Origin: Verrucomicrobiota bacterium
Lineage (GTDB): Bacteria > Verrucomicrobiota > Kiritimatiellia > SS1-B-03-39 > UBA6053
Direction of reading: 5' to 3'
NCBI GenBank assembly: GCA_020831635.1
Contig: JAFIGC010000008.1
Span: forward strand, 1-64,000
DNA: 64,000 nucleotides
The position numbers and the translations under genes were made by a program. Every line of letters starts with the position of its first letter. The first letter of the stretch is position 1. Shown here in pieces: positions 1 through 64,000 of this stretch. A model generated the notes under the pieces. The model ran no database searches and was not told the DNA's origin. It worked only from the letters and a program-made list of their open reading frames with translations.

Positions 1-6
1 AGCGAA

Positions 7-66
7 AGGGATTGTCGGGAATCGAGGCATACCCATGCGGTCTGTCGAGTATTCCAGACAATCCCT
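7..66. repeat. Imperfect inverted repeat (GGGATTGTCGGGAAT ... ATTCCAGACAATCCC), potential hairpin
   Basis: Arms read directly, one mismatch across about 15 bp, no supported CDS overlapping. Confidence 0.6.
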
Positions 67-84
67 TGCAGCCCATGAGATTGT

Positions 85-117
85 GCGGATTCACAGCAAA
101 GATCTCACGGTTTCAGG
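85..117 (+). repeat. Dispersed intergenic repeat copy (GCGGATTCACAGCAAAGATCTCACGGTTTCAGG)
   Basis: Near-identical 33-mer on the minus strand at 10278-10310; shorter cores at 1159-1178, 31532-31552 and 59161-59182. Confidence 0.75.
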
Positions 118-123
118 TAAAGA

Positions 124-414
124 TCAACGGTGTAGAATGTCCTCCACCATTGTATAAACGATACTGCGGTGCTGGGCAAAGATGCAACGGATGACGGGTC
201 CGCTTGAGGAAGTCCTCACCTGAAAGATCACGCGGTGAGCCCCGACGCGGAGCCGCTGGTAATCCGTTAAAACGCCCTCCAGATTCCGAATGTCCCCATG
301 AAGGCGTTCAAGTTTTCGGATCGCCAGACGCAGAGAACCACGCGGCGCGGGGGGCAGGCCTTTCACGTAGGCAATGACCTGATCGGACACTTCAATCCTC
401 ATCGTCCAGCGCAT
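124..414 (-). CDS. RelE/ParE-like type II toxin
   Basis: 96 aa; RelE-like pattern (KLERLHGDIRNLEGVLTDYQRLRVGAHRVIFQV...CIFAQHRSIVY); overlaps the antitoxin ORF. Confidence 0.8.
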   Translation of the reverse strand: MRWTMRIEVSDQVIAYVKGLPPAPRGSLRLAIRKLERLHGDIRNLEGVLTDYQRLRVGAHRVIFQVRTSSSGPVIRCIFAQHRSIVYTMVEDILHR

Positions 415-646
415 CCACGGAATGAAAATTCAGCTCCCCGCGTTCATAAGCCCGGATCTGCGCCATGGTTTCCGGCTGGGACAGAAGCTCCATGGTCTCC
501 ACGATGGCATCCATCCGCACTTTGGAAACCACATAGGCCACGGTTTCCTGATGCCGGGTAATCGGGATCATCCCCACGGAAGCGCTTTCCCTGACCATGG
601 CGGGAAATTGCTGTTGCGCCTGTGTGATGGTATACGTAGTTTTCAT
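392..646 (-). CDS. Phd/YefM-like antitoxin
   Basis: 84 aa; YTITQAQQQFPAMVRESASVGMIPITRHQETVAYVVS is Phd/YefM-like; directly upstream of the RelE-like toxin. Confidence 0.8.
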   Translation of the reverse strand: MKTTYTITQAQQQFPAMVRESASVGMIPITRHQETVAYVVSKVRMDAIVETMELLSQPETMAQIRAYERGELNFHSVDALDDED

Positions 647-668
647 ACAAAAACTATGTGGAATTTTT

Positions 669-1136
669 TCAGAAAGTCAAGTTCGATAAGTTCACCAACC
701 CCCAGAGAAACATACCGATGCCGATGAGGGGCAGGAGCCAGAGCAAGAGTTGCTCGACGGCATCGAGGGAGATGTGCTCGACCCCCGCGTCGTCGGGATT
801 GTTTGGATTGTAGTGCACATCAACGGTTTGCCCCCGGCGGAGGGTTTGCCAACTCGCGCCGGTATCTGAAACGACGCGGTGTTGCACCCCCTCGACTTCA
901 AAGACCACCACCGGGTGGCGGGTGGGGACGCGGTGACGCCCCAAATCCATCCCCACGTTTGATGCGGAACGCGTTTCCTCGTCCACCACCTCACCCCGCG
1001 TGCGGACGGTGCGCCGTCGCTTGAGCTTGGCCGTCTCCCACTTGGCGTGGAGGGGATAACAAAGGAGCACCAACCCGATCAGTGCGAAGAAGGGGTATTG
1101 GGGATCTTTGAGGAGGGCGTCTTTCCAATGTTCCAT
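669..1136 (-). CDS. DUF3592-like membrane protein
   Basis: 155 aa; two hydrophobic segments, VFEVEGVQHRVVSDTGASWQTLRRGQTVDVHYNPNNPDDA motif typical of DUF3592. Confidence 0.7.
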   Translation of the reverse strand: MEHWKDALLKDPQYPFFALIGLVLLCYPLHAKWETAKLKRRRTVRTRGEVVDEETRSASNVGMDLGRHRVPTRHPVVVFEVEGVQHRVVSDTGASWQTLRRGQTVDVHYNPNNPDDAGVEHISLDAVEQLLLWLLPLIGIGMFLWGLVNLSNLTF

Positions 1137-1158
1137 ACAAGATACTCACGAATCTTTC

Positions 1159-1178
1159 CTGAATCCATGAGATCTTTC
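1159..1178 (-). repeat. Core of dispersed repeat (AAAGATCTCATGGATTCAGG on minus strand)
   Basis: Matches core at 85-117 and 59161-59182. Confidence 0.6.
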
Positions 1179-1208
1179 AAGGCATTTCAGCGCCAATGTC
1201 AATTGAAA

Positions 1209-3398
1209 TTATGATGCTTTTACGCAGCGCAACCAGCGTCCGCCATCTCGGGGGACGGGGATGGGTGCGGACAAATCGACGGGGGTTTCGTCGAGGACAT
1301 CGATGACTTCGCGGTAGGCGTGGGGGAGTTTTTCGAAACGCAGTTCGCTGGCATCCCCTTGGTTGACGAGAAAATAGTGATCGGCTCCAGGGGCGGCGAG
1401 GCGGAAAGCCCAGGGTTGGCCGCTACACAGGAACCAGGGTTCGCGTCCACCGAGCAAATGACGGGCCAGCAAATCCTGCCAAACCTGGTTGCCGGGTTTT
1501 TTGCAGGCGCGGGCCGCTTCCCATCCCAGAATCACGGCACTGCCTTCGCCGATTTTGTTTTCGGTGACGGCGGGGGCGCCATGGCCGTATGTGGCCACCA
1601 CCTTGGCGGTGGTGGGAATGAGATCGGCGGTGTAGCCATGAATGGAGTCGCCGTCCACGGTATGGCAAACGTTGTTACCCGAATATTGCAGATCGGAAAG
1701 TTCCACGCCGAAGAGTTTTTCGAAGTCGGTGCCGGCGGCGGTGCGCATGACGCGTCCGCGTTCGGTGTAACAGCCGACGGGCATGTCCGCGACCACCCGT
1801 CCGCCCTGTTGCACGTATTCACGGAGAATGGGCAACAAGTCGGTATTCAACCCGAGGAAACCGGGCAGATAGATGATCGGATACCGGGAGGCCAGTCCTT
1901 CGCGGAGATTCATGGCGGTGACATATTCGTAAGGAATGGAGGCGTCGATACAGGTCCGGGACGCGCCAATCCGCGCTTCTACGGGAAAATGTTTGAAGAC
2001 GGTGCGGTTGAATTCGCTCATGGCCGCCCAGATGGCTTCGTTGTCCCAGTCCACGAGGATGCCCACCATGGGCTCTTTGTGGGCCTGCCAGATTTCGTCG
2101 CGCCACTTGTTTGCGGCTTTGGCAATGCGCCCCACGTGCCGGGTGCGCTCGCAGACTTTTTCATTTCGGTCCAATAGCGCGTATTCGCCGGCCTCGACGC
2201 CCGCAAAGCGCGCGTTCCAGGACCAAAGTCCGGCGCCTTTGCAACCGGCGGCGAGATAACTGAACAGCAACTGGGTCATCACCCCCGCATCCACGGTATA
2301 CCCGGGCTGTTTGTCGCGGGCGGGCGGATACAACGGCGCGTTGGACCCGGAAGTCTGCTGGGGTCCGCCGGTGGACTCCCACGGCGCGGTCCATCCGCCT
2401 TTGTTGAGGTCCACGACAAAAGAGGCCTGCATGTACACTGGGCGGGCGACTTCGAAGTCGGTCTCCTCGAAGTGCCAGCACAAGTGAATGGAGGGATAGA
2501 AGGACCCGCAGTCTTTCATGGACCGGGCAATGCCTTCCATGTCGGTGCCGCGGCTGGCAAAGGGAAGGAAAAGCCCCATTTCCCCGCCGGAACGATGGGG
2601 TTCGTGCACATCGCGCTCCTTTGCGAGTTGGGTGGTGGCGAGCACGTCCCGGTTTTTCAAATCCGCCTTGAACCGCAAGACGTCGCGCACGCGGCCATAA
2701 TCCCGTTTCTGGGAGCACTGTTTGTAGTTTCGCACTTGTTCCCAATTCTCAAAGCCCCTGCCGGGGTCTTTGGAAGCATGCACGGGAAACACATCAATGT
2801 TCCAAGCCTGATTCAGTCGTTCGAGATCGTTGTCATAATGCTTTTGCAACCAGTCCACGAATTCATCCAACGCCCATTCGGGCAATTCGGCATTGGCGCC
2901 GTAAGCGCCGGCCACGGACTTGCCATCCTGCTTGAACATGCCCTCCTGCGCCTCCGGATTCAGCTTCAATTTCGGACGTCCGATGCGCTTTTCGAGAACC
3001 CCGCGCTGATAGTCGCGCATGGCCGGGTGTTCGTGAATTTCCTTGCGGGACAAGTTGGGGTCGATGCCCAGTTTTTCGCAAAGGGCGGGGGTAATCGGCT
3101 CCCAACCGCCTTCGCCGTACCACCACGCCACCAAGCCCTCTTCCAAAGCCATGTTTTCCAGATCCGCATTGCTCCAGCGCGAGCAGGGCATGAATTGCTT
3201 GATGGCATTGAAGCCCAGCTCTTTCATGGTGCGGAAATGCCAGCGAATCTCCTCCTCGTCCATTTCATCGCGGGCGATGAGGACGGACCCAAACGGCATG
3301 GGGGCCAGGGCGCGGAATTCCCGCTGACGGGGGGCATCGTTGATGGCATCAAAGGCTTCGTGGCGGAAGTCGTGGGCGATGGATTCAATTTTCGGCAT
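1209..3398 (-). CDS. Glycoside hydrolase family 42-like beta-galactosidase
   Basis: 729 aa; FRTMKELGFNAIKQFMPCSRWSNADLENMALEEGLVAWWYGEGGW and later GH42-like barrel plus trimerisation-domain-like segments. Confidence 0.8.
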   Translation of the reverse strand: MPKIESIAHDFRHEAFDAINDAPRQREFRALAPMPFGSVLIARDEMDEEEIRWHFRTMKELGFNAIKQFMPCSRWSNADLENMALEEGLVAWWYGEGGWEPITPALCEKLGIDPNLSRKEIHEHPAMRDYQRGVLEKRIGRPKLKLNPEAQEGMFKQDGKSVAGAYGANAELPEWALDEFVDWLQKHYDNDLERLNQAWNIDVFPVHASKDPGRGFENWEQVRNYKQCSQKRDYGRVRDVLRFKADLKNRDVLATTQLAKERDVHEPHRSGGEMGLFLPFASRGTDMEGIARSMKDCGSFYPSIHLCWHFEETDFEVARPVYMQASFVVDLNKGGWTAPWESTGGPQQTSGSNAPLYPPARDKQPGYTVDAGVMTQLLFSYLAAGCKGAGLWSWNARFAGVEAGEYALLDRNEKVCERTRHVGRIAKAANKWRDEIWQAHKEPMVGILVDWDNEAIWAAMSEFNRTVFKHFPVEARIGASRTCIDASIPYEYVTAMNLREGLASRYPIIYLPGFLGLNTDLLPILREYVQQGGRVVADMPVGCYTERGRVMRTAAGTDFEKLFGVELSDLQYSGNNVCHTVDGDSIHGYTADLIPTTAKVVATYGHGAPAVTENKIGEGSAVILGWEAARACKKPGNQVWQDLLARHLLGGREPWFLCSGQPWAFRLAAPGADHYFLVNQGDASELRFEKLPHAYREVIDVLDETPVDLSAPIPVPRDGGRWLRCVKAS

Positions 3399-3569
3399 GG
3401 GATTATGAACTTTCAGAAAAGGTGGGTTTCAATTGCGAAAACACATTCTTACAAAAAAATGATAGAAAGACTAGCAAAAATCTCATATGTGCTTATCGCA
3501 ATGATCTGAATAGCCACCCCGAGGCACCCCGCTCAAAATCATTTAGTCGTTGCCAGACTACCGGGTTTT

Positions 3570-6500
3570 GTGCATACTGAACCTCCACTCGTTTTAGATT
3601 TCCCCATGCAAAAACATCAGATTTCCATTTTATTGATCGCGTTTGGCGTCCTGGCGATATTCTCCAACTGGGGGAAATTGGCCGATTATACCGAGGCCCA
3701 ACTTCGACAGGAAAACGTCCGGCCCCGCAAGGTCTCCTACTGGACCAGTTCCGGCTCCCCGGAAGTGGAATTGAACATGGCCAACCAGTTCATGAAAGCG
3801 CACCCGGACATCATGGTGCAACCCAACTTTCGCGAAACCGGCGGTTTGCAGGACATTCTCTATATCAGTTTCCTCAGCGGAAACCCGCCCGATTACATGA
3901 ACGCCCAGTTGCACGAACTCCGTCAATACGCGCTGTTCGGCGGCATTCGCCCCTTTGACGACCTGCTGGAGGCCGAGGGCCCCGAATATTTCGACCAATT
4001 TCTCGATGGACGCGGTCGGGTGTACCGCTTTGAAACCAACCCCAGCGACCGCCTCTTTGCGCGTGACGAGAACGGCAACTTCCTGCACCCCAAGGAAGCG
4101 GCCCGCTTGCTGAACCTCTCCGGCCGGGCCGTGGGGTTGCGTGACGTCACCCTTCCCGACACGCTGACCTACAACAAACGGGTTTTCCGCGAAGCGGCGG
4201 CCATGTTTCCGGAGGCGGGACTTGTCGATGCAAACGGAGAACCGGTGCCGCCCCGCACTTGGCTGGAGTTCTACGAAGCCGCCCGGGTGATCAGTGAATA
4301 TGGGCGCCGGGCCGCCGAAGCCCGCGGACAAAGCCAACCGCTGACCTACGGGGTGGTGCTGCAGGGACAACGGACCAACGACCTCATGCGCGGCATCCGC
4401 CCGCTGGCTCAGCGCGCGGGCAGCATGGCCTTTGACTTCACCGGCGACACCAACCGAATCCAACAACATTTTGATTTGAACACCCCCGCCGGCAGAGCCG
4501 CCGCCGAACGCTATCAGGATCGTCCGGTGGGCTATTTCGAGTACGATCACCCCGCCTATATCGCGTCCTTCGCCCTCCTCTTGCAAATGCGACGGGACGG
4601 GTTCGTCCTGCCCGGTCTTGAGGCCCGCCACTACGAAGACGTGCGCACCGCCCTGGCCACCGGCCAGGCGGGCATGTTGCTGGACGGCTGGCACGCAGCC
4701 CTCATCGGCGTGGAACGCGTCCCGTGGGCCGCCGAGGACATCGGCAGTGCCCCCATTCCCGTTCCCTATCCCAATGTCGACGAAATGGCAGGCGTCACCG
4801 AAGAGGAAATCCAACGACAAAAACAGGAAGTCGAACGCCTGCTGTCTTTGGACGAATTGGGCATTTCCCTGCCCCCCGGCAACAAATTGCCCCGGGGCAC
4901 GGGTGTCGGCGTCAGCTTTTTCACCAGTCTGGCCCGTGATCCGGCGGCGGCTTGGGAATGGATGCACTACGGCGTGAAAGATCCCGATGTGGTGCAAACC
5001 AACACCCGCCGCGGCAGCACCCCCTTGGTGCAGGTGGCCATGGAAAATCTCGGGGACCGCGACTGGTTCCCGTATGCGTACCAGCCCCAAGTGTACGACA
5101 TCATCAGCCATGAAACCGAAATGTGGCCCAACCCCGCCCAACACGGCCCCGTCCCCGTGTCCAGCGACCAGGAAATTTTCTTCCGCCTCTTCCACAGCCA
5201 AGATCCCCGCCCCCTCGTGGAAGTGCTTCGCGAAGCGCAAAACGATCTGGCCCGCTTCACCGATGCCGCCAACGAAGATCTGGCCCGGCGCATCGCCGAC
5301 GGCATCACCCGCCCGGAAAGTTGGACCTTCCCCACCTTCACCCCCAACACCGCCGCACGGTATTTCGACATGCAGCAGGATCAGGGCGAAAACCCGGAAA
5401 TCCAAGCGGAACTCGCCCAATTGCGTTCCGAACTGGTCGCCCAAGCCGCCGATACCCCCCGACTTTCCAATTTGCTGGATGCCGAAAAAAACAATTTGCG
5501 AGAAGACCTGTGGAAATACGAATCCCCCACCAACGCCTGGGTGGTGCTCTGGGTGCCGTCGCTGATGTTGTTCACCATTTGTCTCTGGTTCGTGGTCAAC
5601 GCCCTCCGCAACCGCAGACGTCGAAAGGAATGGTGGAAAGAAACCCGGCAAGGCGCCCGGGGAAGTTGGCAAGCCTACCTGTTTGTCCTCCCGGGGATGG
5701 CCCTGTTGTTTTTCTTTGCCATTTATCCCTCCCTGTATCAGTTTGTCATCGCCATGCATCGCGGGGACGGACTGGGGGCCATGCAACCGGTCGGCTTTGA
5801 CAATTTCGCCCGGATTTTAAACCCCAACCACCCTCGCTTCGACGCGGTCTTTTGGAACACCGTGATACCCAACACCCTGATTTTCATGATCGGGGTCACG
5901 TCCGCACAGGTGATTTTGGGGCTGATGATCGCCACCCTGCTCAACTTGCCCCTGAAGTCGAATTCGATTTACCGGGTGCTCTTTTTCATCCCCTTGGTCA
6001 CCTCCCTGGCCGTGGTCAGCGTGATTTTCATCGGACTGCTCAAAGGCGAGGACTCCGGGGTCAATCAGTTCCTCATTTCCGTGGGCTGGGAAAATCTGCC
6101 CTACCGACTGGGTCTGGTGACCGAACCGGGGCAGATGATCAACTGGCTGGGCGAAAAAACCGGACTCGGGGCGGTCATGTTCGTGGCCGCTTGGCACGGC
6201 ATGCCCTACAACATCATTTTGCTGCTCGCGGGCCTGCAATCCATCAGTCCCGATTTGTATGAAGCCGCCCGGGTGGATGGCGCCAGCGCCTGGCAACGTT
6301 TCCGCCACGTCACCATCCCCGAAATATTACCCATTCTCATTATCATCACTTTCCAAGCCTTCATTGGCGCCGCCAAGGCGTTCAGCGTAGTCTTCGTGCT
6401 CACCGAGGGCGGCATCAACCATAGCAGCGAACTTGTGGCCACCTACATCTTCCGATGGGGCTTCATGCGTCCGGCCGGACGGGATGCCGACCTCGGCTAC

Positions 6501-6632
6501 GCCTCCGCGCTGGGCATCGTGTATTCCGTCCTGCTCGCGGCCCTCACTTTGACCAATGTCATCATCATCGCCCGAAGATGGAAGCGACGACTCGACGCCG
6601 AACACGCCGCCATCAAGGAGGAAGGACAATGA
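3570..6632 (+). CDS. Fused ABC transporter extracellular sugar-binding domain plus MalF-like permease
   Basis: 1020 aa; N-terminal TM then SBP (SYWTSSGSPEVELNMANQFMKAHPDIMVQPNF), C-terminal permease with binding-protein-dependent EAA-like motif (EAARVDGASAWQRFRHVTIPEILPILI). N-terminal start uncertain, ATG at 3606 possible. Confidence 0.88.
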   Translation: MHTEPPLVLDFPMQKHQISILLIAFGVLAIFSNWGKLADYTEAQLRQENVRPRKVSYWTSSGSPEVELNMANQFMKAHPDIMVQPNFRETGGLQDILYISFLSGNPPDYMNAQLHELRQYALFGGIRPFDDLLEAEGPEYFDQFLDGRGRVYRFETNPSDRLFARDENGNFLHPKEAARLLNLSGRAVGLRDVTLPDTLTYNKRVFREAAAMFPEAGLVDANGEPVPPRTWLEFYEAARVISEYGRRAAEARGQSQPLTYGVVLQGQRTNDLMRGIRPLAQRAGSMAFDFTGDTNRIQQHFDLNTPAGRAAAERYQDRPVGYFEYDHPAYIASFALLLQMRRDGFVLPGLEARHYEDVRTALATGQAGMLLDGWHAALIGVERVPWAAEDIGSAPIPVPYPNVDEMAGVTEEEIQRQKQEVERLLSLDELGISLPPGNKLPRGTGVGVSFFTSLARDPAAAWEWMHYGVKDPDVVQTNTRRGSTPLVQVAMENLGDRDWFPYAYQPQVYDIISHETEMWPNPAQHGPVPVSSDQEIFFRLFHSQDPRPLVEVLREAQNDLARFTDAANEDLARRIADGITRPESWTFPTFTPNTAARYFDMQQDQGENPEIQAELAQLRSELVAQAADTPRLSNLLDAEKNNLREDLWKYESPTNAWVVLWVPSLMLFTICLWFVVNALRNRRRRKEWWKETRQGARGSWQAYLFVLPGMALLFFFAIYPSLYQFVIAMHRGDGLGAMQPVGFDNFARILNPNHPRFDAVFWNTVIPNTLIFMIGVTSAQVILGLMIATLLNLPLKSNSIYRVLFFIPLVTSLAVVSVIFIGLLKGEDSGVNQFLISVGWENLPYRLGLVTEPGQMINWLGEKTGLGAVMFVAAWHGMPYNIILLLAGLQSISPDLYEAARVDGASAWQRFRHVTIPEILPILIIITFQAFIGAAKAFSVVFVLTEGGINHSSELVATYIFRWGFMRPAGRDADLGYASALGIVYSVLLAALTLTNVIIIARRWKRRLDAEHAAIKEEGQ

Positions 6633-8032
6633 AAAAGCGCAAAACCTCGCTGAAAGATTTCATTCGCTACAAGAGCCCGTTGCTTTTCGTACATGTGCTC
6701 CTGATTGTCTTGGGGCTGCTCAACCTCTATCCATTCGTGTGGATGTTGGGCACCAGCATGAAGGCCGAAGCCGAAGCCTCCTCCGACCGCATGTCCCCCA
6801 TTCCCCGCCCGAAATTCATGCTCGTGGATGAATTTGACTTGCACGAAGCCGTGCCCCTCCCCCTCGCGCCCGGCCTCCGCGAGGCCGAAGGCTTTACCTA
6901 CGAGCGCCTGCTGGGGAATCTGCGCTCCAAATTGCGTCTCATCGACCGGCTGCAACGGCGTGCAGACGAAGAGGGCGCCTACACCCACCCCATCGCCTAC
7001 TCCGGTCTCGCGCGCGTGGATGTCGACGAGGCCCAGGTGCAACTCAATCACTTGGTCGACGTCGGCCTGCTGGTCCGGGACGGAGAACGGGACACCCCCG
7101 AAGGCCCCCTGCCCCGCTACCGACTCGCCCCCGGCGCGGAAGGCATCGTCCACCGCGACATGCTGCCCCGACAGGTACTGACCCTGATCAACCTGCACGA
7201 GGAAAACCGACGCCGGGCCACCACCCGCTCCGCCTATGCGGCCGACCGCATCAGCGCCACCGAATACAATTCCCACTTCGGCTTGTCCGACATGGAAAAA
7301 GCCGAAGTCGAACTCAAACAAATGATGGAAGCGGGTTGGGTGACCGACGGCACCTGGCAGGTCATGAACTATTGGGTGGTCCTCAAAGGCGAAAACCACA
7401 TTCTCAACTTCCTCACCACCGTCCTCCTCACCTGCGTGGTGGTGCTCGGAACCATCTTCACCTCCTCCATGCTCGGCTATGCCCTGGCGCGCATGCGGTT
7501 TCCCGGACGCTTCTGGATACTCGGGGTCATGATTTTCTCCAGCATTCTACCTTCGGAAGCCCGCATGATTCCCATCTTCAAGATGCTGCTCGCCCTGAAC
7601 GGCTTGGAAAACCTCTGGGGACTCAGCACCTGGCTCATCAGTTTCGGAGTGGGCAACGCACTGCTCATGGCCGGATTTTTCCTGACCCTGCCCAAAGAGG
7701 TGGGCGAAGCCGCCGAAGTGGACGGCGCGGGCGTGTTCCGCACCTTCTTCGACATCATGCTTCCCATGGCCCAACCCATCGTCATGACCGTGGGAATGTT
7801 CGCATTCCTCACCGCCTGGAACGAGTTCCTGGTGCCCCTGTTGTGCACCATCAGCCGACCCTCCATGCAACCGCTGGCCGTGGCCGTGTACAACTTCCAA
7901 GCCGGACATCCCGGAAAATGGCATCAAATCAATGCCGCCGCCTCCATCATGGTCCTGCCCGTAATCCTCGGATTCCTCTGCGTCCAGAAACACGTCGTCA
8001 AGAGCATCGCCGTCGGCGCCGTGAAGGGGTGA
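6629..8032 (+). CDS. MalG-like sugar ABC permease with large insert between TM1 and TM2
   Basis: ATG overlaps the previous stop (ATGA); C-terminal permease motif EAAEVDGAGVFRTFFDIMLPMAQP; insert about 6780-7375. Confidence 0.88.
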   Translation: MKKRKTSLKDFIRYKSPLLFVHVLLIVLGLLNLYPFVWMLGTSMKAEAEASSDRMSPIPRPKFMLVDEFDLHEAVPLPLAPGLREAEGFTYERLLGNLRSKLRLIDRLQRRADEEGAYTHPIAYSGLARVDVDEAQVQLNHLVDVGLLVRDGERDTPEGPLPRYRLAPGAEGIVHRDMLPRQVLTLINLHEENRRRATTRSAYAADRISATEYNSHFGLSDMEKAEVELKQMMEAGWVTDGTWQVMNYWVVLKGENHILNFLTTVLLTCVVVLGTIFTSSMLGYALARMRFPGRFWILGVMIFSSILPSEARMIPIFKMLLALNGLENLWGLSTWLISFGVGNALLMAGFFLTLPKEVGEAAEVDGAGVFRTFFDIMLPMAQPIVMTVGMFAFLTAWNEFLVPLLCTISRPSMQPLAVAVYNFQAGHPGKWHQINAAASIMVLPVILGFLCVQKHVVKSIAVGAVKG

Positions 8033-8061
8033 GTTCAGACCGAAACAAAGAGACTCTGGCG

Positions 8062-10158
8062 TTAAAAATCACGGGTGAAATCCTCATGGATGGTGGTGCC
8101 GGTCTGGATTTGACCGGTTTCATCGGTGACGCGCAGCGGCCAGAGCAGAAAACGGTTCATGTTTTCCCCTTTCACCCCGTTGTACGGTCCCCGGAACGGC
8201 AAGGGGTTCCCCTCTCCTTTCAGATCATCCTCAAAAACCATGGATTGGAACGGACCGGGCAAGGGGCGCGCTTTTGGCATCGGCGTCCCAAAAAAATCCC
8301 GCTCGATGCCATCCACGACCCCGTCCACTACCTCGGTCTTGATTTCGACAATCCGGGAGTCGATGATCAAATCCAAATTCATCGAACGGGTGGAAAGCAT
8401 GGGACGGAGCAAGTGCAGGTAGAGGCTGTTCCGATCTTGGCCGGTCTGTTCACGCCACTCGGCCAAGGACAAGAAAAGGGGCTCGGTGGGATCGGGGGTC
8501 TGCCGCCCTTTGTTGGTGTTCAGCAGGAAGACGGGCGGGTCCATGGGCATGGCATGACTTTCTTGGGTCAATAGATCATAAGGGCCCGCCAAAAGGTTGC
8601 CATCGGAGATATTGCCGGTTGACCGATCGGATTCCAGTGGCAAACTGAGGGTTCCCCTATGATTTCCGAGCATGATGTTGTTGACAATCCGCCAGTTCGA
8701 CGCGGACACCTCTCCTGAGCGGCCATCGGCTTTCCGAACCTTGCGGTCCGTGGCCACGTGGAGCCAAAGCCCGAAATTGGCATTGAAAAACAGCAGGTTG
8801 TGCGCGAAAACAACCCCGGCGGCGTCGTGGCTGTAGACGCCATCCCCGCCCAGGGACGAGGTGGCCCGGGTAAAGGCGATGATGTTGTTGTCCACCAAGA
8901 GGGGGCCATACCCCATTTCGATAAAGATCGCGGCTCCCTGGTTGGAAATCAGCACGTTTCGGGTGACCCGGCTGTTATGCCAGACGTTGTCCAGCCAGAT
9001 GCCGCTGGTGTCGTTGTCGCGGATCAGGTTCCCCTCGATCAAACTGTCAGTGAAAAAGTGGAATTTCATGGCCGCGGTTTCCGGGGCGGTGAACCCGAGT
9101 CGGTTGTTGCGTTCCAGCACATTGCCGATAATCCGGGTATTGCGGGCGCGGTATCCCACGATCCCGGCGGCGCCATTGTCAGAAATGACGTTGTTTCGGA
9201 TCAGATGGTGGCCACTCCCACGGGGTTCGGCCTGATCCAAGCCGTCGGCATCCTGTCGGCCTTCCGAACCGCAATCGATCCCCACGGTTTTTGCAAAACG
9301 AACCACATTGTTTTCGATGACCCAGTGATGTCCGCCGCGGGTTCCCAGCGCGCCCGCCTGGGGCGTGTCCGTGACCCAGAATCCCCGGGGGAAATCATTC
9401 GCGCAATGCTCCAGGATAAAGCCCCGAACCGTGATATGCCCCAAGCCCCTCTTGAAGGGGGCGAATATCCGGTTTCGCACCGTCAATTCCACCTCCCGGG
9501 TTTCCAAGGGTACCGAAGAAGCCGGAGGATGCACCAACAAGGCCGTTCCCTCTTCCACCGCCATCCAACTGCCGGGCAGGGCATAGATGTCGGCGGCGCG
9601 GTCCAACTCCAGCAGAGACGCCCCCTCGACGAAAACCTGCCCCAGGGTTTTCCGACCAGGGCTGCTGTTGAGGGCGCTGGCGTACGGGTTGAACGCGTCA
9701 ACCAGTTCCGGGTCCAAGCGCGCGAAATACACCCCGGGGAAATCCGGGATCGCTTCCCAATCCGGATGCCACGGTTCCGATCCGCGAAGGATCACCCGTT
9801 CCCCGGGGGCGGCCTCGTACACGATGGGTTTGCCCGCCTCACCTCCCCGCTTCGGGGCCACCCGTTCCCGGTAAATGCCACCATGAACCACGACCCGGTC
9901 TCCGGGTTCGGCCAAGTCTGCGGCCGGACCAATGCTGCGAAAAGGCCGATCCGGACTTCCGGGATTCGCATCATCGGCATGTGGATGGTTTTGATTGACC
10001 ACCAGGGTTTTGGTTCGGGCGATAGGAGGGGGGGGAATCGACATCAGAAGGATCACCGAGGGAAATGGATGGATAAGGCTGCGGAAAAATATTCTGCGCT
10101 TGGGCGCAGTCTGTTTCGGGTTACGTTTGACTTGAATCCGTGAGCTATTTGCAAACAT
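8062..10158 (-). CDS. Secreted right-handed parallel beta-helix protein
   Basis: ADDANPGSPDRPFRSIGPAADLAEPGDRVVVHGGIYRERV start is typical; multiple NxI repeat rungs. ORF extends to 10185 but that start lies inside an operator-like palindrome. Confidence 0.85.
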   Translation of the reverse strand: MFANSSRIQVKRNPKQTAPKRRIFFRSLIHPFPSVILLMSIPPPPIARTKTLVVNQNHPHADDANPGSPDRPFRSIGPAADLAEPGDRVVVHGGIYRERVAPKRGGEAGKPIVYEAAPGERVILRGSEPWHPDWEAIPDFPGVYFARLDPELVDAFNPYASALNSSPGRKTLGQVFVEGASLLELDRAADIYALPGSWMAVEEGTALLVHPPASSVPLETREVELTVRNRIFAPFKRGLGHITVRGFILEHCANDFPRGFWVTDTPQAGALGTRGGHHWVIENNVVRFAKTVGIDCGSEGRQDADGLDQAEPRGSGHHLIRNNVISDNGAAGIVGYRARNTRIIGNVLERNNRLGFTAPETAAMKFHFFTDSLIEGNLIRDNDTSGIWLDNVWHNSRVTRNVLISNQGAAIFIEMGYGPLLVDNNIIAFTRATSSLGGDGVYSHDAAGVVFAHNLLFFNANFGLWLHVATDRKVRKADGRSGEVSASNWRIVNNIMLGNHRGTLSLPLESDRSTGNISDGNLLAGPYDLLTQESHAMPMDPPVFLLNTNKGRQTPDPTEPLFLSLAEWREQTGQDRNSLYLHLLRPMLSTRSMNLDLIIDSRIVEIKTEVVDGVVDGIERDFFGTPMPKARPLPGPFQSMVFEDDLKGEGNPLPFRGPYNGVKGENMNRFLLWPLRVTDETGQIQTGTTIHEDFTRDF

Positions 10159-10167
10159 CAACAATGA

Positions 10168-10181
10168 TATTAACGTTAACA
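10168..10181. promoter_or_regulatory. LacI-type operator-like palindrome TATTAACGTTAACA
   Basis: 13/14 match to window consensus TGTTAACGTTAACA; just upstream of beta-helix gene. Confidence 0.75.
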
Positions 10182-10277
10182 TCAAAAAAGAACAGCCTTA
10201 AAATGCATGGAAATACGTCTTGAGTGCGTTCCCGATGGCCAAAAATGCCTCCGGAGAGATCCGGTTCTTTTCATAGG

Positions 10278-10310
10278 CCTGAAGCCGTGAGATCTTGGCT
10301 GTGAATCCGC
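10278..10310 (-). repeat. Dispersed intergenic repeat copy (GCGGATTCACAGCCAAGATCTCACGGCTTCAGG)
   Basis: 31/33 identity to 85-117. Confidence 0.8.
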
Positions 10311-10357
10311 ATTTTTACAAATTCAAGGGGCTTTTCAAAGGGACGCGGTCCGACATC

Positions 10358-10705
10358 CTAATCATCCACCTGGGTGAAGTGGGCGGGAGGATCGAAACGG
10401 GCCAGGTTGGCGTCCCGGTCATAGTCCAGCAAACGCCGTCGCTCTTCCACCCACCAGTGCTGGATCACCACGGGTTCCCAGCCCTGCACAACCCGGCCCC
10501 CACTGATCACCGCCCGGCCTTCCCCTCGAACCGTCAGATGCGAATGGCAAGCATCCTGCGCGACCATCTCTTCAAGCCAATGCACCCCCTCCCCCAGCCG
10601 GATCTCCACCGGCTGATTCTCAGGATTGGTCCGCTCCCGCGCCGCGGCCAGTGCCTCGGAAAGCGTGTAAAGTCCCCCTTCCTTTGAAGGTCGATATGAT
10701 AACAA
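10358..10705 (-). pseudogene. N-terminal fragment of a beta-helix protein
   Basis: YTLSEALAAARERTNPENQPVEIRLGEGVHWLEEMV...GRAVISGGRVVQGWEPV resembles the N-terminus of large beta-helix glycan enzymes but ends after 115 aa. Confidence 0.6.
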
Positions 10706-10754
10706 TTCAAAGTAGAAAGAGAAGGCGTTTCCATGTATCTCATCCTAAAAATGC

Positions 10755-10768
10755 AGTGAACGTTCTCA
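10755..10768. promoter_or_regulatory. Degenerate operator-like palindrome AGTGAACGTTCTCA
   Basis: 10/14 match to consensus, about 50 bp upstream of the 10358-10705 fragment. Confidence 0.35.
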
Positions 10769-10922
10769 TTATCCTTGTGGGTCTGAAATCACAATTCTAA
10801 AAAGAAAATCCGATGTTCGAACACCCCCCCCCCAACGCGCAGCTCACAAAAGGCGAATCGGGAAGAAAAGACGGATTGAGAAAAAGAGAATGCAGGGGAG
10901 AAATTTCATAAAATACCGGGGA

Positions 10923-13900
10923 TCAGGGCACCCGTAGAATCCAACGGGAGATATACATGGACGGAAGGTAAGCGAGGATGTAAACGACGAGCCATCCGGA
11001 CAGCAGCGGAGGAAAGGTGAAGCGTTCCACCGGCTGCCAGAAGACATCCCCGCCCCGTTCGAGGCTGCGGGCATAACCGACCCGCATTTCAATCAGCGGG
11101 GTCTCCCCCTTTCCTGAAATGACCTGCATGGGAGGACGGCTTGGATCCAAAATCTCTCGCGGCTCGGGAGGGGATGCGGGCCCCAAAACCACCGCGGATG
11201 CCAGTTCCTCACCGGTGGCCGTCCGCAGGCGGATCGGAAAACGGCCTTCCACCTCCTCGGGTGGATAGACAATCCATGCCATTTCCATGGGCGAGAGCCC
11301 CCGGTCGAGAAAACCGCGCAAATCCGCGAGCATCGCCTCGCGGGCCTGCATGGCCGCGGCCTGCTCCTCCCAAGTGCTCAAATGCGAAAAATCGCTCCGC
11401 CGACTCCAGCGGCGGTGAAGGGCCTCCAAGGTGGCGCGAACCGGGGGATTGGCTCGGGTCACACCCTCCGCCACCATCCAATTTTCCGGCAGGCCTTCAA
11501 GATCAACCGTCCCGGTGTATTCGCCGTCCACCGTTGCCGACACATAGACGGTGGACTGGGCGGGAGCGTTGCGCCAGATGGGTTCGACCCGTTCGGGGAA
11601 CCAGAAAAACACCAGCAACATCGGCCCCAACAAGACCGCCAAGGGCACAAAGGAGGCCATGAGGTTGCGGTGGGTCACCTTGGAGGACAGGGCCGCGGCC
11701 TCTTTGCGGTGGGGATGGTCCGCGGGCAGGGGTTTCACATAAGCCCGCAGGCCTTTCACCCGCTTCATGGCCTCGCGCAAGCGGGGCGTATCGGTCAAAA
11801 GCCGCTGACCTGCCATGCAAAGAAAGCCAAAAAAGACCGCAGTGAACGCAACCATAAGCGGAGCGCCCAAACGCGCCACCAACGGCAGCAGCAGATGATC
11901 AATGATTCGGGTGACCGGCAACTGAACCCAGGTTTCTGGCAATGCGTAATAGACTGCGAAAAAGAAAACCCAGATGAGCAAAAAGCGATCCCGCAGCGCC
12001 CCGGCTTTGAATTCCTTGGGCCCGGCGACGGGCGGAACCAACGCGCGGGGAATTTCCGCGCTTTCGTCATCCGCCCCCGGGTCATCCTCGTCTCCGGCGC
12101 CGCGAATCACCGCGCCGCGGCGCCCATCGACCCGAATTACCTCCCCTTCCGCGAACAGTCGGGTGGCATGGGGAATGACCACGGCGGGCAAGCCCATTTC
12201 ACGGGCCACGACGGCTCCGTGTGACAGCGAGCCGCCACATTCCAACACCAGACCCGCCGCACCCACGAACAAGGGCGTCCAGTTGGGGTCGGTGCTGGGG
12301 CACACCAGCACATAGTCTTTGCCCAACTCCCCGGCTTTTTCGGGACTGTGTACGATACGCACCGGCCCCTCGCGGAAGCCGTCGCTGACCGCGAGCCCGG
12401 TCAGTCGGTCGCAGCCAACGATTTCAGGGGGTTCGCCGAGGGCGTCAAGGCTCTCGGCATCCAAAACGGCAGGCAGGTTGAACCGCGCCTCCGCCTCACG
12501 AATGCGGCGGCGCTGTTCAAGCAGATGCAGGGGGGCAAATCCGGTTAGCAAGGCGTCGTGGAGTTCCCCGCGCCTCAGCAGGCAGATATCGTCCGACACA
12601 TCGAGTCGGCGGCGCACCTCCAGCACCAAGTCCCGCAGCAGGTCGTACCCCAGCATGAGGGCGTGTTTTCCGTCCTCGCGGAAACGGGCATAGCGGTGAA
12701 CCAAGGCAATTCGGGTGTCCAACTCCTCCACGAGTTCGGGGGACAGCATGGCGGCGAGTTCATCACGACAGCGCTTGGCGGATTCGGCCTGAAGTTGGTG
12801 GCGCCGCATGGGCGGTTCTCCTTCCGCGAGGCGGCGAGCCATGTCCCGCACCTCTTCCGGACGCTCGCGCCAGCGGGGGACGGCGAGATCGAACTCCGAC
12901 GGGGCGCGGTGCCCGAAGCGTGTCAGCCATTCTTTCAGTCGGGCCTCGTCTTTGCCGGCCTCGTAAAGCATCTGGGTGGATTGCAGGGTGAGGTCGGGGG
13001 GGCCGCCCCCGGACAGCTTGCGCAGGAGGGTTTCGGGGTCCTCATCCCAAATCTGCTGTTCCAGAAAATCACGAAGCTGTTGCAGGACTTGGGTGACGAT
13101 CAGACTGGGGAGCAGGGTTTGCGGGGCAAATTCGTCCAGCACCCGCTTTTCGCGTTCGGCCCAAAGTTCCCGCCACTCCTTTACCGTCAACACCTGGAGG
13201 TCGCGCTGTTTTTCCTCTTTTACCCAAGCTTCGAATTCAGGCAACAGCTTGCTTTCGTAGGTACGGTCGAAATCAACGGCAAGTTTGTCCAGGATTTGGC
13301 TGACCGCCCCGAGGCGCTTGCCTACCTTGTACAGGTCCATGCGGGAGCCGGAAGGAATGGTGGGCGGTTCCTGGGAGGCCCCCGGGTTTCGGCGCAACAG
13401 ATCCACATCGTATTGAAAGGGAAAGTTCTCGAAAAACATGTCCGAGGCCCGACTGAGATCCATGTGGATGCGCCCGGCAATCCGGTCGAGAAATCCCTCT
13501 CGGGTCACCTCGTCGGAGGGGACGAAGCCCACATGGCGATAGAGATTGCCGAAACCGCCGGCACCGCTCATAAATCGGGAAATGATGTCCCAGGAAAGCG
13601 GGGTGGGATGCGGCAGGGTTTCCCCGAGGTTGTGGGGCACCCAAGGCCCCCGTCCGGCCTTCAGCCCCTCACGGATTTGCTCTCGGGTGGTCGTAAGACA
13701 AGCTTCGTAGGCTTCGATCTGTTCCAGAGTGGTGATGGCCCGGGACTGGAGCAGATAGAGTTTGCCGTCCGCGAAAGCCCATTCGATGTCTTGGGGACGG
13801 CCATAATGACGTTGGACTTCGCAACCCAATTGCCATAGGGCCAAAATCTGGTGGGAATCCAAACAGGCGATGCCCTGACGTTCCGCCTTTGTTGCCGAGG

Positions 13901-14588
13901 CTTCCGCCCCGGAGACAGGGGAAATGGTCGTGGCCTTGCTGCCGATCACCGAATGCAGGACACGTCCGTTCTGTCGGTCCAACACAAAGGTATCCGGTTG
14001 CACCTCGCCACTGACCACGCTTTCGCCTAGCCCCCAACTGGCCTCCACCAGCATTTCTCCCAGGGTATCGCCGCTGCCGCCCCGGGGATTCACGGTAAAG
14101 AGCACCCCGGCGACCTCCGCCGCCACCTGTTCTTGTACCACCACCCCCATGGCAACCTGATCGGGACGGAGACCCAAACGTGCCAGGTAACTGCGGGTGC
14201 GGGGGGAGTCCAAACTGCTCCAGCACTGGAGAATCGCCGCCAACAAGGGTTCCTCGTCCCGCACGTTCAAAATGGTTTCGTACTGGCCTGCCATCGAGGC
14301 GTCTTCGCGGTCCTCGGCGGTAGCGGAAGAGCGAACCGCGACCGTGGGGCTTCCCATATCGCGGTAGGCGCGGCGCACCTGGTTCGCAAAGGCCTCCGGC
14401 AATGCCTTTCCTCCGGTTTCACGGATTGCATGGGCATAAGCCCGGGTGGTCAGGACAAAGCCGCCCGGCACCGGGAAACCCGCTTGGATCATCCGGGCCA
14501 GATTGATGGCCTTGCCGCCGACCTGTTCGGGTTCGTGGCATTGGCGGAGCGGCAAGAGGTGCATGTGTGCGTCCGTGGGTTCCCTCAT
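10923..14588 (-). CDS. PEP synthase / rifampin phosphotransferase-like protein with C-terminal membrane domain
   Basis: 1221 aa; N-terminal PEP/pyruvate-binding (GGKAINLARMIQAGFPVPGGFVLTTRAY), swivelling His domain (LECGGSLSHGAVVAREMGLPAVVIPHATRLFAEGEVIRVDG), then several TM segments. Confidence 0.85.
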   Translation of the reverse strand: MREPTDAHMHLLPLRQCHEPEQVGGKAINLARMIQAGFPVPGGFVLTTRAYAHAIRETGGKALPEAFANQVRRAYRDMGSPTVAVRSSATAEDREDASMAGQYETILNVRDEEPLLAAILQCWSSLDSPRTRSYLARLGLRPDQVAMGVVVQEQVAAEVAGVLFTVNPRGGSGDTLGEMLVEASWGLGESVVSGEVQPDTFVLDRQNGRVLHSVIGSKATTISPVSGAEASATKAERQGIACLDSHQILALWQLGCEVQRHYGRPQDIEWAFADGKLYLLQSRAITTLEQIEAYEACLTTTREQIREGLKAGRGPWVPHNLGETLPHPTPLSWDIISRFMSGAGGFGNLYRHVGFVPSDEVTREGFLDRIAGRIHMDLSRASDMFFENFPFQYDVDLLRRNPGASQEPPTIPSGSRMDLYKVGKRLGAVSQILDKLAVDFDRTYESKLLPEFEAWVKEEKQRDLQVLTVKEWRELWAEREKRVLDEFAPQTLLPSLIVTQVLQQLRDFLEQQIWDEDPETLLRKLSGGGPPDLTLQSTQMLYEAGKDEARLKEWLTRFGHRAPSEFDLAVPRWRERPEEVRDMARRLAEGEPPMRRHQLQAESAKRCRDELAAMLSPELVEELDTRIALVHRYARFREDGKHALMLGYDLLRDLVLEVRRRLDVSDDICLLRRGELHDALLTGFAPLHLLEQRRRIREAEARFNLPAVLDAESLDALGEPPEIVGCDRLTGLAVSDGFREGPVRIVHSPEKAGELGKDYVLVCPSTDPNWTPLFVGAAGLVLECGGSLSHGAVVAREMGLPAVVIPHATRLFAEGEVIRVDGRRGAVIRGAGDEDDPGADDESAEIPRALVPPVAGPKEFKAGALRDRFLLIWVFFFAVYYALPETWVQLPVTRIIDHLLLPLVARLGAPLMVAFTAVFFGFLCMAGQRLLTDTPRLREAMKRVKGLRAYVKPLPADHPHRKEAAALSSKVTHRNLMASFVPLAVLLGPMLLVFFWFPERVEPIWRNAPAQSTVYVSATVDGEYTGTVDLEGLPENWMVAEGVTRANPPVRATLEALHRRWSRRSDFSHLSTWEEQAAAMQAREAMLADLRGFLDRGLSPMEMAWIVYPPEEVEGRFPIRLRTATGEELASAVVLGPASPPEPREILDPSRPPMQVISGKGETPLIEMRVGYARSLERGGDVFWQPVERFTFPPLLSGWLVVYILAYLPSMYISRWILRVP

Positions 14589-16315
14589 TCCCCCGCCCGC
14601 CCTTCATACGCGCGCAATCCCCCGGTTTCGCTGCCCACAAACACACGTCCATTGGAGACCGTGGGAGAACTGATGGAAAGTCCCATTTCCCCGGGTCGGT
14701 CCGCACGATTGATGTAGTGTTCCTCAACCAAAGTTCCATCCGCGGCATCCAGCACCCGCAGGTACCCGTCCGAACTGAGCGAATACACGTGGGTGTCCAT
14801 CAACGCCACACCCGCGAGCATCAAAGCGTTTCGTTCCAAGTGGTGTTCCCAGAGGACACGCCCCTTGTCACGAACATCGAACGCCACCAGCATTCCGCTC
14901 CGGCGCCCCTGGCGCGGGGCGCTGCGCACCGGAGCAACCCCGACGCCATTGTGAACCGCAATGGGTCCCAGCACGCTGTCCGGCATGTCCAGGGACCATC
15001 GGACCTCCCCGGTGCTTTGATCCAGGGCCAGGATCACCCCCGCGGGGTTGGGATCGGCAAAGACAAAGTCACTGTTTCCACCGCCGATGAGGACCAAGTC
15101 ATCCACCAGCGTCACCGCCGCCACGGCGGGATATGGGGTATCGGTTCGCCAGAGCAGGCGTTCAAGACCTTGGGCCGCCAGTTCCTCATCCGTGCCTTCC
15201 ACCCGCAAGGCGACCACGGCCTCCCCGTTAAAACCAGATCCGATGTAGGCGATCCCATCTTTGATGGCGGGCGAGCTTTCGGGGTCATTCACCTGATATT
15301 GCCAAAGTTCCTCGCCGGTGCTGATCCGCACCGCGAAGACGTAGCCCGGGTGCCCCACCCCTTCGGGATCCCCTTGGGGCTTGCGTTCCGGGCCGACTTC
15401 AATGGCCCCGGCGCCCACCACGACAATGTCGCCGTAAATCGCGGGGGAACTTTCAATGTGAATGGGCGTGCGAACCGTCCACACCACCTCACCGGTCTCG
15501 GTGTCGATGCAGATCAATTCACACTCCGTATCGGGGTGGAGTCCCTGTCCAATGATCAGGTGACGTCCGTCGGCGGTCAAGGCCGGTGAGCTGAAGAAGC
15601 CCTTCATTTCCCGTCCGGTATTGTCCAAATATTGCGCTTCCCAGAGCAGGTCCCCGGACGCACTCTCCACGGCAAACACCATGCCATAGGTACTGGGGGG
15701 ATCAAGCAATGTCGAAGCACCATAGACGATGCCGTCATTCTCGATCGGCGAAGTCAAAATCATGGCGAATTCCTCTGGATGCACCTCCCAATCCAGCGAA
15801 AGATTCAATGGGGCGGGACCGCCGTCATGTCCGCGCCGAGCGGCATCCCTGCGGAAAATAAAGCCCAGATGCGCCTCTGGCACGTCATCAGCCGCGAATC
15901 CGACCGCCACGTCCCCCGCATCGGCGGCCGCCGGTTGACGGCTTTCTCCCTGCGCCTGTCGTTGCTCATTGCGGAGAATTTGCAAGGCGACCCGGGTCCA
16001 GTCCGTTTGCGTCCCGGCGCCATCCGTTTGAATCGCGGCCTGCCGTCCCACCGCCGGCGGGGCCTCACCACCCGCCCCCATCATCCACTGAAAGCCAAAA
16101 TACCCCCCCGTCACCACCAACAACAATATCAACGGCACGTGCGGCTTGGCCCTGCAAACCCGGAATAGTTCCTTGGGTTTGAACAACAGGGCCACCGCAC
16201 TGGCCACGGCGGCAATCGCCGCTGGCAGCAAAGCCGCACCCGTGTTCACCAATACCGGGATCACCCCCAGAGAGGGAAGACTACTGCAAATAGAATTTTC
16301 CATAATCGTCTCCAA
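14585..16315 (-). CDS. Membrane-anchored PQQ-like beta-propeller protein
   Basis: 576 aa; N-terminal hydrophobic segments, repeats such as VFAVESASGDLLWEAQY, ICIDTETGEVVWTV, LALDQSTGEVRWSL; overlaps downstream CDS by 4 bp. Confidence 0.85.
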   Translation of the reverse strand: METIMENSICSSLPSLGVIPVLVNTGAALLPAAIAAVASAVALLFKPKELFRVCRAKPHVPLILLLVVTGGYFGFQWMMGAGGEAPPAVGRQAAIQTDGAGTQTDWTRVALQILRNEQRQAQGESRQPAAADAGDVAVGFAADDVPEAHLGFIFRRDAARRGHDGGPAPLNLSLDWEVHPEEFAMILTSPIENDGIVYGASTLLDPPSTYGMVFAVESASGDLLWEAQYLDNTGREMKGFFSSPALTADGRHLIIGQGLHPDTECELICIDTETGEVVWTVRTPIHIESSPAIYGDIVVVGAGAIEVGPERKPQGDPEGVGHPGYVFAVRISTGEELWQYQVNDPESSPAIKDGIAYIGSGFNGEAVVALRVEGTDEELAAQGLERLLWRTDTPYPAVAAVTLVDDLVLIGGGNSDFVFADPNPAGVILALDQSTGEVRWSLDMPDSVLGPIAVHNGVGVAPVRSAPRQGRRSGMLVAFDVRDKGRVLWEHHLERNALMLAGVALMDTHVYSLSSDGYLRVLDAADGTLVEEHYINRADRPGEMGLSISSPTVSNGRVFVGSETGGLRAYEGRAGE

Positions 16316-16349
16316 AACAGGTCAAAAAAATCTTGAATTCCGATCATAA

Positions 16350-16363
16350 TGTTTACGTTCACA
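16350..16363. promoter_or_regulatory. LacI-type operator-like palindrome TGTTTACGTTCACA
   Basis: 12/14 to consensus; about 35-50 bp upstream of the PQQ gene start. Confidence 0.65.
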
Positions 16364-16493
16364 GCAGAAAAGGTCAATAAAAAAACAAACGAATGTTTCC
16401 TAGAGTCGGCGCCATAAAAGCGTATTGCGCATTCTATCAGAAACTTCACACAAAAGAAGCTTTGGGGTTGAATATTTTCACGTCATCACATAG

Positions 16494-16507
16494 TTTGAAC
16501 GATAACA
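16494..16507. promoter_or_regulatory. Weaker operator-like site TTTGAACGATAACA upstream of lacI-type gene
   Basis: 11/14 to consensus; 37 bp before the LacI-family start, possible autoregulatory site. Confidence 0.45.
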
Positions 16508-16544
16508 TGATGATCAACAAGCTATTGAAAACCAAGCGTAAATA

Positions 16545-17570
16545 ATGCCAGCCTCCATCAAAGAGATTGCCAAAATGACCGGATATTCCGCTCAAACCGT
16601 GAGTCGGGTCCTGAACAACAATGGAGCGGGACATCGCAAATCGACCTGCGATGAGATTCTCAAAGTGGCGGAGTCCATGGGATATCGTCCCAACGCGTTG
16701 GCGCGGGCCATGGTGCTGGGAAAATTCGGCAGCATCGGTTTGCTGCTGAGCACCAATGCGGGCCGAAGTTATTTGCCCTCTTCTCTTCTGACCAGCATCC
16801 ACGACACCCTCGCGGACCAAAACCTGCATCTGACCATCGGCCGTTTACCCGATGAAAAATTGGTCGACTCCGATTACATGCCCAAAATGCTGAGGGAATG
16901 GACATGTGACGGGTTTCTCATCAACTACACCGATCACGCCCCCAAAGAGATGACCGACTTGATCCACCGCAGTCGGCTCCCTTCCATCTGGATTAACAAC
17001 AAGCGGGAAGATGACTGCGTGCACCCGGATGATTTTGGCGGGGGAAAACTGGCCGTCGAGTACCTGCGCACCCAAGGGCACACCCGCATAGCCTACCTGC
17101 ACTACCGCTGGGGAGAGAGTCTGGAGGACGCCCATTACAGTGTGGTGGACCGAATGGAGGGCTACAAGGCTGGCATGCGGGAGGCCGGTTTGGATCCTTG
17201 GATACTGACCAAGGGGCACAAAATCCATCAGGAAGCCCGTGTGGAGACCTGCAAGGAATGGCTTGTCCTGCCCGACCGCCCCACCGCGGTCATCACCTAT
17301 ACCAGCCCGGAGTACATACAGATCGCCGGGTTGGAATTGGGGATGAAATGGGAGGAGATCCCGCAGGTACTGAGTTTTTCAGATCGACCGGTGAGCATTG
17401 CGGGACGCCCGCAGACCATTGTTTATCTGGACCAATACCTCCTGGGCCGCGCGGCGGTAGAGAGCCTATTGGAAAAAACCCTGAACCCGGAACAAAAACT
17501 CGCTCCAAAGAAAATTGAGTATTGCGTCAATATCGGTCCGGATAAAGTGTTCCGCCTACCCCCCTCCTGA
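16545..17570 (+). CDS. LacI family transcriptional regulator
   Basis: 341 aa; N-terminal HTH (ASIKEIAKMTGYSAQTVSRVLNNNGAGHRKSTCDEILKVAESMGYRPNALARAM) and periplasmic-binding-like domain. Confidence 0.95.
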   Translation: MPASIKEIAKMTGYSAQTVSRVLNNNGAGHRKSTCDEILKVAESMGYRPNALARAMVLGKFGSIGLLLSTNAGRSYLPSSLLTSIHDTLADQNLHLTIGRLPDEKLVDSDYMPKMLREWTCDGFLINYTDHAPKEMTDLIHRSRLPSIWINNKREDDCVHPDDFGGGKLAVEYLRTQGHTRIAYLHYRWGESLEDAHYSVVDRMEGYKAGMREAGLDPWILTKGHKIHQEARVETCKEWLVLPDRPTAVITYTSPEYIQIAGLELGMKWEEIPQVLSFSDRPVSIAGRPQTIVYLDQYLLGRAAVESLLEKTLNPEQKLAPKKIEYCVNIGPDKVFRLPPS

Positions 17571-17601
17571 ATAGACGGGTCTACTCCAAACGAGTACTTG
17601 G

Positions 17602-18612
17602 TTAGGGTGTGGCTCCATGCTTGAATGCTTCGGGTTGCAACAATTCGAATACAGACGGCATCTTGCCATCCACCTTGAATAGCGACCAATGCGTCACAAA
17701 ACGGGCCGGACGGTTTGGGGTCAAGCGAACAGCGGGCGACATTAATTCGAGTTCCACGTAATTATCCTCTTCGCGACCCTGATGATAGATTTCCACGGGA
17801 GGGGTCTGGAACGCCGGGTCCGCGATCAACGCCCCTTCCCGCAATGTGCCGCGTTGAATCCACAACGTGTCGCCCCACCTTGCGGCCAGGGCGGTTTGAG
17901 GACTGTCAAACGAGACCTTGGTGGCCCCCAACGGCTGAAACCCGACCCCCAACAAACCGGGCGTCAGCCTGAAAATCGGCATGGAAGACTGACGTTGGTT
18001 GGTATATCGAAATCCTTCGGACGCCTCGTTTCCGGGATCCCGCAACACATACGCTTGGTCAGGTGGATTCACTTGGGCAACGGACCACACCGCCAGTGCC
18101 TCCGCGGTTTCATCGGTTTTCTCCAGGGTCTGGGTGATTTCCAGTGAGCCCTCCCCAGCGTACCGATACCTGCGGACCACCCGAAGCGCGAACCCTTCCC
18201 AGGCGGGGCCCTCCGTGACCAGGCTGCGTCCCTCATCCTCCACCCGCGCCATGTGAGGTTCCGACATCCAGCTCGGACGCGGCGGCCAGCGGCGTTCGCT
18301 GTATTGCCCCCAAATTTCATGCGGGCCCACCAGCGTTTTGTCCCCGCCCCAGTTGACAAACCCTTCGCGCGGGGATGTCGCGTCCAACCCGGACGCATTC
18401 CAGATCAGGTTTTCTCCCTCCATCCATCCGTAGAACATCACCCGCCCGGCGAGTTCCGGCACAATAACCGCGCGGGTGAGGCCATCCGTGATTTCATAGG
18501 CGGGAAAACCCAGATACACGGTTTGGAAAATCCCCCCCGATTCCGCCAAAATGCGGAAGGGTTGCGTGAGCAAAACGAGACAACACAAGGCGGGAACGAA
18601 TCCGTGCTTCAC
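17602..18612 (-). CDS. DUF4380-like secreted protein
   Basis: GTG start at 18612 overlaps upstream stop (GTGA); signal peptide KHGFVPALCCLVLLTQPFRILA; GRVMFYGWMEGENLIWNASG...WGGDKTLVGPHEIWG. Confidence 0.7.
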   Translation of the reverse strand: MKHGFVPALCCLVLLTQPFRILAESGGIFQTVYLGFPAYEITDGLTRAVIVPELAGRVMFYGWMEGENLIWNASGLDATSPREGFVNWGGDKTLVGPHEIWGQYSERRWPPRPSWMSEPHMARVEDEGRSLVTEGPAWEGFALRVVRRYRYAGEGSLEITQTLEKTDETAEALAVWSVAQVNPPDQAYVLRDPGNEASEGFRYTNQRQSSMPIFRLTPGLLGVGFQPLGATKVSFDSPQTALAARWGDTLWIQRGTLREGALIADPAFQTPPVEIYHQGREEDNYVELELMSPAVRLTPNRPARFVTHWSLFKVDGKMPSVFELLQPEAFKHGATP

Positions 18613-20636
18613 GAGACCTCCAATTCGCAGGGTTTGGGTGAGGACGAGCTGGGACACCAAAAGGATTGGTCCAAAGAAATTCCATCCAGGCTCAAAGCTT
18701 CCCATCGCACTTCTTCCGGCGTGACCCGTAGCAAACCGAAATGATGGGCGGGCACATTGCAAACCGAGAACGGGTTCTGTATTTTGCCCTCAATCGGCTG
18801 ATAAACACGGCCGCCTCCTCCCGCGGAAATGATTGACGTGAGTCCGCCGGGGAATTCGGAGCGCTCGTACCCGTGTTCGTGTCCGTGAAACATGGCGGTG
18901 ACCCGATGTTGGACCGCCAGGGGAAGTATGTATTGACGGCAGGCGCGCATGGCCGCTTCAAGTGGCAGACCATCGGCGGCCAGTTGCCCATGACCGGCGG
19001 AGGAATAGGCGGGATAATGATTGGCCAGAAAAATGAACGGCGTGGAAGCATTTTTGAGCGTCTGATCCAGCCAACGGTGCCCTTCACTTTCCGGTGCCCA
19101 GTCCAGCGCGCCATCAATGCCGATCCAGGTGGCCACACCCAGGGTGAGCGCCCAATTCGGCGTTCCCGACGGGGAGAGGAACAAGTGATCAAAAAGAACG
19201 GAATCATCTTCGTGGTTTCCCCGTACAGCCAGGGTGGGCGTTGTGCGGAAGAGGTCGGGCACACGTCCAAAACATTCCGAATCCCATCGGCAATCCTCCC
19301 GTCCGTTGGAAGTCAGATCTCCGAGTAACAGCAAGATATCCGGGCGTTGATCCGCGAGCGCGGCCATCACCCGTTCAAAACGTTCAGGACTGGGACTGGG
19401 ATCTCCGACCACGCCCACCGTATAACCGGATTCAGGAGAAATCGTACGCAACCGCCCTTGGACAAGCTCCCTTCCCTCCACATTCCGCGCGGGGCCTTCC
19501 CCGGCGCGCAGGCGGTAGCCAATTTTTTGCCCGGGGCGGAAGTCCCCGACGCTGAAACCGTGTAACACCCCCGGGGGGGACTCCACGCGAATTCCCCCCT
19601 CCACCTCCAACACCACCGGGAGGATTCCCGTGGTGCGACAAGCAAGGGTGAAAGTATGCTCATCCGCCCACCCGAGCACAGGGCCCGTTTGCAAGGTGAC
19701 ATCCTCCGCCCGAAAAGCCGTGAGGTCGGAGGGAAGCTGTATGTCCGGAAGTTCTCCGCTCCGGCAGAACCTCCGCAACGCCAGGGTATGGAGCACATCG
19801 AAGGCCTTCTTGCCCGCCCACTCACGGGTAAGCCGGTTGGCACCGTTCCGAAGAAGTTTCGCGGGAATGCCGGACCAATCCCGATAGCGCATGTCTGCAA
19901 GCGGACGCGCCAAAGACCGACCATTCAACTGCGGGGGATGGTCTCCGGCGTTCACCAACGTAAGAGAAGTGAAGCGTTCCGGATCCGTTACCTCAAACAA
20001 CCGCCTGGCACTGAACCGAAGCCTTTCGGGGGGCGTTCCTTTTTCTTTCACCGTGGCTTCACTGACCACCCGCCATCCGGTGGAACCGGCCAAAATCCGC
20101 GCACCCACCAGATGCCATCCAGGATCAAGAGACACCGAATATAAATGCGCCACATCCTGAAGCTGGAAATGATTGCCCTTTTGCAGCGTATCTCCCAGTG
20201 GCCGCCCATCCATCCACCATTGCATCCACCAGTCCGCACCCGCATGGATGCTCAAGCGCCTTGCTTCATCCAGATGAAAGCGACCGAAGACATAGGCGGC
20301 GGAGCCTGCCACCCCATCGCCAAAGATCCGCGACAAATCCAACACGCCATTGGCATCCGGCGCCACATCTCTCCCGGGGAGTTCTTTGTTTTGGACGTGG
20401 ATCGACTCCGGCCAGTCGCTTGAAGCCGGGTCCACTTCCAAGAGGCAGGGCTCCATCGTCCATGGCCCATGAGCCACAAACTTGCCATATAGTCGCCAGG
20501 AAACGGGCCAACCTGAAAACTGCCGCCAAGCCCCCGGCAGATCCCGGCAGCAGTCCAGCGGGTCCGCAAACCATTCCCCGGAAGCTCCCCCCCGGATCAG
20601 TTGGTATTCCCACGCACTGTTTTTAATCAGATTCAA
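18609..20636 (-). CDS. Calcineurin-like metallophosphoesterase domain protein
   Basis: 675 aa; VVGDPSPSPERF, LLLGDLTSNGRED, AVRGNHEDD, FLANHYPAYS, MFHGHEHGYER motifs. Confidence 0.85.
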   Translation of the reverse strand: MNLIKNSAWEYQLIRGGASGEWFADPLDCCRDLPGAWRQFSGWPVSWRLYGKFVAHGPWTMEPCLLEVDPASSDWPESIHVQNKELPGRDVAPDANGVLDLSRIFGDGVAGSAAYVFGRFHLDEARRLSIHAGADWWMQWWMDGRPLGDTLQKGNHFQLQDVAHLYSVSLDPGWHLVGARILAGSTGWRVVSEATVKEKGTPPERLRFSARRLFEVTDPERFTSLTLVNAGDHPPQLNGRSLARPLADMRYRDWSGIPAKLLRNGANRLTREWAGKKAFDVLHTLALRRFCRSGELPDIQLPSDLTAFRAEDVTLQTGPVLGWADEHTFTLACRTTGILPVVLEVEGGIRVESPPGVLHGFSVGDFRPGQKIGYRLRAGEGPARNVEGRELVQGRLRTISPESGYTVGVVGDPSPSPERFERVMAALADQRPDILLLLGDLTSNGREDCRWDSECFGRVPDLFRTTPTLAVRGNHEDDSVLFDHLFLSPSGTPNWALTLGVATWIGIDGALDWAPESEGHRWLDQTLKNASTPFIFLANHYPAYSSAGHGQLAADGLPLEAAMRACRQYILPLAVQHRVTAMFHGHEHGYERSEFPGGLTSIISAGGGGRVYQPIEGKIQNPFSVCNVPAHHFGLLRVTPEEVRWEALSLDGISLDQSFWCPSSSSPKPCELEVS

Positions 20637-23055
20637 TGGAATTCCTTTTCAGTTCAATCACAAAAACCGGCTGGGTGTTGGGGATTTGCAGCCCCCCCTC
20701 CTCCAGACGACCGCTCGCAATCGGTTGCATGTGCCAATCATAGAAGGTGTAGCGCATGCCTTTGAGCGCCGGCGAGCGGATGAGGCCGCCCACCCGCGCA
20801 TGCAATACGGGAAGTTCCCCCCTCACGGTTGGGTTTTCCGAATCGCCCAGAGAGAAACCGGTGTTGAAACTGGTGCTCACCAGGGACAGCGAAATGTGAG
20901 AGGCTTCGGCAAAGGGCTTTCCGTCCAGGCTGTGCATGGCGAAGGAAATATATTTACTCTCCTCGGTGATCGGCTCGAAGATCCCTTCGTCATTGCGGAT
21001 TTCAACATCCGTGAGGCTCACGCCGTTCTCAAATTCCAGCCGATGGCCCACCCGGTTCAATAGACCGGTGAAGGCAACCGCAGCCGGCGCGTCGAAGCGA
21101 AGAAATCCGTTTTCCCAATCAAAAATCATCTCGTCGGTGGGTCGGTACGGATTATGGGAAATCCGGTCGGCGTTGGAAATGTGAGGCCCGAGGATCGCAT
21201 CTTCCCGCAGGTTGGGATCAATCCAAAGTCTCACGCCATGTTCATAAGTGGTGGGGAGCATCGCCATTCCCTTTTTACCATAGCTCCGACCGTAGGGCAT
21301 GGTGTCGGGGTCATATAGGGACTGGGCGCCGTAGAGGAAGATCGTGGGCCGGGGGGCGGGTTGCAGGAGACCGGAGCGGAACATATGTCCGGCGGCGCGC
21401 ATCATGGAACTTTGCACCTCGTCGTAGGTGTAGTGATACCCCTGGGGATGCCCTCCGGTGCTAATATCCATGGGTTTGTCAAAGGGGCGGTCTTCCAGGG
21501 CGACCTGATGCAGGCTGTTGTCGCCAAAATAATGCCAGCAGACGAAGTCCCAGTCTTGAATCATGGCCAACGCGGCGAGGCGCAGGGGGTAATCGGCACG
21601 GTATTTGGCGGGCTGTTGAATTTGGGTCTCGTAGACCAGATATGGCATGCCTGGGGCTCGGTTATGTTCAAGCCAAGGAACTCCCTGTGCAATCCCCGGG
21701 GGTTTGAGAAGCCAGTTGTTCCAACGACCCTCGTTGGGTTCCACGGCACGGGCTTCCAACTCCGCAAGCCGACGGCCCAATTCGTCGGTGGCCAGATCCA
21801 CATTGGCCCACCGATCCCGCCCCACCCCGTTCACATAGGCGTCATGCGCAATTGCCTCCCCGTGCTGGAGCATGTACTGCACTTGGATCCGATATCCGAT
21901 TCCGGTGTCGAGTATCACGGGCGCCCGGCGCGTGCTTCTTCCCAAGGGCTTGATGGCCGCCATTTCCTTCTGCTTGTGTTGGATCAACATTTCGGTGAGA
22001 AAACGGAGCACATCGCGGCCGCGCTGGTCGGAAAAATCCTCCCGGCTGTATTCCTGCTCAAGAGCCTCCAGGGCCGCGAGGGCGTGGGCGCCCGCATCGT
22101 TGATGCTGATCTGTGCCGGGGAGGGTTTGTCCATGGGTGCGAACAATACCGTGCCCTGATCCAGAGATTCCCCCGGGAGCAGGCCTTGCCACGCGGCGGC
22201 CAGTGCGGCCTCGTCTCCGTAAGTTTCCCGAAGAAAATCGTGCCAATGGTCAATCAACTGATTGCGGAAAAAAGCGGGGAGTTTTTGCCAGGAGCCACCC
22301 AGCATGCGGCGGATCCACCACTCCTCGTTGCTCAATTCCCAGACCGCGAACACCGGATCGTCCGCCCAACGCAATCCGGTATAGGGATTGTAGTGGTTGG
22401 CAACCCGTTGCATGCGTTGAATGCCGAGGGCTTGAATCCGCGGATCCCAAACCCGGGCGGGATGGTTGCGAATGCGCATACGCCCCCCGGCCTCTTCCAA
22501 GGCCGCAATCCAATCTCCGGCCGTCTCGGGATCCTCGATCACATCCACATCCCCGGGACGCGCGTCCCCCACTTGGTTCATCCCGGCCATCCAGACCTTG
22601 AATCCCCGATCCCCCGCACGCGCCAGGAAGTAATTCGCGTCATCCATCGCCGATCCGTCCCCGGGCACAAAATCGACATCCTCTCCTGAAAATCCGGCCC
22701 AAAGTCTCATGGCGTTAAAGCCCAAGTCATCAAAGCGGTCCAGCAGAATCTCCGTGCCTTTTCGAGCCGTTTCCACCTTGCGGGCCACTTCCTCCGGGTT
22801 GTCCTCGGGAAGCGCCCCGGCATTCGGGTACAAACGCCCGATCACCGCCCAATACCTCTGGCGTTCCCCTTCACTCCACAACTGCCCATCCCGAACCGTG
22901 ACATAGCGCTCTTCGGGGATCGACGCGGGATCGACAGGCGCGACTTTGGGTTCCATCGCCAACAAGAAAGGTCCAATCATCATTGCGGTCATCGCGGCCA
23001 TCGGAAGCAACTGTTTGAAGTTGAACGCATCGAATATGTTTCGTTTGAGTTTCAT
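20623..23055 (-). CDS. Secreted glycoside hydrolase-like protein (cellulase/GH5-like TIM barrel)
   Basis: 810 aa; RFDDLGFNAMRLWAGFSGEDVDFVPGDGSAMDDANYFLARAGDRGFKVWM and AVWELSNEEWW (acid in NE-like motif); signal-like N-terminus. Confidence 0.65.
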   Translation of the reverse strand: MKLKRNIFDAFNFKQLLPMAAMTAMMIGPFLLAMEPKVAPVDPASIPEERYVTVRDGQLWSEGERQRYWAVIGRLYPNAGALPEDNPEEVARKVETARKGTEILLDRFDDLGFNAMRLWAGFSGEDVDFVPGDGSAMDDANYFLARAGDRGFKVWMAGMNQVGDARPGDVDVIEDPETAGDWIAALEEAGGRMRIRNHPARVWDPRIQALGIQRMQRVANHYNPYTGLRWADDPVFAVWELSNEEWWIRRMLGGSWQKLPAFFRNQLIDHWHDFLRETYGDEAALAAAWQGLLPGESLDQGTVLFAPMDKPSPAQISINDAGAHALAALEALEQEYSREDFSDQRGRDVLRFLTEMLIQHKQKEMAAIKPLGRSTRRAPVILDTGIGYRIQVQYMLQHGEAIAHDAYVNGVGRDRWANVDLATDELGRRLAELEARAVEPNEGRWNNWLLKPPGIAQGVPWLEHNRAPGMPYLVYETQIQQPAKYRADYPLRLAALAMIQDWDFVCWHYFGDNSLHQVALEDRPFDKPMDISTGGHPQGYHYTYDEVQSSMMRAAGHMFRSGLLQPAPRPTIFLYGAQSLYDPDTMPYGRSYGKKGMAMLPTTYEHGVRLWIDPNLREDAILGPHISNADRISHNPYRPTDEMIFDWENGFLRFDAPAAVAFTGLLNRVGHRLEFENGVSLTDVEIRNDEGIFEPITEESKYISFAMHSLDGKPFAEASHISLSLVSTSFNTGFSLGDSENPTVRGELPVLHARVGGLIRSPALKGMRYTFYDWHMQPIASGRLEEGGLQIPNTQPVFVIELKRNSIESD

Positions 23056-23074
23056 AAATTTACATTTCCCGCAT

Positions 23075-25024
23075 TTACCGCGCTTGAATTCTCAGGGTTT
23101 GATGGCGGGGCCCCTCGGGGGCGAGATCCACCGGACGGGAGGTTTGCTCCCCGTGGGAAAAAGTCACATCCACCCGATGCGGTCCGGGTTCCCGGACCGT
23201 GAAAATCACTTGTTGCGGCCCGCTGGAGCCCACGTTCACATTTCCTGCGATCTGCCGCGCGGCCACCAAGGTGTCCGACGCATCAAAGAGACGTACCCAG
23301 GCCCCCGTCACCCCCAGCGGCGCGTCCAAAGCCACGGTCAGAGACCGGGAGGAAATGCGTTTGCGCTCATCCAGCACGGTGCCCGCCTCCGGCACGTCGG
23401 GACGGTGGGCCGGCGTCTCATTCGTCAGCAGCCAAAGGCTGCCGTCCCGTCCGCCCACAAGCAGGTCATTGGCGCCATCCCCGTTCACATCCCCGGCAGC
23501 CGCCCCGGTTTTCACCAGGTTGTTGTAAATATGACGGGGCCAGAGCCCGGACTCATACTTTTCAGGCATCATAAAGGAGGCATATCCGCGATTATTCAGA
23601 AAGAAATCCGGCGAACCGGATGTCCCGCTGAGTGAATAAATATCCAGGGTGCCGTCCATACTCAAATCCTCCACCAGTGCCGCGTACAGGCCCGGTACAT
23701 CGTCCTGAATCTCATTGCCGTAGCGGGTGATATCCACGAGGCGTCCATCCTGGTTTTCCAACAGCCATTTCGTATCGTCCACCAACACATACACCGCGTT
23801 TCGACCGGGATCCACCACGGGGGCCATGGAGGCGGTGGCAAATTCAAACTCGTCAAATTCTCCGCCCAACGTTTGCGAATCAAATCCCTCCGCTCCATTC
23901 AGCAAGAGATATCCGGGGCCACTGAGCCAGAGGATATCGGTGCGGCCATCACCGCTCCAGTCGCCCAACTCAAAATATCCGCCGGCTCCTTCCAAATTGA
24001 CCACTCCCAACGCTTCGGCGCGCTCGAGAAAGGTCTCGCCCTCCACGTCATCCGCAAAAGAATTGAAATACAGTCTCAATCCACCTTCTTTGAGGGACAC
24101 CACCACATCGGGAAAACCGTTGGCATTCAAATCGGCAAACGCCGCGCTGCGCACCCCCGCCGGATCCACGTCGAGAAGATCGCTTTTCTCAAAAACCCCC
24201 TGATCGTTCTGCAGGAAAATCACCCCGTCAAGCAACAGATCCGCACGACCATTGCCCTGGACGTCCGCCAAGGACACGGACCGGAAACCCACCTCTCCGA
24301 CCCCAAGGGCTTCGCTTTTTTCCTCGAATTCACCCTCCTCGGTCTGGAGATACACCCGGGATCCGGCCCCGCTGGTGGCAATCAGGTCGAGCCGTCCATT
24401 TCCATTCACGTCAAAGATCGCCACCCCGCCCACCGGGGCCTCGAGTTGATCGATTTTGCGGTCGGAAAACCGGGTGAAGGGGGTTGCGGGGTAATAGGCC
24501 CGGTCCGTCGCCAGATCCCGTGCCATTTGCCATAACATGGCCGTCTGCCCATTAAAGACCGCAAACATGATGTCCTCGCTCCCCGGATCCACCCCCTCGT
24601 CCGCGTTGCCCTGCAGTTCCCATTGCTCCGGAGACGCGTCCGTTCCCATCTGCGCCTTGTGCCAACTGCCGCCCCCGACGTAATAGAGCACCCGATTTTG
24701 CATGCGACGCCCGCCCCGTCCGGCAAAGACCACGATGGACTGGTCTTTCTGCAGGGAGAGAATCTCGGTCAAATGCCCCCGATCCCCGGTGGTCATCGTG
24801 ACCCGTTCATAGGGAAGTTCACCCTTGGAAAATTCATCAATCCGAAAGACCACCCGCATCTCGCGGGCATCCACCTCTTCGATGGTGGCCTTGAACACAT
24901 GGGAATACAGATCATGGAGATGACGGGGTTGCATGGCCGGATTGATCACCGCATGGAGCCGGGGCGAAATAATCGAAAAGACAGTCAATAGAGGCAGAAT
25001 TCGAAACAGGTTGTTTTTTTTCAT
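23075..25024 (-). CDS. Secreted FG-GAP/VCBS repeat protein
   Basis: 649 aa; repeated FDVNGNGRLDLI, ADVQGNGRADLLL, ADLNANGFPDVVV, GDWSGDGRTDILW, GDVNGDGANDLLVGGRDG. Confidence 0.9.
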   Translation of the reverse strand: MKKNNLFRILPLLTVFSIISPRLHAVINPAMQPRHLHDLYSHVFKATIEEVDAREMRVVFRIDEFSKGELPYERVTMTTGDRGHLTEILSLQKDQSIVVFAGRGGRRMQNRVLYYVGGGSWHKAQMGTDASPEQWELQGNADEGVDPGSEDIMFAVFNGQTAMLWQMARDLATDRAYYPATPFTRFSDRKIDQLEAPVGGVAIFDVNGNGRLDLIATSGAGSRVYLQTEEGEFEEKSEALGVGEVGFRSVSLADVQGNGRADLLLDGVIFLQNDQGVFEKSDLLDVDPAGVRSAAFADLNANGFPDVVVSLKEGGLRLYFNSFADDVEGETFLERAEALGVVNLEGAGGYFELGDWSGDGRTDILWLSGPGYLLLNGAEGFDSQTLGGEFDEFEFATASMAPVVDPGRNAVYVLVDDTKWLLENQDGRLVDITRYGNEIQDDVPGLYAALVEDLSMDGTLDIYSLSGTSGSPDFFLNNRGYASFMMPEKYESGLWPRHIYNNLVKTGAAAGDVNGDGANDLLVGGRDGSLWLLTNETPAHRPDVPEAGTVLDERKRISSRSLTVALDAPLGVTGAWVRLFDASDTLVAARQIAGNVNVGSSGPQQVIFTVREPGPHRVDVTFSHGEQTSRPVDLAPEGPRHQTLRIQAR

Positions 25025-25060
25025 GGAAGGGCTCTTGGTTGGAATGTTGAAAAAAGGTGA

Positions 25061-25074
25061 TGAGAATATTTACA
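25061..25074. promoter_or_regulatory. Weak operator-like site TGAGAATATTTACA
   Basis: 9/14 to consensus; about 37 bp upstream of the FG-GAP gene. Confidence 0.3.
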
Positions 25075-25845
25075 TCAAAAACCGGAGGATGCACCCCCAT
25101 CCACGGGCAAGGTGATTCCGGTGATAAATTTTGCCGCGGGGGAGGAAAGATATACCGCCGCGTGGCCGATGTCATCCGGGTCGCCGAAGCGGGCCAGATG
25201 GGTGCGTTGCAAAATCCGCTGTTCGCGGGCGGGATCCCCGGAAAGGGCCTGGCGCAACATGGGGCTTTCAATCCAGCCGGGGGCAATTCCGTTCACGCGC
25301 ACCCCCAGAGGCGCGAACTCGCTGGAGTACGCGCGCACCATGCCCAGCAGGGCCGATTTGGCGGCGGTGTAGGCAATCACCCGCGGCATGCCCATCAGCG
25401 CCGTCATGGAACAGATCAGCAGGATGCTCCCCTCCCCCCGCTCTTGCATCGATGGAGCCAAGCCGCTTATCAAGGCGTGCGCGCCGGTCACATGGGTGCG
25501 CAAAACGGTCTCCAACTCATCCATGGAGGTGTTCACCGCGTCTTTTTTCAAATGAACCCCGGCGTTGCTCACCAAAATATCCACGCCCCCATGGGCGTCG
25601 AGGACACCGGCGACCAAGGAGGCGATGGACACCTCGTTTTGAAGGTCCGCCGTGAACCAGACCGAGCTCCCGCCAAGGGCTTCCGCGGTCTGACGCAAAG
25701 GTTCCTCGCGTCGTCCCACCAGAATCACCTTCGCGCCCGCGCGCACAAAACAGGCGGCCATGCCCGCGCCCAGTCCGGTGCCGCCACCTGTGATAAGTGC
25801 GGTTTTTCCTTTCAAATCAAAGGCGGTTTGCGTCTCGTTTAACAT
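25075..25845 (-). CDS. SDR family oxidoreductase
   Basis: 256 aa; [18 protein letters not shown] motif (VSNAGVHL), YTAAK motif; overlaps upstream CDS. Confidence 0.92.
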
Positions 25846-27053
25846 TTGGGGTCTCCGTCGTCCTTGCGGGAGGACGCGTGCTGGTGTTTATAGGGAATTA
25901 GATATTCGTGGTGCCCAAACGCCTCGGGTTTGCTGGGTTCGCCGGCGGCCACTCGACACAACAGCTCCACCAGCCGCCGCCCCTCTCCGTCCAGACTGCC
26001 GCGTCCGTGCAGGGGACCGCTGGCATCGAAATCCATGTCCTCGGACATACGCCGGTAGGTGTCGGCATTGCCGGTCACCTTGATCAGCGGCGCGATCGGT
26101 GAGCCAATGACACTGCCCCGTCCGGTGATAAACAGCACCACATGGCAACCGCAGGACACCAGGGCGGTGATGCCCTCGGAGTCGTTGGGATTGGTGTAGC
26201 CAAACTGCATGAAATGCTCGTCCGGCACCGTGTCCAGCAGCCAGAGTCCGGGATGGGGCAGACGAGTGGAACTGGGAATCACCCCTTGAATCGGCTGACT
26301 GCCGCTTTTGGCAAAGGCCCCCAGACTTTTCTCCTCGATGGTGGTTAGTCCGCCCGCGAAATTTCCCGGCGAGGCGGAGTACTGCCGTACCGCGCGGCAG
26401 TAGGCCTCCGCCTTGTCGTAGCCCGCCGCAAGTTGTTCCCGGGCCTGTTCATGGACGCCCCGGGACACCATCAATTCTTTGAGCCCGATCATCTCCACCA
26501 GTTCTTCGAAGATCGCGGTGCCGCCTGCGTCCACCAACTGATCAAAACACCGGCCCACCACCGGATTGCCGGCCAAACCGGAGGTGCTGTCCGATCCCCC
26601 GCACTCCGCGCCCACCACCAGATCCGCCAACGACATCTCGCAGCGGGGGATCTGGAGCAAGGCTTCGCGGGTGGCGGCCAGCCATTCCTTCCCATGCAGA
26701 ATCGAGGAGCGGGTTCCCCCCAAATCCTGGACCAGAAAATGATGGGCCAACCGACCGCTTTTCCGCACATTGTCGGCAATTTTCTCCGCCTGGGTGTACT
26801 CGCAACCCAGACCGATACAGAGGACCGCCCCCACGTTGGGATGGGTGGCCAGACTCAGGAGCATCCGCACCGCATAGGGATTGTCGTAGCAACCATGAAA
26901 GCCGATGACCTGGGTGTCCGGTTCGTTGGCGGCCACCTTTTCGGCCACAAAACGGGAACACTCCACGGTGTAAACCACCAGGGTGAGATTGCGGATGCCT
27001 TTGCGTCCGTCCCTCCGGGGATATCCTAGCCAAATTGTGGGAACTTCAGTCAT
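25839..27053 (-). CDS. UxaA family dehydratase, large (C-terminal) domain as separate subunit
   Basis: Start at [52 protein letters not shown] motif of altronate/galactarate dehydratase family. Confidence 0.88.
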
Positions 27054-27393
27054 AGGATGTATCCGTGGGCGCGCCGGTGTGGGCGTCGAGTGATCCGCTG
27101 CGCTCGTCCAAGCGACTCCTGCAATTGTGCAAATGCACCCACTCGCCGGAGCGAATGAGGCGGGTGGCCAACCCGATGCATCGGCCATACCGCAGCACCT
27201 CTTCTCCGGGGGCAAGATCACAAAGCGCGATTTTGTGACCGTTCGGGATGAGGGTGAGGGCGTTCAGGGTGTAAACGTCGCCATCACCGCGCAACTCGAC
27301 GCCCCCCCCATCCGGGACCTCCGCCAAGACCACCGCCATGTTGTCGGCGGCGTGCACGCGAAACGCGGGCGAAAGGGTTTCAGAGGATGCCAT
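27046..27393 (-). CDS. SAF-domain small subunit of UxaA-type dehydratase
   Basis: 115 aa; [17 protein letters not shown]...[30 protein letters not shown]; overlaps the large subunit ORF. Confidence 0.85.
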
Positions 27394-28090
27394 AGCTGCG
27401 AAACGCCTCCGTTGCGGTCATGCCGTTTTCGATGGCCTTGAGGACCACTTTCTCTCCGCGCGCCTTTTCCAGCGCCGCTTGAATCACTTCGGTTACCATC
27501 GCGGCGGGGATGATCAGCACCCCGTCCATGTCCCCGAACACCAGGTCTCCGGGCTCGATCCATACCCCGCCCAATTCGATGGGACAGCGAAAGGCCGCGA
27601 CCGCGACCCGCACCGACGAATCCTGGGCATAGCGGCCCCAACTGAACACCGGCCAATTCTGCGCCAGCACCTGCGGGGTGTCCCGGTGATAACCGTCAAT
27701 CACCGCCCCAACCCCGCCGCGGGTGCGGGCGGTGGCCGTGAGCAACTCCCCCCAGTAGGCGGATCGATGGGAACCGCCCCCGGCGACCACCACCTCGCCC
27801 GGACGGATGTCATCCAGTGCCTCGGTCAGCAGGCCGAAAGGCTTCGCCTGGGGACCGTCCACATCCGCATACCGGAACGGCATCGCCCGACCCGCAATCT
27901 TCATGGGCGCCCGCAGGGGCTGCACCGGTTGGGGCAGGAATTGATGGTAGCGGCCCATCGCATCCAGAATATCCCCGACCACCGGGGTGTATAATTGACC
28001 GGTGAGGAGGGCGAAAAGTTCTTCGTCGGAGTTCCAAGTCGGGGCGGTCATATCTGCATTTTTACACATTTCGGGGTTTTGAAAAAGCAT
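27380..28090 (-). CDS. RraA family protein (HMG/CHA aldolase-like)
   Basis: 236 aa; [51 protein letters not shown]. Confidence 0.88.
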
Positions 28091-28094
28091 TCAC

Positions 28095-30029
28095 TCAGGG
28101 ATTTTGTTCAAGAAATTGAAGAAAGCGCTGTAAACTGGGCGGGTGAACCCCTTGAAACAGGGGAAGTTCCGGACCGCGGTTGTTCTCTTCAAAAGTGAGT
28201 GTACGTGTCTCCCCGTTGCGGGTCTCCTCAACGAGCACGGGATACATTCTTCCATAGGTGCGAAATCCGACACTCATGGTTGAATCGATTGCGGTGATGG
28301 CCGGAGCGGGTCCCACCCGCTCGCGGTTGCGGTAATAAAATCCCCCGTCCAACTGCGTCCATCCGCCGTTGATCGTCGTGAGTTTGGTGCGATCTTTTTC
28401 GATCTTGTGTCCGCCGATCCACATCATCCCCCCGTCGTTGAGCACATGCGGACTCCAGTTATAGCTCTCGGTATTGACCTGCCACCCCCAGAAACGCTGA
28501 CGTTGCGCGTGATAGGAACGCCCCACGGAATCCAGGATAAACACCTCTCCCCCCGTCACCGTGTTGCGGTAATCGCCCCCCATGCCCATGATGATCAGCG
28601 GACGTTGGGACGCGTGCTCCACCTGGTAGCCGGCCTGCCCGTATTCATCGTGTAAAAATTCAAGGATCACCACGGGAGCGTTTCCGTCCTCCACACGGAA
28701 AACAGGACGACCATACCCGGAACTTCTTCCTTTGGGGATATTGGGGCTGTAGTACGGACTGTCAATGTCCCCCCAGTCGCCCACGCTCCGCAACACGGTG
28801 CCGAAACCGATGATGCGTTCCACGTTGTTTCGCAGCACGATCGTGTCCTTCAGTTGTCCCCCTCCCGGCCCGGGCTTGATGAACACGGTACGGACACCGT
28901 CGTCAATCGCGCGCTGCACGTCACGACTTACCTCCGAAGTGGCTTCCACCACCGCCCATTCGGATGTAGGTTCATAGTCGGGAATCGGCGGACGCTTCAC
29001 CGGCATGTTCGGAATGCTCCCTCCCGGAAACAAACTGCGAGCCTCCCCGCTCACATAACCGGCCACATGCGGTCCCGTCACTGAATCCGAGCCCTCCTCC
29101 TCAATGGCCGTCCTGAAGCCCGTCACCCGCAAATCCCGAACCAGCAACACGCTGTCTTCGCGCACGCGAATGGCCGTGTCTTGTGCGTTGGTTGACCTCG
29201 CATTCACATTGGTGAGCGTGACGTAGGCCCGGTTTTTCATGTCCAACAAAGGCACATTTCCCTCAAACTCCATTTCACTGATAAACAGGGACTGCCGATC
29301 CACCTCAATGCCCACCCGCCGCTGGTTGCGCAGGGTCATGTAGGCCAAAGTCATGCTGTGAATCACGCCGGTGGCTTGGATGCCCGCGTCAAAGCCGTCG
29401 ATCTCCACATTCCAAATCAACCCGGGACCCGGGCGCATGTTGAAGGCCAGTCCCACCGCTCCGGCCTTTTCGGGATCCGAGGAACGGATCCGCACATTGA
29501 ACATCCCGCCAATGTTGTTGGTGTGGTAATCCAAGGCAATGACCCCGGGGTTTCCCGCGCCGACATCCATGGTGAGATCGCAGATCCGCTGTAGGAAATT
29601 CTGGGCGTAATGGATATTTCCCTTGGTGTTCAACCAAACTTGCGGATCGTCAGGGTCTTGAAAGCCGGGGCTGTTGTCCGCCAAACGAAGGATGGTGCGG
29701 TCCACTCCGTCTCCACGAATGAATTTCTTTTTATCCCCCCACTCGATCGGCTCGCGAATGAGGTAGGTGCCCGCCGGAATGTAAATAAACCGCGATTCCC
29801 CAAACCGCCCCTCGTTCCCTTTCCCGGCTTCAAACACCTCTTTGAAAGCGGCGGTGTCATCCGTCACTCCGTCCCCCACCGCTCCGGCGTCCGTTTTCAT
29901 GTTCACAATCCCGGAGTTTTCATAATTGAGTCCCGGGGGAAGAAACCGCTGTTCCTCCCCATTTCCGCGCAGGGACAGGGCGCCGATCAAAAAGATGCTA
30001 GCGGGATGCAGAAGACGTTTTCTCATCAT
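28095..30029 (-). CDS. Pectate-lyase-superfamily (Pectate_lyase_3-like) secreted protein
   Basis: IVNMKTDAGAVGDGVTDDTAAFKEVFEAG...FIYIPAGTYLIREPIEWG; signal peptide after MMRKRLLHPASIFLIGALSLRG; ORF extends to 30086. Confidence 0.88.
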   Translation of the reverse strand: MMRKRLLHPASIFLIGALSLRGNGEEQRFLPPGLNYENSGIVNMKTDAGAVGDGVTDDTAAFKEVFEAGKGNEGRFGESRFIYIPAGTYLIREPIEWGDKKKFIRGDGVDRTILRLADNSPGFQDPDDPQVWLNTKGNIHYAQNFLQRICDLTMDVGAGNPGVIALDYHTNNIGGMFNVRIRSSDPEKAGAVGLAFNMRPGPGLIWNVEIDGFDAGIQATGVIHSMTLAYMTLRNQRRVGIEVDRQSLFISEMEFEGNVPLLDMKNRAYVTLTNVNARSTNAQDTAIRVREDSVLLVRDLRVTGFRTAIEEEGSDSVTGPHVAGYVSGEARSLFPGGSIPNMPVKRPPIPDYEPTSEWAVVEATSEVSRDVQRAIDDGVRTVFIKPGPGGGQLKDTIVLRNNVERIIGFGTVLRSVGDWGDIDSPYYSPNIPKGRSSGYGRPVFRVEDGNAPVVILEFLHDEYGQAGYQVEHASQRPLIIMGMGGDYRNTVTGGEVFILDSVGRSYHAQRQRFWGWQVNTESYNWSPHVLNDGGMMWIGGHKIEKDRTKLTTINGGWTQLDGGFYYRNRERVGPAPAITAIDSTMSVGFRTYGRMYPVLVEETRNGETRTLTFEENNRGPELPLFQGVHPPSLQRFLQFLEQNP

Positions 30030-30104
30030 TTCATTCCTATTTCGATGGGTTTCATGGAACCATCCGGAAAAAAGTTTCGGATGCATTCAAGTTGACAATG
30101 TTAA

Positions 30105-30118
30105 TGTTCACGTTAACA
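30105..30118. promoter_or_regulatory. LacI-type operator-like palindrome TGTTCACGTTAACA
   Basis: 13/14 to consensus; about 75 bp upstream of the pectate-lyase-like gene that leads the minus-strand run. Confidence 0.75.
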
Positions 30119-30234
30119 GTAGTGGTGAATTTTCAAGCTGTCAACCTCATAACGTGTAAGAATTCTATTTTCTCGAAAGAACCATCCAAGTTGACGGACC
30201 CTATCCTCACCCCGAATTCCAACCCAAACGATCC

Positions 30235-31431
30235 ATGAACCAAAGTATCCTCATCTATCGCGATGAAAACGACTTTCACGCCCTCTCCGCCATTACCCGA
30301 GCCCCCGTGCGCAGTTCCCATTCCGCCGCCGAGTTGATTCAGTTCGCCCTGGATGAGACGGCGCATGGCGAGGTCTTCCTGGAATCCGGCGAATACCCCC
30401 TCGACCGACCGATTCGTCTCGACAGCCACCGACGCCTGAACGGACGAGGACGCGGCACCCGCCTGCGCCCGAACGGAAACGGCATTCGCGCCGACCAGGC
30501 GGAGGGAAGCACGGTGTCCAACCTCTCCCTGCTGGCGGAAGACGGATCAACCGGGAACGGCATCGTCTTCGACGGCTGCGGCGACTGCCGCGTGCAAGAG
30601 ATATTCGTCGCGGGCTTCTCGGACTTCGGCATCGTCCTGCAAAACCATTGCTTCCTGTGCGAGGTGCGGGGATGTCAACTCGCCGACAACCGCCAATCAG
30701 GCCTCCTCCTGAAAAACCTGCTCAAGGGCCGGGTGGGCGACTACATCCAGAACCACGTGTCCCACACCACCGTCTACGGCGGCGGAGAAGGTATCCGCTG
30801 CGATGAAGCCACCGTGGTCAACCTCACCGGATGCTCGATTTTTCAAAGCGGCGGACATGCCTTCCATCTCATCTCCAGCAACAGCGTGCTGATTTCCGGT
30901 TGCCGAACCTTTCAGATCACCGGCTCCGCCGTGGTCGCCGAAAAAAGCCATGAACTGAACGTCAGCAGCGGCATTTTCTGTTGGCACACCGAAGACGGCA
31001 TCCGGCTGAAGGCATGCCGCTGGGGAGTGCTCAGCGCAAACGAGGTCATCGACACCGGCAGTTTCAACCCCGGCACCCCCGACCAATCCACCCGATTCGA
31101 GGAACTCCCCCCCATTCCCGGCAAGATCGGCATTCGGCTCGAGGATATCCGCGGCTTCACCGTCTCCGCCAACACCGTCTTCAACTGGCCCCAGGGCTGC
31201 CGCATGTCCCATGGAATCACCGAGGATTCCGCCTCCCGCAAAAACATCGTCCAGGGCAACAACATCAACTACTTCTCAAAAGCCGCTGTGCGCTGCGAGG
31301 GTGCGGAAAGCCTGGTCACCGGCAATTTGGACCAAGGTCCCGATCCCCACTACAGCGTCGCCGACTTCCCCCTCATCCAAAGCTTCGAGGCACACCGGAT
31401 TCAAGAATTTATCGACCGGCAACGAGCCTGA
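30235..31431 (+). CDS. Right-handed parallel beta-helix protein
   Basis: 398 aa; ALDETAHGEVFLESGEYPLDRPIRLDSHRRLNGRGRGTRLRPNG then beta-helix rungs (GCDCRVQEIFVAGFSDFGIVLQN-like). Confidence 0.82.
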   Translation: MNQSILIYRDENDFHALSAITRAPVRSSHSAAELIQFALDETAHGEVFLESGEYPLDRPIRLDSHRRLNGRGRGTRLRPNGNGIRADQAEGSTVSNLSLLAEDGSTGNGIVFDGCGDCRVQEIFVAGFSDFGIVLQNHCFLCEVRGCQLADNRQSGLLLKNLLKGRVGDYIQNHVSHTTVYGGGEGIRCDEATVVNLTGCSIFQSGGHAFHLISSNSVLISGCRTFQITGSAVVAEKSHELNVSSGIFCWHTEDGIRLKACRWGVLSANEVIDTGSFNPGTPDQSTRFEELPPIPGKIGIRLEDIRGFTVSANTVFNWPQGCRMSHGITEDSASRKNIVQGNNINYFSKAAVRCEGAESLVTGNLDQGPDPHYSVADFPLIQSFEAHRIQEFIDRQRA

Positions 31432-31531
31432 CACCCCTAAAGGGCTGAATCAAATAGAGGCTTTTATTTTGGGGCAGGGAACATATATGACCCCTAAACC
31501 AAAAACCGTGAGCGCTTGGCCATGTGACGCC

Positions 31532-31552
31532 GCAAAATCTCATGGATTCAGG
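31532..31552 (+). repeat. Core of dispersed repeat (GCAAAATCTCATGGATTCAGG)
   Basis: Matches cores at 1159-1178 and 59161-59182. Confidence 0.55.
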
Positions 31553-31560
31553 GGGAAATC

Positions 31561-31941
31561 ATGACTTGGCTGATACCAAAATTTAATCTGCAAAGGGAAT
31601 CCACGGCTGTTTTGCGTGTGGGCTGGGTATTCTTTTTCCTGATCAGCCTGCTGTTTTTATCGGGGGCATGGTTTGAGCTGAATCCCCGTCCCCGGGAATC
31701 CCCGGAGGAGATCCGGCAAAGGCTTCGAGAGGAATCGCGTCAAATCATGCGCGAACATGGTTTTGCCGGTTCACTTCCCGATTTGCCACCCATTGAAACC
31801 CCCGAACCCCCGGCCCCGTCCGTGAACCATTCCAAGGTTTTCCAAGCCATGACCCTTTCGCTGGGAATGTTTTTCCTGGTCTGGGTACCTATCCACAAGG
31901 AACTCCGGGGAAGGAAACGGAATGACTCAGGTTTGATTTGA
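31561..31941 (+). CDS. Hypothetical small membrane protein with two TM segments
   Basis: 126 aa; hydrophobic segments near both termini; no family recognised. Confidence 0.5.
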   Translation: MTWLIPKFNLQRESTAVLRVGWVFFFLISLLFLSGAWFELNPRPRESPEEIRQRLREESRQIMREHGFAGSLPDLPPIETPEPPAPSVNHSKVFQAMTLSLGMFFLVWVPIHKELRGRKRNDSGLI

Positions 31942-31972
31942 TGCCACATCTCGCGCGGATTCAAGATGGAAT

Positions 31973-32389
31973 TTACAAACTCCAGTCTTCCCATTTGAGA
32001 CCTTCAATTTTTGAAAAATCCTGGTGGTTCAGCGTGGCCACGGTCCAGTCGAAAAACAAGGCGGTGGATGCGATCAGTAAATCCAAGTCGGCCACAACGC
32101 GCCCAAGTTTTTGCTGACGGGCTTTCACCTTGGCAAAACGTTGCCAAACTTCCGCTCCGGTGGGAACCACTTCCAAGCGATTCTGTAGCAACTGACGGTA
32201 TTTTTCCCTGCGAAGTTCACTTTCTTCCAATTCGATGCCGAATTCGACTTCCGCCAAGGAGACGATGGATACCTTACAGTTCCTGTCCCCGGCAACGTGC
32301 CAATGTTTCAATGCCGCCATGACGGGCTTTCGACGCAACGGTTGAGAGTAAATGGATGTATCCAAGAGATAGAACGCCATCGGATTCAA
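31973..32389 (-). CDS. vapC: PIN-domain (VapC-like) toxin
   Basis: 138 aa; YLLDTSIYSQPL, VSLAEVEFGIE, DLDLLIASTALFFDWTVATLNHQDF. Confidence 0.9.
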   Translation of the reverse strand: MNPMAFYLLDTSIYSQPLRRKPVMAALKHWHVAGDRNCKVSIVSLAEVEFGIELEESELRREKYRQLLQNRLEVVPTGAEVWQRFAKVKARQQKLGRVVADLDLLIASTALFFDWTVATLNHQDFSKIEGLKWEDWSL

Positions 32390-32658
32390 TCAAAGGAGAG
32401 GGGTTCTTTATTGATTCTCATTGTAGAAACCTCTGGAAAATCCGTTTCTTCATCGGGGTGCTCTGCCGTCCATCGTTTCCATGCGGAAAGAATGTCTTCT
32501 TCACCCTGCCTCTGGAACGGCTCCACCGGGGTGATCATGACCAAGGCTTTTCCTCTACGCTCCACCAGCAGGGACTGTCCAGAGCGGCTCACCTGATTGC
32601 AAAGCTGTGAAAAGTTGGTTTTCGCTTCAAATATTCCTACGGTTTTTGTGATATTCAT
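32386..32658 (-). CDS. Phd/YefM-like antitoxin of the VapBC-type pair
   Basis: 90 aa from MNITKTVGIFEAKTNFSQLCNQVSRSGQSLLVERRGKALVMI; overlaps toxin start by 4 bp. Confidence 0.88.
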   Translation of the reverse strand: MNITKTVGIFEAKTNFSQLCNQVSRSGQSLLVERRGKALVMITPVEPFQRQGEEDILSAWKRWTAEHPDEETDFPEVSTMRINKEPLSFD

Positions 32659-32738
32659 AAAATGAATGTACCAACTAGTTGGTTGGTTGTCAATGTAGAC
32701 ACGCATTTTTTCGACATCGCGGATTTCGAAGAGAAGAC

Positions 32739-34214
32739 TCAGCTTGTCCAGCGCAGGGCGTAGGGGCCGGTGCGGATGGTGACGGTTTTGGTTTCGGTGT
32801 ATTCCTGGACCGCGTGGGGACCCAACTCGCGTCCAAGTCCGGAAAGCTTGTAGCCGCCGAACGGGAGTTCGGGTGCCCCGTCGAGGAAGGTGTTGACCCA
32901 AACGGTGCCAGCCCGCAATTTCCGGGTCACGCGCAGGGCGCGGGTGACATCTTTGGTCCAGACGCTGGCGGAGAGGCCGTAATCGGTTCCGTTGGCAATG
33001 GCCAGGGCCTCGGCCTCCTCGCGGAAACGCAACACCACCAAAACCGGACCGAAAATTTCATCGGTGGCGCACGCCATCTCCGGGGTCACCCGGTCGATGA
33101 CGGTGGTCTGAATGTAGCGGCCGGAATCGTTTTGAGACAAGACCCCTCCCCCAAGCCGTACCTCCGCGCCTTCGGCCTTGGCGTTTTCGATGGCGGTGAG
33201 AATTTTCCGCTGCTGGGCCTCGTTGATGATGGCGCCGAGCTTGACGTCTTCGTCCAGGGGATCGCCCACGGGAATCTTCGCGGCGGCGGCCACCACCCGT
33301 TCCACCAGCGCGTCGGCAATGTCTTCGTGCACAATGATCCGCGATCCGCTGTTGCAGCATTCGCCCATGTTGAAATAGCAGCCGTGAATCACGGAGTCCG
33401 CAACCTCGTCGAGATCCACGTCCGGGAAAATGAGCTGGGGATTTTTGCCGCCAAGTTCCAAAGCCACTTTTTTGAGATTGTCCGCAGAGGTGGCGATTTT
33501 CCGTCCGACCGCAGTGGACCCGGTGAAGGAAATCATGTCCACCAGGGGACTTTTCGCGAAGATTTCGCCGACGGGATCGCCCAGTCCGGTGACCACGTTG
33601 CACACGCCGTCGGGCAGTCCGGCCTCCTTCAGAAGTTGCGCGAGGCGGACGGTGGTGCCGCTGGTGAATTCACTGGGTTTCACCACGCAGGTGCAGCCTG
33701 CGGCCAAGGCGAAGGGGAGTTTTTGGCTGATGATCAGCAGGGGGAAATTCCAGGGGGTGATCAGGGCACAGACCCCGATGGGTTCGCGCAGGGTCAGCCC
33801 CAGAAGTCCCTCGCCCAGGGTGTTGGTGGTTTCGCCGTGCAGGTGACGACAAAGCGCGGCGGCGTAGTCCCAAATGCCCGCCGCCCACTCGATTTCTTCG
33901 CGGGCTTGGGTGATGGGTTTGCCGGATTCCAGACACTCCATCATGCCGAGTTCCGCTTTGTGGGTGCGCAGCAGTTCCGCGGTTTTCGCGAGAATCGCCT
34001 GCCGTTCCGCCCCGGAAGTGGTGGGCCAAGGTCCGTGGTCAAAGGCCTCGCGGGCGACCTGAATGGCCTTTTGGGCGTCAGCGGCGGTACCGGCGGCGAG
34101 GGTGCTGACCAAGCGTCCGTCTCCGGGGGCGTGGCGTTCGAGAATGGCGTTGGATTCGGAAGGCACCGAGGCGCCGGCGATGAAATGGAGGTGGGTATAG
34201 GGGATGGTGCTCAT
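32739..34214 (-). CDS. Aldehyde dehydrogenase family protein
   Basis: 491 aa from MSTIPYTHLHFIAG; TPWNFPLLIISQKLPFALAAGCTCVVKPSEFT, FTGSTAVGRKIA, ELGGKNPQLIFPDVD, NMGECCNSGSR (Cys region). Confidence 0.95.
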   Translation of the reverse strand: MSTIPYTHLHFIAGASVPSESNAILERHAPGDGRLVSTLAAGTAADAQKAIQVAREAFDHGPWPTTSGAERQAILAKTAELLRTHKAELGMMECLESGKPITQAREEIEWAAGIWDYAAALCRHLHGETTNTLGEGLLGLTLREPIGVCALITPWNFPLLIISQKLPFALAAGCTCVVKPSEFTSGTTVRLAQLLKEAGLPDGVCNVVTGLGDPVGEIFAKSPLVDMISFTGSTAVGRKIATSADNLKKVALELGGKNPQLIFPDVDLDEVADSVIHGCYFNMGECCNSGSRIIVHEDIADALVERVVAAAAKIPVGDPLDEDVKLGAIINEAQQRKILTAIENAKAEGAEVRLGGGVLSQNDSGRYIQTTVIDRVTPEMACATDEIFGPVLVVLRFREEAEALAIANGTDYGLSASVWTKDVTRALRVTRKLRAGTVWVNTFLDGAPELPFGGYKLSGLGRELGPHAVQEYTETKTVTIRTGPYALRWTS

Positions 34215-34249
34215 GGGGATTTCAGGCTTGGGTTGAAAAAATGGAGGGG

Positions 34250-35455
34250 TCACGGACCGAGCAGGCCCCGTTGCTGCAGGGAGGCGATGTCTTCGGGACT
34301 GTATCCGAGTTCCGCGGCAATGTCGGCGGAGTGCTGACCCAGGGCGGGCGGCGGCAGGCGGTGTTCCGGCGGGGTGCCGTGCAGGCGGACGGGCGTGCCC
34401 AACAGTTTCAGCGAACCGGGTCCGGGCACCGCCATCTCCACGACCATTTTGTTGGCGGCGATCTGCGGATCCTCGGCGGCCTCCCGAAAGGTGTTGATGC
34501 GGGCGCAAAGCACCCCGGCGGCCTCCAGTTCCCGCAGCCAAGTGGCGGTGTCGCGGGTCCGAAAACGCTCGGCCAGAATGCGGTTGAGTTCGCCGCGGTT
34601 GGCGATCTGTTTGTCTTCGGTGGAGAATTCGGAGCGCAACGAGAGATCGTCCAAATCCAGGGCGATGGAGATATCGCGGAGGGAATTGTCGGAAAAAACC
34701 GGGGAAATTTCAATGGACCCGTCGGCGGTGAAAAAGGATTTGTCGATGGCGGCTTCGGTGCCCCCCACCCTGGCCGGGGCGTCGATGCGCTCGGCGTTGA
34801 GTTCGGAGGCGCCCTCCCAGGCGTGGGCATGAAAGGCGACACTGAGCAGATCGGTGCTGACCCGCTGTCCCTTGCCGAAGCGCTCGCGGTGCAACAGCGC
34901 CATGAGGATGCCCTGCATGAGCATGAGGCCGGAGGGGTAATCCACGGAAATCCCGCCCGGAATCGGAGGACGGTCCTCCCCGACCTTCATGAACCACCCC
35001 CCTTCGGCGCGGGCCATCATGTCGTGCCCGGCACGACCCCGGTCCACGTTTGGCCCTTCGTCCCCCCAGCCGTTGGAGGAGGCGTAGATCAGCTTCGGAT
35101 TGATCTCCGCGAGGGCTTCATATCCCAGGCCGAGTTTGTCCATCACTCCGGCGCGGAAGTTGTGGACCAACACATCGGACTGGGCCACGAGCTTGAGTAC
35201 AAACGCTTTGCCCTCCGGGGATTTCATGTCCACGGTGACACTGCGTTTGTTGCGGTTGAGATTGGCGAAAGGCAGGCTGACCTCTTTCACGAAGGGTCCC
35301 CAGGACCGGCTCCAGTCCCCGGCGCCGGGACGTTCCACTTTGATCACATCCGCCCCGTAATCGGCCAGCAGTTGGGTGCCGACGGGTCCTTGGTAGACAT
35401 GACTGAAATCGAGGATGCGGATGCCCGAAAGGGCGGAGGGCGTGGATGCGTTCAT
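34250..35455 (-). CDS. CaiB/BaiF-type CoA transferase
   Basis: 401 aa; GIRILDFSHVYQGPVGTQLLADYGADVIKVERPGAGDWSRSWGP, NRNKRSVTVDMKSPEGK. Confidence 0.95.
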   Translation of the reverse strand: MNASTPSALSGIRILDFSHVYQGPVGTQLLADYGADVIKVERPGAGDWSRSWGPFVKEVSLPFANLNRNKRSVTVDMKSPEGKAFVLKLVAQSDVLVHNFRAGVMDKLGLGYEALAEINPKLIYASSNGWGDEGPNVDRGRAGHDMMARAEGGWFMKVGEDRPPIPGGISVDYPSGLMLMQGILMALLHRERFGKGQRVSTDLLSVAFHAHAWEGASELNAERIDAPARVGGTEAAIDKSFFTADGSIEISPVFSDNSLRDISIALDLDDLSLRSEFSTEDKQIANRGELNRILAERFRTRDTATWLRELEAAGVLCARINTFREAAEDPQIAANKMVVEMAVPGPGSLKLLGTPVRLHGTPPEHRLPPPALGQHSADIAAELGYSPEDIASLQQRGLLGP

Positions 35456-36219
35456 GAGGATTTTTTCCGGTTGAGAAAGTTGGCGAGACGGTCGGCGGTT
35501 TCGGGACGTTCCACGCAGGCGCGGGACAGGGCGGCTTCGCGTTCCGCGATTCCGTCCCGGGAGCGGGCGAGCAGTTTTTTCACATCGGCGCGGGCCTTGG
35601 GACAGCCGGGGACCAGGCTTTCACGAAAGGTCTGCAAACATTCCTCCATGCCCCCGGCGGGACAGACCTGATCCACCAGACCGAGAGACAAGGCGCTGTC
35701 AGCGTTCACCATTTCCGCCGAAAAGATGAGCCGTTTGGCCTGGGCAACCCCGATGCGGTTGGCGAGTCGTCCCACCCCACCCCAGCCGGGGATAAACCCC
35801 AGCCGGGTTTCCGGCAGACCCAAGGTGGCGGACGCGTCGGCGAAAATCAGATCGCAGGCCAAGGCAAGTTCGAGGCCGCCACCGAGAGCGAATCCCTCCA
35901 CCGCCGCCACGGTGACGCATGGCAGGTCCTCCAACAGATCAAACACCGCATGGCCCCCGTGCACCCATGGTCCAATGCTTTCGGGGGTCGTCTCCGCCAA
36001 CACCCGGATATTGGCGCCAACACAGAAATATTTCTCACTGTTGGCACGAACAATCACCAGGGAGGGCGGATTCGCGTGCAGATCTTCGAGAAGGGTTTTC
36101 AACTGTCCAAGGTTTTCTCCGTCCAAGGTCGGCGGACGTCCCGCTGGGGGGCTCAAAACCACTTCGGTGCCCCGGGAATGATGACGAACAAGTATTTGCG
36201 TTTGGGTGTCCACACTCAT
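35452..36219 (-). CDS. Enoyl-CoA hydratase/isomerase family protein
   Basis: From MSVDTQTQILVRHH; AAVEGFALGGGLELALACDLIFADASATLGLPETRLGFIPGWGGVGRL. Confidence 0.93.
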   Translation of the reverse strand: MSVDTQTQILVRHHSRGTEVVLSPPAGRPPTLDGENLGQLKTLLEDLHANPPSLVIVRANSEKYFCVGANIRVLAETTPESIGPWVHGGHAVFDLLEDLPCVTVAAVEGFALGGGLELALACDLIFADASATLGLPETRLGFIPGWGGVGRLANRIGVAQAKRLIFSAEMVNADSALSLGLVDQVCPAGGMEECLQTFRESLVPGCPKARADVKKLLARSRDGIAEREAALSRACVERPETADRLANFLNRKKSS

Positions 36220-36830
36220 TGGATATGCCTCGTCAGGGATTGCACGGCCTCCTCCCGCCGGAACGCCCGCATGTGATCCAGAATCTCCCGATGTTCCGCA
36301 TAACTTTCCAGCAACGAGTGGTGACGGGAATAGCGAAGAAACATCTGGGAAATGATCGGACGCCACACACTCAACAGCGCCCCCTCTTCCGCGGCGGAAA
36401 CAATGGCATGGTGGAAGGCCATATCCACCTCCACCACCTCTTCGAAACGCTCCTGTTCACAGGCCAGCCGATACAGCTCAAGATTTTGGGACAGAAGCTC
36501 CAAAAGTTGCGGCAGCGGATTTTCAAACCAAAGCGTCAGACAATCGGCTTCCAAGGAACGGCGCAGACGCACCAGCGAGGCCCGCTTGAAATCCGACGGA
36601 GCCCGCGCCACCCGCACCCCGGCATTGGGACGGGCCTCCAACAGCCCCTCGCCCGTGAGTTGCAGAAAGGTATCGCGGATGGGGCCGCGGCTGATTTGAA
36701 AGCGTCGGGCGAGGTCCACCTCCCGCAACCGCTCTCCCGGTGCCAAATCTCCGGAAAGAATCATGCCCCGCAACGTGGAAACGAGTTGGGCGGGAAGTGT
36801 GTGCGCCAATGGAAAGTTTTTCATCATCAA
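36216..36830 (-). CDS. GntR family regulator (FCD-type effector domain)
   Basis: 204 aa; LRGMILSGDLAPGERLREVDLARRFQISRGPIRDTFLQLTGEGLLEARPNAGVRV. Confidence 0.93.
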   Translation of the reverse strand: MMMKNFPLAHTLPAQLVSTLRGMILSGDLAPGERLREVDLARRFQISRGPIRDTFLQLTGEGLLEARPNAGVRVARAPSDFKRASLVRLRRSLEADCLTLWFENPLPQLLELLSQNLELYRLACEQERFEEVVEVDMAFHHAIVSAAEEGALLSVWRPIISQMFLRYSRHHSLLESYAEHREILDHMRAFRREEAVQSLTRHIQ

Positions 36831-36954
36831 GAAACCAATTACAGGGGTTTTATTGGATTGTCAACAATCTACATTTGAACCTTGCGGTTTACCGGGATCA
36901 TGTTCAAGTAGTCATCTGAAATTCATCCTGCCCATTTTCGAAAGTTCTCCCCCA

Positions 36955-37131
36955 TGAAATCACTCACCTTTCCCCGACCCGGCCAAGCCGTATTTACGGA
37001 AAAACCAATGCCCTTGTGCGGGGAGGACAACCTGTTGCTGCGCACCCGATATTCGGGGATGTCAAACGGAACCGAACGCAGTTTCGAGTGGCAGGAGATC
37101 ATAAAAGATGTTTACGTTAATAGCTTCTAAT
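36955..37131 (+). pseudogene. Truncated N-terminus of a zinc/medium-chain dehydrogenase-like protein
   Basis: Translation MKSLTFPRPGQAVFTEKPMPLCGEDNLLLRTRYSGMSNGTERSFEWQEIIKDVYVNSF*; RTRYSGMSNGTER is a typical MDR N-terminal motif, ends after 58 codons. Confidence 0.65.
37109..37122. promoter_or_regulatory. LacI-type operator-like palindrome TGTTTACGTTAATA
   Basis: 12/14 to consensus; about 180 bp upstream of the sulfatase remnant and at the break of the dehydrogenase remnant. Confidence 0.6.
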
Positions 37132-37301
37132 TGACAGTGTAGGGTATCCGAGGGTAGCATTCAAACCCGTTCATCCTTGGCAATCCTTATGATCAAACGC
37201 GTCACCATTTTTTTCAATATTCGGCCAGTTCAGCGCATAAATTCCTCTGGCCCAAACATGACCGCACCGCAGACGGATGCCTCTCCCCAGAAAGGAACCC
37301 C

Positions 37302-37815
37302 ATGAATATCCTCTACGTCATGACCGACCAGCACAACGAGCTTGCACCGGTTATGAGAATCATCCCCAAGTTCTCACTCCGCATCTTGACCGGTTTTCCG
37401 CCAATGCGACCGGCTTCCGGCATGCCTACACCGCCAATCCGATCTGCCCCCCCACCTGGGCATCCCTCCTTTCAGGCCAGTATTGCCACAACCACGGCTA
37501 CTACGGCCTCAGCGGTCCACGCCCGGCGGGACTTCCCCATTTCTTGGGTCATTTCCGCGATCACGGGTATCGCAGCGCCCTCATCGGCAAAGGTCAGTTG
37601 CCCAACGACCCCGAGGACTGGCTCGAAGGCGCGGCGTCACCGTCCGCGACTGCGACGTGCTCTCCGCCCATAACTGCGGGGCCGTCTTCTCCAGTCACAA
37701 CTTCGACCGCGCCGTAGTCAAAGACATCCTCTTCGAGAACATCCGCATCGAGGGCCGCCCCATCCGCGATGTCGACGCAGATTTCATCCGCAACCGAAAA
37801 GTCAGAATCGTGTGA
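37302..37815 (+). pseudogene. Chimeric remnant: frameshifted sulfatase N-terminus joined to a beta-helix (GH28-like) C-terminus
   Basis: MNILYVMTDQHNELA (frame of 37302), then TPHLDRFSANATGFRHAYTANPICPPTWASLLSGQYCHNHGYYG (frame of 37277), then GVTVRDCDVLSAHNCGAVFSSHNFDRAVVKDILFENIRIEGR (frame of 37483, from 37633). Confidence 0.8.
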
Positions 37816-37825
37816 ACCCCCCGTG

Positions 37826-37892
37826 CCTTGGTGCCTCCGTGAGTATACTCGTTGATGGGTATTGGTTCTCACAGAAGCACCAAGGCACGGAG
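37826..37892. repeat. Inverted repeat GTGCCTTGGTGCCTCCGTGAG ... CTCACAGAAGCACCAAGGCAC
   Basis: Arms read directly with about two mismatches. Confidence 0.65.
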
Positions 37893-37929
37893 GGGATTGG
37901 TATATTGGGCAGATTGCGATTCCGTTTTC

Positions 37930-38005
37930 CTCTCTGCACTCTCTGCGTCCTCCTGCTCAAAAAATAGGGCGGATTGGAACGGATGTTACGATTAGGATTA
38001 GGGTT
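37930..38005 (+). repeat. Composite intergenic repeat copy (TTTTCCTCTCTGCACTCTCTGCGTCCTCCTGCTCAAA ... GATTAGGATTAGG)
   Basis: Similar string at about 59028-59110. Confidence 0.65.
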
Positions 38006-38141
38006 TCTGGCACGGTAAGTCACTGAGCCAAAATTTCTTATGTTGAACTTGCATGCTTTTCCGTATCATCTTCGGTGAAGGTCCTGAAAATTTATAAATT
38101 TTTTACTAAACAATTATGCCGATCTCATGTATATTTAAAAA

Positions 38142-41100
38142 ATGATAACGTTAACAGAAGCAAGCGGGGAAATTCAAAAACGAAAGGGTTCGGCACTCCT
38201 GGTCACCTTGTTGGTGGTTTCGCTGCTTTTACTCATGGTGCTTGCATTTTCGACATATGTTCGCATGGAACTTCGGAATGTCAGTAACCACCAGGCCGCA
38301 CGGAAAGCGCAGGCGCATGCGGTTTTGGGGCTTCATCTTGGGTTGGCCCGGTTGCAGGAAACCGCGGGACCGGATCAGCGTGCCACCGCGACGGCGTCCA
38401 CAGTGCCCCACCCCGACGCGTCCGCGGGAAATCCGCGACCCGGCACGGGCTACTGGTCAGGAGTGTGGCAAGCGGGTCCCTCCCAAAGATCGGACGGGCG
38501 TGAGCCGCAACCGGTTCTCTTGGACTGGCTGGTGTCCGGGCGGGAAACGGCCACCTCGTCCGAAACGGTCACGCCGGGTCAATATCAATCTGGATTACAG
38601 TCGGACGGACAAACCGTACGGAGCGACGAAGTCGTGTTGGTGGGCTCGGGGTCCCTGGGTCACACGGGAAACGGCAGTGGGGTTTCCCCGGAGCTTTACG
38701 TGGTGGCGCCGCGGGTTCATGCGGCTGAAGATTTGGCTTACGCTTATTGGGTAGGGGATGAAAATGTAAAAGCCCGCATCAATCTCCATGACGATGCCCC
38801 GGACAACACCGTAGACGCGCTCCGGCGCTTCTTTGCCCCCAAATCGGCTCCGGTGAACGCCATGGCTGACCTGGAGTCCCTGCCCCGGTTTGACGACCGT
38901 TGGGAGCGATTGGTCTCCGTACCCGGACTGAGTCTGATGTATCCTGATGCGGCCCCGTGGTTAAAACGCAACTTTCACCAGGCGAGCCTGCATGCGGCCT
39001 CCGTGCTTTCGGACCCCCTGCGAGGCGGGCTCAAGCGGGACCTGTCCCTGGCCTTCGAACTGGAGGACGCACAATTCAACCGCTCGGAGTTTGCCCTGGC
39101 CATGAGTCCCGGGGACCCGGTGCGCACCAATATCAACCAGAGTTTCAGCAACAAAGCCGTGTTTGCAGAGCGGGATCCGGCGTTGTATCAGTTCGATTCC
39201 GGTGCCAACCCGAACGTGGATTATTTGGCCGGGCCCACTTGGCATTACCTGCGCGATTTTTACCGCTTGTACAAAGAGGCGGATCCGAGCACCGGCGCGC
39301 TGTCCAGCCGCCCCATGAGCCCCAACCGGCAAGCCTCGGGAAACAGCAATCCCAATTCGTTCATCAAAAGTTTCACGGTTCCAAACATCGGGTATGACAA
39401 TGATTCCAACGCGCTGCGTCAGCGGCACGGGACCCAGACCAAAGTCCTGCCCACGGGGGTGGAGGTGCATCCCGAGTTCCAGCGCTTGATCCTGCTATTT
39501 GGCCTTGCGGAAATCAACGGGGTGGTGCATCTGGTGGTCGAACCCATGGCCGTGGTCCACAATCCCTACAATGTGCCCGTCGAAATGTCCGGCATGATGG
39601 GCACTTGGACAAACCTGGATCAAGCCATCCGGGTGGAAACCTTTTATCCGGGCGCGGGGGACGGCAATGAGATCACCCCGCACGAACCGGAATACAACGG
39701 GAACTTTTGGGCCGGTGGCGGCATGGAACTCGGCCAAATCATTCACGGTGAAGGCAGTGACACGACCTTCACGTTTCTCTTGACGGAAAGCGGCACCGGA
39801 TCCAGCGGACCGGTACGTTTCGAGCCCGGGGAGATCAAATATTTCACCACCGGCCTTTCCGGCACCGAAGTGGTCAGCCCGGGGGATGTGAAAATATTCC
39901 GTCTCCGGGAAGGGCTCAATCCGAACACCCTGTTTCAAGGATATGGCTATGCCTATCCCTTGGAATACACAAGGCGCTTGCCGGTTGGCCCCCCTTGGTT
40001 TCAGCACGGTCCGATGGTGATGCCCCCCGGCGGCACCGTGTTTGGCCGGTTGATCCCCACGCCCGGTCCCCACGGCGGCACCCGTGTGGATCAGCCTGGA
40101 ATCGGTTCCCAAGGGGACCTCGCGGGCGGTCCCCGAGAATTTGGCGGGCTCCACCTCTACCACATCCGTCAAAATCAGCTCAACGACAACTTTGAAAACC
40201 TCTTTTTCGACACCCAGGGCTCCCCCCTCTACATCAGGCCACATACCCAGCGGCACATGATCCCCTACGCGGACCTTCGAGAGTTGCGGCTCTGGCCCAG
40301 TGAGCTTGTGGGTGGTCAATTTTGGAGATCCGGTCAGCCCAAACGACGGTTCAACGAGGCGGAACTCCAACGGGTGATGTATTTCGCGGCCAACGACCTC
40401 TATCTCAAACCGATTAACGACGACCAGACCCGGTCCAGTAACATCAATCCCTTCGAAGTGTTTACCCACCACAATCCCAGGGCTCCGATCGGGGTGCCCT
40501 GGGAATCAGGTGGACGCGGGGTCAATGGCACCCGGATCGTGCATACTTGGAACGCCCACAACCGGCACCTGGAGGACGGCCGGCCAGACGGCGTCATCGG
40601 CACCGGACTTGACGGACGGCGGGGACTTTGGGGCGATGGCCTTTTCGCGCAGGAGGGAGGCACTGAATCGGTGGTGTTGTACGAAACGCCTCGGCAACCC
40701 ATGCTGAACATGCAACAGCTTGGCCAGGCCAACCTTTCCTTCTGGTCCCACCAACCCATGTTTGCCCTCGGGAACTCCAGGGCCAGCCCCTACATCGAAC
40801 GGGACCGCGTCTGGCACGGATCACCCGTCACCGGCAATGTGGTCTCCTTCCAGTTCGACAACGCCTATCTGCTCAACGAAGCCCTTTGGGACGGATATTT
40901 TTTCTCCGGGGTCACGGGATGGAACGGCCCCAATGCGCCTTCGGACGCTCTCGGAACCGCACTGGAAAACTTCGTGGACGATCCGGCGTCCATTCCATTT
41001 GCAAACCCCAGGATGCGTCTTTTGCAACGGGAGGTTGCGCATCCCGGGGATCTGGGTCTCGACCTCTCCGAATACAGTGCCCCCCAATCACCTGCCAGCC

Positions 41101-41960
41101 CCCTGCGCCCACACAATCGCATGGCCCAACACGTCCTGCTGGAGGGCGGATTCAATGTCAACAGCACGTCCGTTGATGTCTGGAAGGCCATGCTTTCCGG
41201 TTTGTCCGGTCAAGGAGCCATTCGCGTGAATGCAAACGGACAACTGAACCTCGAACCTGAAAACGACGGTATTCTTCCCTTCGGGAGCCATGGCGCTTAC
41301 CTCGGGGGGACCTCGCCCGGAGAGGCTTACAGCGGACATCGTCCCCTGAATTCCCAAGAGGTGGACCAATTGGCCAACGCCATTGTCTTGGAAATCCAGG
41401 AACGCATCGCCGCCAGGGGCGGACCGTTCCTCTCCATGGCGGAGTTCGTGAACCGCCGCCTGATACCCGGTGGCGATGCCCACGCGTCCCAAGGAATGGC
41501 GGGCGTACTCCAAGCCGCGATCGATCGGGTGGACGCGCTCAACCGCGACGTGGAAGATGACTGGGGAATCGAAACGAATCTCGACGATTTTTTTCGCCAC
41601 AATGGGAACTTGGATGAAGTCCGCGTGCCCTATGTCGCCCCGGAAGCCTTCGGGGAAACCACCCGCCGCGGGATGAGCCGACACTTGGATCAACGCGCCA
41701 TTCTTTCCGCCATCGGCGCCGCCGCCACCGTCCGCTCCGACACCTTCCGGATCCGCGCCTACGGGAGCAATATCGGGGACCCGAACACCCCCGGGGCGGC
41801 GGAAGCCTGGTGCGAGGCCATCGTCCAGCGAATCCCGGACTTCGTGGACCCCGCCGACGATGCCGCATCCTCCTTGGCAAACGTGAATCCAATCAACCAA
41901 CGCTTCGGAAGACAGTATCGCATCGTGTCCTTCCGATGGCTGAACCCCGAAGACCTGTAA
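38142..41960 (+). CDS. Large pseudopilin-like protein, resembles Verru_Chthon cassette protein A
   Basis: 1272 aa; KRKGSALLVTLLVVSLLLLMVLAFSTYVRMELRN prepilin-like N-terminus. Confidence 0.75.
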   Translation: MITLTEASGEIQKRKGSALLVTLLVVSLLLLMVLAFSTYVRMELRNVSNHQAARKAQAHAVLGLHLGLARLQETAGPDQRATATASTVPHPDASAGNPRPGTGYWSGVWQAGPSQRSDGREPQPVLLDWLVSGRETATSSETVTPGQYQSGLQSDGQTVRSDEVVLVGSGSLGHTGNGSGVSPELYVVAPRVHAAEDLAYAYWVGDENVKARINLHDDAPDNTVDALRRFFAPKSAPVNAMADLESLPRFDDRWERLVSVPGLSLMYPDAAPWLKRNFHQASLHAASVLSDPLRGGLKRDLSLAFELEDAQFNRSEFALAMSPGDPVRTNINQSFSNKAVFAERDPALYQFDSGANPNVDYLAGPTWHYLRDFYRLYKEADPSTGALSSRPMSPNRQASGNSNPNSFIKSFTVPNIGYDNDSNALRQRHGTQTKVLPTGVEVHPEFQRLILLFGLAEINGVVHLVVEPMAVVHNPYNVPVEMSGMMGTWTNLDQAIRVETFYPGAGDGNEITPHEPEYNGNFWAGGGMELGQIIHGEGSDTTFTFLLTESGTGSSGPVRFEPGEIKYFTTGLSGTEVVSPGDVKIFRLREGLNPNTLFQGYGYAYPLEYTRRLPVGPPWFQHGPMVMPPGGTVFGRLIPTPGPHGGTRVDQPGIGSQGDLAGGPREFGGLHLYHIRQNQLNDNFENLFFDTQGSPLYIRPHTQRHMIPYADLRELRLWPSELVGGQFWRSGQPKRRFNEAELQRVMYFAANDLYLKPINDDQTRSSNINPFEVFTHHNPRAPIGVPWESGGRGVNGTRIVHTWNAHNRHLEDGRPDGVIGTGLDGRRGLWGDGLFAQEGGTESVVLYETPRQPMLNMQQLGQANLSFWSHQPMFALGNSRASPYIERDRVWHGSPVTGNVVSFQFDNAYLLNEALWDGYFFSGVTGWNGPNAPSDALGTALENFVDDPASIPFANPRMRLLQREVAHPGDLGLDLSEYSAPQSPASPLRPHNRMAQHVLLEGGFNVNSTSVDVWKAMLSGLSGQGAIRVNANGQLNLEPENDGILPFGSHGAYLGGTSPGEAYSGHRPLNSQEVDQLANAIVLEIQERIAARGGPFLSMAEFVNRRLIPGGDAHASQGMAGVLQAAIDRVDALNRDVEDDWGIETNLDDFFRHNGNLDEVRVPYVAPEAFGETTRRGMSRHLDQRAILSAIGAAATVRSDTFRIRAYGSNIGDPNTPGAAEAWCEAIVQRIPDFVDPADDAASSLANVNPINQRFGRQYRIVSFRWLNPEDL
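38143..38156. promoter_or_regulatory. LacI-type operator-like palindrome TGATAACGTTAACA overlapping the predicted start codon
   Basis: 13/14 to consensus. Confidence 0.7.
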
Positions 41961-42724
41961 TGGACCGCCCCATGATCCGTATCGTTACCTTTCGAACTTA
42001 CTTTTTTCTTTTTGCCGCAGGACTTCTGAACCTTGGGGCCATTGCAAATCCCCAGCCATTGGGAAACGAAGAGCCCCCGACCATCGATGTCAAATTCCGC
42101 TGCCTGGGTTGGCGCCTTTCCCCGCAGAATCCTTTTGAATATTATTCCCAAGGGGAGTGGGTCGCCATCGAGGATCTGAACACCTTCCAACGCAGCCGGA
42201 AACCCTACCACTACATCGGTCCGAATCCCGTCGTATTTTACATGCGGAATCCCGACGGGGAGCCCGAACCCGTCGCCGAGGTCGATTTTTCGGACGAATA
42301 CCTCGAGCCTCTGCTCCTGTTCACCCGATTACGCCGTCCGGACGGAGACGGTCACCGCTACCACGCTTTGCTCTTCGAAGATCATGACAGTGTGTTCCCT
42401 CCCGGCTCCTTTCGCTTCGTGAACATGACCCCAATGGCCCTGTATGGCAAACTTGGAGAGAAAGAGTTTCAACTCGATTCCCGTAGACAGTTGAACATCA
42501 CCCCCGGCATCGAATCCACACAGCGGGCCGTCTTTTTCCTGTTGGCGACCCGGGAGGAGTCGGGGGAATTAAGAGCCCTGCAAAGCACCTACATGCAATA
42601 TGATGCCGACACCAAACACCTGACCTTCGTTCTGCCACACCCCAATGGACGCGGGAACGTCAACACCTTCACCATTACCGAGCGCAAGTCGCACGGCCAA
42701 GATCAACCCCGCACAGAGCCCTGA
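41960..42724 (+). CDS. Secreted hypothetical protein translationally coupled to the pseudopilin-like gene
   Basis: ATG overlaps the previous stop (TAATG); signal peptide FRTYFFLFAAGLLNLGAIANP; 254 aa. Confidence 0.7.
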   Translation: MDRPMIRIVTFRTYFFLFAAGLLNLGAIANPQPLGNEEPPTIDVKFRCLGWRLSPQNPFEYYSQGEWVAIEDLNTFQRSRKPYHYIGPNPVVFYMRNPDGEPEPVAEVDFSDEYLEPLLLFTRLRRPDGDGHRYHALLFEDHDSVFPPGSFRFVNMTPMALYGKLGEKEFQLDSRRQLNITPGIESTQRAVFFLLATREESGELRALQSTYMQYDADTKHLTFVLPHPNGRGNVNTFTITERKSHGQDQPRTEP

Positions 42725-42748
42725 CCGCTCCCCGCGCGTCAAGATCCT

Positions 42749-43009
42749 TCAGTGCAGGCAGGGTCCGGGTTTGCAAAAGGGGGACGGAGGCGGGCGACAG
42801 ACGCTGTACCAGCAGGCATCGACTCCGGCCTCTGCCAGGCAGTCCAGAAGCTCCACGGCCTCTTTCAGATCGGGCACGCCGCTGTTGGGACGACATTCGA
42901 ATCGCAGGGGGGGCCAGGGGTACCTGGATTTGCCGGTCGGGGAATCAATTCGCAGGTTACGCCCATGGGTGGAGAAAGGGCAGTAGAAATCCGCCCCTTC
43001 ACAAGAGAC
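42749..43009 (-). pseudogene. In-frame open extension downstream of the stop of 43010-45190, probable coding remnant
   Basis: 86 codons: VSCEGADFYCPFSTHGRNLRIDSPTGKSRYPWPPLRFECRPNSGVPDLKEAVELLDCLAEAGVDACWYSVCRPPPSPFCKPGPCLH*; no start codon near its beginning. Confidence 0.4.
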
Positions 43010-45190
43010 TCAGTCGAGAACCTGAATGACTTCGATTTGGTTGACCTGGGGGCGGTCGCCTCGTATCTCGATTTCCAACCGAACCCGAGCGCTTGTGATC
43101 TCCTCGAACCTCACATCCACGGGAAACTCATTGCCGGAAGAAACATCCACCCAGTTCCCTTCCACTTCCGCCTGTAGTTTCCACGAATTCACTGGCCGCC
43201 CCATCACCTTCAGGTGGTTGAATACCACCGGTTCCTCCCATTCAAGGGTGAGATACTGGAGGTCTTGCGTCCCCCCTCTCCAATAGGTGAGCTCATCCAG
43301 ATCATTGGCAAACGTGGGCGGATTGCGCCCGAAGGACGCGGTAGCGGAAATTTTCGCCAGCGGCGCGTGGTTCGGATTCCGTTGAAACACAAATTCCGCT
43401 GCGACGGGGAGTCCGAATAACACGTTGTCGAGAAACGCGCCCGCAGTGACCGTGGTCGTTTCGGCAAGCTCCAGGGGGCCGGTGGACTCAGGGGACTCGC
43501 GGTCGGGCACCGACCCGTCGAGGGTGTAACGTATCCGGAAATTGTCGCGGGCGGGCCGAAGGTGGATCCGCGTGATTTTCCCGGCCAAAAACTGCCCGCC
43601 CTCCGGCTCGATTTGCACCGCCGCCTCTCCGGCAAGTTCGGGTCCGGGCAGGTGCGCGAACAGGGAATGGGGCGGGCCATGGTTGTCGGGGCCAAATTCA
43701 ACATTGCGCCAGTTCGCGGCGTCTTCGACATTCATCAGAATTCCGCCCTTGTAAAACCCGTCGAACACCACCCCGTCAAAGTCCGTTTCCCCCCGAAAGA
43801 CGGCATAGACCCCCGTGGGCACCCCGGGCTGCTCCCAGAGTTCCGGGTCCGCCGGCCGCCCCCTGTGCACAAAGCGACTGTGCCAAGGATCCACGCTTGG
43901 ATTGGGTTGCAGACGGGAACGGGGACGAAAGACCACCCGTGCCCGCGTCGGATCCTCGCTGTGCACCACCATACGCCCATTGGGTCCGAGGACAAAACTG
44001 GCCCCGGAAGTACGTTGCGAGGGGGTGGCGTTGGGATTGACCCGTTCGGGACGGAAATACGCCCCCTCGAAAAGCAAATCCCGGGTCAGGGGCCGTTCCG
44101 GAGTCCCGAACATCAAGGTACCGTCGATTCCATAGGTTCCCATGTTGGAGGTCACCATCGGCGTCGGGCAGCCCATGCCCGCGCCGTCCAACAAAATGGT
44201 GGTCGTGCCCTCTCGGCTGTAGAAACTGCCCCGGTTTCCGTTTCCAATGAAACTGTCCTCCGCGATGATCAAGGTTCCGCGTGAAAAGGTCAGCCGGTCG
44301 CTCGGGCCGCCGTTCACCCCGATCACCTCCAGGGAACTGTGTTCCCCGGTGTCAATGTGCACCCAGTGGGTAATGTCCCGGACATAACCGGAACGAGGCT
44401 CCGGTAGATCAAAGTAGTTGCAAAACCGCATGAAAGTGTGCTCGCGTCCCTCCCGGTTTCCGAATCCGCCCGTCTGGGTGCCGGCCCCCAGGTGGGCGCC
44501 GTCCTTCACCCACAAATTTCCAGTGATGGTGTAGCGCACATTGTAGCTGGCGTTCCGCTCCACGGTCAAATGACGGATCATGTACGCCCCCAGATGATCC
44601 CGATTGCCGGGCTGAATCGCGGAGTATTCCTCATCGGCAGCCGGCAGCAGAATGTCGCCGTCGAAGCGTCCATTGTGACGGTCCACCCCTCGGCGCCCGC
44701 CGGTGGCCTCTTCTTCCCAGGGGGACTCGGTCAGAACCTCGCCGCGCTCATTCAGCCAATTTTGCGCTTCCATGGCGTTTCCGCTCTCTCCGGGACGCGC
44801 CCAGACGATGGCGGGACGAGGCACCCACGTCTCTTCCGACCAACGCCCCAAGGTCCCCTCCGTCGTTTCCACTGCCCAAAGGGTATTGCGTTCTCTCTCC
44901 TGAAGTTCCGCTTCGGTCAAGTCTCTCTGCGGATGGAACGTCTGCTCCCCCCCCTGCGAACGAATCATGTGAATCTGGTTCAATGGCAGGGACTGAAGCC
45001 CGCCATGCCGCGGGGAACGCAGCACCAGCAGTTCCGCGTTCGGATGCCGGAACAATACTTCCGCCCGCGTGGTCACCTGATCCACGAGTGTGATTTCCGC
45101 GATCTCCGCCCAAGCGAAACGGGACGGGATCAGAAATGCACCCAAAAGGAAAATTTTCAGCGTGAAAAAGGATGTATTGCGTGTGTTCAT
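43010..45190 (-). CDS. Secreted beta-helix-like protein with chitobiase-C-like and F5/8-type C-like domains
   Basis: From MNTRNTSFFTLKIFLLGAFLIPSRFAWA; IHLRPARDNFRIRYTLDGSVPDRESPES resembles CHB_HEX_C; C-terminal discoidin-like; paralogous to 46989-48545. Confidence 0.75.
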   Translation of the reverse strand: MNTRNTSFFTLKIFLLGAFLIPSRFAWAEIAEITLVDQVTTRAEVLFRHPNAELLVLRSPRHGGLQSLPLNQIHMIRSQGGEQTFHPQRDLTEAELQERERNTLWAVETTEGTLGRWSEETWVPRPAIVWARPGESGNAMEAQNWLNERGEVLTESPWEEEATGGRRGVDRHNGRFDGDILLPAADEEYSAIQPGNRDHLGAYMIRHLTVERNASYNVRYTITGNLWVKDGAHLGAGTQTGGFGNREGREHTFMRFCNYFDLPEPRSGYVRDITHWVHIDTGEHSSLEVIGVNGGPSDRLTFSRGTLIIAEDSFIGNGNRGSFYSREGTTTILLDGAGMGCPTPMVTSNMGTYGIDGTLMFGTPERPLTRDLLFEGAYFRPERVNPNATPSQRTSGASFVLGPNGRMVVHSEDPTRARVVFRPRSRLQPNPSVDPWHSRFVHRGRPADPELWEQPGVPTGVYAVFRGETDFDGVVFDGFYKGGILMNVEDAANWRNVEFGPDNHGPPHSLFAHLPGPELAGEAAVQIEPEGGQFLAGKITRIHLRPARDNFRIRYTLDGSVPDRESPESTGPLELAETTTVTAGAFLDNVLFGLPVAAEFVFQRNPNHAPLAKISATASFGRNPPTFANDLDELTYWRGGTQDLQYLTLEWEEPVVFNHLKVMGRPVNSWKLQAEVEGNWVDVSSGNEFPVDVRFEEITSARVRLEIEIRGDRPQVNQIEVIQVLD

Positions 45191-45261
45191 GTTGTGCTCC
45201 AGATGATTGAGTCGGATTCTTTCAGGAATCCCCTTGACGTTTATTGCGACCAAAGCGCGAT

Positions 45262-45275
45262 GTAAACGTTAACAC
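45262..45275. promoter_or_regulatory. LacI-type operator-like palindrome TGTAAACGTTAACA
   Basis: 13/14 to consensus; about 72 bp upstream of 43010-45190. Confidence 0.75.
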
Positions 45276-45497
45276 TCCCATCCCTTTCCTGACAAGCAGA
45301 AAAAGCTTCGCGAATCGTTTTCTTTGAACCGCCGGTACGCGAAAAAATCCCGAAAACTCCGCCCAAATACCCCCATGAGGCATCCGCTCAAACGCCCCGG
45401 TATCCACAATAGGCGGTGCGCCCCCCCTACTCAACCCTCTGATCTTTTATGATATTTTGTTTTTTTCTGTTGACATCGATACGGCCCCATGGTTTTC

Positions 45498-45511
45498 TGA
45501 TAACGTTAACA
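45498..45511. promoter_or_regulatory. LacI-type operator-like palindrome TGATAACGTTAACA
   Basis: 13/14 to consensus; about 66 bp upstream of the PEP-CTERM gene. Confidence 0.75.
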
Positions 45512-45576
45512 TTAGCAGGTTCCGAGATTCCACTCATGACCATCGACGTTTAGACACAAAAACATGGAGACCGAAC

Positions 45577-46350
45577 ATGACAACAAAAAGATCCAAAACC
45601 ACATTGAAAAACCTAATACTCCTTACCTGCATGGCAGGTGTTTCGAATGCGGCTGTGCTCGTCAGCGGCAGTTACACCCAAGACTTCAATTCGTATGAGG
45701 GAACCCAATCGTCGCTGCCCACCGGATGGGCCCTCAACTTTAGCGCCGAAGAAACCCATAACGGGACACTCACCCGCAGCCTTGGCTTTTCCGGTGACGC
45801 GCATACAGATATCCTGAACACAACTGGCGGATCCCCACGCGGGGTATGGGCGGCCCGGGACAACGAGACGTCAGAGGATTACCATCCGACCATGACCTTT
45901 AATGGCACCAACCGGAACACAATTTTCGTCTTGTCCTTGACCAACGACGACTCGTTCACGTGGACGGAGGCGGATGTCAGCTTTGCCTATAAGCAAATCA
46001 CGGAGGGGTTACGCGCCGCCACGGGTAGTTTCTCTTACAGCACGGACAACGGCGCCAACTGGCTGACGTCCGGAGATATCGCCAACCATACAACTACCGT
46101 GAACACCGAGGAACATGTATTTTTGAGCGACACCGTGGTCACACCCCGAAGTGGACTGATCACAGACCTGTCGGTGCTTCCGAGTGAAACCCTCATGTTG
46201 CGTTGGAACTTAAACACGAGCGCCGGGGATGGGCGCAATTCCATGCTTGGATTCGATGACGTCAACGTGGTGGTAATCCCTGAACCCGGCACCCTCCTGT
46301 TACTCGGGATTGCCCTGGGTACCCTGGCCCTGTTCCACCGCAGACGCTGA
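45577..46350 (+). CDS. PEP-CTERM sorting domain protein
   Basis: From MTTKRSKTTLKNLILLTCMAGVSNAAV; ends IPEPGTLLLLGIALGTLALFHRRR. Confidence 0.88.
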   Translation: MTTKRSKTTLKNLILLTCMAGVSNAAVLVSGSYTQDFNSYEGTQSSLPTGWALNFSAEETHNGTLTRSLGFSGDAHTDILNTTGGSPRGVWAARDNETSEDYHPTMTFNGTNRNTIFVLSLTNDDSFTWTEADVSFAYKQITEGLRAATGSFSYSTDNGANWLTSGDIANHTTTVNTEEHVFLSDTVVTPRSGLITDLSVLPSETLMLRWNLNTSAGDGRNSMLGFDDVNVVVIPEPGTLLLLGIALGTLALFHRRR

Positions 46351-46444
46351 ATTCCAAATTTCAGAATGTCTGTCATAGCCTTTCCGATCTCGGGAACAGC
46401 GTTTTTCTAGCTCGGAGCCCGGGCTTCGAACCCTTGAATAGAAC

Positions 46445-46704
46445 ATCACCCAAATTTGGCTGTACGGCGATCATTACAAATGGCGGGCCATGCGAACCAA
46501 CGGCATTCCCGAACGCTTCTGCACCGGCGACGCATCGGATGTTGATAAATTCGAGGCCTGGGTCCATACCTAGGAAATCTCTTTCCGCAATCCGAACGAT
46601 CATTGGAGCCACATGGATCTCAACCGTTCCTTCGACATCCCGGACCACTCACCTCCGAAAACGCCGCCCGCTATTTCGACTTCGGGGTGACGCCACACGG
46701 CTGA
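46445..46704 (+). pseudogene. Uronate (glucuronate) isomerase remnant
   Basis: Translation [66 protein letters not shown] resembles UxaC; in-frame TAG, later frame change. Confidence 0.75.
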
Positions 46705-46898
46705 AATGACGTAAACAGACCGTATCCGATCTCATCAGCCATGATGAGATGAACGAAAATATGATCTTTAACAAGTTTTTTGTTTTTTTCATTGGGTTTT
46801 ATGAGGACGAAACCCGCCATCCCATCCCTTTCCAAATCAGGCCCCTTCAAGGGCCTTCATATTTTTTAATTATTGACTTGAATTTTTTCATATCGCAA

Positions 46899-46912
46899 TG
46901 TTATCGTTAACA
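46899..46912. promoter_or_regulatory. LacI-type operator-like palindrome TGTTATCGTTAACA
   Basis: 13/14 to consensus; about 77 bp upstream of 46989-48545. Confidence 0.75.
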
Positions 46913-46988
46913 TCCATGGCGTTTCCAGTTGTCTCATTCCTCTTGCCATGGATTCGTCATTCCTCACAACCCTCTCCCTCACTCGTTC

Positions 46989-48545
46989 ATGAAACCACTA
47001 TTGATTCCCTTCCATATTCTGTTGTCAATTCTAACCCTGCTTCCGCTTCAAATCCTACAAGCACAATCCGGGCAAATTTCCGACATTCTGCTGGTCAATG
47101 GCGGACGGATCCAAGGGGAAATTCTCTTCAAACACCCCAATGCCGAATTGCTGATTCTGAGGTCGGAGCGAAGGGGCACCGTGCAATCGCTTCCCCTTGA
47201 GGTGCTCCAAGCGGTACGAAATCCGGCAGGTCAGATCTCCCAAGTCAATCCCCCCCGTGAACTGACGGAGGAGGAACTTCTCCAATTTCAACGGAACGGC
47301 CTATGGGGGGATCAGGCCGGGCCCAATCAAATCGGGCGCTATGCCGAAGAGACTTGGGCGCCACGTCCCCTGATCGTCTGGGCCCACCCGGGAGAGAGCG
47401 GGGATGCGTTTGATCCACGCAATTGGTTGGATGAGAAAGGCGAACCCATGCGGGAGAGCCCCTGGACCATCACGGGCAATGATCCGCGCGAAGGAAAATG
47501 GGACGGTGATATTCTTCTCCCGGCCGCTGACGAAGCGTACCGCATCATCCAATCCGGAAACCGAGACCATCTGGGAGCATTTTCCCTTCGGCACTTGACC
47601 GTGGAGAAAAATGCCTCCTACGAGGTACAGTATACGATTCTGGGCAACCTTTGGATGAAGGACGGCGGCAAACTTGGCCATGGCACCCAAACGGGCGGAT
47701 TCGGGAGCGGAGAAGGTCAAAGACACACCTTCGCGCGTTTTTGCAACTGGCATCATGTGCGTGAACCCCACTGGGCCTACGCCGAATACATCAGCCATTG
47801 GGTTCACTTTGACCAGGGAAGAGGGTCCATGGAGATTATCGGACATACAGGCGGACCGAGCGACCGCGTGAGCCTGCGTTCCGGAACCCTCGTGATCTCC
47901 GAGAACAGCAGTCTCATTTGCGGAGACCGCGCCGCATTTTTCACGGCGCCAGGTTCCACGCTCATTTTATTGGACGGGGCCAAGATCGCAAACCCATCCC
48001 CGCTCAAGGGAGGGAGTGGAGGCAATATCATGGGCACCTATGGAATTGGAGGCACGCTGCTCTTCGGCACGCCCGAGCACCCCCTGCAGCGGGACTTGAT
48101 TTTTTCCGCTTGTCTGTACCCCATTGACAGACTGAACAAAGACAGCAATCCTTCCGACCGGGCCAGCGGCGCATCCTGGGTATTTGGACCCGAAAGCCGA
48201 TTGGTCACCCACAGCGCCGACCCAACCCGGGCCCGGGTGGTGTTTCGCCCCCGGGACCGCGCCACCATGCCCACCCTCGGCATTCCCATGAATTTGCGCG
48301 GCCCATATGAAAACCGGAGTGGAAATCAAAGAGGCCCGGCCAACCCCGGCCTTTGGGAGCACCCCGATATCCCCAAAAGTCCGATTATCCTCTTTCGCGG
48401 CAACACGGACTTCAATGGCGTGGTCTTTGATGGATTCGCGGAAGGGACCATCTTGGTGAGCCCCGCCGCCCGCCGTCGTTGGAAAAACGTTTCTTTCGGC
48501 GAAAACAATCAGGCCTCGCCGGAGAAACTGTTCAAAGATCTTTAA
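46989..48545 (+). CDS. Secreted beta-helix-like protein, paralog of 43010-45190
   Basis: From MKPLLIPFHILLSILTLLPLQILQAQSGQ; shares FKHPNAELLILRS, EETWAPRPLIVWAHPGESG, GDILLPAADE, GNRDHLGAFSLRHLTVEKNASYEVQYTI with the other protein. Confidence 0.8.
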   Translation: MKPLLIPFHILLSILTLLPLQILQAQSGQISDILLVNGGRIQGEILFKHPNAELLILRSERRGTVQSLPLEVLQAVRNPAGQISQVNPPRELTEEELLQFQRNGLWGDQAGPNQIGRYAEETWAPRPLIVWAHPGESGDAFDPRNWLDEKGEPMRESPWTITGNDPREGKWDGDILLPAADEAYRIIQSGNRDHLGAFSLRHLTVEKNASYEVQYTILGNLWMKDGGKLGHGTQTGGFGSGEGQRHTFARFCNWHHVREPHWAYAEYISHWVHFDQGRGSMEIIGHTGGPSDRVSLRSGTLVISENSSLICGDRAAFFTAPGSTLILLDGAKIANPSPLKGGSGGNIMGTYGIGGTLLFGTPEHPLQRDLIFSACLYPIDRLNKDSNPSDRASGASWVFGPESRLVTHSADPTRARVVFRPRDRATMPTLGIPMNLRGPYENRSGNQRGPANPGLWEHPDIPKSPIILFRGNTDFNGVVFDGFAEGTILVSPAARRRWKNVSFGENNQASPEKLFKDL

Positions 48546-48575
48546 CAACCAACACGCAAATCCAAAGAGGTTACC

Positions 48576-51500
48576 ATGAAGACACTTCATCAAAATAATG
48601 AACGACTGGCCGTTTGGGTCCTTTTGATTTCCTTGGCGCCTTGGGTGCCTGCCCATGATCCGGGGACGCCCCCCCACACCGAACTCAAACGATGGAGCGA
48701 GCTTTCCACTTGGCAACAACCGGGCTTCAACGTGGCCACCTGTAACGAAGAAACCTGCGCCTGTGAACCGGTGGTACCCGTGGAGGGAAAGTCTGTCACC
48801 ATCCCCCACGGGGCGCGAGTGCTTCTGGATGTAGACACCCCGGTGCTGAACGGGGTCACGGTGATGGGCGAATTGATCTTTGAAGACAAACCCGGGGTCG
48901 GACTCTCCGCACACTGGATCATGATCATGGGCGAACACAGTGCCTTGCGGATCGGTTCCGAGGAGGTCCCGTTCGAAAACGAAACCCACATCACCGTTCA
49001 CGGCACCGACATTCGCGGCAACGTGTCGGGCGAAGCCGCGCCCTGGTCAAGCGGAACGAAATTCTTGATGGCAATGGATGGCGGCACCCTCGCTCTTCAT
49101 GGTGCCAGCCGCGAAAAAACCTCATGGACCAAACTTTCGGCCAACGCCCATGTGGGCGACACAACGTTCGGCGTCGAGGACACGGACACGGGCTGGCAAG
49201 TGGGCGACCGACTGGCGGTTGCTCCGAGCGGGTACCACTTCACCGACGGAACCGACGTGACCATCACCGCCATCAACGGGGGTACCATTTCCTTCGAGCC
49301 CGCCCTGCATGCGGACCACTGGGGCGAACTTCAGACGTACGACGGAACCATCGTTGATCAGCGTGCGCCGGTAGGCCTCCTGACCCGTAACATTAAAATC
49401 CAAGGGGCGGAAGATTCCCTCATGTTGCGCTCGGATATGTCCGATTTTCCAGGATATGGCCCTTATACGTACGGGCTCCCGATGGACCTCCCGCTCAATT
49501 TCGGCGTGCATGTCATGATCATGGGTGGCCTGGGCGGACGCCCCACCGCCCACGCCTACGTCGAAGGCGTGGAGTTCACTCGCTCCGGCCAAGTCAGCCT
49601 GCAAGGTCGCTACTCCTTCCACTGGCACTGGGTCGGAGATGCGACCGGTCAATATTTCCGCAACAACTCCATTCACCACGCCTTTCAACGCGGCGTCAAT
49701 GTGCACCGCACTTCCAATACCCTTGTGGCCGACAACGTGACCTACAAAGTCAACAACCACAACTATGTCTGGGCCGAAGACGGACATGAAACCGAGTTTG
49801 GCAACCGGTTTCTCCGCAACCTCGCCATTGATGTCGTGAACCAGAAACACGAGGAATACCCGATGGCCTTCGGGGACCGAGGAAATTATGCGTATCGGGA
49901 AGGCACCGGCCCCGATCCTTCCAAACAGGAAGAATGGCGCACCAGCGGTTTCTGGGGGCAAAACGTCATCAACACCCTGGAGGACAATCATGTCGCGGGT
50001 GTTCGTGCCGGAATGGGCTATTTCTTTGATATCGGCGGCGGGAACAAATTCGAACCTCTCTTGCACCACTTCCGCTTCCACAACAATACCGCCCATACGG
50101 TTTCGGATACCACCTCTGGTCTCGCCATTCAAAATGACCTCTACCCGCCCACCACCGTCGGATCGGCCTTGTTTGTGAAAAACAGAAACGTGGGAGAACT
50201 TGAGTTCACCGGATTCAATGCCTTTAAAAACAAACTGGGGGTGTGGCTGGAATCCAATCACCACACCATCCGTGACGCCGTCCTGACCGATAACGCCGGG
50301 GCGGTGATGCTTTTTCAAGGGCGCGTCAAAGACTCCCTCATCGTGGGAATCACCGAGAATCCCATTGGTCGCGACGCCCCACTCGTGCGTCAGCGCTCCC
50401 CTCGGACCATTCATCATCTGAACGCAACCTCTTCCGGCATCTTCATCTTCAACGGCCAAGGTGGACAGAAAACCATCAAGGCGCACAACATCCGATTTTT
50501 CAACACCCCCGGAGGAGGCATTCGCTCCTCGGAAGGCGGCGCATTCCATGGAAGCTACCTTTCCGGCCTACAAATGGATGCACAAACTCTCCCCCTGCGA
50601 ATGACCGGACTGGGCATCGGGGCCTTCCTTGATGTAGACGGCATCTTCGACCCCCAAGGATACGGCCGTCCGACCTGGCTCACTTTCGGAGATCCCCACT
50701 ATATTACACGGCACTCTGAATTCGATGACACCATGGATGCCTGGCGGACTCCCGCCATCAAGGAAACCATCCCCCGGTTCGAAGAAGTGGCACTGGCACC
50801 CTTCGGACCGCACCACGCCGACTTTGGTGTTGCCGAACAAGGCTTGGCCATTGACCTCATCGGCAACGGCGGCGTGGCGCTCCCCGTCGACTACGAGGTC
50901 ACGCCAAACACCATGATCGAATTTTTCGCCGCCGACAACGAACTTCACGGCAAGAAAAACTGGAATTTCGTGGGTGTCGGCTTGGTCAACGGCCTAGACA
51001 ATCTCGATGAGCCCCGCCTTTTCGGTGTGCATGGGAATCACCTCCCACCCTTCCCCGCCCAGTCCAAGGAGGTCGCCCAATCGTATAAGCGCCCCTCGCT
51101 CGGCGTCGCGCCTCCCGGCGCCGCCTATCGGATTCCCATCGGGCAATATTACACCGGCCCTGCCAGTCATCTCGCACTATACGGACGCGCGGCCGGAAAC
51201 GCAGGTAACAAGGCCATTTTCCGCTTCCACCTCTTCCGTATCTACGAAGCGGACACCAACAACTTCAGAGGATGGCCGGTTGTACGCGAGATTTACGAAA
51301 CCCTCAACCCCTCCGTAAATGGTGAAATACGTTTCTCCGATCTTTTCAATGACCCCCGATATCCGGCATCCCCCACCACAACCGTGCGTCTCGCACCGTA
51401 TTATGGCGACGGATACATTCATACCTACGGCAATACCGACCTCCACTCCAGAGCCATCCACCGCCCCCGCAGCAGTGCCGCCATGATTGATCGCAGCTAC

Positions 51501-52301
51501 CTGACCGTGAACGAATCAGGTCTTTACGAGTTCTTCATCATTTCCAAATTCACGGCGGTCTCCCTTGATTTGGCACCCGCGACAAACGGCCCTTTGCAGT
51601 GGACCCCCGTGATCCACGACGACCCGGGCAACGGGCCGACGCACAATCCCCGAACCTTGGCAGGTGCGGTCCAACTCCAAGCGGGAAAGGTCTATCACTG
51701 GCGTCACCGCGCGGTCAATACGTTCTCCGCCGCCCCGGAACCACACACCATCCACTGGCGCAAACCCTCGATGAATGAGCCGAAACCCTTCAACATCACT
51801 TACCTCCGCCCTGCCCCCGGACCTCTCGCTCCTGACGAACCCGCAGTGGCCAGCGTAATCAATGATGCCATCCCCGACTGGTGGAAACTAAAACACGGTA
51901 TCGACAACCTCAGCGACAATCCCAAGCACCTCGCCTCTGGAAGTCTTACCGACGACGGCAGCACCAACCTTCAAAAATTCCTCTTCGGACTCGACCCCTT
52001 CCAACCCGCCACCTATCCGGTCACCCAAATCGATACCACGCCACTTGGCGACCTTCAGGTCACTTTTCCAGCCTTGTCTGGACGAAAATATCAGTTGCAA
52101 AGCTCCACCGACCTCATCAACTGGATGCCATTGGGTGAAATCAAAACCGTTGACTCCGCCCGAGATTTCCATTGGGAAATTCCAGCAAACGGCACAAACC
52201 GCGCTTTTTTCCGCGTTGTCGTCCGACCCAAGGAAACTTTTTTCACCCATTCAGATGGATCAGGCCAAGGGAACGTTTCAGGAGGAGCGGGTTCATACTG
52301 A
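48576..52301 (+). CDS. Large secreted G8-domain protein
   Basis: 1241 aa; RWSELSTWQQPG...GKSVTIPHGARVLLDVDTPVLNGVTVMGELIFEDKPGVGLSAHWIMIMGEHSALRIGSEEVPFENETHITVHG is a G8 signature, followed by beta-helix rungs. Confidence 0.85.
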   Translation: MKTLHQNNERLAVWVLLISLAPWVPAHDPGTPPHTELKRWSELSTWQQPGFNVATCNEETCACEPVVPVEGKSVTIPHGARVLLDVDTPVLNGVTVMGELIFEDKPGVGLSAHWIMIMGEHSALRIGSEEVPFENETHITVHGTDIRGNVSGEAAPWSSGTKFLMAMDGGTLALHGASREKTSWTKLSANAHVGDTTFGVEDTDTGWQVGDRLAVAPSGYHFTDGTDVTITAINGGTISFEPALHADHWGELQTYDGTIVDQRAPVGLLTRNIKIQGAEDSLMLRSDMSDFPGYGPYTYGLPMDLPLNFGVHVMIMGGLGGRPTAHAYVEGVEFTRSGQVSLQGRYSFHWHWVGDATGQYFRNNSIHHAFQRGVNVHRTSNTLVADNVTYKVNNHNYVWAEDGHETEFGNRFLRNLAIDVVNQKHEEYPMAFGDRGNYAYREGTGPDPSKQEEWRTSGFWGQNVINTLEDNHVAGVRAGMGYFFDIGGGNKFEPLLHHFRFHNNTAHTVSDTTSGLAIQNDLYPPTTVGSALFVKNRNVGELEFTGFNAFKNKLGVWLESNHHTIRDAVLTDNAGAVMLFQGRVKDSLIVGITENPIGRDAPLVRQRSPRTIHHLNATSSGIFIFNGQGGQKTIKAHNIRFFNTPGGGIRSSEGGAFHGSYLSGLQMDAQTLPLRMTGLGIGAFLDVDGIFDPQGYGRPTWLTFGDPHYITRHSEFDDTMDAWRTPAIKETIPRFEEVALAPFGPHHADFGVAEQGLAIDLIGNGGVALPVDYEVTPNTMIEFFAADNELHGKKNWNFVGVGLVNGLDNLDEPRLFGVHGNHLPPFPAQSKEVAQSYKRPSLGVAPPGAAYRIPIGQYYTGPASHLALYGRAAGNAGNKAIFRFHLFRIYEADTNNFRGWPVVREIYETLNPSVNGEIRFSDLFNDPRYPASPTTTVRLAPYYGDGYIHTYGNTDLHSRAIHRPRSSAAMIDRSYLTVNESGLYEFFIISKFTAVSLDLAPATNGPLQWTPVIHDDPGNGPTHNPRTLAGAVQLQAGKVYHWRHRAVNTFSAAPEPHTIHWRKPSMNEPKPFNITYLRPAPGPLAPDEPAVASVINDAIPDWWKLKHGIDNLSDNPKHLASGSLTDDGSTNLQKFLFGLDPFQPATYPVTQIDTTPLGDLQVTFPALSGRKYQLQSSTDLINWMPLGEIKTVDSARDFHWEIPANGTNRAFFRVVVRPKETFFTHSDGSGQGNVSGGAGSY

Positions 52302-52344
52302 AAAAGACCCCTCGTGTTTTCAACGGATGACACACACATGCAAA

Positions 52345-52770
52345 TCATTGCGTCCCATGTGATAGCGAAAAATAAGAAAAGATCCTACGGATACATTCAG
52401 AATTCGGCATCTCCAAAAATTTCCGATATGCGGTCCATTTCCAGTAGAGACAGGCCGCGAAAGTCGCGCCCAGCGTATCCGCAACCCAGTCGTCGAACTG
52501 CATGAAGCGTCCGGGCGTGAAGGACTGCCTCAATTCGTCGAGTCCGCCATACACGCTGGTCAGCACAATGGCCAGCAGCACCCCGCGCCCGCCCATCCGC
52601 CAAACGGCGGGGATGCGGAGTATACTGGTGGCCAAGGCCCCGAAGACCGCAAAATGGGCCAGCAAATCGATTCGCCAGCCAAAAGACGGCGGCGTGGCCA
52701 GTTCGGATTGACCGGAAACCACAAACACCGTGACCACGATCAGGATGGGCCAAAAAACCGCGCGCTTCAT
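52345..52770 (-). CDS. VanZ-like family membrane protein
   Basis: 141 aa from MKRAVFWPILIVV; LLAHFAVFGAL...GGLDELRQSFTPGRFMQFDDWVADTLGA. Confidence 0.85.
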   Translation of the reverse strand: MKRAVFWPILIVVTVFVVSGQSELATPPSFGWRIDLLAHFAVFGALATSILRIPAVWRMGGRGVLLAIVLTSVYGGLDELRQSFTPGRFMQFDDWVADTLGATFAACLYWKWTAYRKFLEMPNSECIRRIFSYFSLSHGTQ

Positions 52771-53912
52771 GTTTCCGCGGGTTTGAAAAGATCGAACATC
52801 AGCAAACGGCATTCGATGCTGCCATTGTACAGGGTGTGACGGCCCGACAATTTCAGTCCGAAACGTTTGGCCAAGGGCAGATTTCCGCTGATTACCAATC
52901 CTTTGCCTCCGGTGTTGGCCGATTTCAACCAGGCGCCGATTTCCCGGTAATGGGCCTCGAGTTCGCGGTCCGCCCCCATGCGTTCCCCGTATTCGGGATT
53001 GAGGACGATCCAAGTGTTTCCCTCGGGAAGTTCGGATTCACGATAGTCCACCGTTTCGAACTGAATCAGATCCGTCACCCCTGCCCGTTCCGCATTGGCC
53101 TCGGCTGCGGAAATGGCGGCGGGATCGATATCCCCGGCCACAATCACCGGAACCTCGTATGCGGGTCGAATGGCGGTGCGGGCCGCGAACACTTCTTTTT
53201 GCCAAAGCTTGGCATCGTATTCGCGCAGGTGGAAAAATCCGAAATTCTCCCGGAGAAGTCCGGGGGCCTGATTGCGGGCGATCAGGGCCGCTTCGATGGC
53301 CAGGGTGCCGCTGCCGCACATGGGATTGACCAAGGGTGCGGTACCGTCGTACCCGCCGCGAAGCAGCACCGCCGCCGCCAAGGCTTCCTGCAAGGGGGCG
53401 GACCCGCCCTGAAGGCGATACCCCCGCCGGGACAGTGGCTCGCCCGCCAGATCAAAATACAAGCGGGCATCGTCATCCACCCAGTACAGATATAGATTGG
53501 CGCCCCGGTCATCGGTACCACTGTCCGGACGTTTGCCATGCCGCTCCCGCATCCGGTCCATCACCGCGTCTTTCACGGTCAAAAAGGCAAAGCGGTCATC
53601 GCGGATCGATTCGGTGCGCACATGGCCATGCACCCGCAAATACCCCTCGGGATCGAGGTGCTGCTCCCAGGGATAGCGCACCAAGGCGCCGAACAAGCCG
53701 TTGGGATGCGTGACCTTGGCCCGGGTCACCGGCCAGAGCACCCGGTGGGCGGTACGCAGGTGCAGACAAAGCCGGCAGGCCCCGTCAAAATCCGTCTCCA
53801 CCTCCACCAAAGCCACCTCTTCGCGAAGCACTTTGACCTGCAAAGCCCGAAGTTCATCGGCCAAAATGGGGGCAATCCCCTTGGCACAAGTCACCAATAC
53901 GGTTTCCGTCAT
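52767..53912 (-). CDS. THUMP-domain class I SAM-dependent RNA methyltransferase (RlmL-like)
   Basis: From MTETVLVTCAKGIAPILADEL; LVNPMCGSGTLAIEAALIARNQAPGL; NPEYGER; 4 bp overlap with VanZ-like CDS. Confidence 0.9.
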   Translation of the reverse strand: MTETVLVTCAKGIAPILADELRALQVKVLREEVALVEVETDFDGACRLCLHLRTAHRVLWPVTRAKVTHPNGLFGALVRYPWEQHLDPEGYLRVHGHVRTESIRDDRFAFLTVKDAVMDRMRERHGKRPDSGTDDRGANLYLYWVDDDARLYFDLAGEPLSRRGYRLQGGSAPLQEALAAAVLLRGGYDGTAPLVNPMCGSGTLAIEAALIARNQAPGLLRENFGFFHLREYDAKLWQKEVFAARTAIRPAYEVPVIVAGDIDPAAISAAEANAERAGVTDLIQFETVDYRESELPEGNTWIVLNPEYGERMGADRELEAHYREIGAWLKSANTGGKGLVISGNLPLAKRFGLKLSGRHTLYNGSIECRLLMFDLFKPAET

Positions 53913-54079
53913 GATGAAAACCGCCGAACACAAATGGAAAAATGAGTAAACAACATGCAATGATCATTATCGATTGCCGACCATTCCGTCAAGCGCGCCG
54001 GGGCATGGGGAAAAAGCGGTCGGCAGAAATTCCGACAGATCCGTCGGATCGGTCGGAGAGAACCCAAAAGATTCCGCCC

Positions 54080-55402
54080 TCAACCGGAAATCACCGGCGA
54101 TTTCCGCATGGGCCATTGCCCTTGAAACCAGCCTTGCAGTTTTTCTCGAATGTCGGGGGGAGTCTGACCGGCTTGTCCCAGAAGGATGCGTTGCATGGCC
54201 CGGGTGATCAAGGTATGATGCGCATAACTCTGATGATGATTGATGGCATGGCACATGGCCTCCCGATCCCCCTCGTAAAATTTACGGGTCAGTTCCCCCA
54301 CCCTTTCGCGGACCTCGCGCTCCCAAAAGTGATCGCAAACGGCATCAAACCAATCGGACACCTGTTTGGCATCGACCAGCGGCTCGCTGAGGGCCGTGTA
54401 AAACCTCGCCAAATCCTCCAGTTCTTCGTTCGCAACCGCCCGGGGCCCTTTGGAACCCAGAATCCGGTACGGCAGCAGGTCGACCTTTTGCAAGGACGCG
54501 CCGATGAAATCCGCCCGCACCGCAAACCCCATGTCCGTGAAGGGAGGAATCAGTCCGGGATTGAGGGCGGCCGGTCGAAAGACAAAATTGCCTATGCTGA
54601 AAAACACCGGGACGTCCGGCCCCCGATCCCGTTTCAGAAGGGTCATGCCCTGGGGCACATGCGGATGATGGCCAATCACCATATCCGCCCCACAAGCGGC
54701 CAGGGCCAGGACTTTGTCCCGCCAGTATACCGGAGGTACCGGCACATATTCACGTCCACCGTGGACCACCAAAATCAAAAGGTCACATTTTGCCCGCAAC
54801 GCCCGGAGCCGTTCATGGACCATGACGTCAAAGATACAAGCGGTCCCCGCATCAAAGAGTGAAGCCTCCCCATCCTCCCGATCACAAACACTCAAAACGC
54901 CCACGCGCACGCCCCCATATTCGCCAAGCCAAGGACGGAAGGCCTCTTCCAAATTCATGCCGGCGCCGGAGGCCGCCAAACCCGCCGCCCGACAGGCTTC
55001 GAGGGTTTCGCGAACCCCCGCCGCCTGAAAGTCGGCAATATGATTGTTGGCCAAAACGGCAAAATCGAAACCCGCCTTTTTCAACGCCGCAGGTGAAGCC
55101 GGATCTCCTTTCAGGTTGGGTCCGTCTTTGGGCAACGGCTCCTGTCCCCCCAGGCAACATTCAAGATTGACCATGGAAAAATCCGCAGCCGCAATCTCGT
55201 CCGCAAGCCTTTCGCCATATAACGCGGATGGGGCTCGCCGGGCGGCATCCCCGTGAATGCGGATGGAGGCCCAATCGCCCGTGGCCAAAAAACGCCAAGG
55301 TTGACCCTCATGCGCTTTGGCAGGCTTTATGTTTTCAAGATTCAAACCGCCGTCAACTGCACGGAACGCAGGGGAAATACAGGGAAAATGTAAACAATCC
55401 AT
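54080..55402 (-). CDS. CapA family protein (poly-gamma-glutamate/capsule biosynthesis-like)
   Basis: 440 aa; FLATGDWASIRIHGD, DFSMVNLECCLGG, VLANNHIADFQAAGVRETLEACRAAGL, LILVVHGGREYVPVP, ADMVIGHHPHVPQG. Confidence 0.9.
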   Translation of the reverse strand: MDCLHFPCISPAFRAVDGGLNLENIKPAKAHEGQPWRFLATGDWASIRIHGDAARRAPSALYGERLADEIAAADFSMVNLECCLGGQEPLPKDGPNLKGDPASPAALKKAGFDFAVLANNHIADFQAAGVRETLEACRAAGLAASGAGMNLEEAFRPWLGEYGGVRVGVLSVCDREDGEASLFDAGTACIFDVMVHERLRALRAKCDLLILVVHGGREYVPVPPVYWRDKVLALAACGADMVIGHHPHVPQGMTLLKRDRGPDVPVFFSIGNFVFRPAALNPGLIPPFTDMGFAVRADFIGASLQKVDLLPYRILGSKGPRAVANEELEDLARFYTALSEPLVDAKQVSDWFDAVCDHFWEREVRERVGELTRKFYEGDREAMCHAINHHQSYAHHTLITRAMQRILLGQAGQTPPDIREKLQGWFQGQWPMRKSPVISG

Positions 55403-55657
55403 TTTATCTGGTTATGAAACGGACCGTGCCCTGGCAACACTGAATCCACAATATTGCTCGAATATAGATCCAACATCCAATTTGGCTCCAACATGGAAGA
55501 CTCGCCCGACGAGGGTTTGACGATATGCCGAACCATTTTGATTGGCCGTGGTAAACGCGACAGCTTCGCGGTACGCCTCCCTCCCCCAAAAAAACGTGCG
55601 AATCCATGCGTTGTTCTGTCGCCAGAGTCCCACGGATGGGCGGCGCGCGGAACACCA

Positions 55658-56233
55658 TCAGGGGTTTTCTTCAGGGGCCTCTTCAGGTTCTGCGAGCAAC
55701 TGCTCGACATAATTTTCCACCAATTCCTGCTGACGGTCTTTGTCGGTTTGGTGTTCCGATTCCAAGCGTTCCAATTGTTCGCGCACGGAGGCGATCCGTT
55801 GTTCGCGCATTTCCATGCGGCGTTCCACCATTTCGCCCACGGCCAACTTCAACGCCTCCACGGCTTCCTGCCGTTCTTCGTCGGTTTCGGCGTTGCGAAT
55901 CGCATCCACCTGCTCGCCGAACATCCGCTGTTGTCGGTCTTGACGATGTTGACGGCGAACTTCATTCAGCCCCTCTCTCACGGCCTCGCGGAATGCCCGG
56001 GGATCTTCCTCCCGCAACTCCATCAGGCGCGCGTGTTCATCGGGGTCGTTTTCACTGAGATGATTCATCCAACGTTCGAGCACGGGATGGGATCGATCCC
56101 GTCCGCCCCGGGCCTCTTCGCTTCGTTCGGGTCCGCGTCCGCGTTGCGGGCGGTCGGCAGGGCGTTCTTGGGCACTGAGATGCAGTCCAAGGGTCATCAG
56201 GCAGATGGTCATGATTGTCGTTCTGGTTTTCAT
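55658..56233 (-). CDS. Secreted highly charged helical protein, Spy/heavy-metal-sensor-like
   Basis: From MKTRTTIMTICLMTLGLHLSAQ; Glu/Arg-rich coiled helix; third gene of the sigma operon. Confidence 0.65.
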   Translation of the reverse strand: MKTRTTIMTICLMTLGLHLSAQERPADRPQRGRGPERSEEARGGRDRSHPVLERWMNHLSENDPDEHARLMELREEDPRAFREAVREGLNEVRRQHRQDRQQRMFGEQVDAIRNAETDEERQEAVEALKLAVGEMVERRMEMREQRIASVREQLERLESEHQTDKDRQQELVENYVEQLLAEPEEAPEENP

Positions 56234-56754
56234 ATGGAGTCCTCGATTAGATGTGGGAGATCCAGTTCGTCCCAAAAATGGGGGTTGACCCCATTGAGAT
56301 CGAACCAGGCGGTTTCGGTCAGTTCGAGCAATTGCAAATCGAGCAAATCCAATTCCGTGAGGAATGGATCGGCGTCCAAAGTCCGTACGTCTTCAGGGGC
56401 GGGCCGCGCGTCCGCGATTTGGGGGGCGGTATCCGCGCCGGGTTCACGGCGCAGGGCGGATGCCACCAGCAAAAATACGGCCAGGGCGGCCGCGGCCGCA
56501 AACGGCCATTGACGGAAAGCGGGTTTGGATTTTCCGGCTTCCCGCAAAATCCGGGCTCGGGTGAATTCGTCCAGTTCCGGGACCTCCGCCCCTTTGGATT
56601 GGGCCAGTTGACGGTTGAACGCGGAAAATTGCTCCGCCGTCTCGCGATGTTCGGGGCTGGATGCCAGCAGGCGTTCCAGCGCCGAAAGGCGTTCTGCGGA
56701 AAGTTCGCCGCTGTCGCGCAGCAGCAATTCGCGTTCGAGTTCTTCAGGATTCAT
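56230..56754 (-). CDS. Anti-sigma factor-like membrane protein
   Basis: 174 aa; LLLRDSGELSAERLSALERLLASSPEHRETAEQF zinc-less anti-sigma-like N-terminus, single TM; overlaps sigma CDS by 4 bp. Confidence 0.75.
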   Translation of the reverse strand: MNPEELERELLLRDSGELSAERLSALERLLASSPEHRETAEQFSAFNRQLAQSKGAEVPELDEFTRARILREAGKSKPAFRQWPFAAAAALAVFLLVASALRREPGADTAPQIADARPAPEDVRTLDADPFLTELDLLDLQLLELTETAWFDLNGVNPHFWDELDLPHLIEDSI

Positions 56755-57362
56755 GATGCATGTCCAGGTTTGGGAAGATTGTGGTGGTCGTCCGCGAGTT
56801 GTTCCCGCAGACGGCGAAGGGCGTATTGCATGCGGGCCAGGGCGGTGTTGATGGAGACGCCCTGTATATCGGCGATTTCCTTGAAAGGGAGTTCCGCCTC
56901 GGTGCGCATGAGAAAAACTTCTTTTTGTTCCGGGGGCAGGGTATCGACGGCGGCGCGAATGCGTTCGCCCAACTCGCGGTCGCCCATGTCCCGGTCAGGT
57001 CCGGCTTTGTTCGAAGCCACGAAGGCCTCCAGTCCGACCATGTCCGGGTTTCCGCTTCCGGATCCGCCGACGGGTTGTTGCAGGCTGGTGTCCGGTTTGC
57101 GTTTGCGGGACAAGTCGATGACCCGGTTGCGGGCAATGCGGTAGAGCCAGGAAAGCAGGCGATCGCTTTTGTAGGTATGCAGTCCCCGCACCGCCCGCAA
57201 CCACACGTCTTGGAACACATCCTCGGCCGTATGCACGTCTCCCACCATGCCATAAATGAACCGGAACAGCGGTTGACGCGTTCGGTCCACGATCGTGCCA
57301 AGGGATTCCAAATCCCCCTGACGGTAGGCATGCAAAAGGTTTTCAAGGTCAAGGTCCTCCAT
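56751..57362 (-). CDS. ECF RNA polymerase sigma factor
   Basis: 203 aa; region 2 (DVFQDVWLRAVRGLHTYKSDRLLSWLYRIARNRVIDLSRKR) and region 4 (LPPEQKEVFLMRTEAELPFKEIADIQGVSINTALARMQYALRRLRE). Confidence 0.93.
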   Translation of the reverse strand: MEDLDLENLLHAYRQGDLESLGTIVDRTRQPLFRFIYGMVGDVHTAEDVFQDVWLRAVRGLHTYKSDRLLSWLYRIARNRVIDLSRKRKPDTSLQQPVGGSGSGNPDMVGLEAFVASNKAGPDRDMGDRELGERIRAAVDTLPPEQKEVFLMRTEAELPFKEIADIQGVSINTALARMQYALRRLREQLADDHHNLPKPGHAS

Positions 57363-57458
57363 ATCAGAATTGATTCACATAACCTAAGAACGATGTCACC
57401 TCCGAAATATTGCCAAGAAAAGAAAAGATCTCCTCTCTCCCCTTCTTTTCCTCTCCGC

Positions 57459-57542
57459 AACCAACAACCAGCAACCAACAACCAGCAACCCACAACCAGC
57501 AACCAGCAACCAACAACCAACAACCCACAACCAGCAACCCAA
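57459..57542 (+). repeat. Heptanucleotide tandem array (AACCAAC/AACCAGC/AACCCAC), about 12 units
   Basis: Units counted in sequence at exact 7-bp spacing. Confidence 0.9.
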
Positions 57543-57595
57543 CCACCACCCTTTTTCCTTTTCATCCCTACCAGGTCAGTGGTACGGTTTCAGGC

Positions 57596-58756
57596 ATGAA
57601 CTTCCAACCGCTGGTCCGATTTCTCGCCCTGTTTTCCGCCATGGCATTGACCCTTTTCGTGGCGTATTTTTTCTTCATCTTTACGTTGTTTGGGGGCGGG
57701 GGAAGATTTTATACGCCTTTGGTCTTGGTGATCACCGTGGTACTATTGGTCTTTGAGGTCGTCTTTACGTATTGGCGGTCCAAGCGAAGGCTGCTGGTCA
57801 AACTGTTGCAAGGTTTCGGGGTTGTGTGTGTTTTGGCGGTGGCGGGTCGGATGACCCATCAAGCGTATCACGGCAGTTTTGCGGTGGTGGACACGGAGGT
57901 GGATATCCGGAAATACGATCCGTTCCGTCCGGGAACCCTGGCGGTTTCCCTGGACGAAGCGGCCACTTTGCGCCTGGAGGGCGATCTGCCCCGGCTGGAT
58001 GGCGCCACCGCCCTCTATCCGGTGTATGCGGCGTTTGTCCGGGCAACTTACCCGGAGGGGGATTATGGTTCTTATAACAGTGTGGTGCAATGCACGAAAA
58101 CGGGCACGGCCTATGATCGTTTGATCAAGGGCCAAACCGACATGATTTTCGTGGCCCGTCCCTCCCAAGCGCATTTGGACATGGCGGAGGAACTCGGGGT
58201 GGAATTGATCCTGACCCCGATTGGCCGGGAAGCTTTCGTGTTTTTTGTCAATGAACAAAACGAGGTGCGCGGATTGACCACGGAGCAAATCCAGGGCATC
58301 TACAGCGGCGAGATCACGAATTGGCGGGACGTGGGCGGCGCGAACCAAGCGATTCGCCCTTTCCAGCGTCCGGAAAACAGCGGCAGCCAAACCATGTTGC
58401 AAACCCTAATGGAGGGAAAAACGCTGATGGAACCGCCCACCGAGGATGTCGTGGCCGGAATGGGCGGCATCATCAATCAAACCGCCAATTACCGGAATTA
58501 CAGGGGATCGATCGGCTATTCCTTCCGCTTTTTCGCCTCGGAAATGGTCCAAGAAGGTCAAATCCGCTTTTTGGAGGTGGACGGCGTGGCCCCCACCCGC
58601 GAAAACATCGCCAACGACACCTATCCGCTCTCCACAAACCTGTACGCAATCACCACCCCGAACAGCAAACCCCAAACGGAGAAATTGTTGGCTTGGATCT
58701 TGTCGGACCAAGGCCAGGAGATTGTCAAAAAGACGGGATACACGCCCATACAATAA
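57596..58756 (+). CDS. Membrane-anchored PstS-like phosphate-binding protein
   Basis: 386 aa from MNFQPLVRFLALFSAM; multiple TM segments then FVARPSQAHLDMAEELGVELILTPIGREAFVFFVNEQNEVRGLTTEQIQGIYSGEITNWRDVGG. Confidence 0.88.
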   Translation: MNFQPLVRFLALFSAMALTLFVAYFFFIFTLFGGGGRFYTPLVLVITVVLLVFEVVFTYWRSKRRLLVKLLQGFGVVCVLAVAGRMTHQAYHGSFAVVDTEVDIRKYDPFRPGTLAVSLDEAATLRLEGDLPRLDGATALYPVYAAFVRATYPEGDYGSYNSVVQCTKTGTAYDRLIKGQTDMIFVARPSQAHLDMAEELGVELILTPIGREAFVFFVNEQNEVRGLTTEQIQGIYSGEITNWRDVGGANQAIRPFQRPENSGSQTMLQTLMEGKTLMEPPTEDVVAGMGGIINQTANYRNYRGSIGYSFRFFASEMVQEGQIRFLEVDGVAPTRENIANDTYPLSTNLYAITTPNSKPQTEKLLAWILSDQGQEIVKKTGYTPIQ

Positions 58757-58849
58757 AACCTACCTGGCTTGATTGGCTCAAGAATTATGAACAGAACACT
58801 GTTGGAGGGACTCCACCGCATTCGTCGCGTAGCGACGTCCGACGCATAG

Positions 58850-58869
58850 CCGTGGATTTCAATCCACGG
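58850..58869. repeat. Perfect hairpin CCGTGGATTTCAATCCACGG within a REP-like intergenic segment (about 58820-58945)
   Basis: Self-complementary arms; neighbouring GCGTAGCGACGT and CCCCGGGGTTTCAACCCC-like elements. Confidence 0.65.
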
Positions 58870-59027
58870 GACGACGGAAAACCAACGGAGTGCGCCGCGT
58901 AGCGTCGCCTGACGGACCCGGGGGTTTCAACCCCATTCTGATTTTGGAATGAACCACAAGCTTATCTTGCCGACGGAACGTTGAGTAGTATAAGGAACAG
59001 TAGTGAGCAAAGGCCACGCCACCGCGT

Positions 59028-59182
59028 TTTCCTCTCTGCGTTCTCTGCGTCCTCCTGTTCAAATAATTTCGGTGAATTGGATCGGAGATGGCGGTTAGGA
59101 TTGGGATTACGATTACGATTAGGATTACGATTAGGATTACGATTAGGATTACGTTTCACCGCAAAGATCTCAGGGATTCAGG
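59028..59182 (+). repeat. Composite intergenic repeat: TCTCTGCGTTCTCTGCGTCCTCCTG block, GATTAC/GATTAG hexamer array, and GCAAAGATCTCAGGGATTCAGG core
   Basis: Block shared with 37930-38005; core shared with 85-117 and others; hexamers read directly at about 59104-59152. Confidence 0.8.
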
Positions 59183-61728
59183 TCCAAAATCCGCGACGGA
59201 AACACCTGCTTATAGTTCAACTTCGACTGCAATTCGGCATAGGCCGGGGCGGATTCCGGGAAAACCCCGGCCAAGATCGCCACCAGGTATTTTTTCACTT
59301 CCGGCTGGATGGCGATGGCGGTCACGTCTTCGGCGGACGGAGCCTCGTCCGCCTTGAGCCATTGCAGGAAGGTGCGGATCTCCCGTGAAGTTCCCGACAG
59401 CATTTCTTCCAAGTGGCCCAGGTATTCATCGGCCAAGTCCGCGCGGTCCTGCCGCAGGGACAAAACGGCCATCACCACACGCTGTTCAAACGGAGAGGGC
59501 TCGTCCAGTTCCGTCAAATAGGCATGGCAAGCGTCCAAATCTCCCTTGGACGCGGCAAGCATGAAAGCCGCATGGCCTTTCCCCGGATTCCCGGAAGGAT
59601 ACGCCATGGGATCAAAAGTCGCTGCGGCGTAGTCAAAATGGAACCGCAATTGTCGAATGAGTTCATCCGCGTCTTCCTTGAATACGGTGGACTCGGGACC
59701 GTACAGCAGCGCGTGATAACCGTCCCGCAATCGGTCGGCTCTCTGGGGCTGACCGGACAGAATCAAGGCCAGCCCGTAATTCCGAACATGCTCGAAATTC
59801 CAGACCGCATCCTCATGCAACCGGTTCAAATGCGCCACCAACGGATCCCAATCTTCCGTGGCCCACAGGACTTGAAGCCACATGGATTCAAACAATTTGT
59901 GGTCCGGGTCCAGTTCACGCGCAACTTGCACATGAGGTTTGGCCATGGCAAATTCCCCGCGAACGGCATGATGATACGCGATGGCGTTGTGGGTGTGCGG
60001 CGGGGCATCGGATCGTTCGGACAGACGGAAAAAACGTTGATGGGCCAGGTCGGGATCCAAGGTCGCCCGCGCCAACAGATACATCCACACGGCATCGTCG
60101 GGGTGAGCCGACAGCATTTCCCCGTAGAAGGGTTCGAGGTCATCCTCCCGCGACATTCGCTCCATGACCGACTGATAGTAGCGGTGTACTTCAATTTTCG
60201 GCGGATGCCGCCGAAGAAAGGGCTGCAGGTTTTCCACGGACTCCTCCGGCGGCAGAATGCTGGACAGGATTTCCAGGATTTCATGCCGATCCGGCTGCAA
60301 GGCAAACGCGCGGAGCAGCCATTCCTTTGCGGCACTCTCACTTTCCCCCATATAGAGCATCTGAAAATGTTCGGCCATTCCATTGAAAGGCAGCACGGTC
60401 ACCGTGCTCTTCCACGTGTGGCTGTTTCCCGTCAATCGAAGCTGATTGGGCAATGCTTGCATAAAATAATCGGTGTCAAAGGAGGTCAACAACTCGCCAC
60501 TGTGCAAGGCATATCTGGGTTCTCTGGCGCGGTTCAGATTGGCCTCGGTCCGGTATTCCGCCGATTCCCATAACAGCACCGCCTGCCGATCGGGATTGAT
60601 CACATATTTCCGGGAATCCGAAATGCGCTCGAAAAACCCGCGGCGGAAGGTCAGCGTTTCCGGCGGAGGCGGGATCAGGTCCTCGTCCCGGTTGCGGATT
60701 TCCAAACGAATCTTCCCCTCGGGCAGGCTGATCTCTCGTCTGCGATTGGGTCCCAAAAAATGCGCTTCGCCATTCACAACCACCTCATAGGCCACCGGCA
60801 GTCCGTTGACCAAGGTGAATTCCACGTCATTTTTATTGGCCAGACTCAGCATGATCATGATGCCCATCACCACAACCGCAAGCACGGGCAAGGCCCAGGA
60901 GGCCACCCGAAATCCGAGTGTCGCTTCCGATTTGATCACGGGCTTGAGGATAAAAAAACGCCGCAACGTTTTGGCATCCTTGCCCTTGGGGCGCTTGGCC
61001 GTTTGTTCCAGGTACGCCAACTCCTCCTGAAATTCCCGTTTGCCGGCCACGGTTCTGGCTTGGGGAATATAGTCCAGCGCCTCCTCGGCCCGTCCATAGG
61101 CGATCATGGCCTGTAGAGCCGCGGAAATCTTGAGGGGATCGGGTTCTTCGAGCTGCAACTCGTCCCGAAGCCGGGGCAGAATATAATCGAAATTTCCATT
61201 CAAGGCCGCGAGAACAAATAGCCGGCGTTCATTGTCCGGGGACGGATCGGATTGCACCACCCGATGCATGATCTCTTCGGCGCGTTGCCGGTCCAAAAAA
61301 TGTTCCCAGGCTTCCGACAACACCACCAAGGGCGTCATGCTCTGCCACTGCCGGTTTTCCAGCGCCTCCGCCACCTGACGGAATTCTTGATATGCCTGCA
61401 GTCCCACCAGGGCACCCAACAAATCCGTCACCGCATCGGCTTCGCTCTTGCCCTCCGGGGACGCCGTGACCTCACCAACCACCTCCCGGACCGTTTTCTG
61501 CCATTCTTTCAAAGACAGGACCCGATGTCTGCGGCATTTCGGACAGTCATTGATCACCCGTTTGCGGCGCAGGGGAATGAGGGGAACAAACAACGCGGTC
61601 AGGCACAACAGGGTGTCATAGGTGTCCAAAAGCCCTTCGTACCCGCAAAATTCACAGGTGGTCAGGCTCTGGTGCCGATTCTTTTTTCCGGCGTAGCCGG
61701 TTCCAAATCCGTTTACAGTGTAGGGCAT
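59170..61728 (-). CDS. Zinc-ribbon plus TM protein with TPR-like C-terminus
   Basis: From MPYTVNGFGTGYAGKKNRHQSLTTCEFCGYEGLLDTYDTLLCLTALFVPLIPLRRKRVINDCPKCRRHR (two CxxC); helical-repeat-like remainder. Confidence 0.65.
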   Translation of the reverse strand: MPYTVNGFGTGYAGKKNRHQSLTTCEFCGYEGLLDTYDTLLCLTALFVPLIPLRRKRVINDCPKCRRHRVLSLKEWQKTVREVVGEVTASPEGKSEADAVTDLLGALVGLQAYQEFRQVAEALENRQWQSMTPLVVLSEAWEHFLDRQRAEEIMHRVVQSDPSPDNERRLFVLAALNGNFDYILPRLRDELQLEEPDPLKISAALQAMIAYGRAEEALDYIPQARTVAGKREFQEELAYLEQTAKRPKGKDAKTLRRFFILKPVIKSEATLGFRVASWALPVLAVVVMGIMIMLSLANKNDVEFTLVNGLPVAYEVVVNGEAHFLGPNRRREISLPEGKIRLEIRNRDEDLIPPPPETLTFRRGFFERISDSRKYVINPDRQAVLLWESAEYRTEANLNRAREPRYALHSGELLTSFDTDYFMQALPNQLRLTGNSHTWKSTVTVLPFNGMAEHFQMLYMGESESAAKEWLLRAFALQPDRHEILEILSSILPPEESVENLQPFLRRHPPKIEVHRYYQSVMERMSREDDLEPFYGEMLSAHPDDAVWMYLLARATLDPDLAHQRFFRLSERSDAPPHTHNAIAYHHAVRGEFAMAKPHVQVARELDPDHKLFESMWLQVLWATEDWDPLVAHLNRLHEDAVWNFEHVRNYGLALILSGQPQRADRLRDGYHALLYGPESTVFKEDADELIRQLRFHFDYAAATFDPMAYPSGNPGKGHAAFMLAASKGDLDACHAYLTELDEPSPFEQRVVMAVLSLRQDRADLADEYLGHLEEMLSGTSREIRTFLQWLKADEAPSAEDVTAIAIQPEVKKYLVAILAGVFPESAPAYAELQSKLNYKQVFPSRILDLNP

Positions 61729-61898
61729 CTCGGATCTCCGATGGTATTTTGAATAAGACCGTGCCTTCAATTGGACTTTTCAAACATGTTTTGTCAATCA
61801 TTTTGAGCAATCTGAATTGCTTTGCAATCAAAAGAGATGATAGAATGAAACCGAATGCCACCCCTCATCCCCCCACACTTCCAAACCGGAGGCTTTTC

Positions 61899-62570
61899 AT
61901 GAAATTCCAGTTCCCCGCCCGCAGGATTCTCTCCTTGGCCTTAGTGATGATTGCCGCGCAAACAACCCAAGCGAAAGAACGACATCACCGTCTGGACGCG
62001 CAAAGTCCGACCCAACAGCGACAAGTGCTCACCTGGTCCGTGGACCGGGAAATCGTGGGCGTGCGCGTGGAGGTGTTGGAAGGCACGCCGATCATCAATA
62101 CCGTGAAAGTCATGCCCGGACAGGATTTCCGGGTGGGCGCACGCATCGCCAAGGGCACGCATTGGGAGGGCCGTCTGGACCGTCCGGCCACCCCCACCCG
62201 CGTGGTGGTCAGCACCGATGTCGCCCGCGGCAGCAGCATTCGCGTGGTGCTCATCACCTCCGATGCCCAGCCCGCCCCCAAACCGCCGGCCGCGTCCGAG
62301 GGCCGGGTACAGCGTCCCTCCAGAAGAACCCAGGCCTTGGAATGGCAGGTCAACGAGGAAATCCGCGGTTTTGAAATCGTGGTCCTCGAAGGCCGTCCCA
62401 TCATCAACACCATCAAGGTCGTCGGCGTCCAGGATTTCACAATCGGGGCCTACATCGATGCGGGCTCCAGCGTCAAACGCGAGTTTGAACAGCCCCGACA
62501 GGTGGGCCGCATCCGCGTGAGCGTGGACCGGGCCGATGCCAGCGCACTGGAATTGCGGTTGATCAAATAG
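61899..62570 (+). CDS. Secreted protein with two tandem homologous domains
   Basis: Signal peptide MKFQFPARRILSLALVMIAAQTTQA; repeats LTWSVDREIVGVRVEVLEGTPIINTVKV and LEWQVNEEIRGFEIVVLEGRPIINTIKV. Confidence 0.75.
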   Translation: MKFQFPARRILSLALVMIAAQTTQAKERHHRLDAQSPTQQRQVLTWSVDREIVGVRVEVLEGTPIINTVKVMPGQDFRVGARIAKGTHWEGRLDRPATPTRVVVSTDVARGSSIRVVLITSDAQPAPKPPAASEGRVQRPSRRTQALEWQVNEEIRGFEIVVLEGRPIINTIKVVGVQDFTIGAYIDAGSSVKREFEQPRQVGRIRVSVDRADASALELRLIK

Positions 62571-62675
62571 GATTGCTCCCTTGACAACCCCCATGCTTTC
62601 ATGGTTGGGTATCTGTCCGCATATTCTCGTCGGAAGCACAGCGCTTCCCTATTCTGATTGGATAAAAGGACAGAC

Positions 62676-64000
62676 ATGACCCTATTTGAAAGATTGCCAA
62701 ACCCGATTCGCAACGCCGCCACCCTCGCCCTGGCCTGCTTGACCCTCCTCCCCTTGGCCGCACCAGCGGACAACGGGCTTCTGCAAACCCCGGAAGGCGA
62801 ACTAATTCTCGCCCGCTTCGAACTGCCGATCCCAGAGACGGATGACTCCGAGGATGTCCCGGATGCCGCGCCCACGACCCTTCACCTGCAGATCCGGGGC
62901 AATGAAATCGTCAACCTAAACGCCATCAAAAGGCGACCCGATGGCCGAAGGGTTTCCGACACCCATTTGCACATGGGCGAGGTCCACCTGCGACTGGATG
63001 CCGCGTCTCTTCTCAAAAACGTCTTTCTTCCGGAGGATCATCAAAACCACGAATTCGGTGCGGCCCTGAATCAGGTCCACGGCCCCCTATATCACGCCTG
63101 GGACGCGGAATCCCTTCAACGGGAAGGCCAACGACTGCACGGCAACTTGATCCGAAACACTTGGGCAGAGGATGCCTTCGGCGAACCTCAAACCTGGGCC
63201 CTGGACTTCACCTTCCAAGAAGATGGCAGCATTGTTGCCACGGACGACGAATCTCCCGTCGGCACCTGGAACACCGCCGAGACCGCGCGTAGTCGGGATC
63301 CAGTCACCTTCGATTATCCCGCCCGGCATGGCGCCGCGGGCAACAATCACGCCCCGGATTTCGATACGGTGTTCCTCGTCGAACTGAGCGAGGCCACCCC
63401 GCTCTGGTGGAGTGAAGTCCGATTTGGCGGAGGACGCGACGGATGGATCGACGAGATCGCCGACGGCATCTTTGCCCCCGTCCATGGTGGCAATGCCACA
63501 CCGGTTCTCGGTGACGGCACCCTGTTCTTGCACCACCAACGCCCCAATCCGGGCCACATGGGCCGACGCGATTCGCTTTGGGGTCAGGTGGAGCCGCAAC
63601 CTCTGCTGGGGGACGAAGGGATCACGGCCGTGGATGCCGCCACCGGCGCCTGGCTTTGGTCCCGGGTTTTCCCCGAAGCGGCCATCGCCCTTCATCACGG
63701 GGAAAGCGAAGGCAAACACAACACCGGCGCTTTTCACAATGGCCGCTATTTCGCGATGACGCACGACGGCATGCTCCGCGCGTTGGACGGGGAAAACGGC
63801 GACGTCCTCTGGTCCCGGGAAGTCGAGAAATTCGCCTCCCGCGCCCAAACCCGCAGAGCGGAGACCCTCGCCTCCGAAAGGCTCCCGGAAGCGGAGTCTT
63901 ATCTCCCCAACCTCGTGTTGGCGCCGCCGGCCCTGATCGTCGGGGAACACGCCTTTCGCTTGGAAGACGGCGAACCGCTTTGGCGACAAGAAGGCACCCC
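62676..64000 (+). CDS. Large secreted PQQ-like/laminin-like protein, truncated by window end
   Basis: Manual translation from ATG at 62676 (MTLFERLPNPIRNAATLALACLTLLPLAAPADNG...) stays open to the window end in the segments checked; ITAVDAATGAWLWSRVFPEA and LRALDGENGDVLWSREVE. Confidence 0.75.
   Translation, partial: MTLFERLPNPIRNAATLALACLTLLPLAAPADNGLLQTPEGELILARFELPIPETDDSEDVPDAAPTTLHLQIRGNEIVNLNAIKRRPDGRRVSDTHLHMGEVHLRLDAASLLKNVFLPEDHQNHEFGAALNQVHGPLYHAWDAESLQREGQRLHGNLIRNTWAEDAFGEPQTWALDFTFQEDGSIVATDDESPVGTWNTAETARSRDPVTFDYPARHGAAGNNHAPDFDTVFLVELSEATPLWWSEVRFGGGRDGWIDEIADGIFAPVHGGNATPVLGDGTLFLHHQRPNPGHMGRRDSLWGQVEPQPLLGDEGITAVDAATGAWLWSRVFPEAAIALHHGESEGKHNTGAFHNGRYFAMTHDGMLRALDGENGDVLWSREVEKFASRAQTRRAETLASERLPEAESYLPNLVLAPPALIVGEHAFRLEDGEPLWRQEGT

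Follow-up and report, generated by a model that had tools for sequence, protein, structure and literature searches.

A rifampin phosphotransferase-like dikinase joined to a predicted DUF106/EMC3-type membrane domain in a Verrucomicrobiota bacterium

Domain architecture of P0001

Judged from its sequence, the protein P0001 of a Verrucomicrobiota bacterium almost certainly combines an Rph-type dikinase with a DUF106/EMC3-type membrane domain. It is thereby predicted to join two known superfamilies, the RPH-like and the DUF106/EMC3 proteins. The fused gene and the adjoining genes for surface propellers point to an undescribed envelope-spanning enzyme complex. All coordinates refer to the window, the stretch of 64,000 nucleotides that was analysed (contig JAFIGC010000008.1, positions 1 to 64,000), and are collected in Table 1.

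The open reading frame of P0001 had an ATG start and was unbroken over its whole length. Its start overlapped the stop of the upstream propeller gene by 4 nt (ATGA), so both genes are likely co-transcribed. Pfam searches assigned PPDK_N with an E-value of 3.6e-75 and the PEP-utilizers phospho-His domain with an E-value of 1.9e-19 (residues 757-825, including H790). This bore out the ATP-grasp and the swivelling His domain that the sequence-only reading had seen. The C-terminal third matched no Pfam family above the cut-off. Hydrophobic membrane segments started past residue ~857-869 in the hydropathy profile and the AF2 helices, in agreement with the earlier proposal that the protein is membrane-embedded beyond residue ~870.

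Table 1. Features of the fused gene and of its partners in the window
Feature	Residues	Coordinates	Strand	Basis
P0001, 1221 aa, Rph-like dikinase with DUF106/EMC3-like membrane domain		10923..14588	-	ORF reading, Pfam, ORF scan with HMMs
ATP-grasp (PPDK_N)	~20-296	13701..14531	-	Pfam, alignment of 75 homologues
Acceptor-binding middle domain, a homologue of the RPH domain that binds RIF	~300-735	12384..13691	-	PDB matches, alignment, PMC4844700
R637-E638-x-x-K641	637-641	12666-12680	-	match RPH-Lm Arg666/Glu667/Lys670
Swivelling phospho-His domain	~740-832	12093..12371	-	Pfam, alignments
Catalytic H790	790	12219-12221	-	equivalent to RPH-Lm His825
Extra TM helix, fused family only, absent from the stand-alone family	~857-882	11943..12020	-	alignments, AF2, hydropathy
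TM1 (H1) in the DUF106-like core, with the invariant Q-R-x-x-T-D region at its end	~889-931	11796..11924	-	alignments, AF2
Positively charged cytosolic helical hairpin (Oxa1-superfamily H2/H3)	~932-979	11652..11795	-	profile, AF2, charge
TM2 (H4)	~974-1001	11586..11669	-	profile, AF2, hydropathy
Extracytoplasmic beta-sandwich-like domain between TM2 and TM3 (h4h5 position)	~1009-1179	11052..11564	-	AF2, Foldseek
TM3 (H5), motif GWL.VY...Y.P.M	~1198-1218	10935..10997	-	alignment, profile, AF2
Membrane-anchored PQQ/BamB-type beta-propeller (TM hairpin and propeller), directly upstream, conserved partner		14585..16315	-	Pfam, locus survey, sequence and fold matches
Divergently oriented LacI-family regulator, encoded between cassette and FG-GAP gene; a candidate regulator for this locus only		16545..17570	+	window annotation
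Secreted FG-GAP-repeat protein		23075..25024	-	same family adjoins the propeller gene elsewhere; window copy ~6.8 kb away, same strand

The Rph-like enzyme half

The top PDB matches of the enzyme half were the Listeria RPH structures 5fbs, 5hv1 and 5hv2, which matched in the ATP-grasp and acceptor-His regions. These three entries carry the deposition name phosphoenolpyruvate synthase. In a direct alignment with 5hv2, R637, E638, K641 and H790 of P0001 corresponded to construct residues 678, 679, 682 and 837. We infer that these are Arg666, Glu667, Lys670 and His825 of RPH-Lm, the construct being numbered 12 higher; the offset fits all four positions. In RPH-Lm, the drug is phosphorylated only if Arg666 and Glu667 are present, and His825 is the phosphate carrier (PMC4844700).

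The catalytic residues, whose absence would have spoken against such an enzyme, were present in P0001. K26, R86, D267, E269, Q281, R283, R637, E638 and K641 were invariant in the alignment of 75 homologues, and H790 was invariant in every row that covers the position. The Arg-Glu...Lys block is retained even in distant RPH clades with other substrates, and distant RPH-like clades are predicted to retain phosphotransfer and to switch substrate (PMC4844700). Owing to the conserved catalytic residues aligned to RPH-Lm, the phosphotransfer chemistry of P0001 is very likely intact. Its substrate is not predictable from these residues.

P0001 has the ATP-grasp, the acceptor domain, the C-terminal His domain and the Arg-Glu..Lys and His residues of the RPH-like superfamily. 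Domain order and catalytic residues are those of RPH and its relatives, including the two-part HpeHI, whereas the membrane domain and the propeller operon are additions of P0001. With the pyruvate, water and pyruvate, phosphate dikinases (PEPS/PPDK) it has the ATP-grasp and phospho-His domains in common. In contrast to these enzymes, it lacks the PEP-utilizers_C barrel, its His domain ends the enzyme part and its scores stayed under the family cut-offs. Many NCBIfam models for PEP synthase and rifampin phosphotransferase matched P0001, all far under their cut-offs. An assignment as rifampin phosphotransferase (NF041857, RIF_Ptrans_rph) was rejected with 324.7 bits against a curated cut-off of 999. 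PEP synthase (TIGR01418) was likewise rejected, with 281 bits against 739.75 and the C-terminal barrel missing. Of the earlier description as a PEP-synthase/RPH-like enzyme, the likeness stood, but by the curated cut-offs P0001 is neither of the two.

The predicted DUF106/EMC3-type membrane half

Profiles were built for the fused membrane domain and for the stand-alone membrane proteins encoded beside related dikinases. The only convincing PDB match of either profile was MJ0480 (5c8j), an archaeal YidC-like protein, with E-values of 8.1e-8 for the fused and 1.2e-5 for the stand-alone family. Compared with each other in hhalign, the full-family profiles aligned end to end with a probability of 99.4% and an E-value of 6.6e-21. 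With only two and six sequences in the profiles, the E-value was 9.7e-6 and the probability 83%. At the level of sequence, the fused and split forms can thus be regarded as equivalent. Positions conserved in the membrane core of both were Q-R-x-x-T-D, W-x3-R, P and W-x3-Y.

Stand-alone relatives exceeded the cut-off of PF01956 (EMC3_TMCO1) in four genomes. This family was matched at E<=1 by 33 of 37 stand-alone members (best E-value 1.7e-9); for the fused domain on its own, 7 of 25 members matched (best E-value 9e-4). P0001 itself gave no match to PF01956 in the Pfam search. The curated cut-off was reached only by stand-alone relatives and not by the fused domain. A DUF2207_C match in the C-terminal half was discarded, as it occurred in one member only and under the cut-off (E-values 0.004 and 0.001).

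YidC proper (60KD_IMP, PF02096) was rejected as an identity of the membrane half, since PF02096 was absent from the Pfam families listed for 62 members. Neither the fused nor the stand-alone profile retrieved a YidC structure in searches of the PDB up to an E-value of 10.

The AF2 model of the membrane domain was confident, with a pLDDT of 90.3. Helices were placed at residues ~857-882, 889-907, 909-931, 934-951, 959-1001 and 1198-1218, with the beta domain between the last two. Hydropathy and charge pattern together with these helices gave a three-TM core with a cytosolic hairpin and the C-terminus inside. In a Foldseek search of the model against the PDB, no Oxa1 fold was retrieved; all E-values were above 0.1 and the weak matches came from the beta domain. 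As the short membrane core is outweighed by the outer beta domain in the comparison, the search speaks neither for nor against an Oxa1 fold.

The profile comparisons identify the membrane half as a predicted DUF106/EMC3-type protein of the Oxa1 superfamily with an added extracytoplasmic domain. The three-TM core and the cytosolic helical hairpin are as in DUF106/MJ0480 and EMC3/TMCO1 (PF01956). In contrast to these, the present family is bacterial, holds a ~110-190-aa extracytoplasmic domain between TM2 and TM3 and is linked or fused to a phosphotransferase, and the fused form has an extra N-terminal TM helix. The initial suggestion of a DUF106/Oxa1-like segment was supported by the match to MJ0480 and narrowed to the archaeal/ER (DUF106/EMC3) type rather than YidC proper. 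In P0001, the extracytoplasmic beta domain between the last two helices measures ~170 aa.

Topology and the junction helix

Three membrane segments were found in stand-alone members and four in fused ones, the additional one lying exactly at the junction. The loop between TM1 and TM2 had a net charge of +6.6 in fused and +7.6 in split proteins. For the loop past TM2, the values were −3.2 and −3.7. If the hairpin is cytosolic as in the Oxa1 superfamily, the N-terminus of the stand-alone protein would be outside. A cytosolic dikinase would then need one more helix in the fusion, and exactly one is present. The extra TM helix, the charged cytosolic loop and the negative outer loop put the dikinase on the cytosolic side in the predicted topology. 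We take the single added junction helix as strong evidence for a functional fusion.

Homologues and distribution

A congener (G003) encoded a homologue of the same architecture with 62% identity over residues 10-1221 of P0001. Public genomes were scanned with an alignment of relatives, using dikinase peptides that represent two conserved motifs, which gave 79 loci. With the window and a second cassette of its own genome (G000:C90), the set comprised 81 loci. Since the loci were selected by dikinase motifs, the association with partners was not built in, but the sample is confined to dikinases with these motifs. In an ORF scan with HMMs built in this analysis, 25 fused genes were complete and some four others were cut by contig ends. 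Besides the copy in the congener, about 24 homologues of this architecture came from public PVC genomes.

The fused proteins came out as one fully supported group when 75 dikinases were placed in a tree. Its sole 'split' member, L076, was a fused gene cut off by a contig end. The group mixed Planctomycetota, Verrucomicrobiota, Lentisphaerota and Kiritimatiellota, and the simplest reading is that the fusion arose once in an ancestor and was then passed on by vertical descent and/or transfer. Among named species, Aporhodopirellula aestuarii held the fused form and Zavarzinella formosa a relative without EMC3.

Homologues with the same architecture had been named at the outset as a safeguard against an assembly error, and 25 full-length ones were found. 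Other loci do carry the two halves as neighbouring, unfused genes, which an assembly artefact or a chance read-through could have joined. Against this stand the independent assemblies and the single clade of the 25 fused ORFs, the identity of the congener's protein along its entire length and the conservation of the extra junction helix. The assembly-error reading of the fused gene is already refuted, and a joining by artefact or read-through has a practically negligible probability.

Within the phylum of the window, the stand-alone profile matched 13 of 388 genomes and the fused profile 9 of 388, some genomes being matched by both. The cassette is an accessory, patchy system in this phylum. 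Both forms were present in one genome in G000, in G003 and in the genomes of L059/L112 and L083/L125. As they coexist in several genomes, it is probable that neither form is redundant.

Six dikinases of a divergent clade had no detectable EMC3 partner. The catalytic module can thus exist alone, and P0001 might be an ordinary Rph-like small-molecule kinase for which the EMC3-like domain is just a membrane tether. Such mere anchoring is improbable, as a complete Oxa1-type core, in which particular positions are conserved, and the large outer domain were kept across the PVC group, both in the separate protein and in the fusion. In the relative L138 (G060), the middle and membrane domains were retained, but neither an ATP-grasp nor a His domain could be recognised, nor the acceptor-site residues. 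This copy may be decaying or may have a scaffold role without phosphotransfer.

Conserved operon partners

The EMC3-like partner was fused to the dikinase or located in the same locus in 71 of the 77 loci whose contigs extended far enough to show it; where it was a separate gene, it nearly always came next. Split relatives, including G000:C90, encoded a membrane protein of ~280 aa immediately after the dikinase. A BamB-like propeller with an N-terminal membrane hairpin was encoded just before the dikinase in nearly all loci. Directly upstream of the propeller gene, a gene of the FG-GAP family was present in 25 related loci. In L126 and L131, the FG-GAP N-terminal domain was fused to membrane helices and a propeller beside a dikinase; no EMC3-like gene was found in these two loci. 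Fusions and adjacency tie all four parts together, namely dikinase, EMC3-like protein, propeller and FG-GAP protein. The window contains every part of the cassette. The sequence-only reading did not see this multi-gene operon, of which the fused gene represents one form.

The best sequence and fold matches of the partner propeller were BamB and tetrathionate hydrolase, and it resembles these PQQ propellers in both respects. It differs from BamB by a TM hairpin instead of a lipid anchor, by another operon context and by the lack of a BamA link. The eukaryotic EMC also pairs an EMC3-type core with an extracytoplasmic PQQ-like propeller, which is part of EMC1. One split member matched Beta-prop_EMC1_N with an E-value of 0.0013, under the cut-off. 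The partner propeller was not accepted as an EMC1 homologue because BamB and tetrathionate hydrolase match better. The likeness of the cassette to the EMC is striking, but it is offered as an analogy only and homology of the complexes is not claimed.

Besides the FG-GAP gene, no neighbour family recurred in more than 12 loci. A CHB_HEX_C protein was encoded in 12 loci, a GH123-like protein in 9 and metallophosphoesterases in 5 + 5. These neighbours were too sporadic to serve as a clue to function.

The operon could also encode a transmembrane sensor, in which propellers bind an outside ligand, the membrane domain relays the signal and the dikinase alters a phosphorylated small molecule as a signal or first catabolic step. 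This would suit the two extracytoplasmic propeller proteins, the LacI regulator and sugar-acid/pectin-type genes near the cassette in the window and the fused and split paralogues side by side in the same genome. We consider it decidedly unlikely, as no receiver, cyclase or regulator recurred in the neighbourhoods of the surveyed loci and the neighbour families were as scattered as described above.

Proposed function

The leading reading, which we hold tentatively and at somewhat less than an even chance, is a trans-envelope group-transfer complex. In it, the insertase-like domain would handle a membrane-associated substrate and the Rph-type enzyme would phosphorylate it. In the first step, ATP would phosphorylate H790, yielding AMP, Pi and phosphohistidine. 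The His domain would swing over to the middle domain, where R637, E638 and K641 would transfer the phosphate onto a hydroxyl group of the substrate as it arrives from the membrane. The Oxa1-type groove would hold or move this membrane-partitioned substrate, which may be lipid-linked or amphipathic, and the propellers would take it up or hand it over on the outer side. Counted in favour of the complex were the conserved catalytic residues, the profile matches of the membrane half, the close linkage of dikinase and EMC3-like partner, the predicted cytosolic side of the dikinase and the FG-GAP domain fused to the propeller in L126 and L131. Oxa1-type insertases are also reported to be able to scramble lipids (PMC10491306). 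Counted against it were the lack of a pathway context common to all loci, the Foldseek result without an Oxa1 fold, the six divergent dikinases without an EMC3 partner and L138 without catalytic domains.

Alternatively, the cassette may serve membrane-protein biogenesis. The DUF106-like core would insert or chaperone a client, the propellers would receive it outside and the phosphotransferase would modify the client or power or gate the cycle. Both Emc3 and Oxa1 insert proteins, and Oxa1 can be replaced by the EMC core (PMC8887752). The BamB matches of the propeller and the membrane part retained by L138 fit this role. It is nevertheless unlikely given the patchy occurrence of the cassette and the lack of a single linked client gene. 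Moreover, known Rph-type enzymes have small-molecule substrates (PMC4844700, PMC12167813), and the acceptor-site residues are retained in the middle domain.

The group-transfer reading can be extended to an undescribed class of trans-envelope machine, composed of an Oxa1-superfamily core, an ATP-driven phosphohistidine swivel enzyme and propellers, in which a substrate would be phosphorylated while entering, leaving or crossing the membrane. This broader claim is rather unlikely at present. No description of such a cassette was found in the literature, as covered mostly outside subscription journals.

In published work, DUF106 is treated as archaeal and as akin to the source from which EMC3 and GET1 arose; the number of helices in the core of the ancestral insertase, three or five, is stated there as an open question (PMC8887752, PMC7618853). 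A DUF106-type family with three helices that is spread across PVC bacteria has a direct bearing on this question. The coupling to a phosphotransferase would, if true, be a new function for the superfamily, and with a trans-envelope machine, a DUF106/EMC3-type complex would be known from bacteria for the first time. The conserved operon supplies testable partners.

Variation in the dikinase and its partners

In alignment A1, the ATP-grasp start was of the PEPS/RPH type (SSATAED..ASMAGQ) in fused members (n=2), whereas split members (n=5) carried a PPDK-type start (SGAA.SMPGMMDT) and an insert of about 80 aa. In the genome of the window, a third RPH/PEPS-like enzyme (L032) had no membrane domain.

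At L138, the middle domain of the dikinase was joined directly to the EMC3-like domain, and a propeller gene was located upstream. The ATP-grasp and His domains were not recognised in this protein and the catalytic residues were absent; it is possibly a catalytically dead variant. L137 encoded a 243-aa remote DUF106-like protein, neighboured by a sulfotransferase and by two proteins of the arylsulfotransferase (ASST) type, and a dikinase was absent from this locus. The layout of this single locus resembles the cassette, comprising a group-transfer enzyme, a DUF106-like protein and a propeller-type protein, but with another enzyme.

At L088, L134 (Candidatus Poribacteria), L111 and L124, the dikinase relatives were divergent and had no EMC3 partner. 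In the Poribacteria dikinase loci, the propeller was also absent and other genes were nearby. At L126 and L131, an EMC3-less dikinase adjoined a single protein in which the FG-GAP protein's N-terminal domain was combined with membrane helices and a PQQ propeller.

Gene neighbourhood

A secreted protein of about 530-600 aa with a C-terminal CHB_HEX_C domain was encoded near the FG-GAP gene at L073, L070 and 10 more fused-type loci, in several directly upstream of it. The window contained two further very long ORFs. Its region from the cassette past the FG-GAP gene encoded a LacI regulator, a 386-aa unknown protein, a metallophosphoesterase, an 810-aa protein without Pfam match, an SDR, an altronate/galactarate dehydratase and RraA-like and pectate-lyase-like proteins, and is a sugar-acid catabolic neighbourhood.

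Coordinates of the loci and genes described
Location	Positions	Strand	Feature
Window	16545-30086		Sugar-acid catabolic neighbourhood
Window	38142-41960	plus	ORF, 1272 aa
Window	48576-52301	plus	ORF, 1241 aa
L032 (G000:C297)	12186-14663		RPH/PEPS-like enzyme
L070	1711-3297		CHB_HEX_C protein
L073	1466-3148		CHB_HEX_C protein
L126	3802-6297		FG-GAP-N-terminal/propeller fusion
L131	4447-6948		FG-GAP-N-terminal/propeller fusion
L137 (G092:C132)	4389-9204		DUF106-like locus
L138 (G060:C209)	4241-6931		Middle domain/EMC3-like fusion
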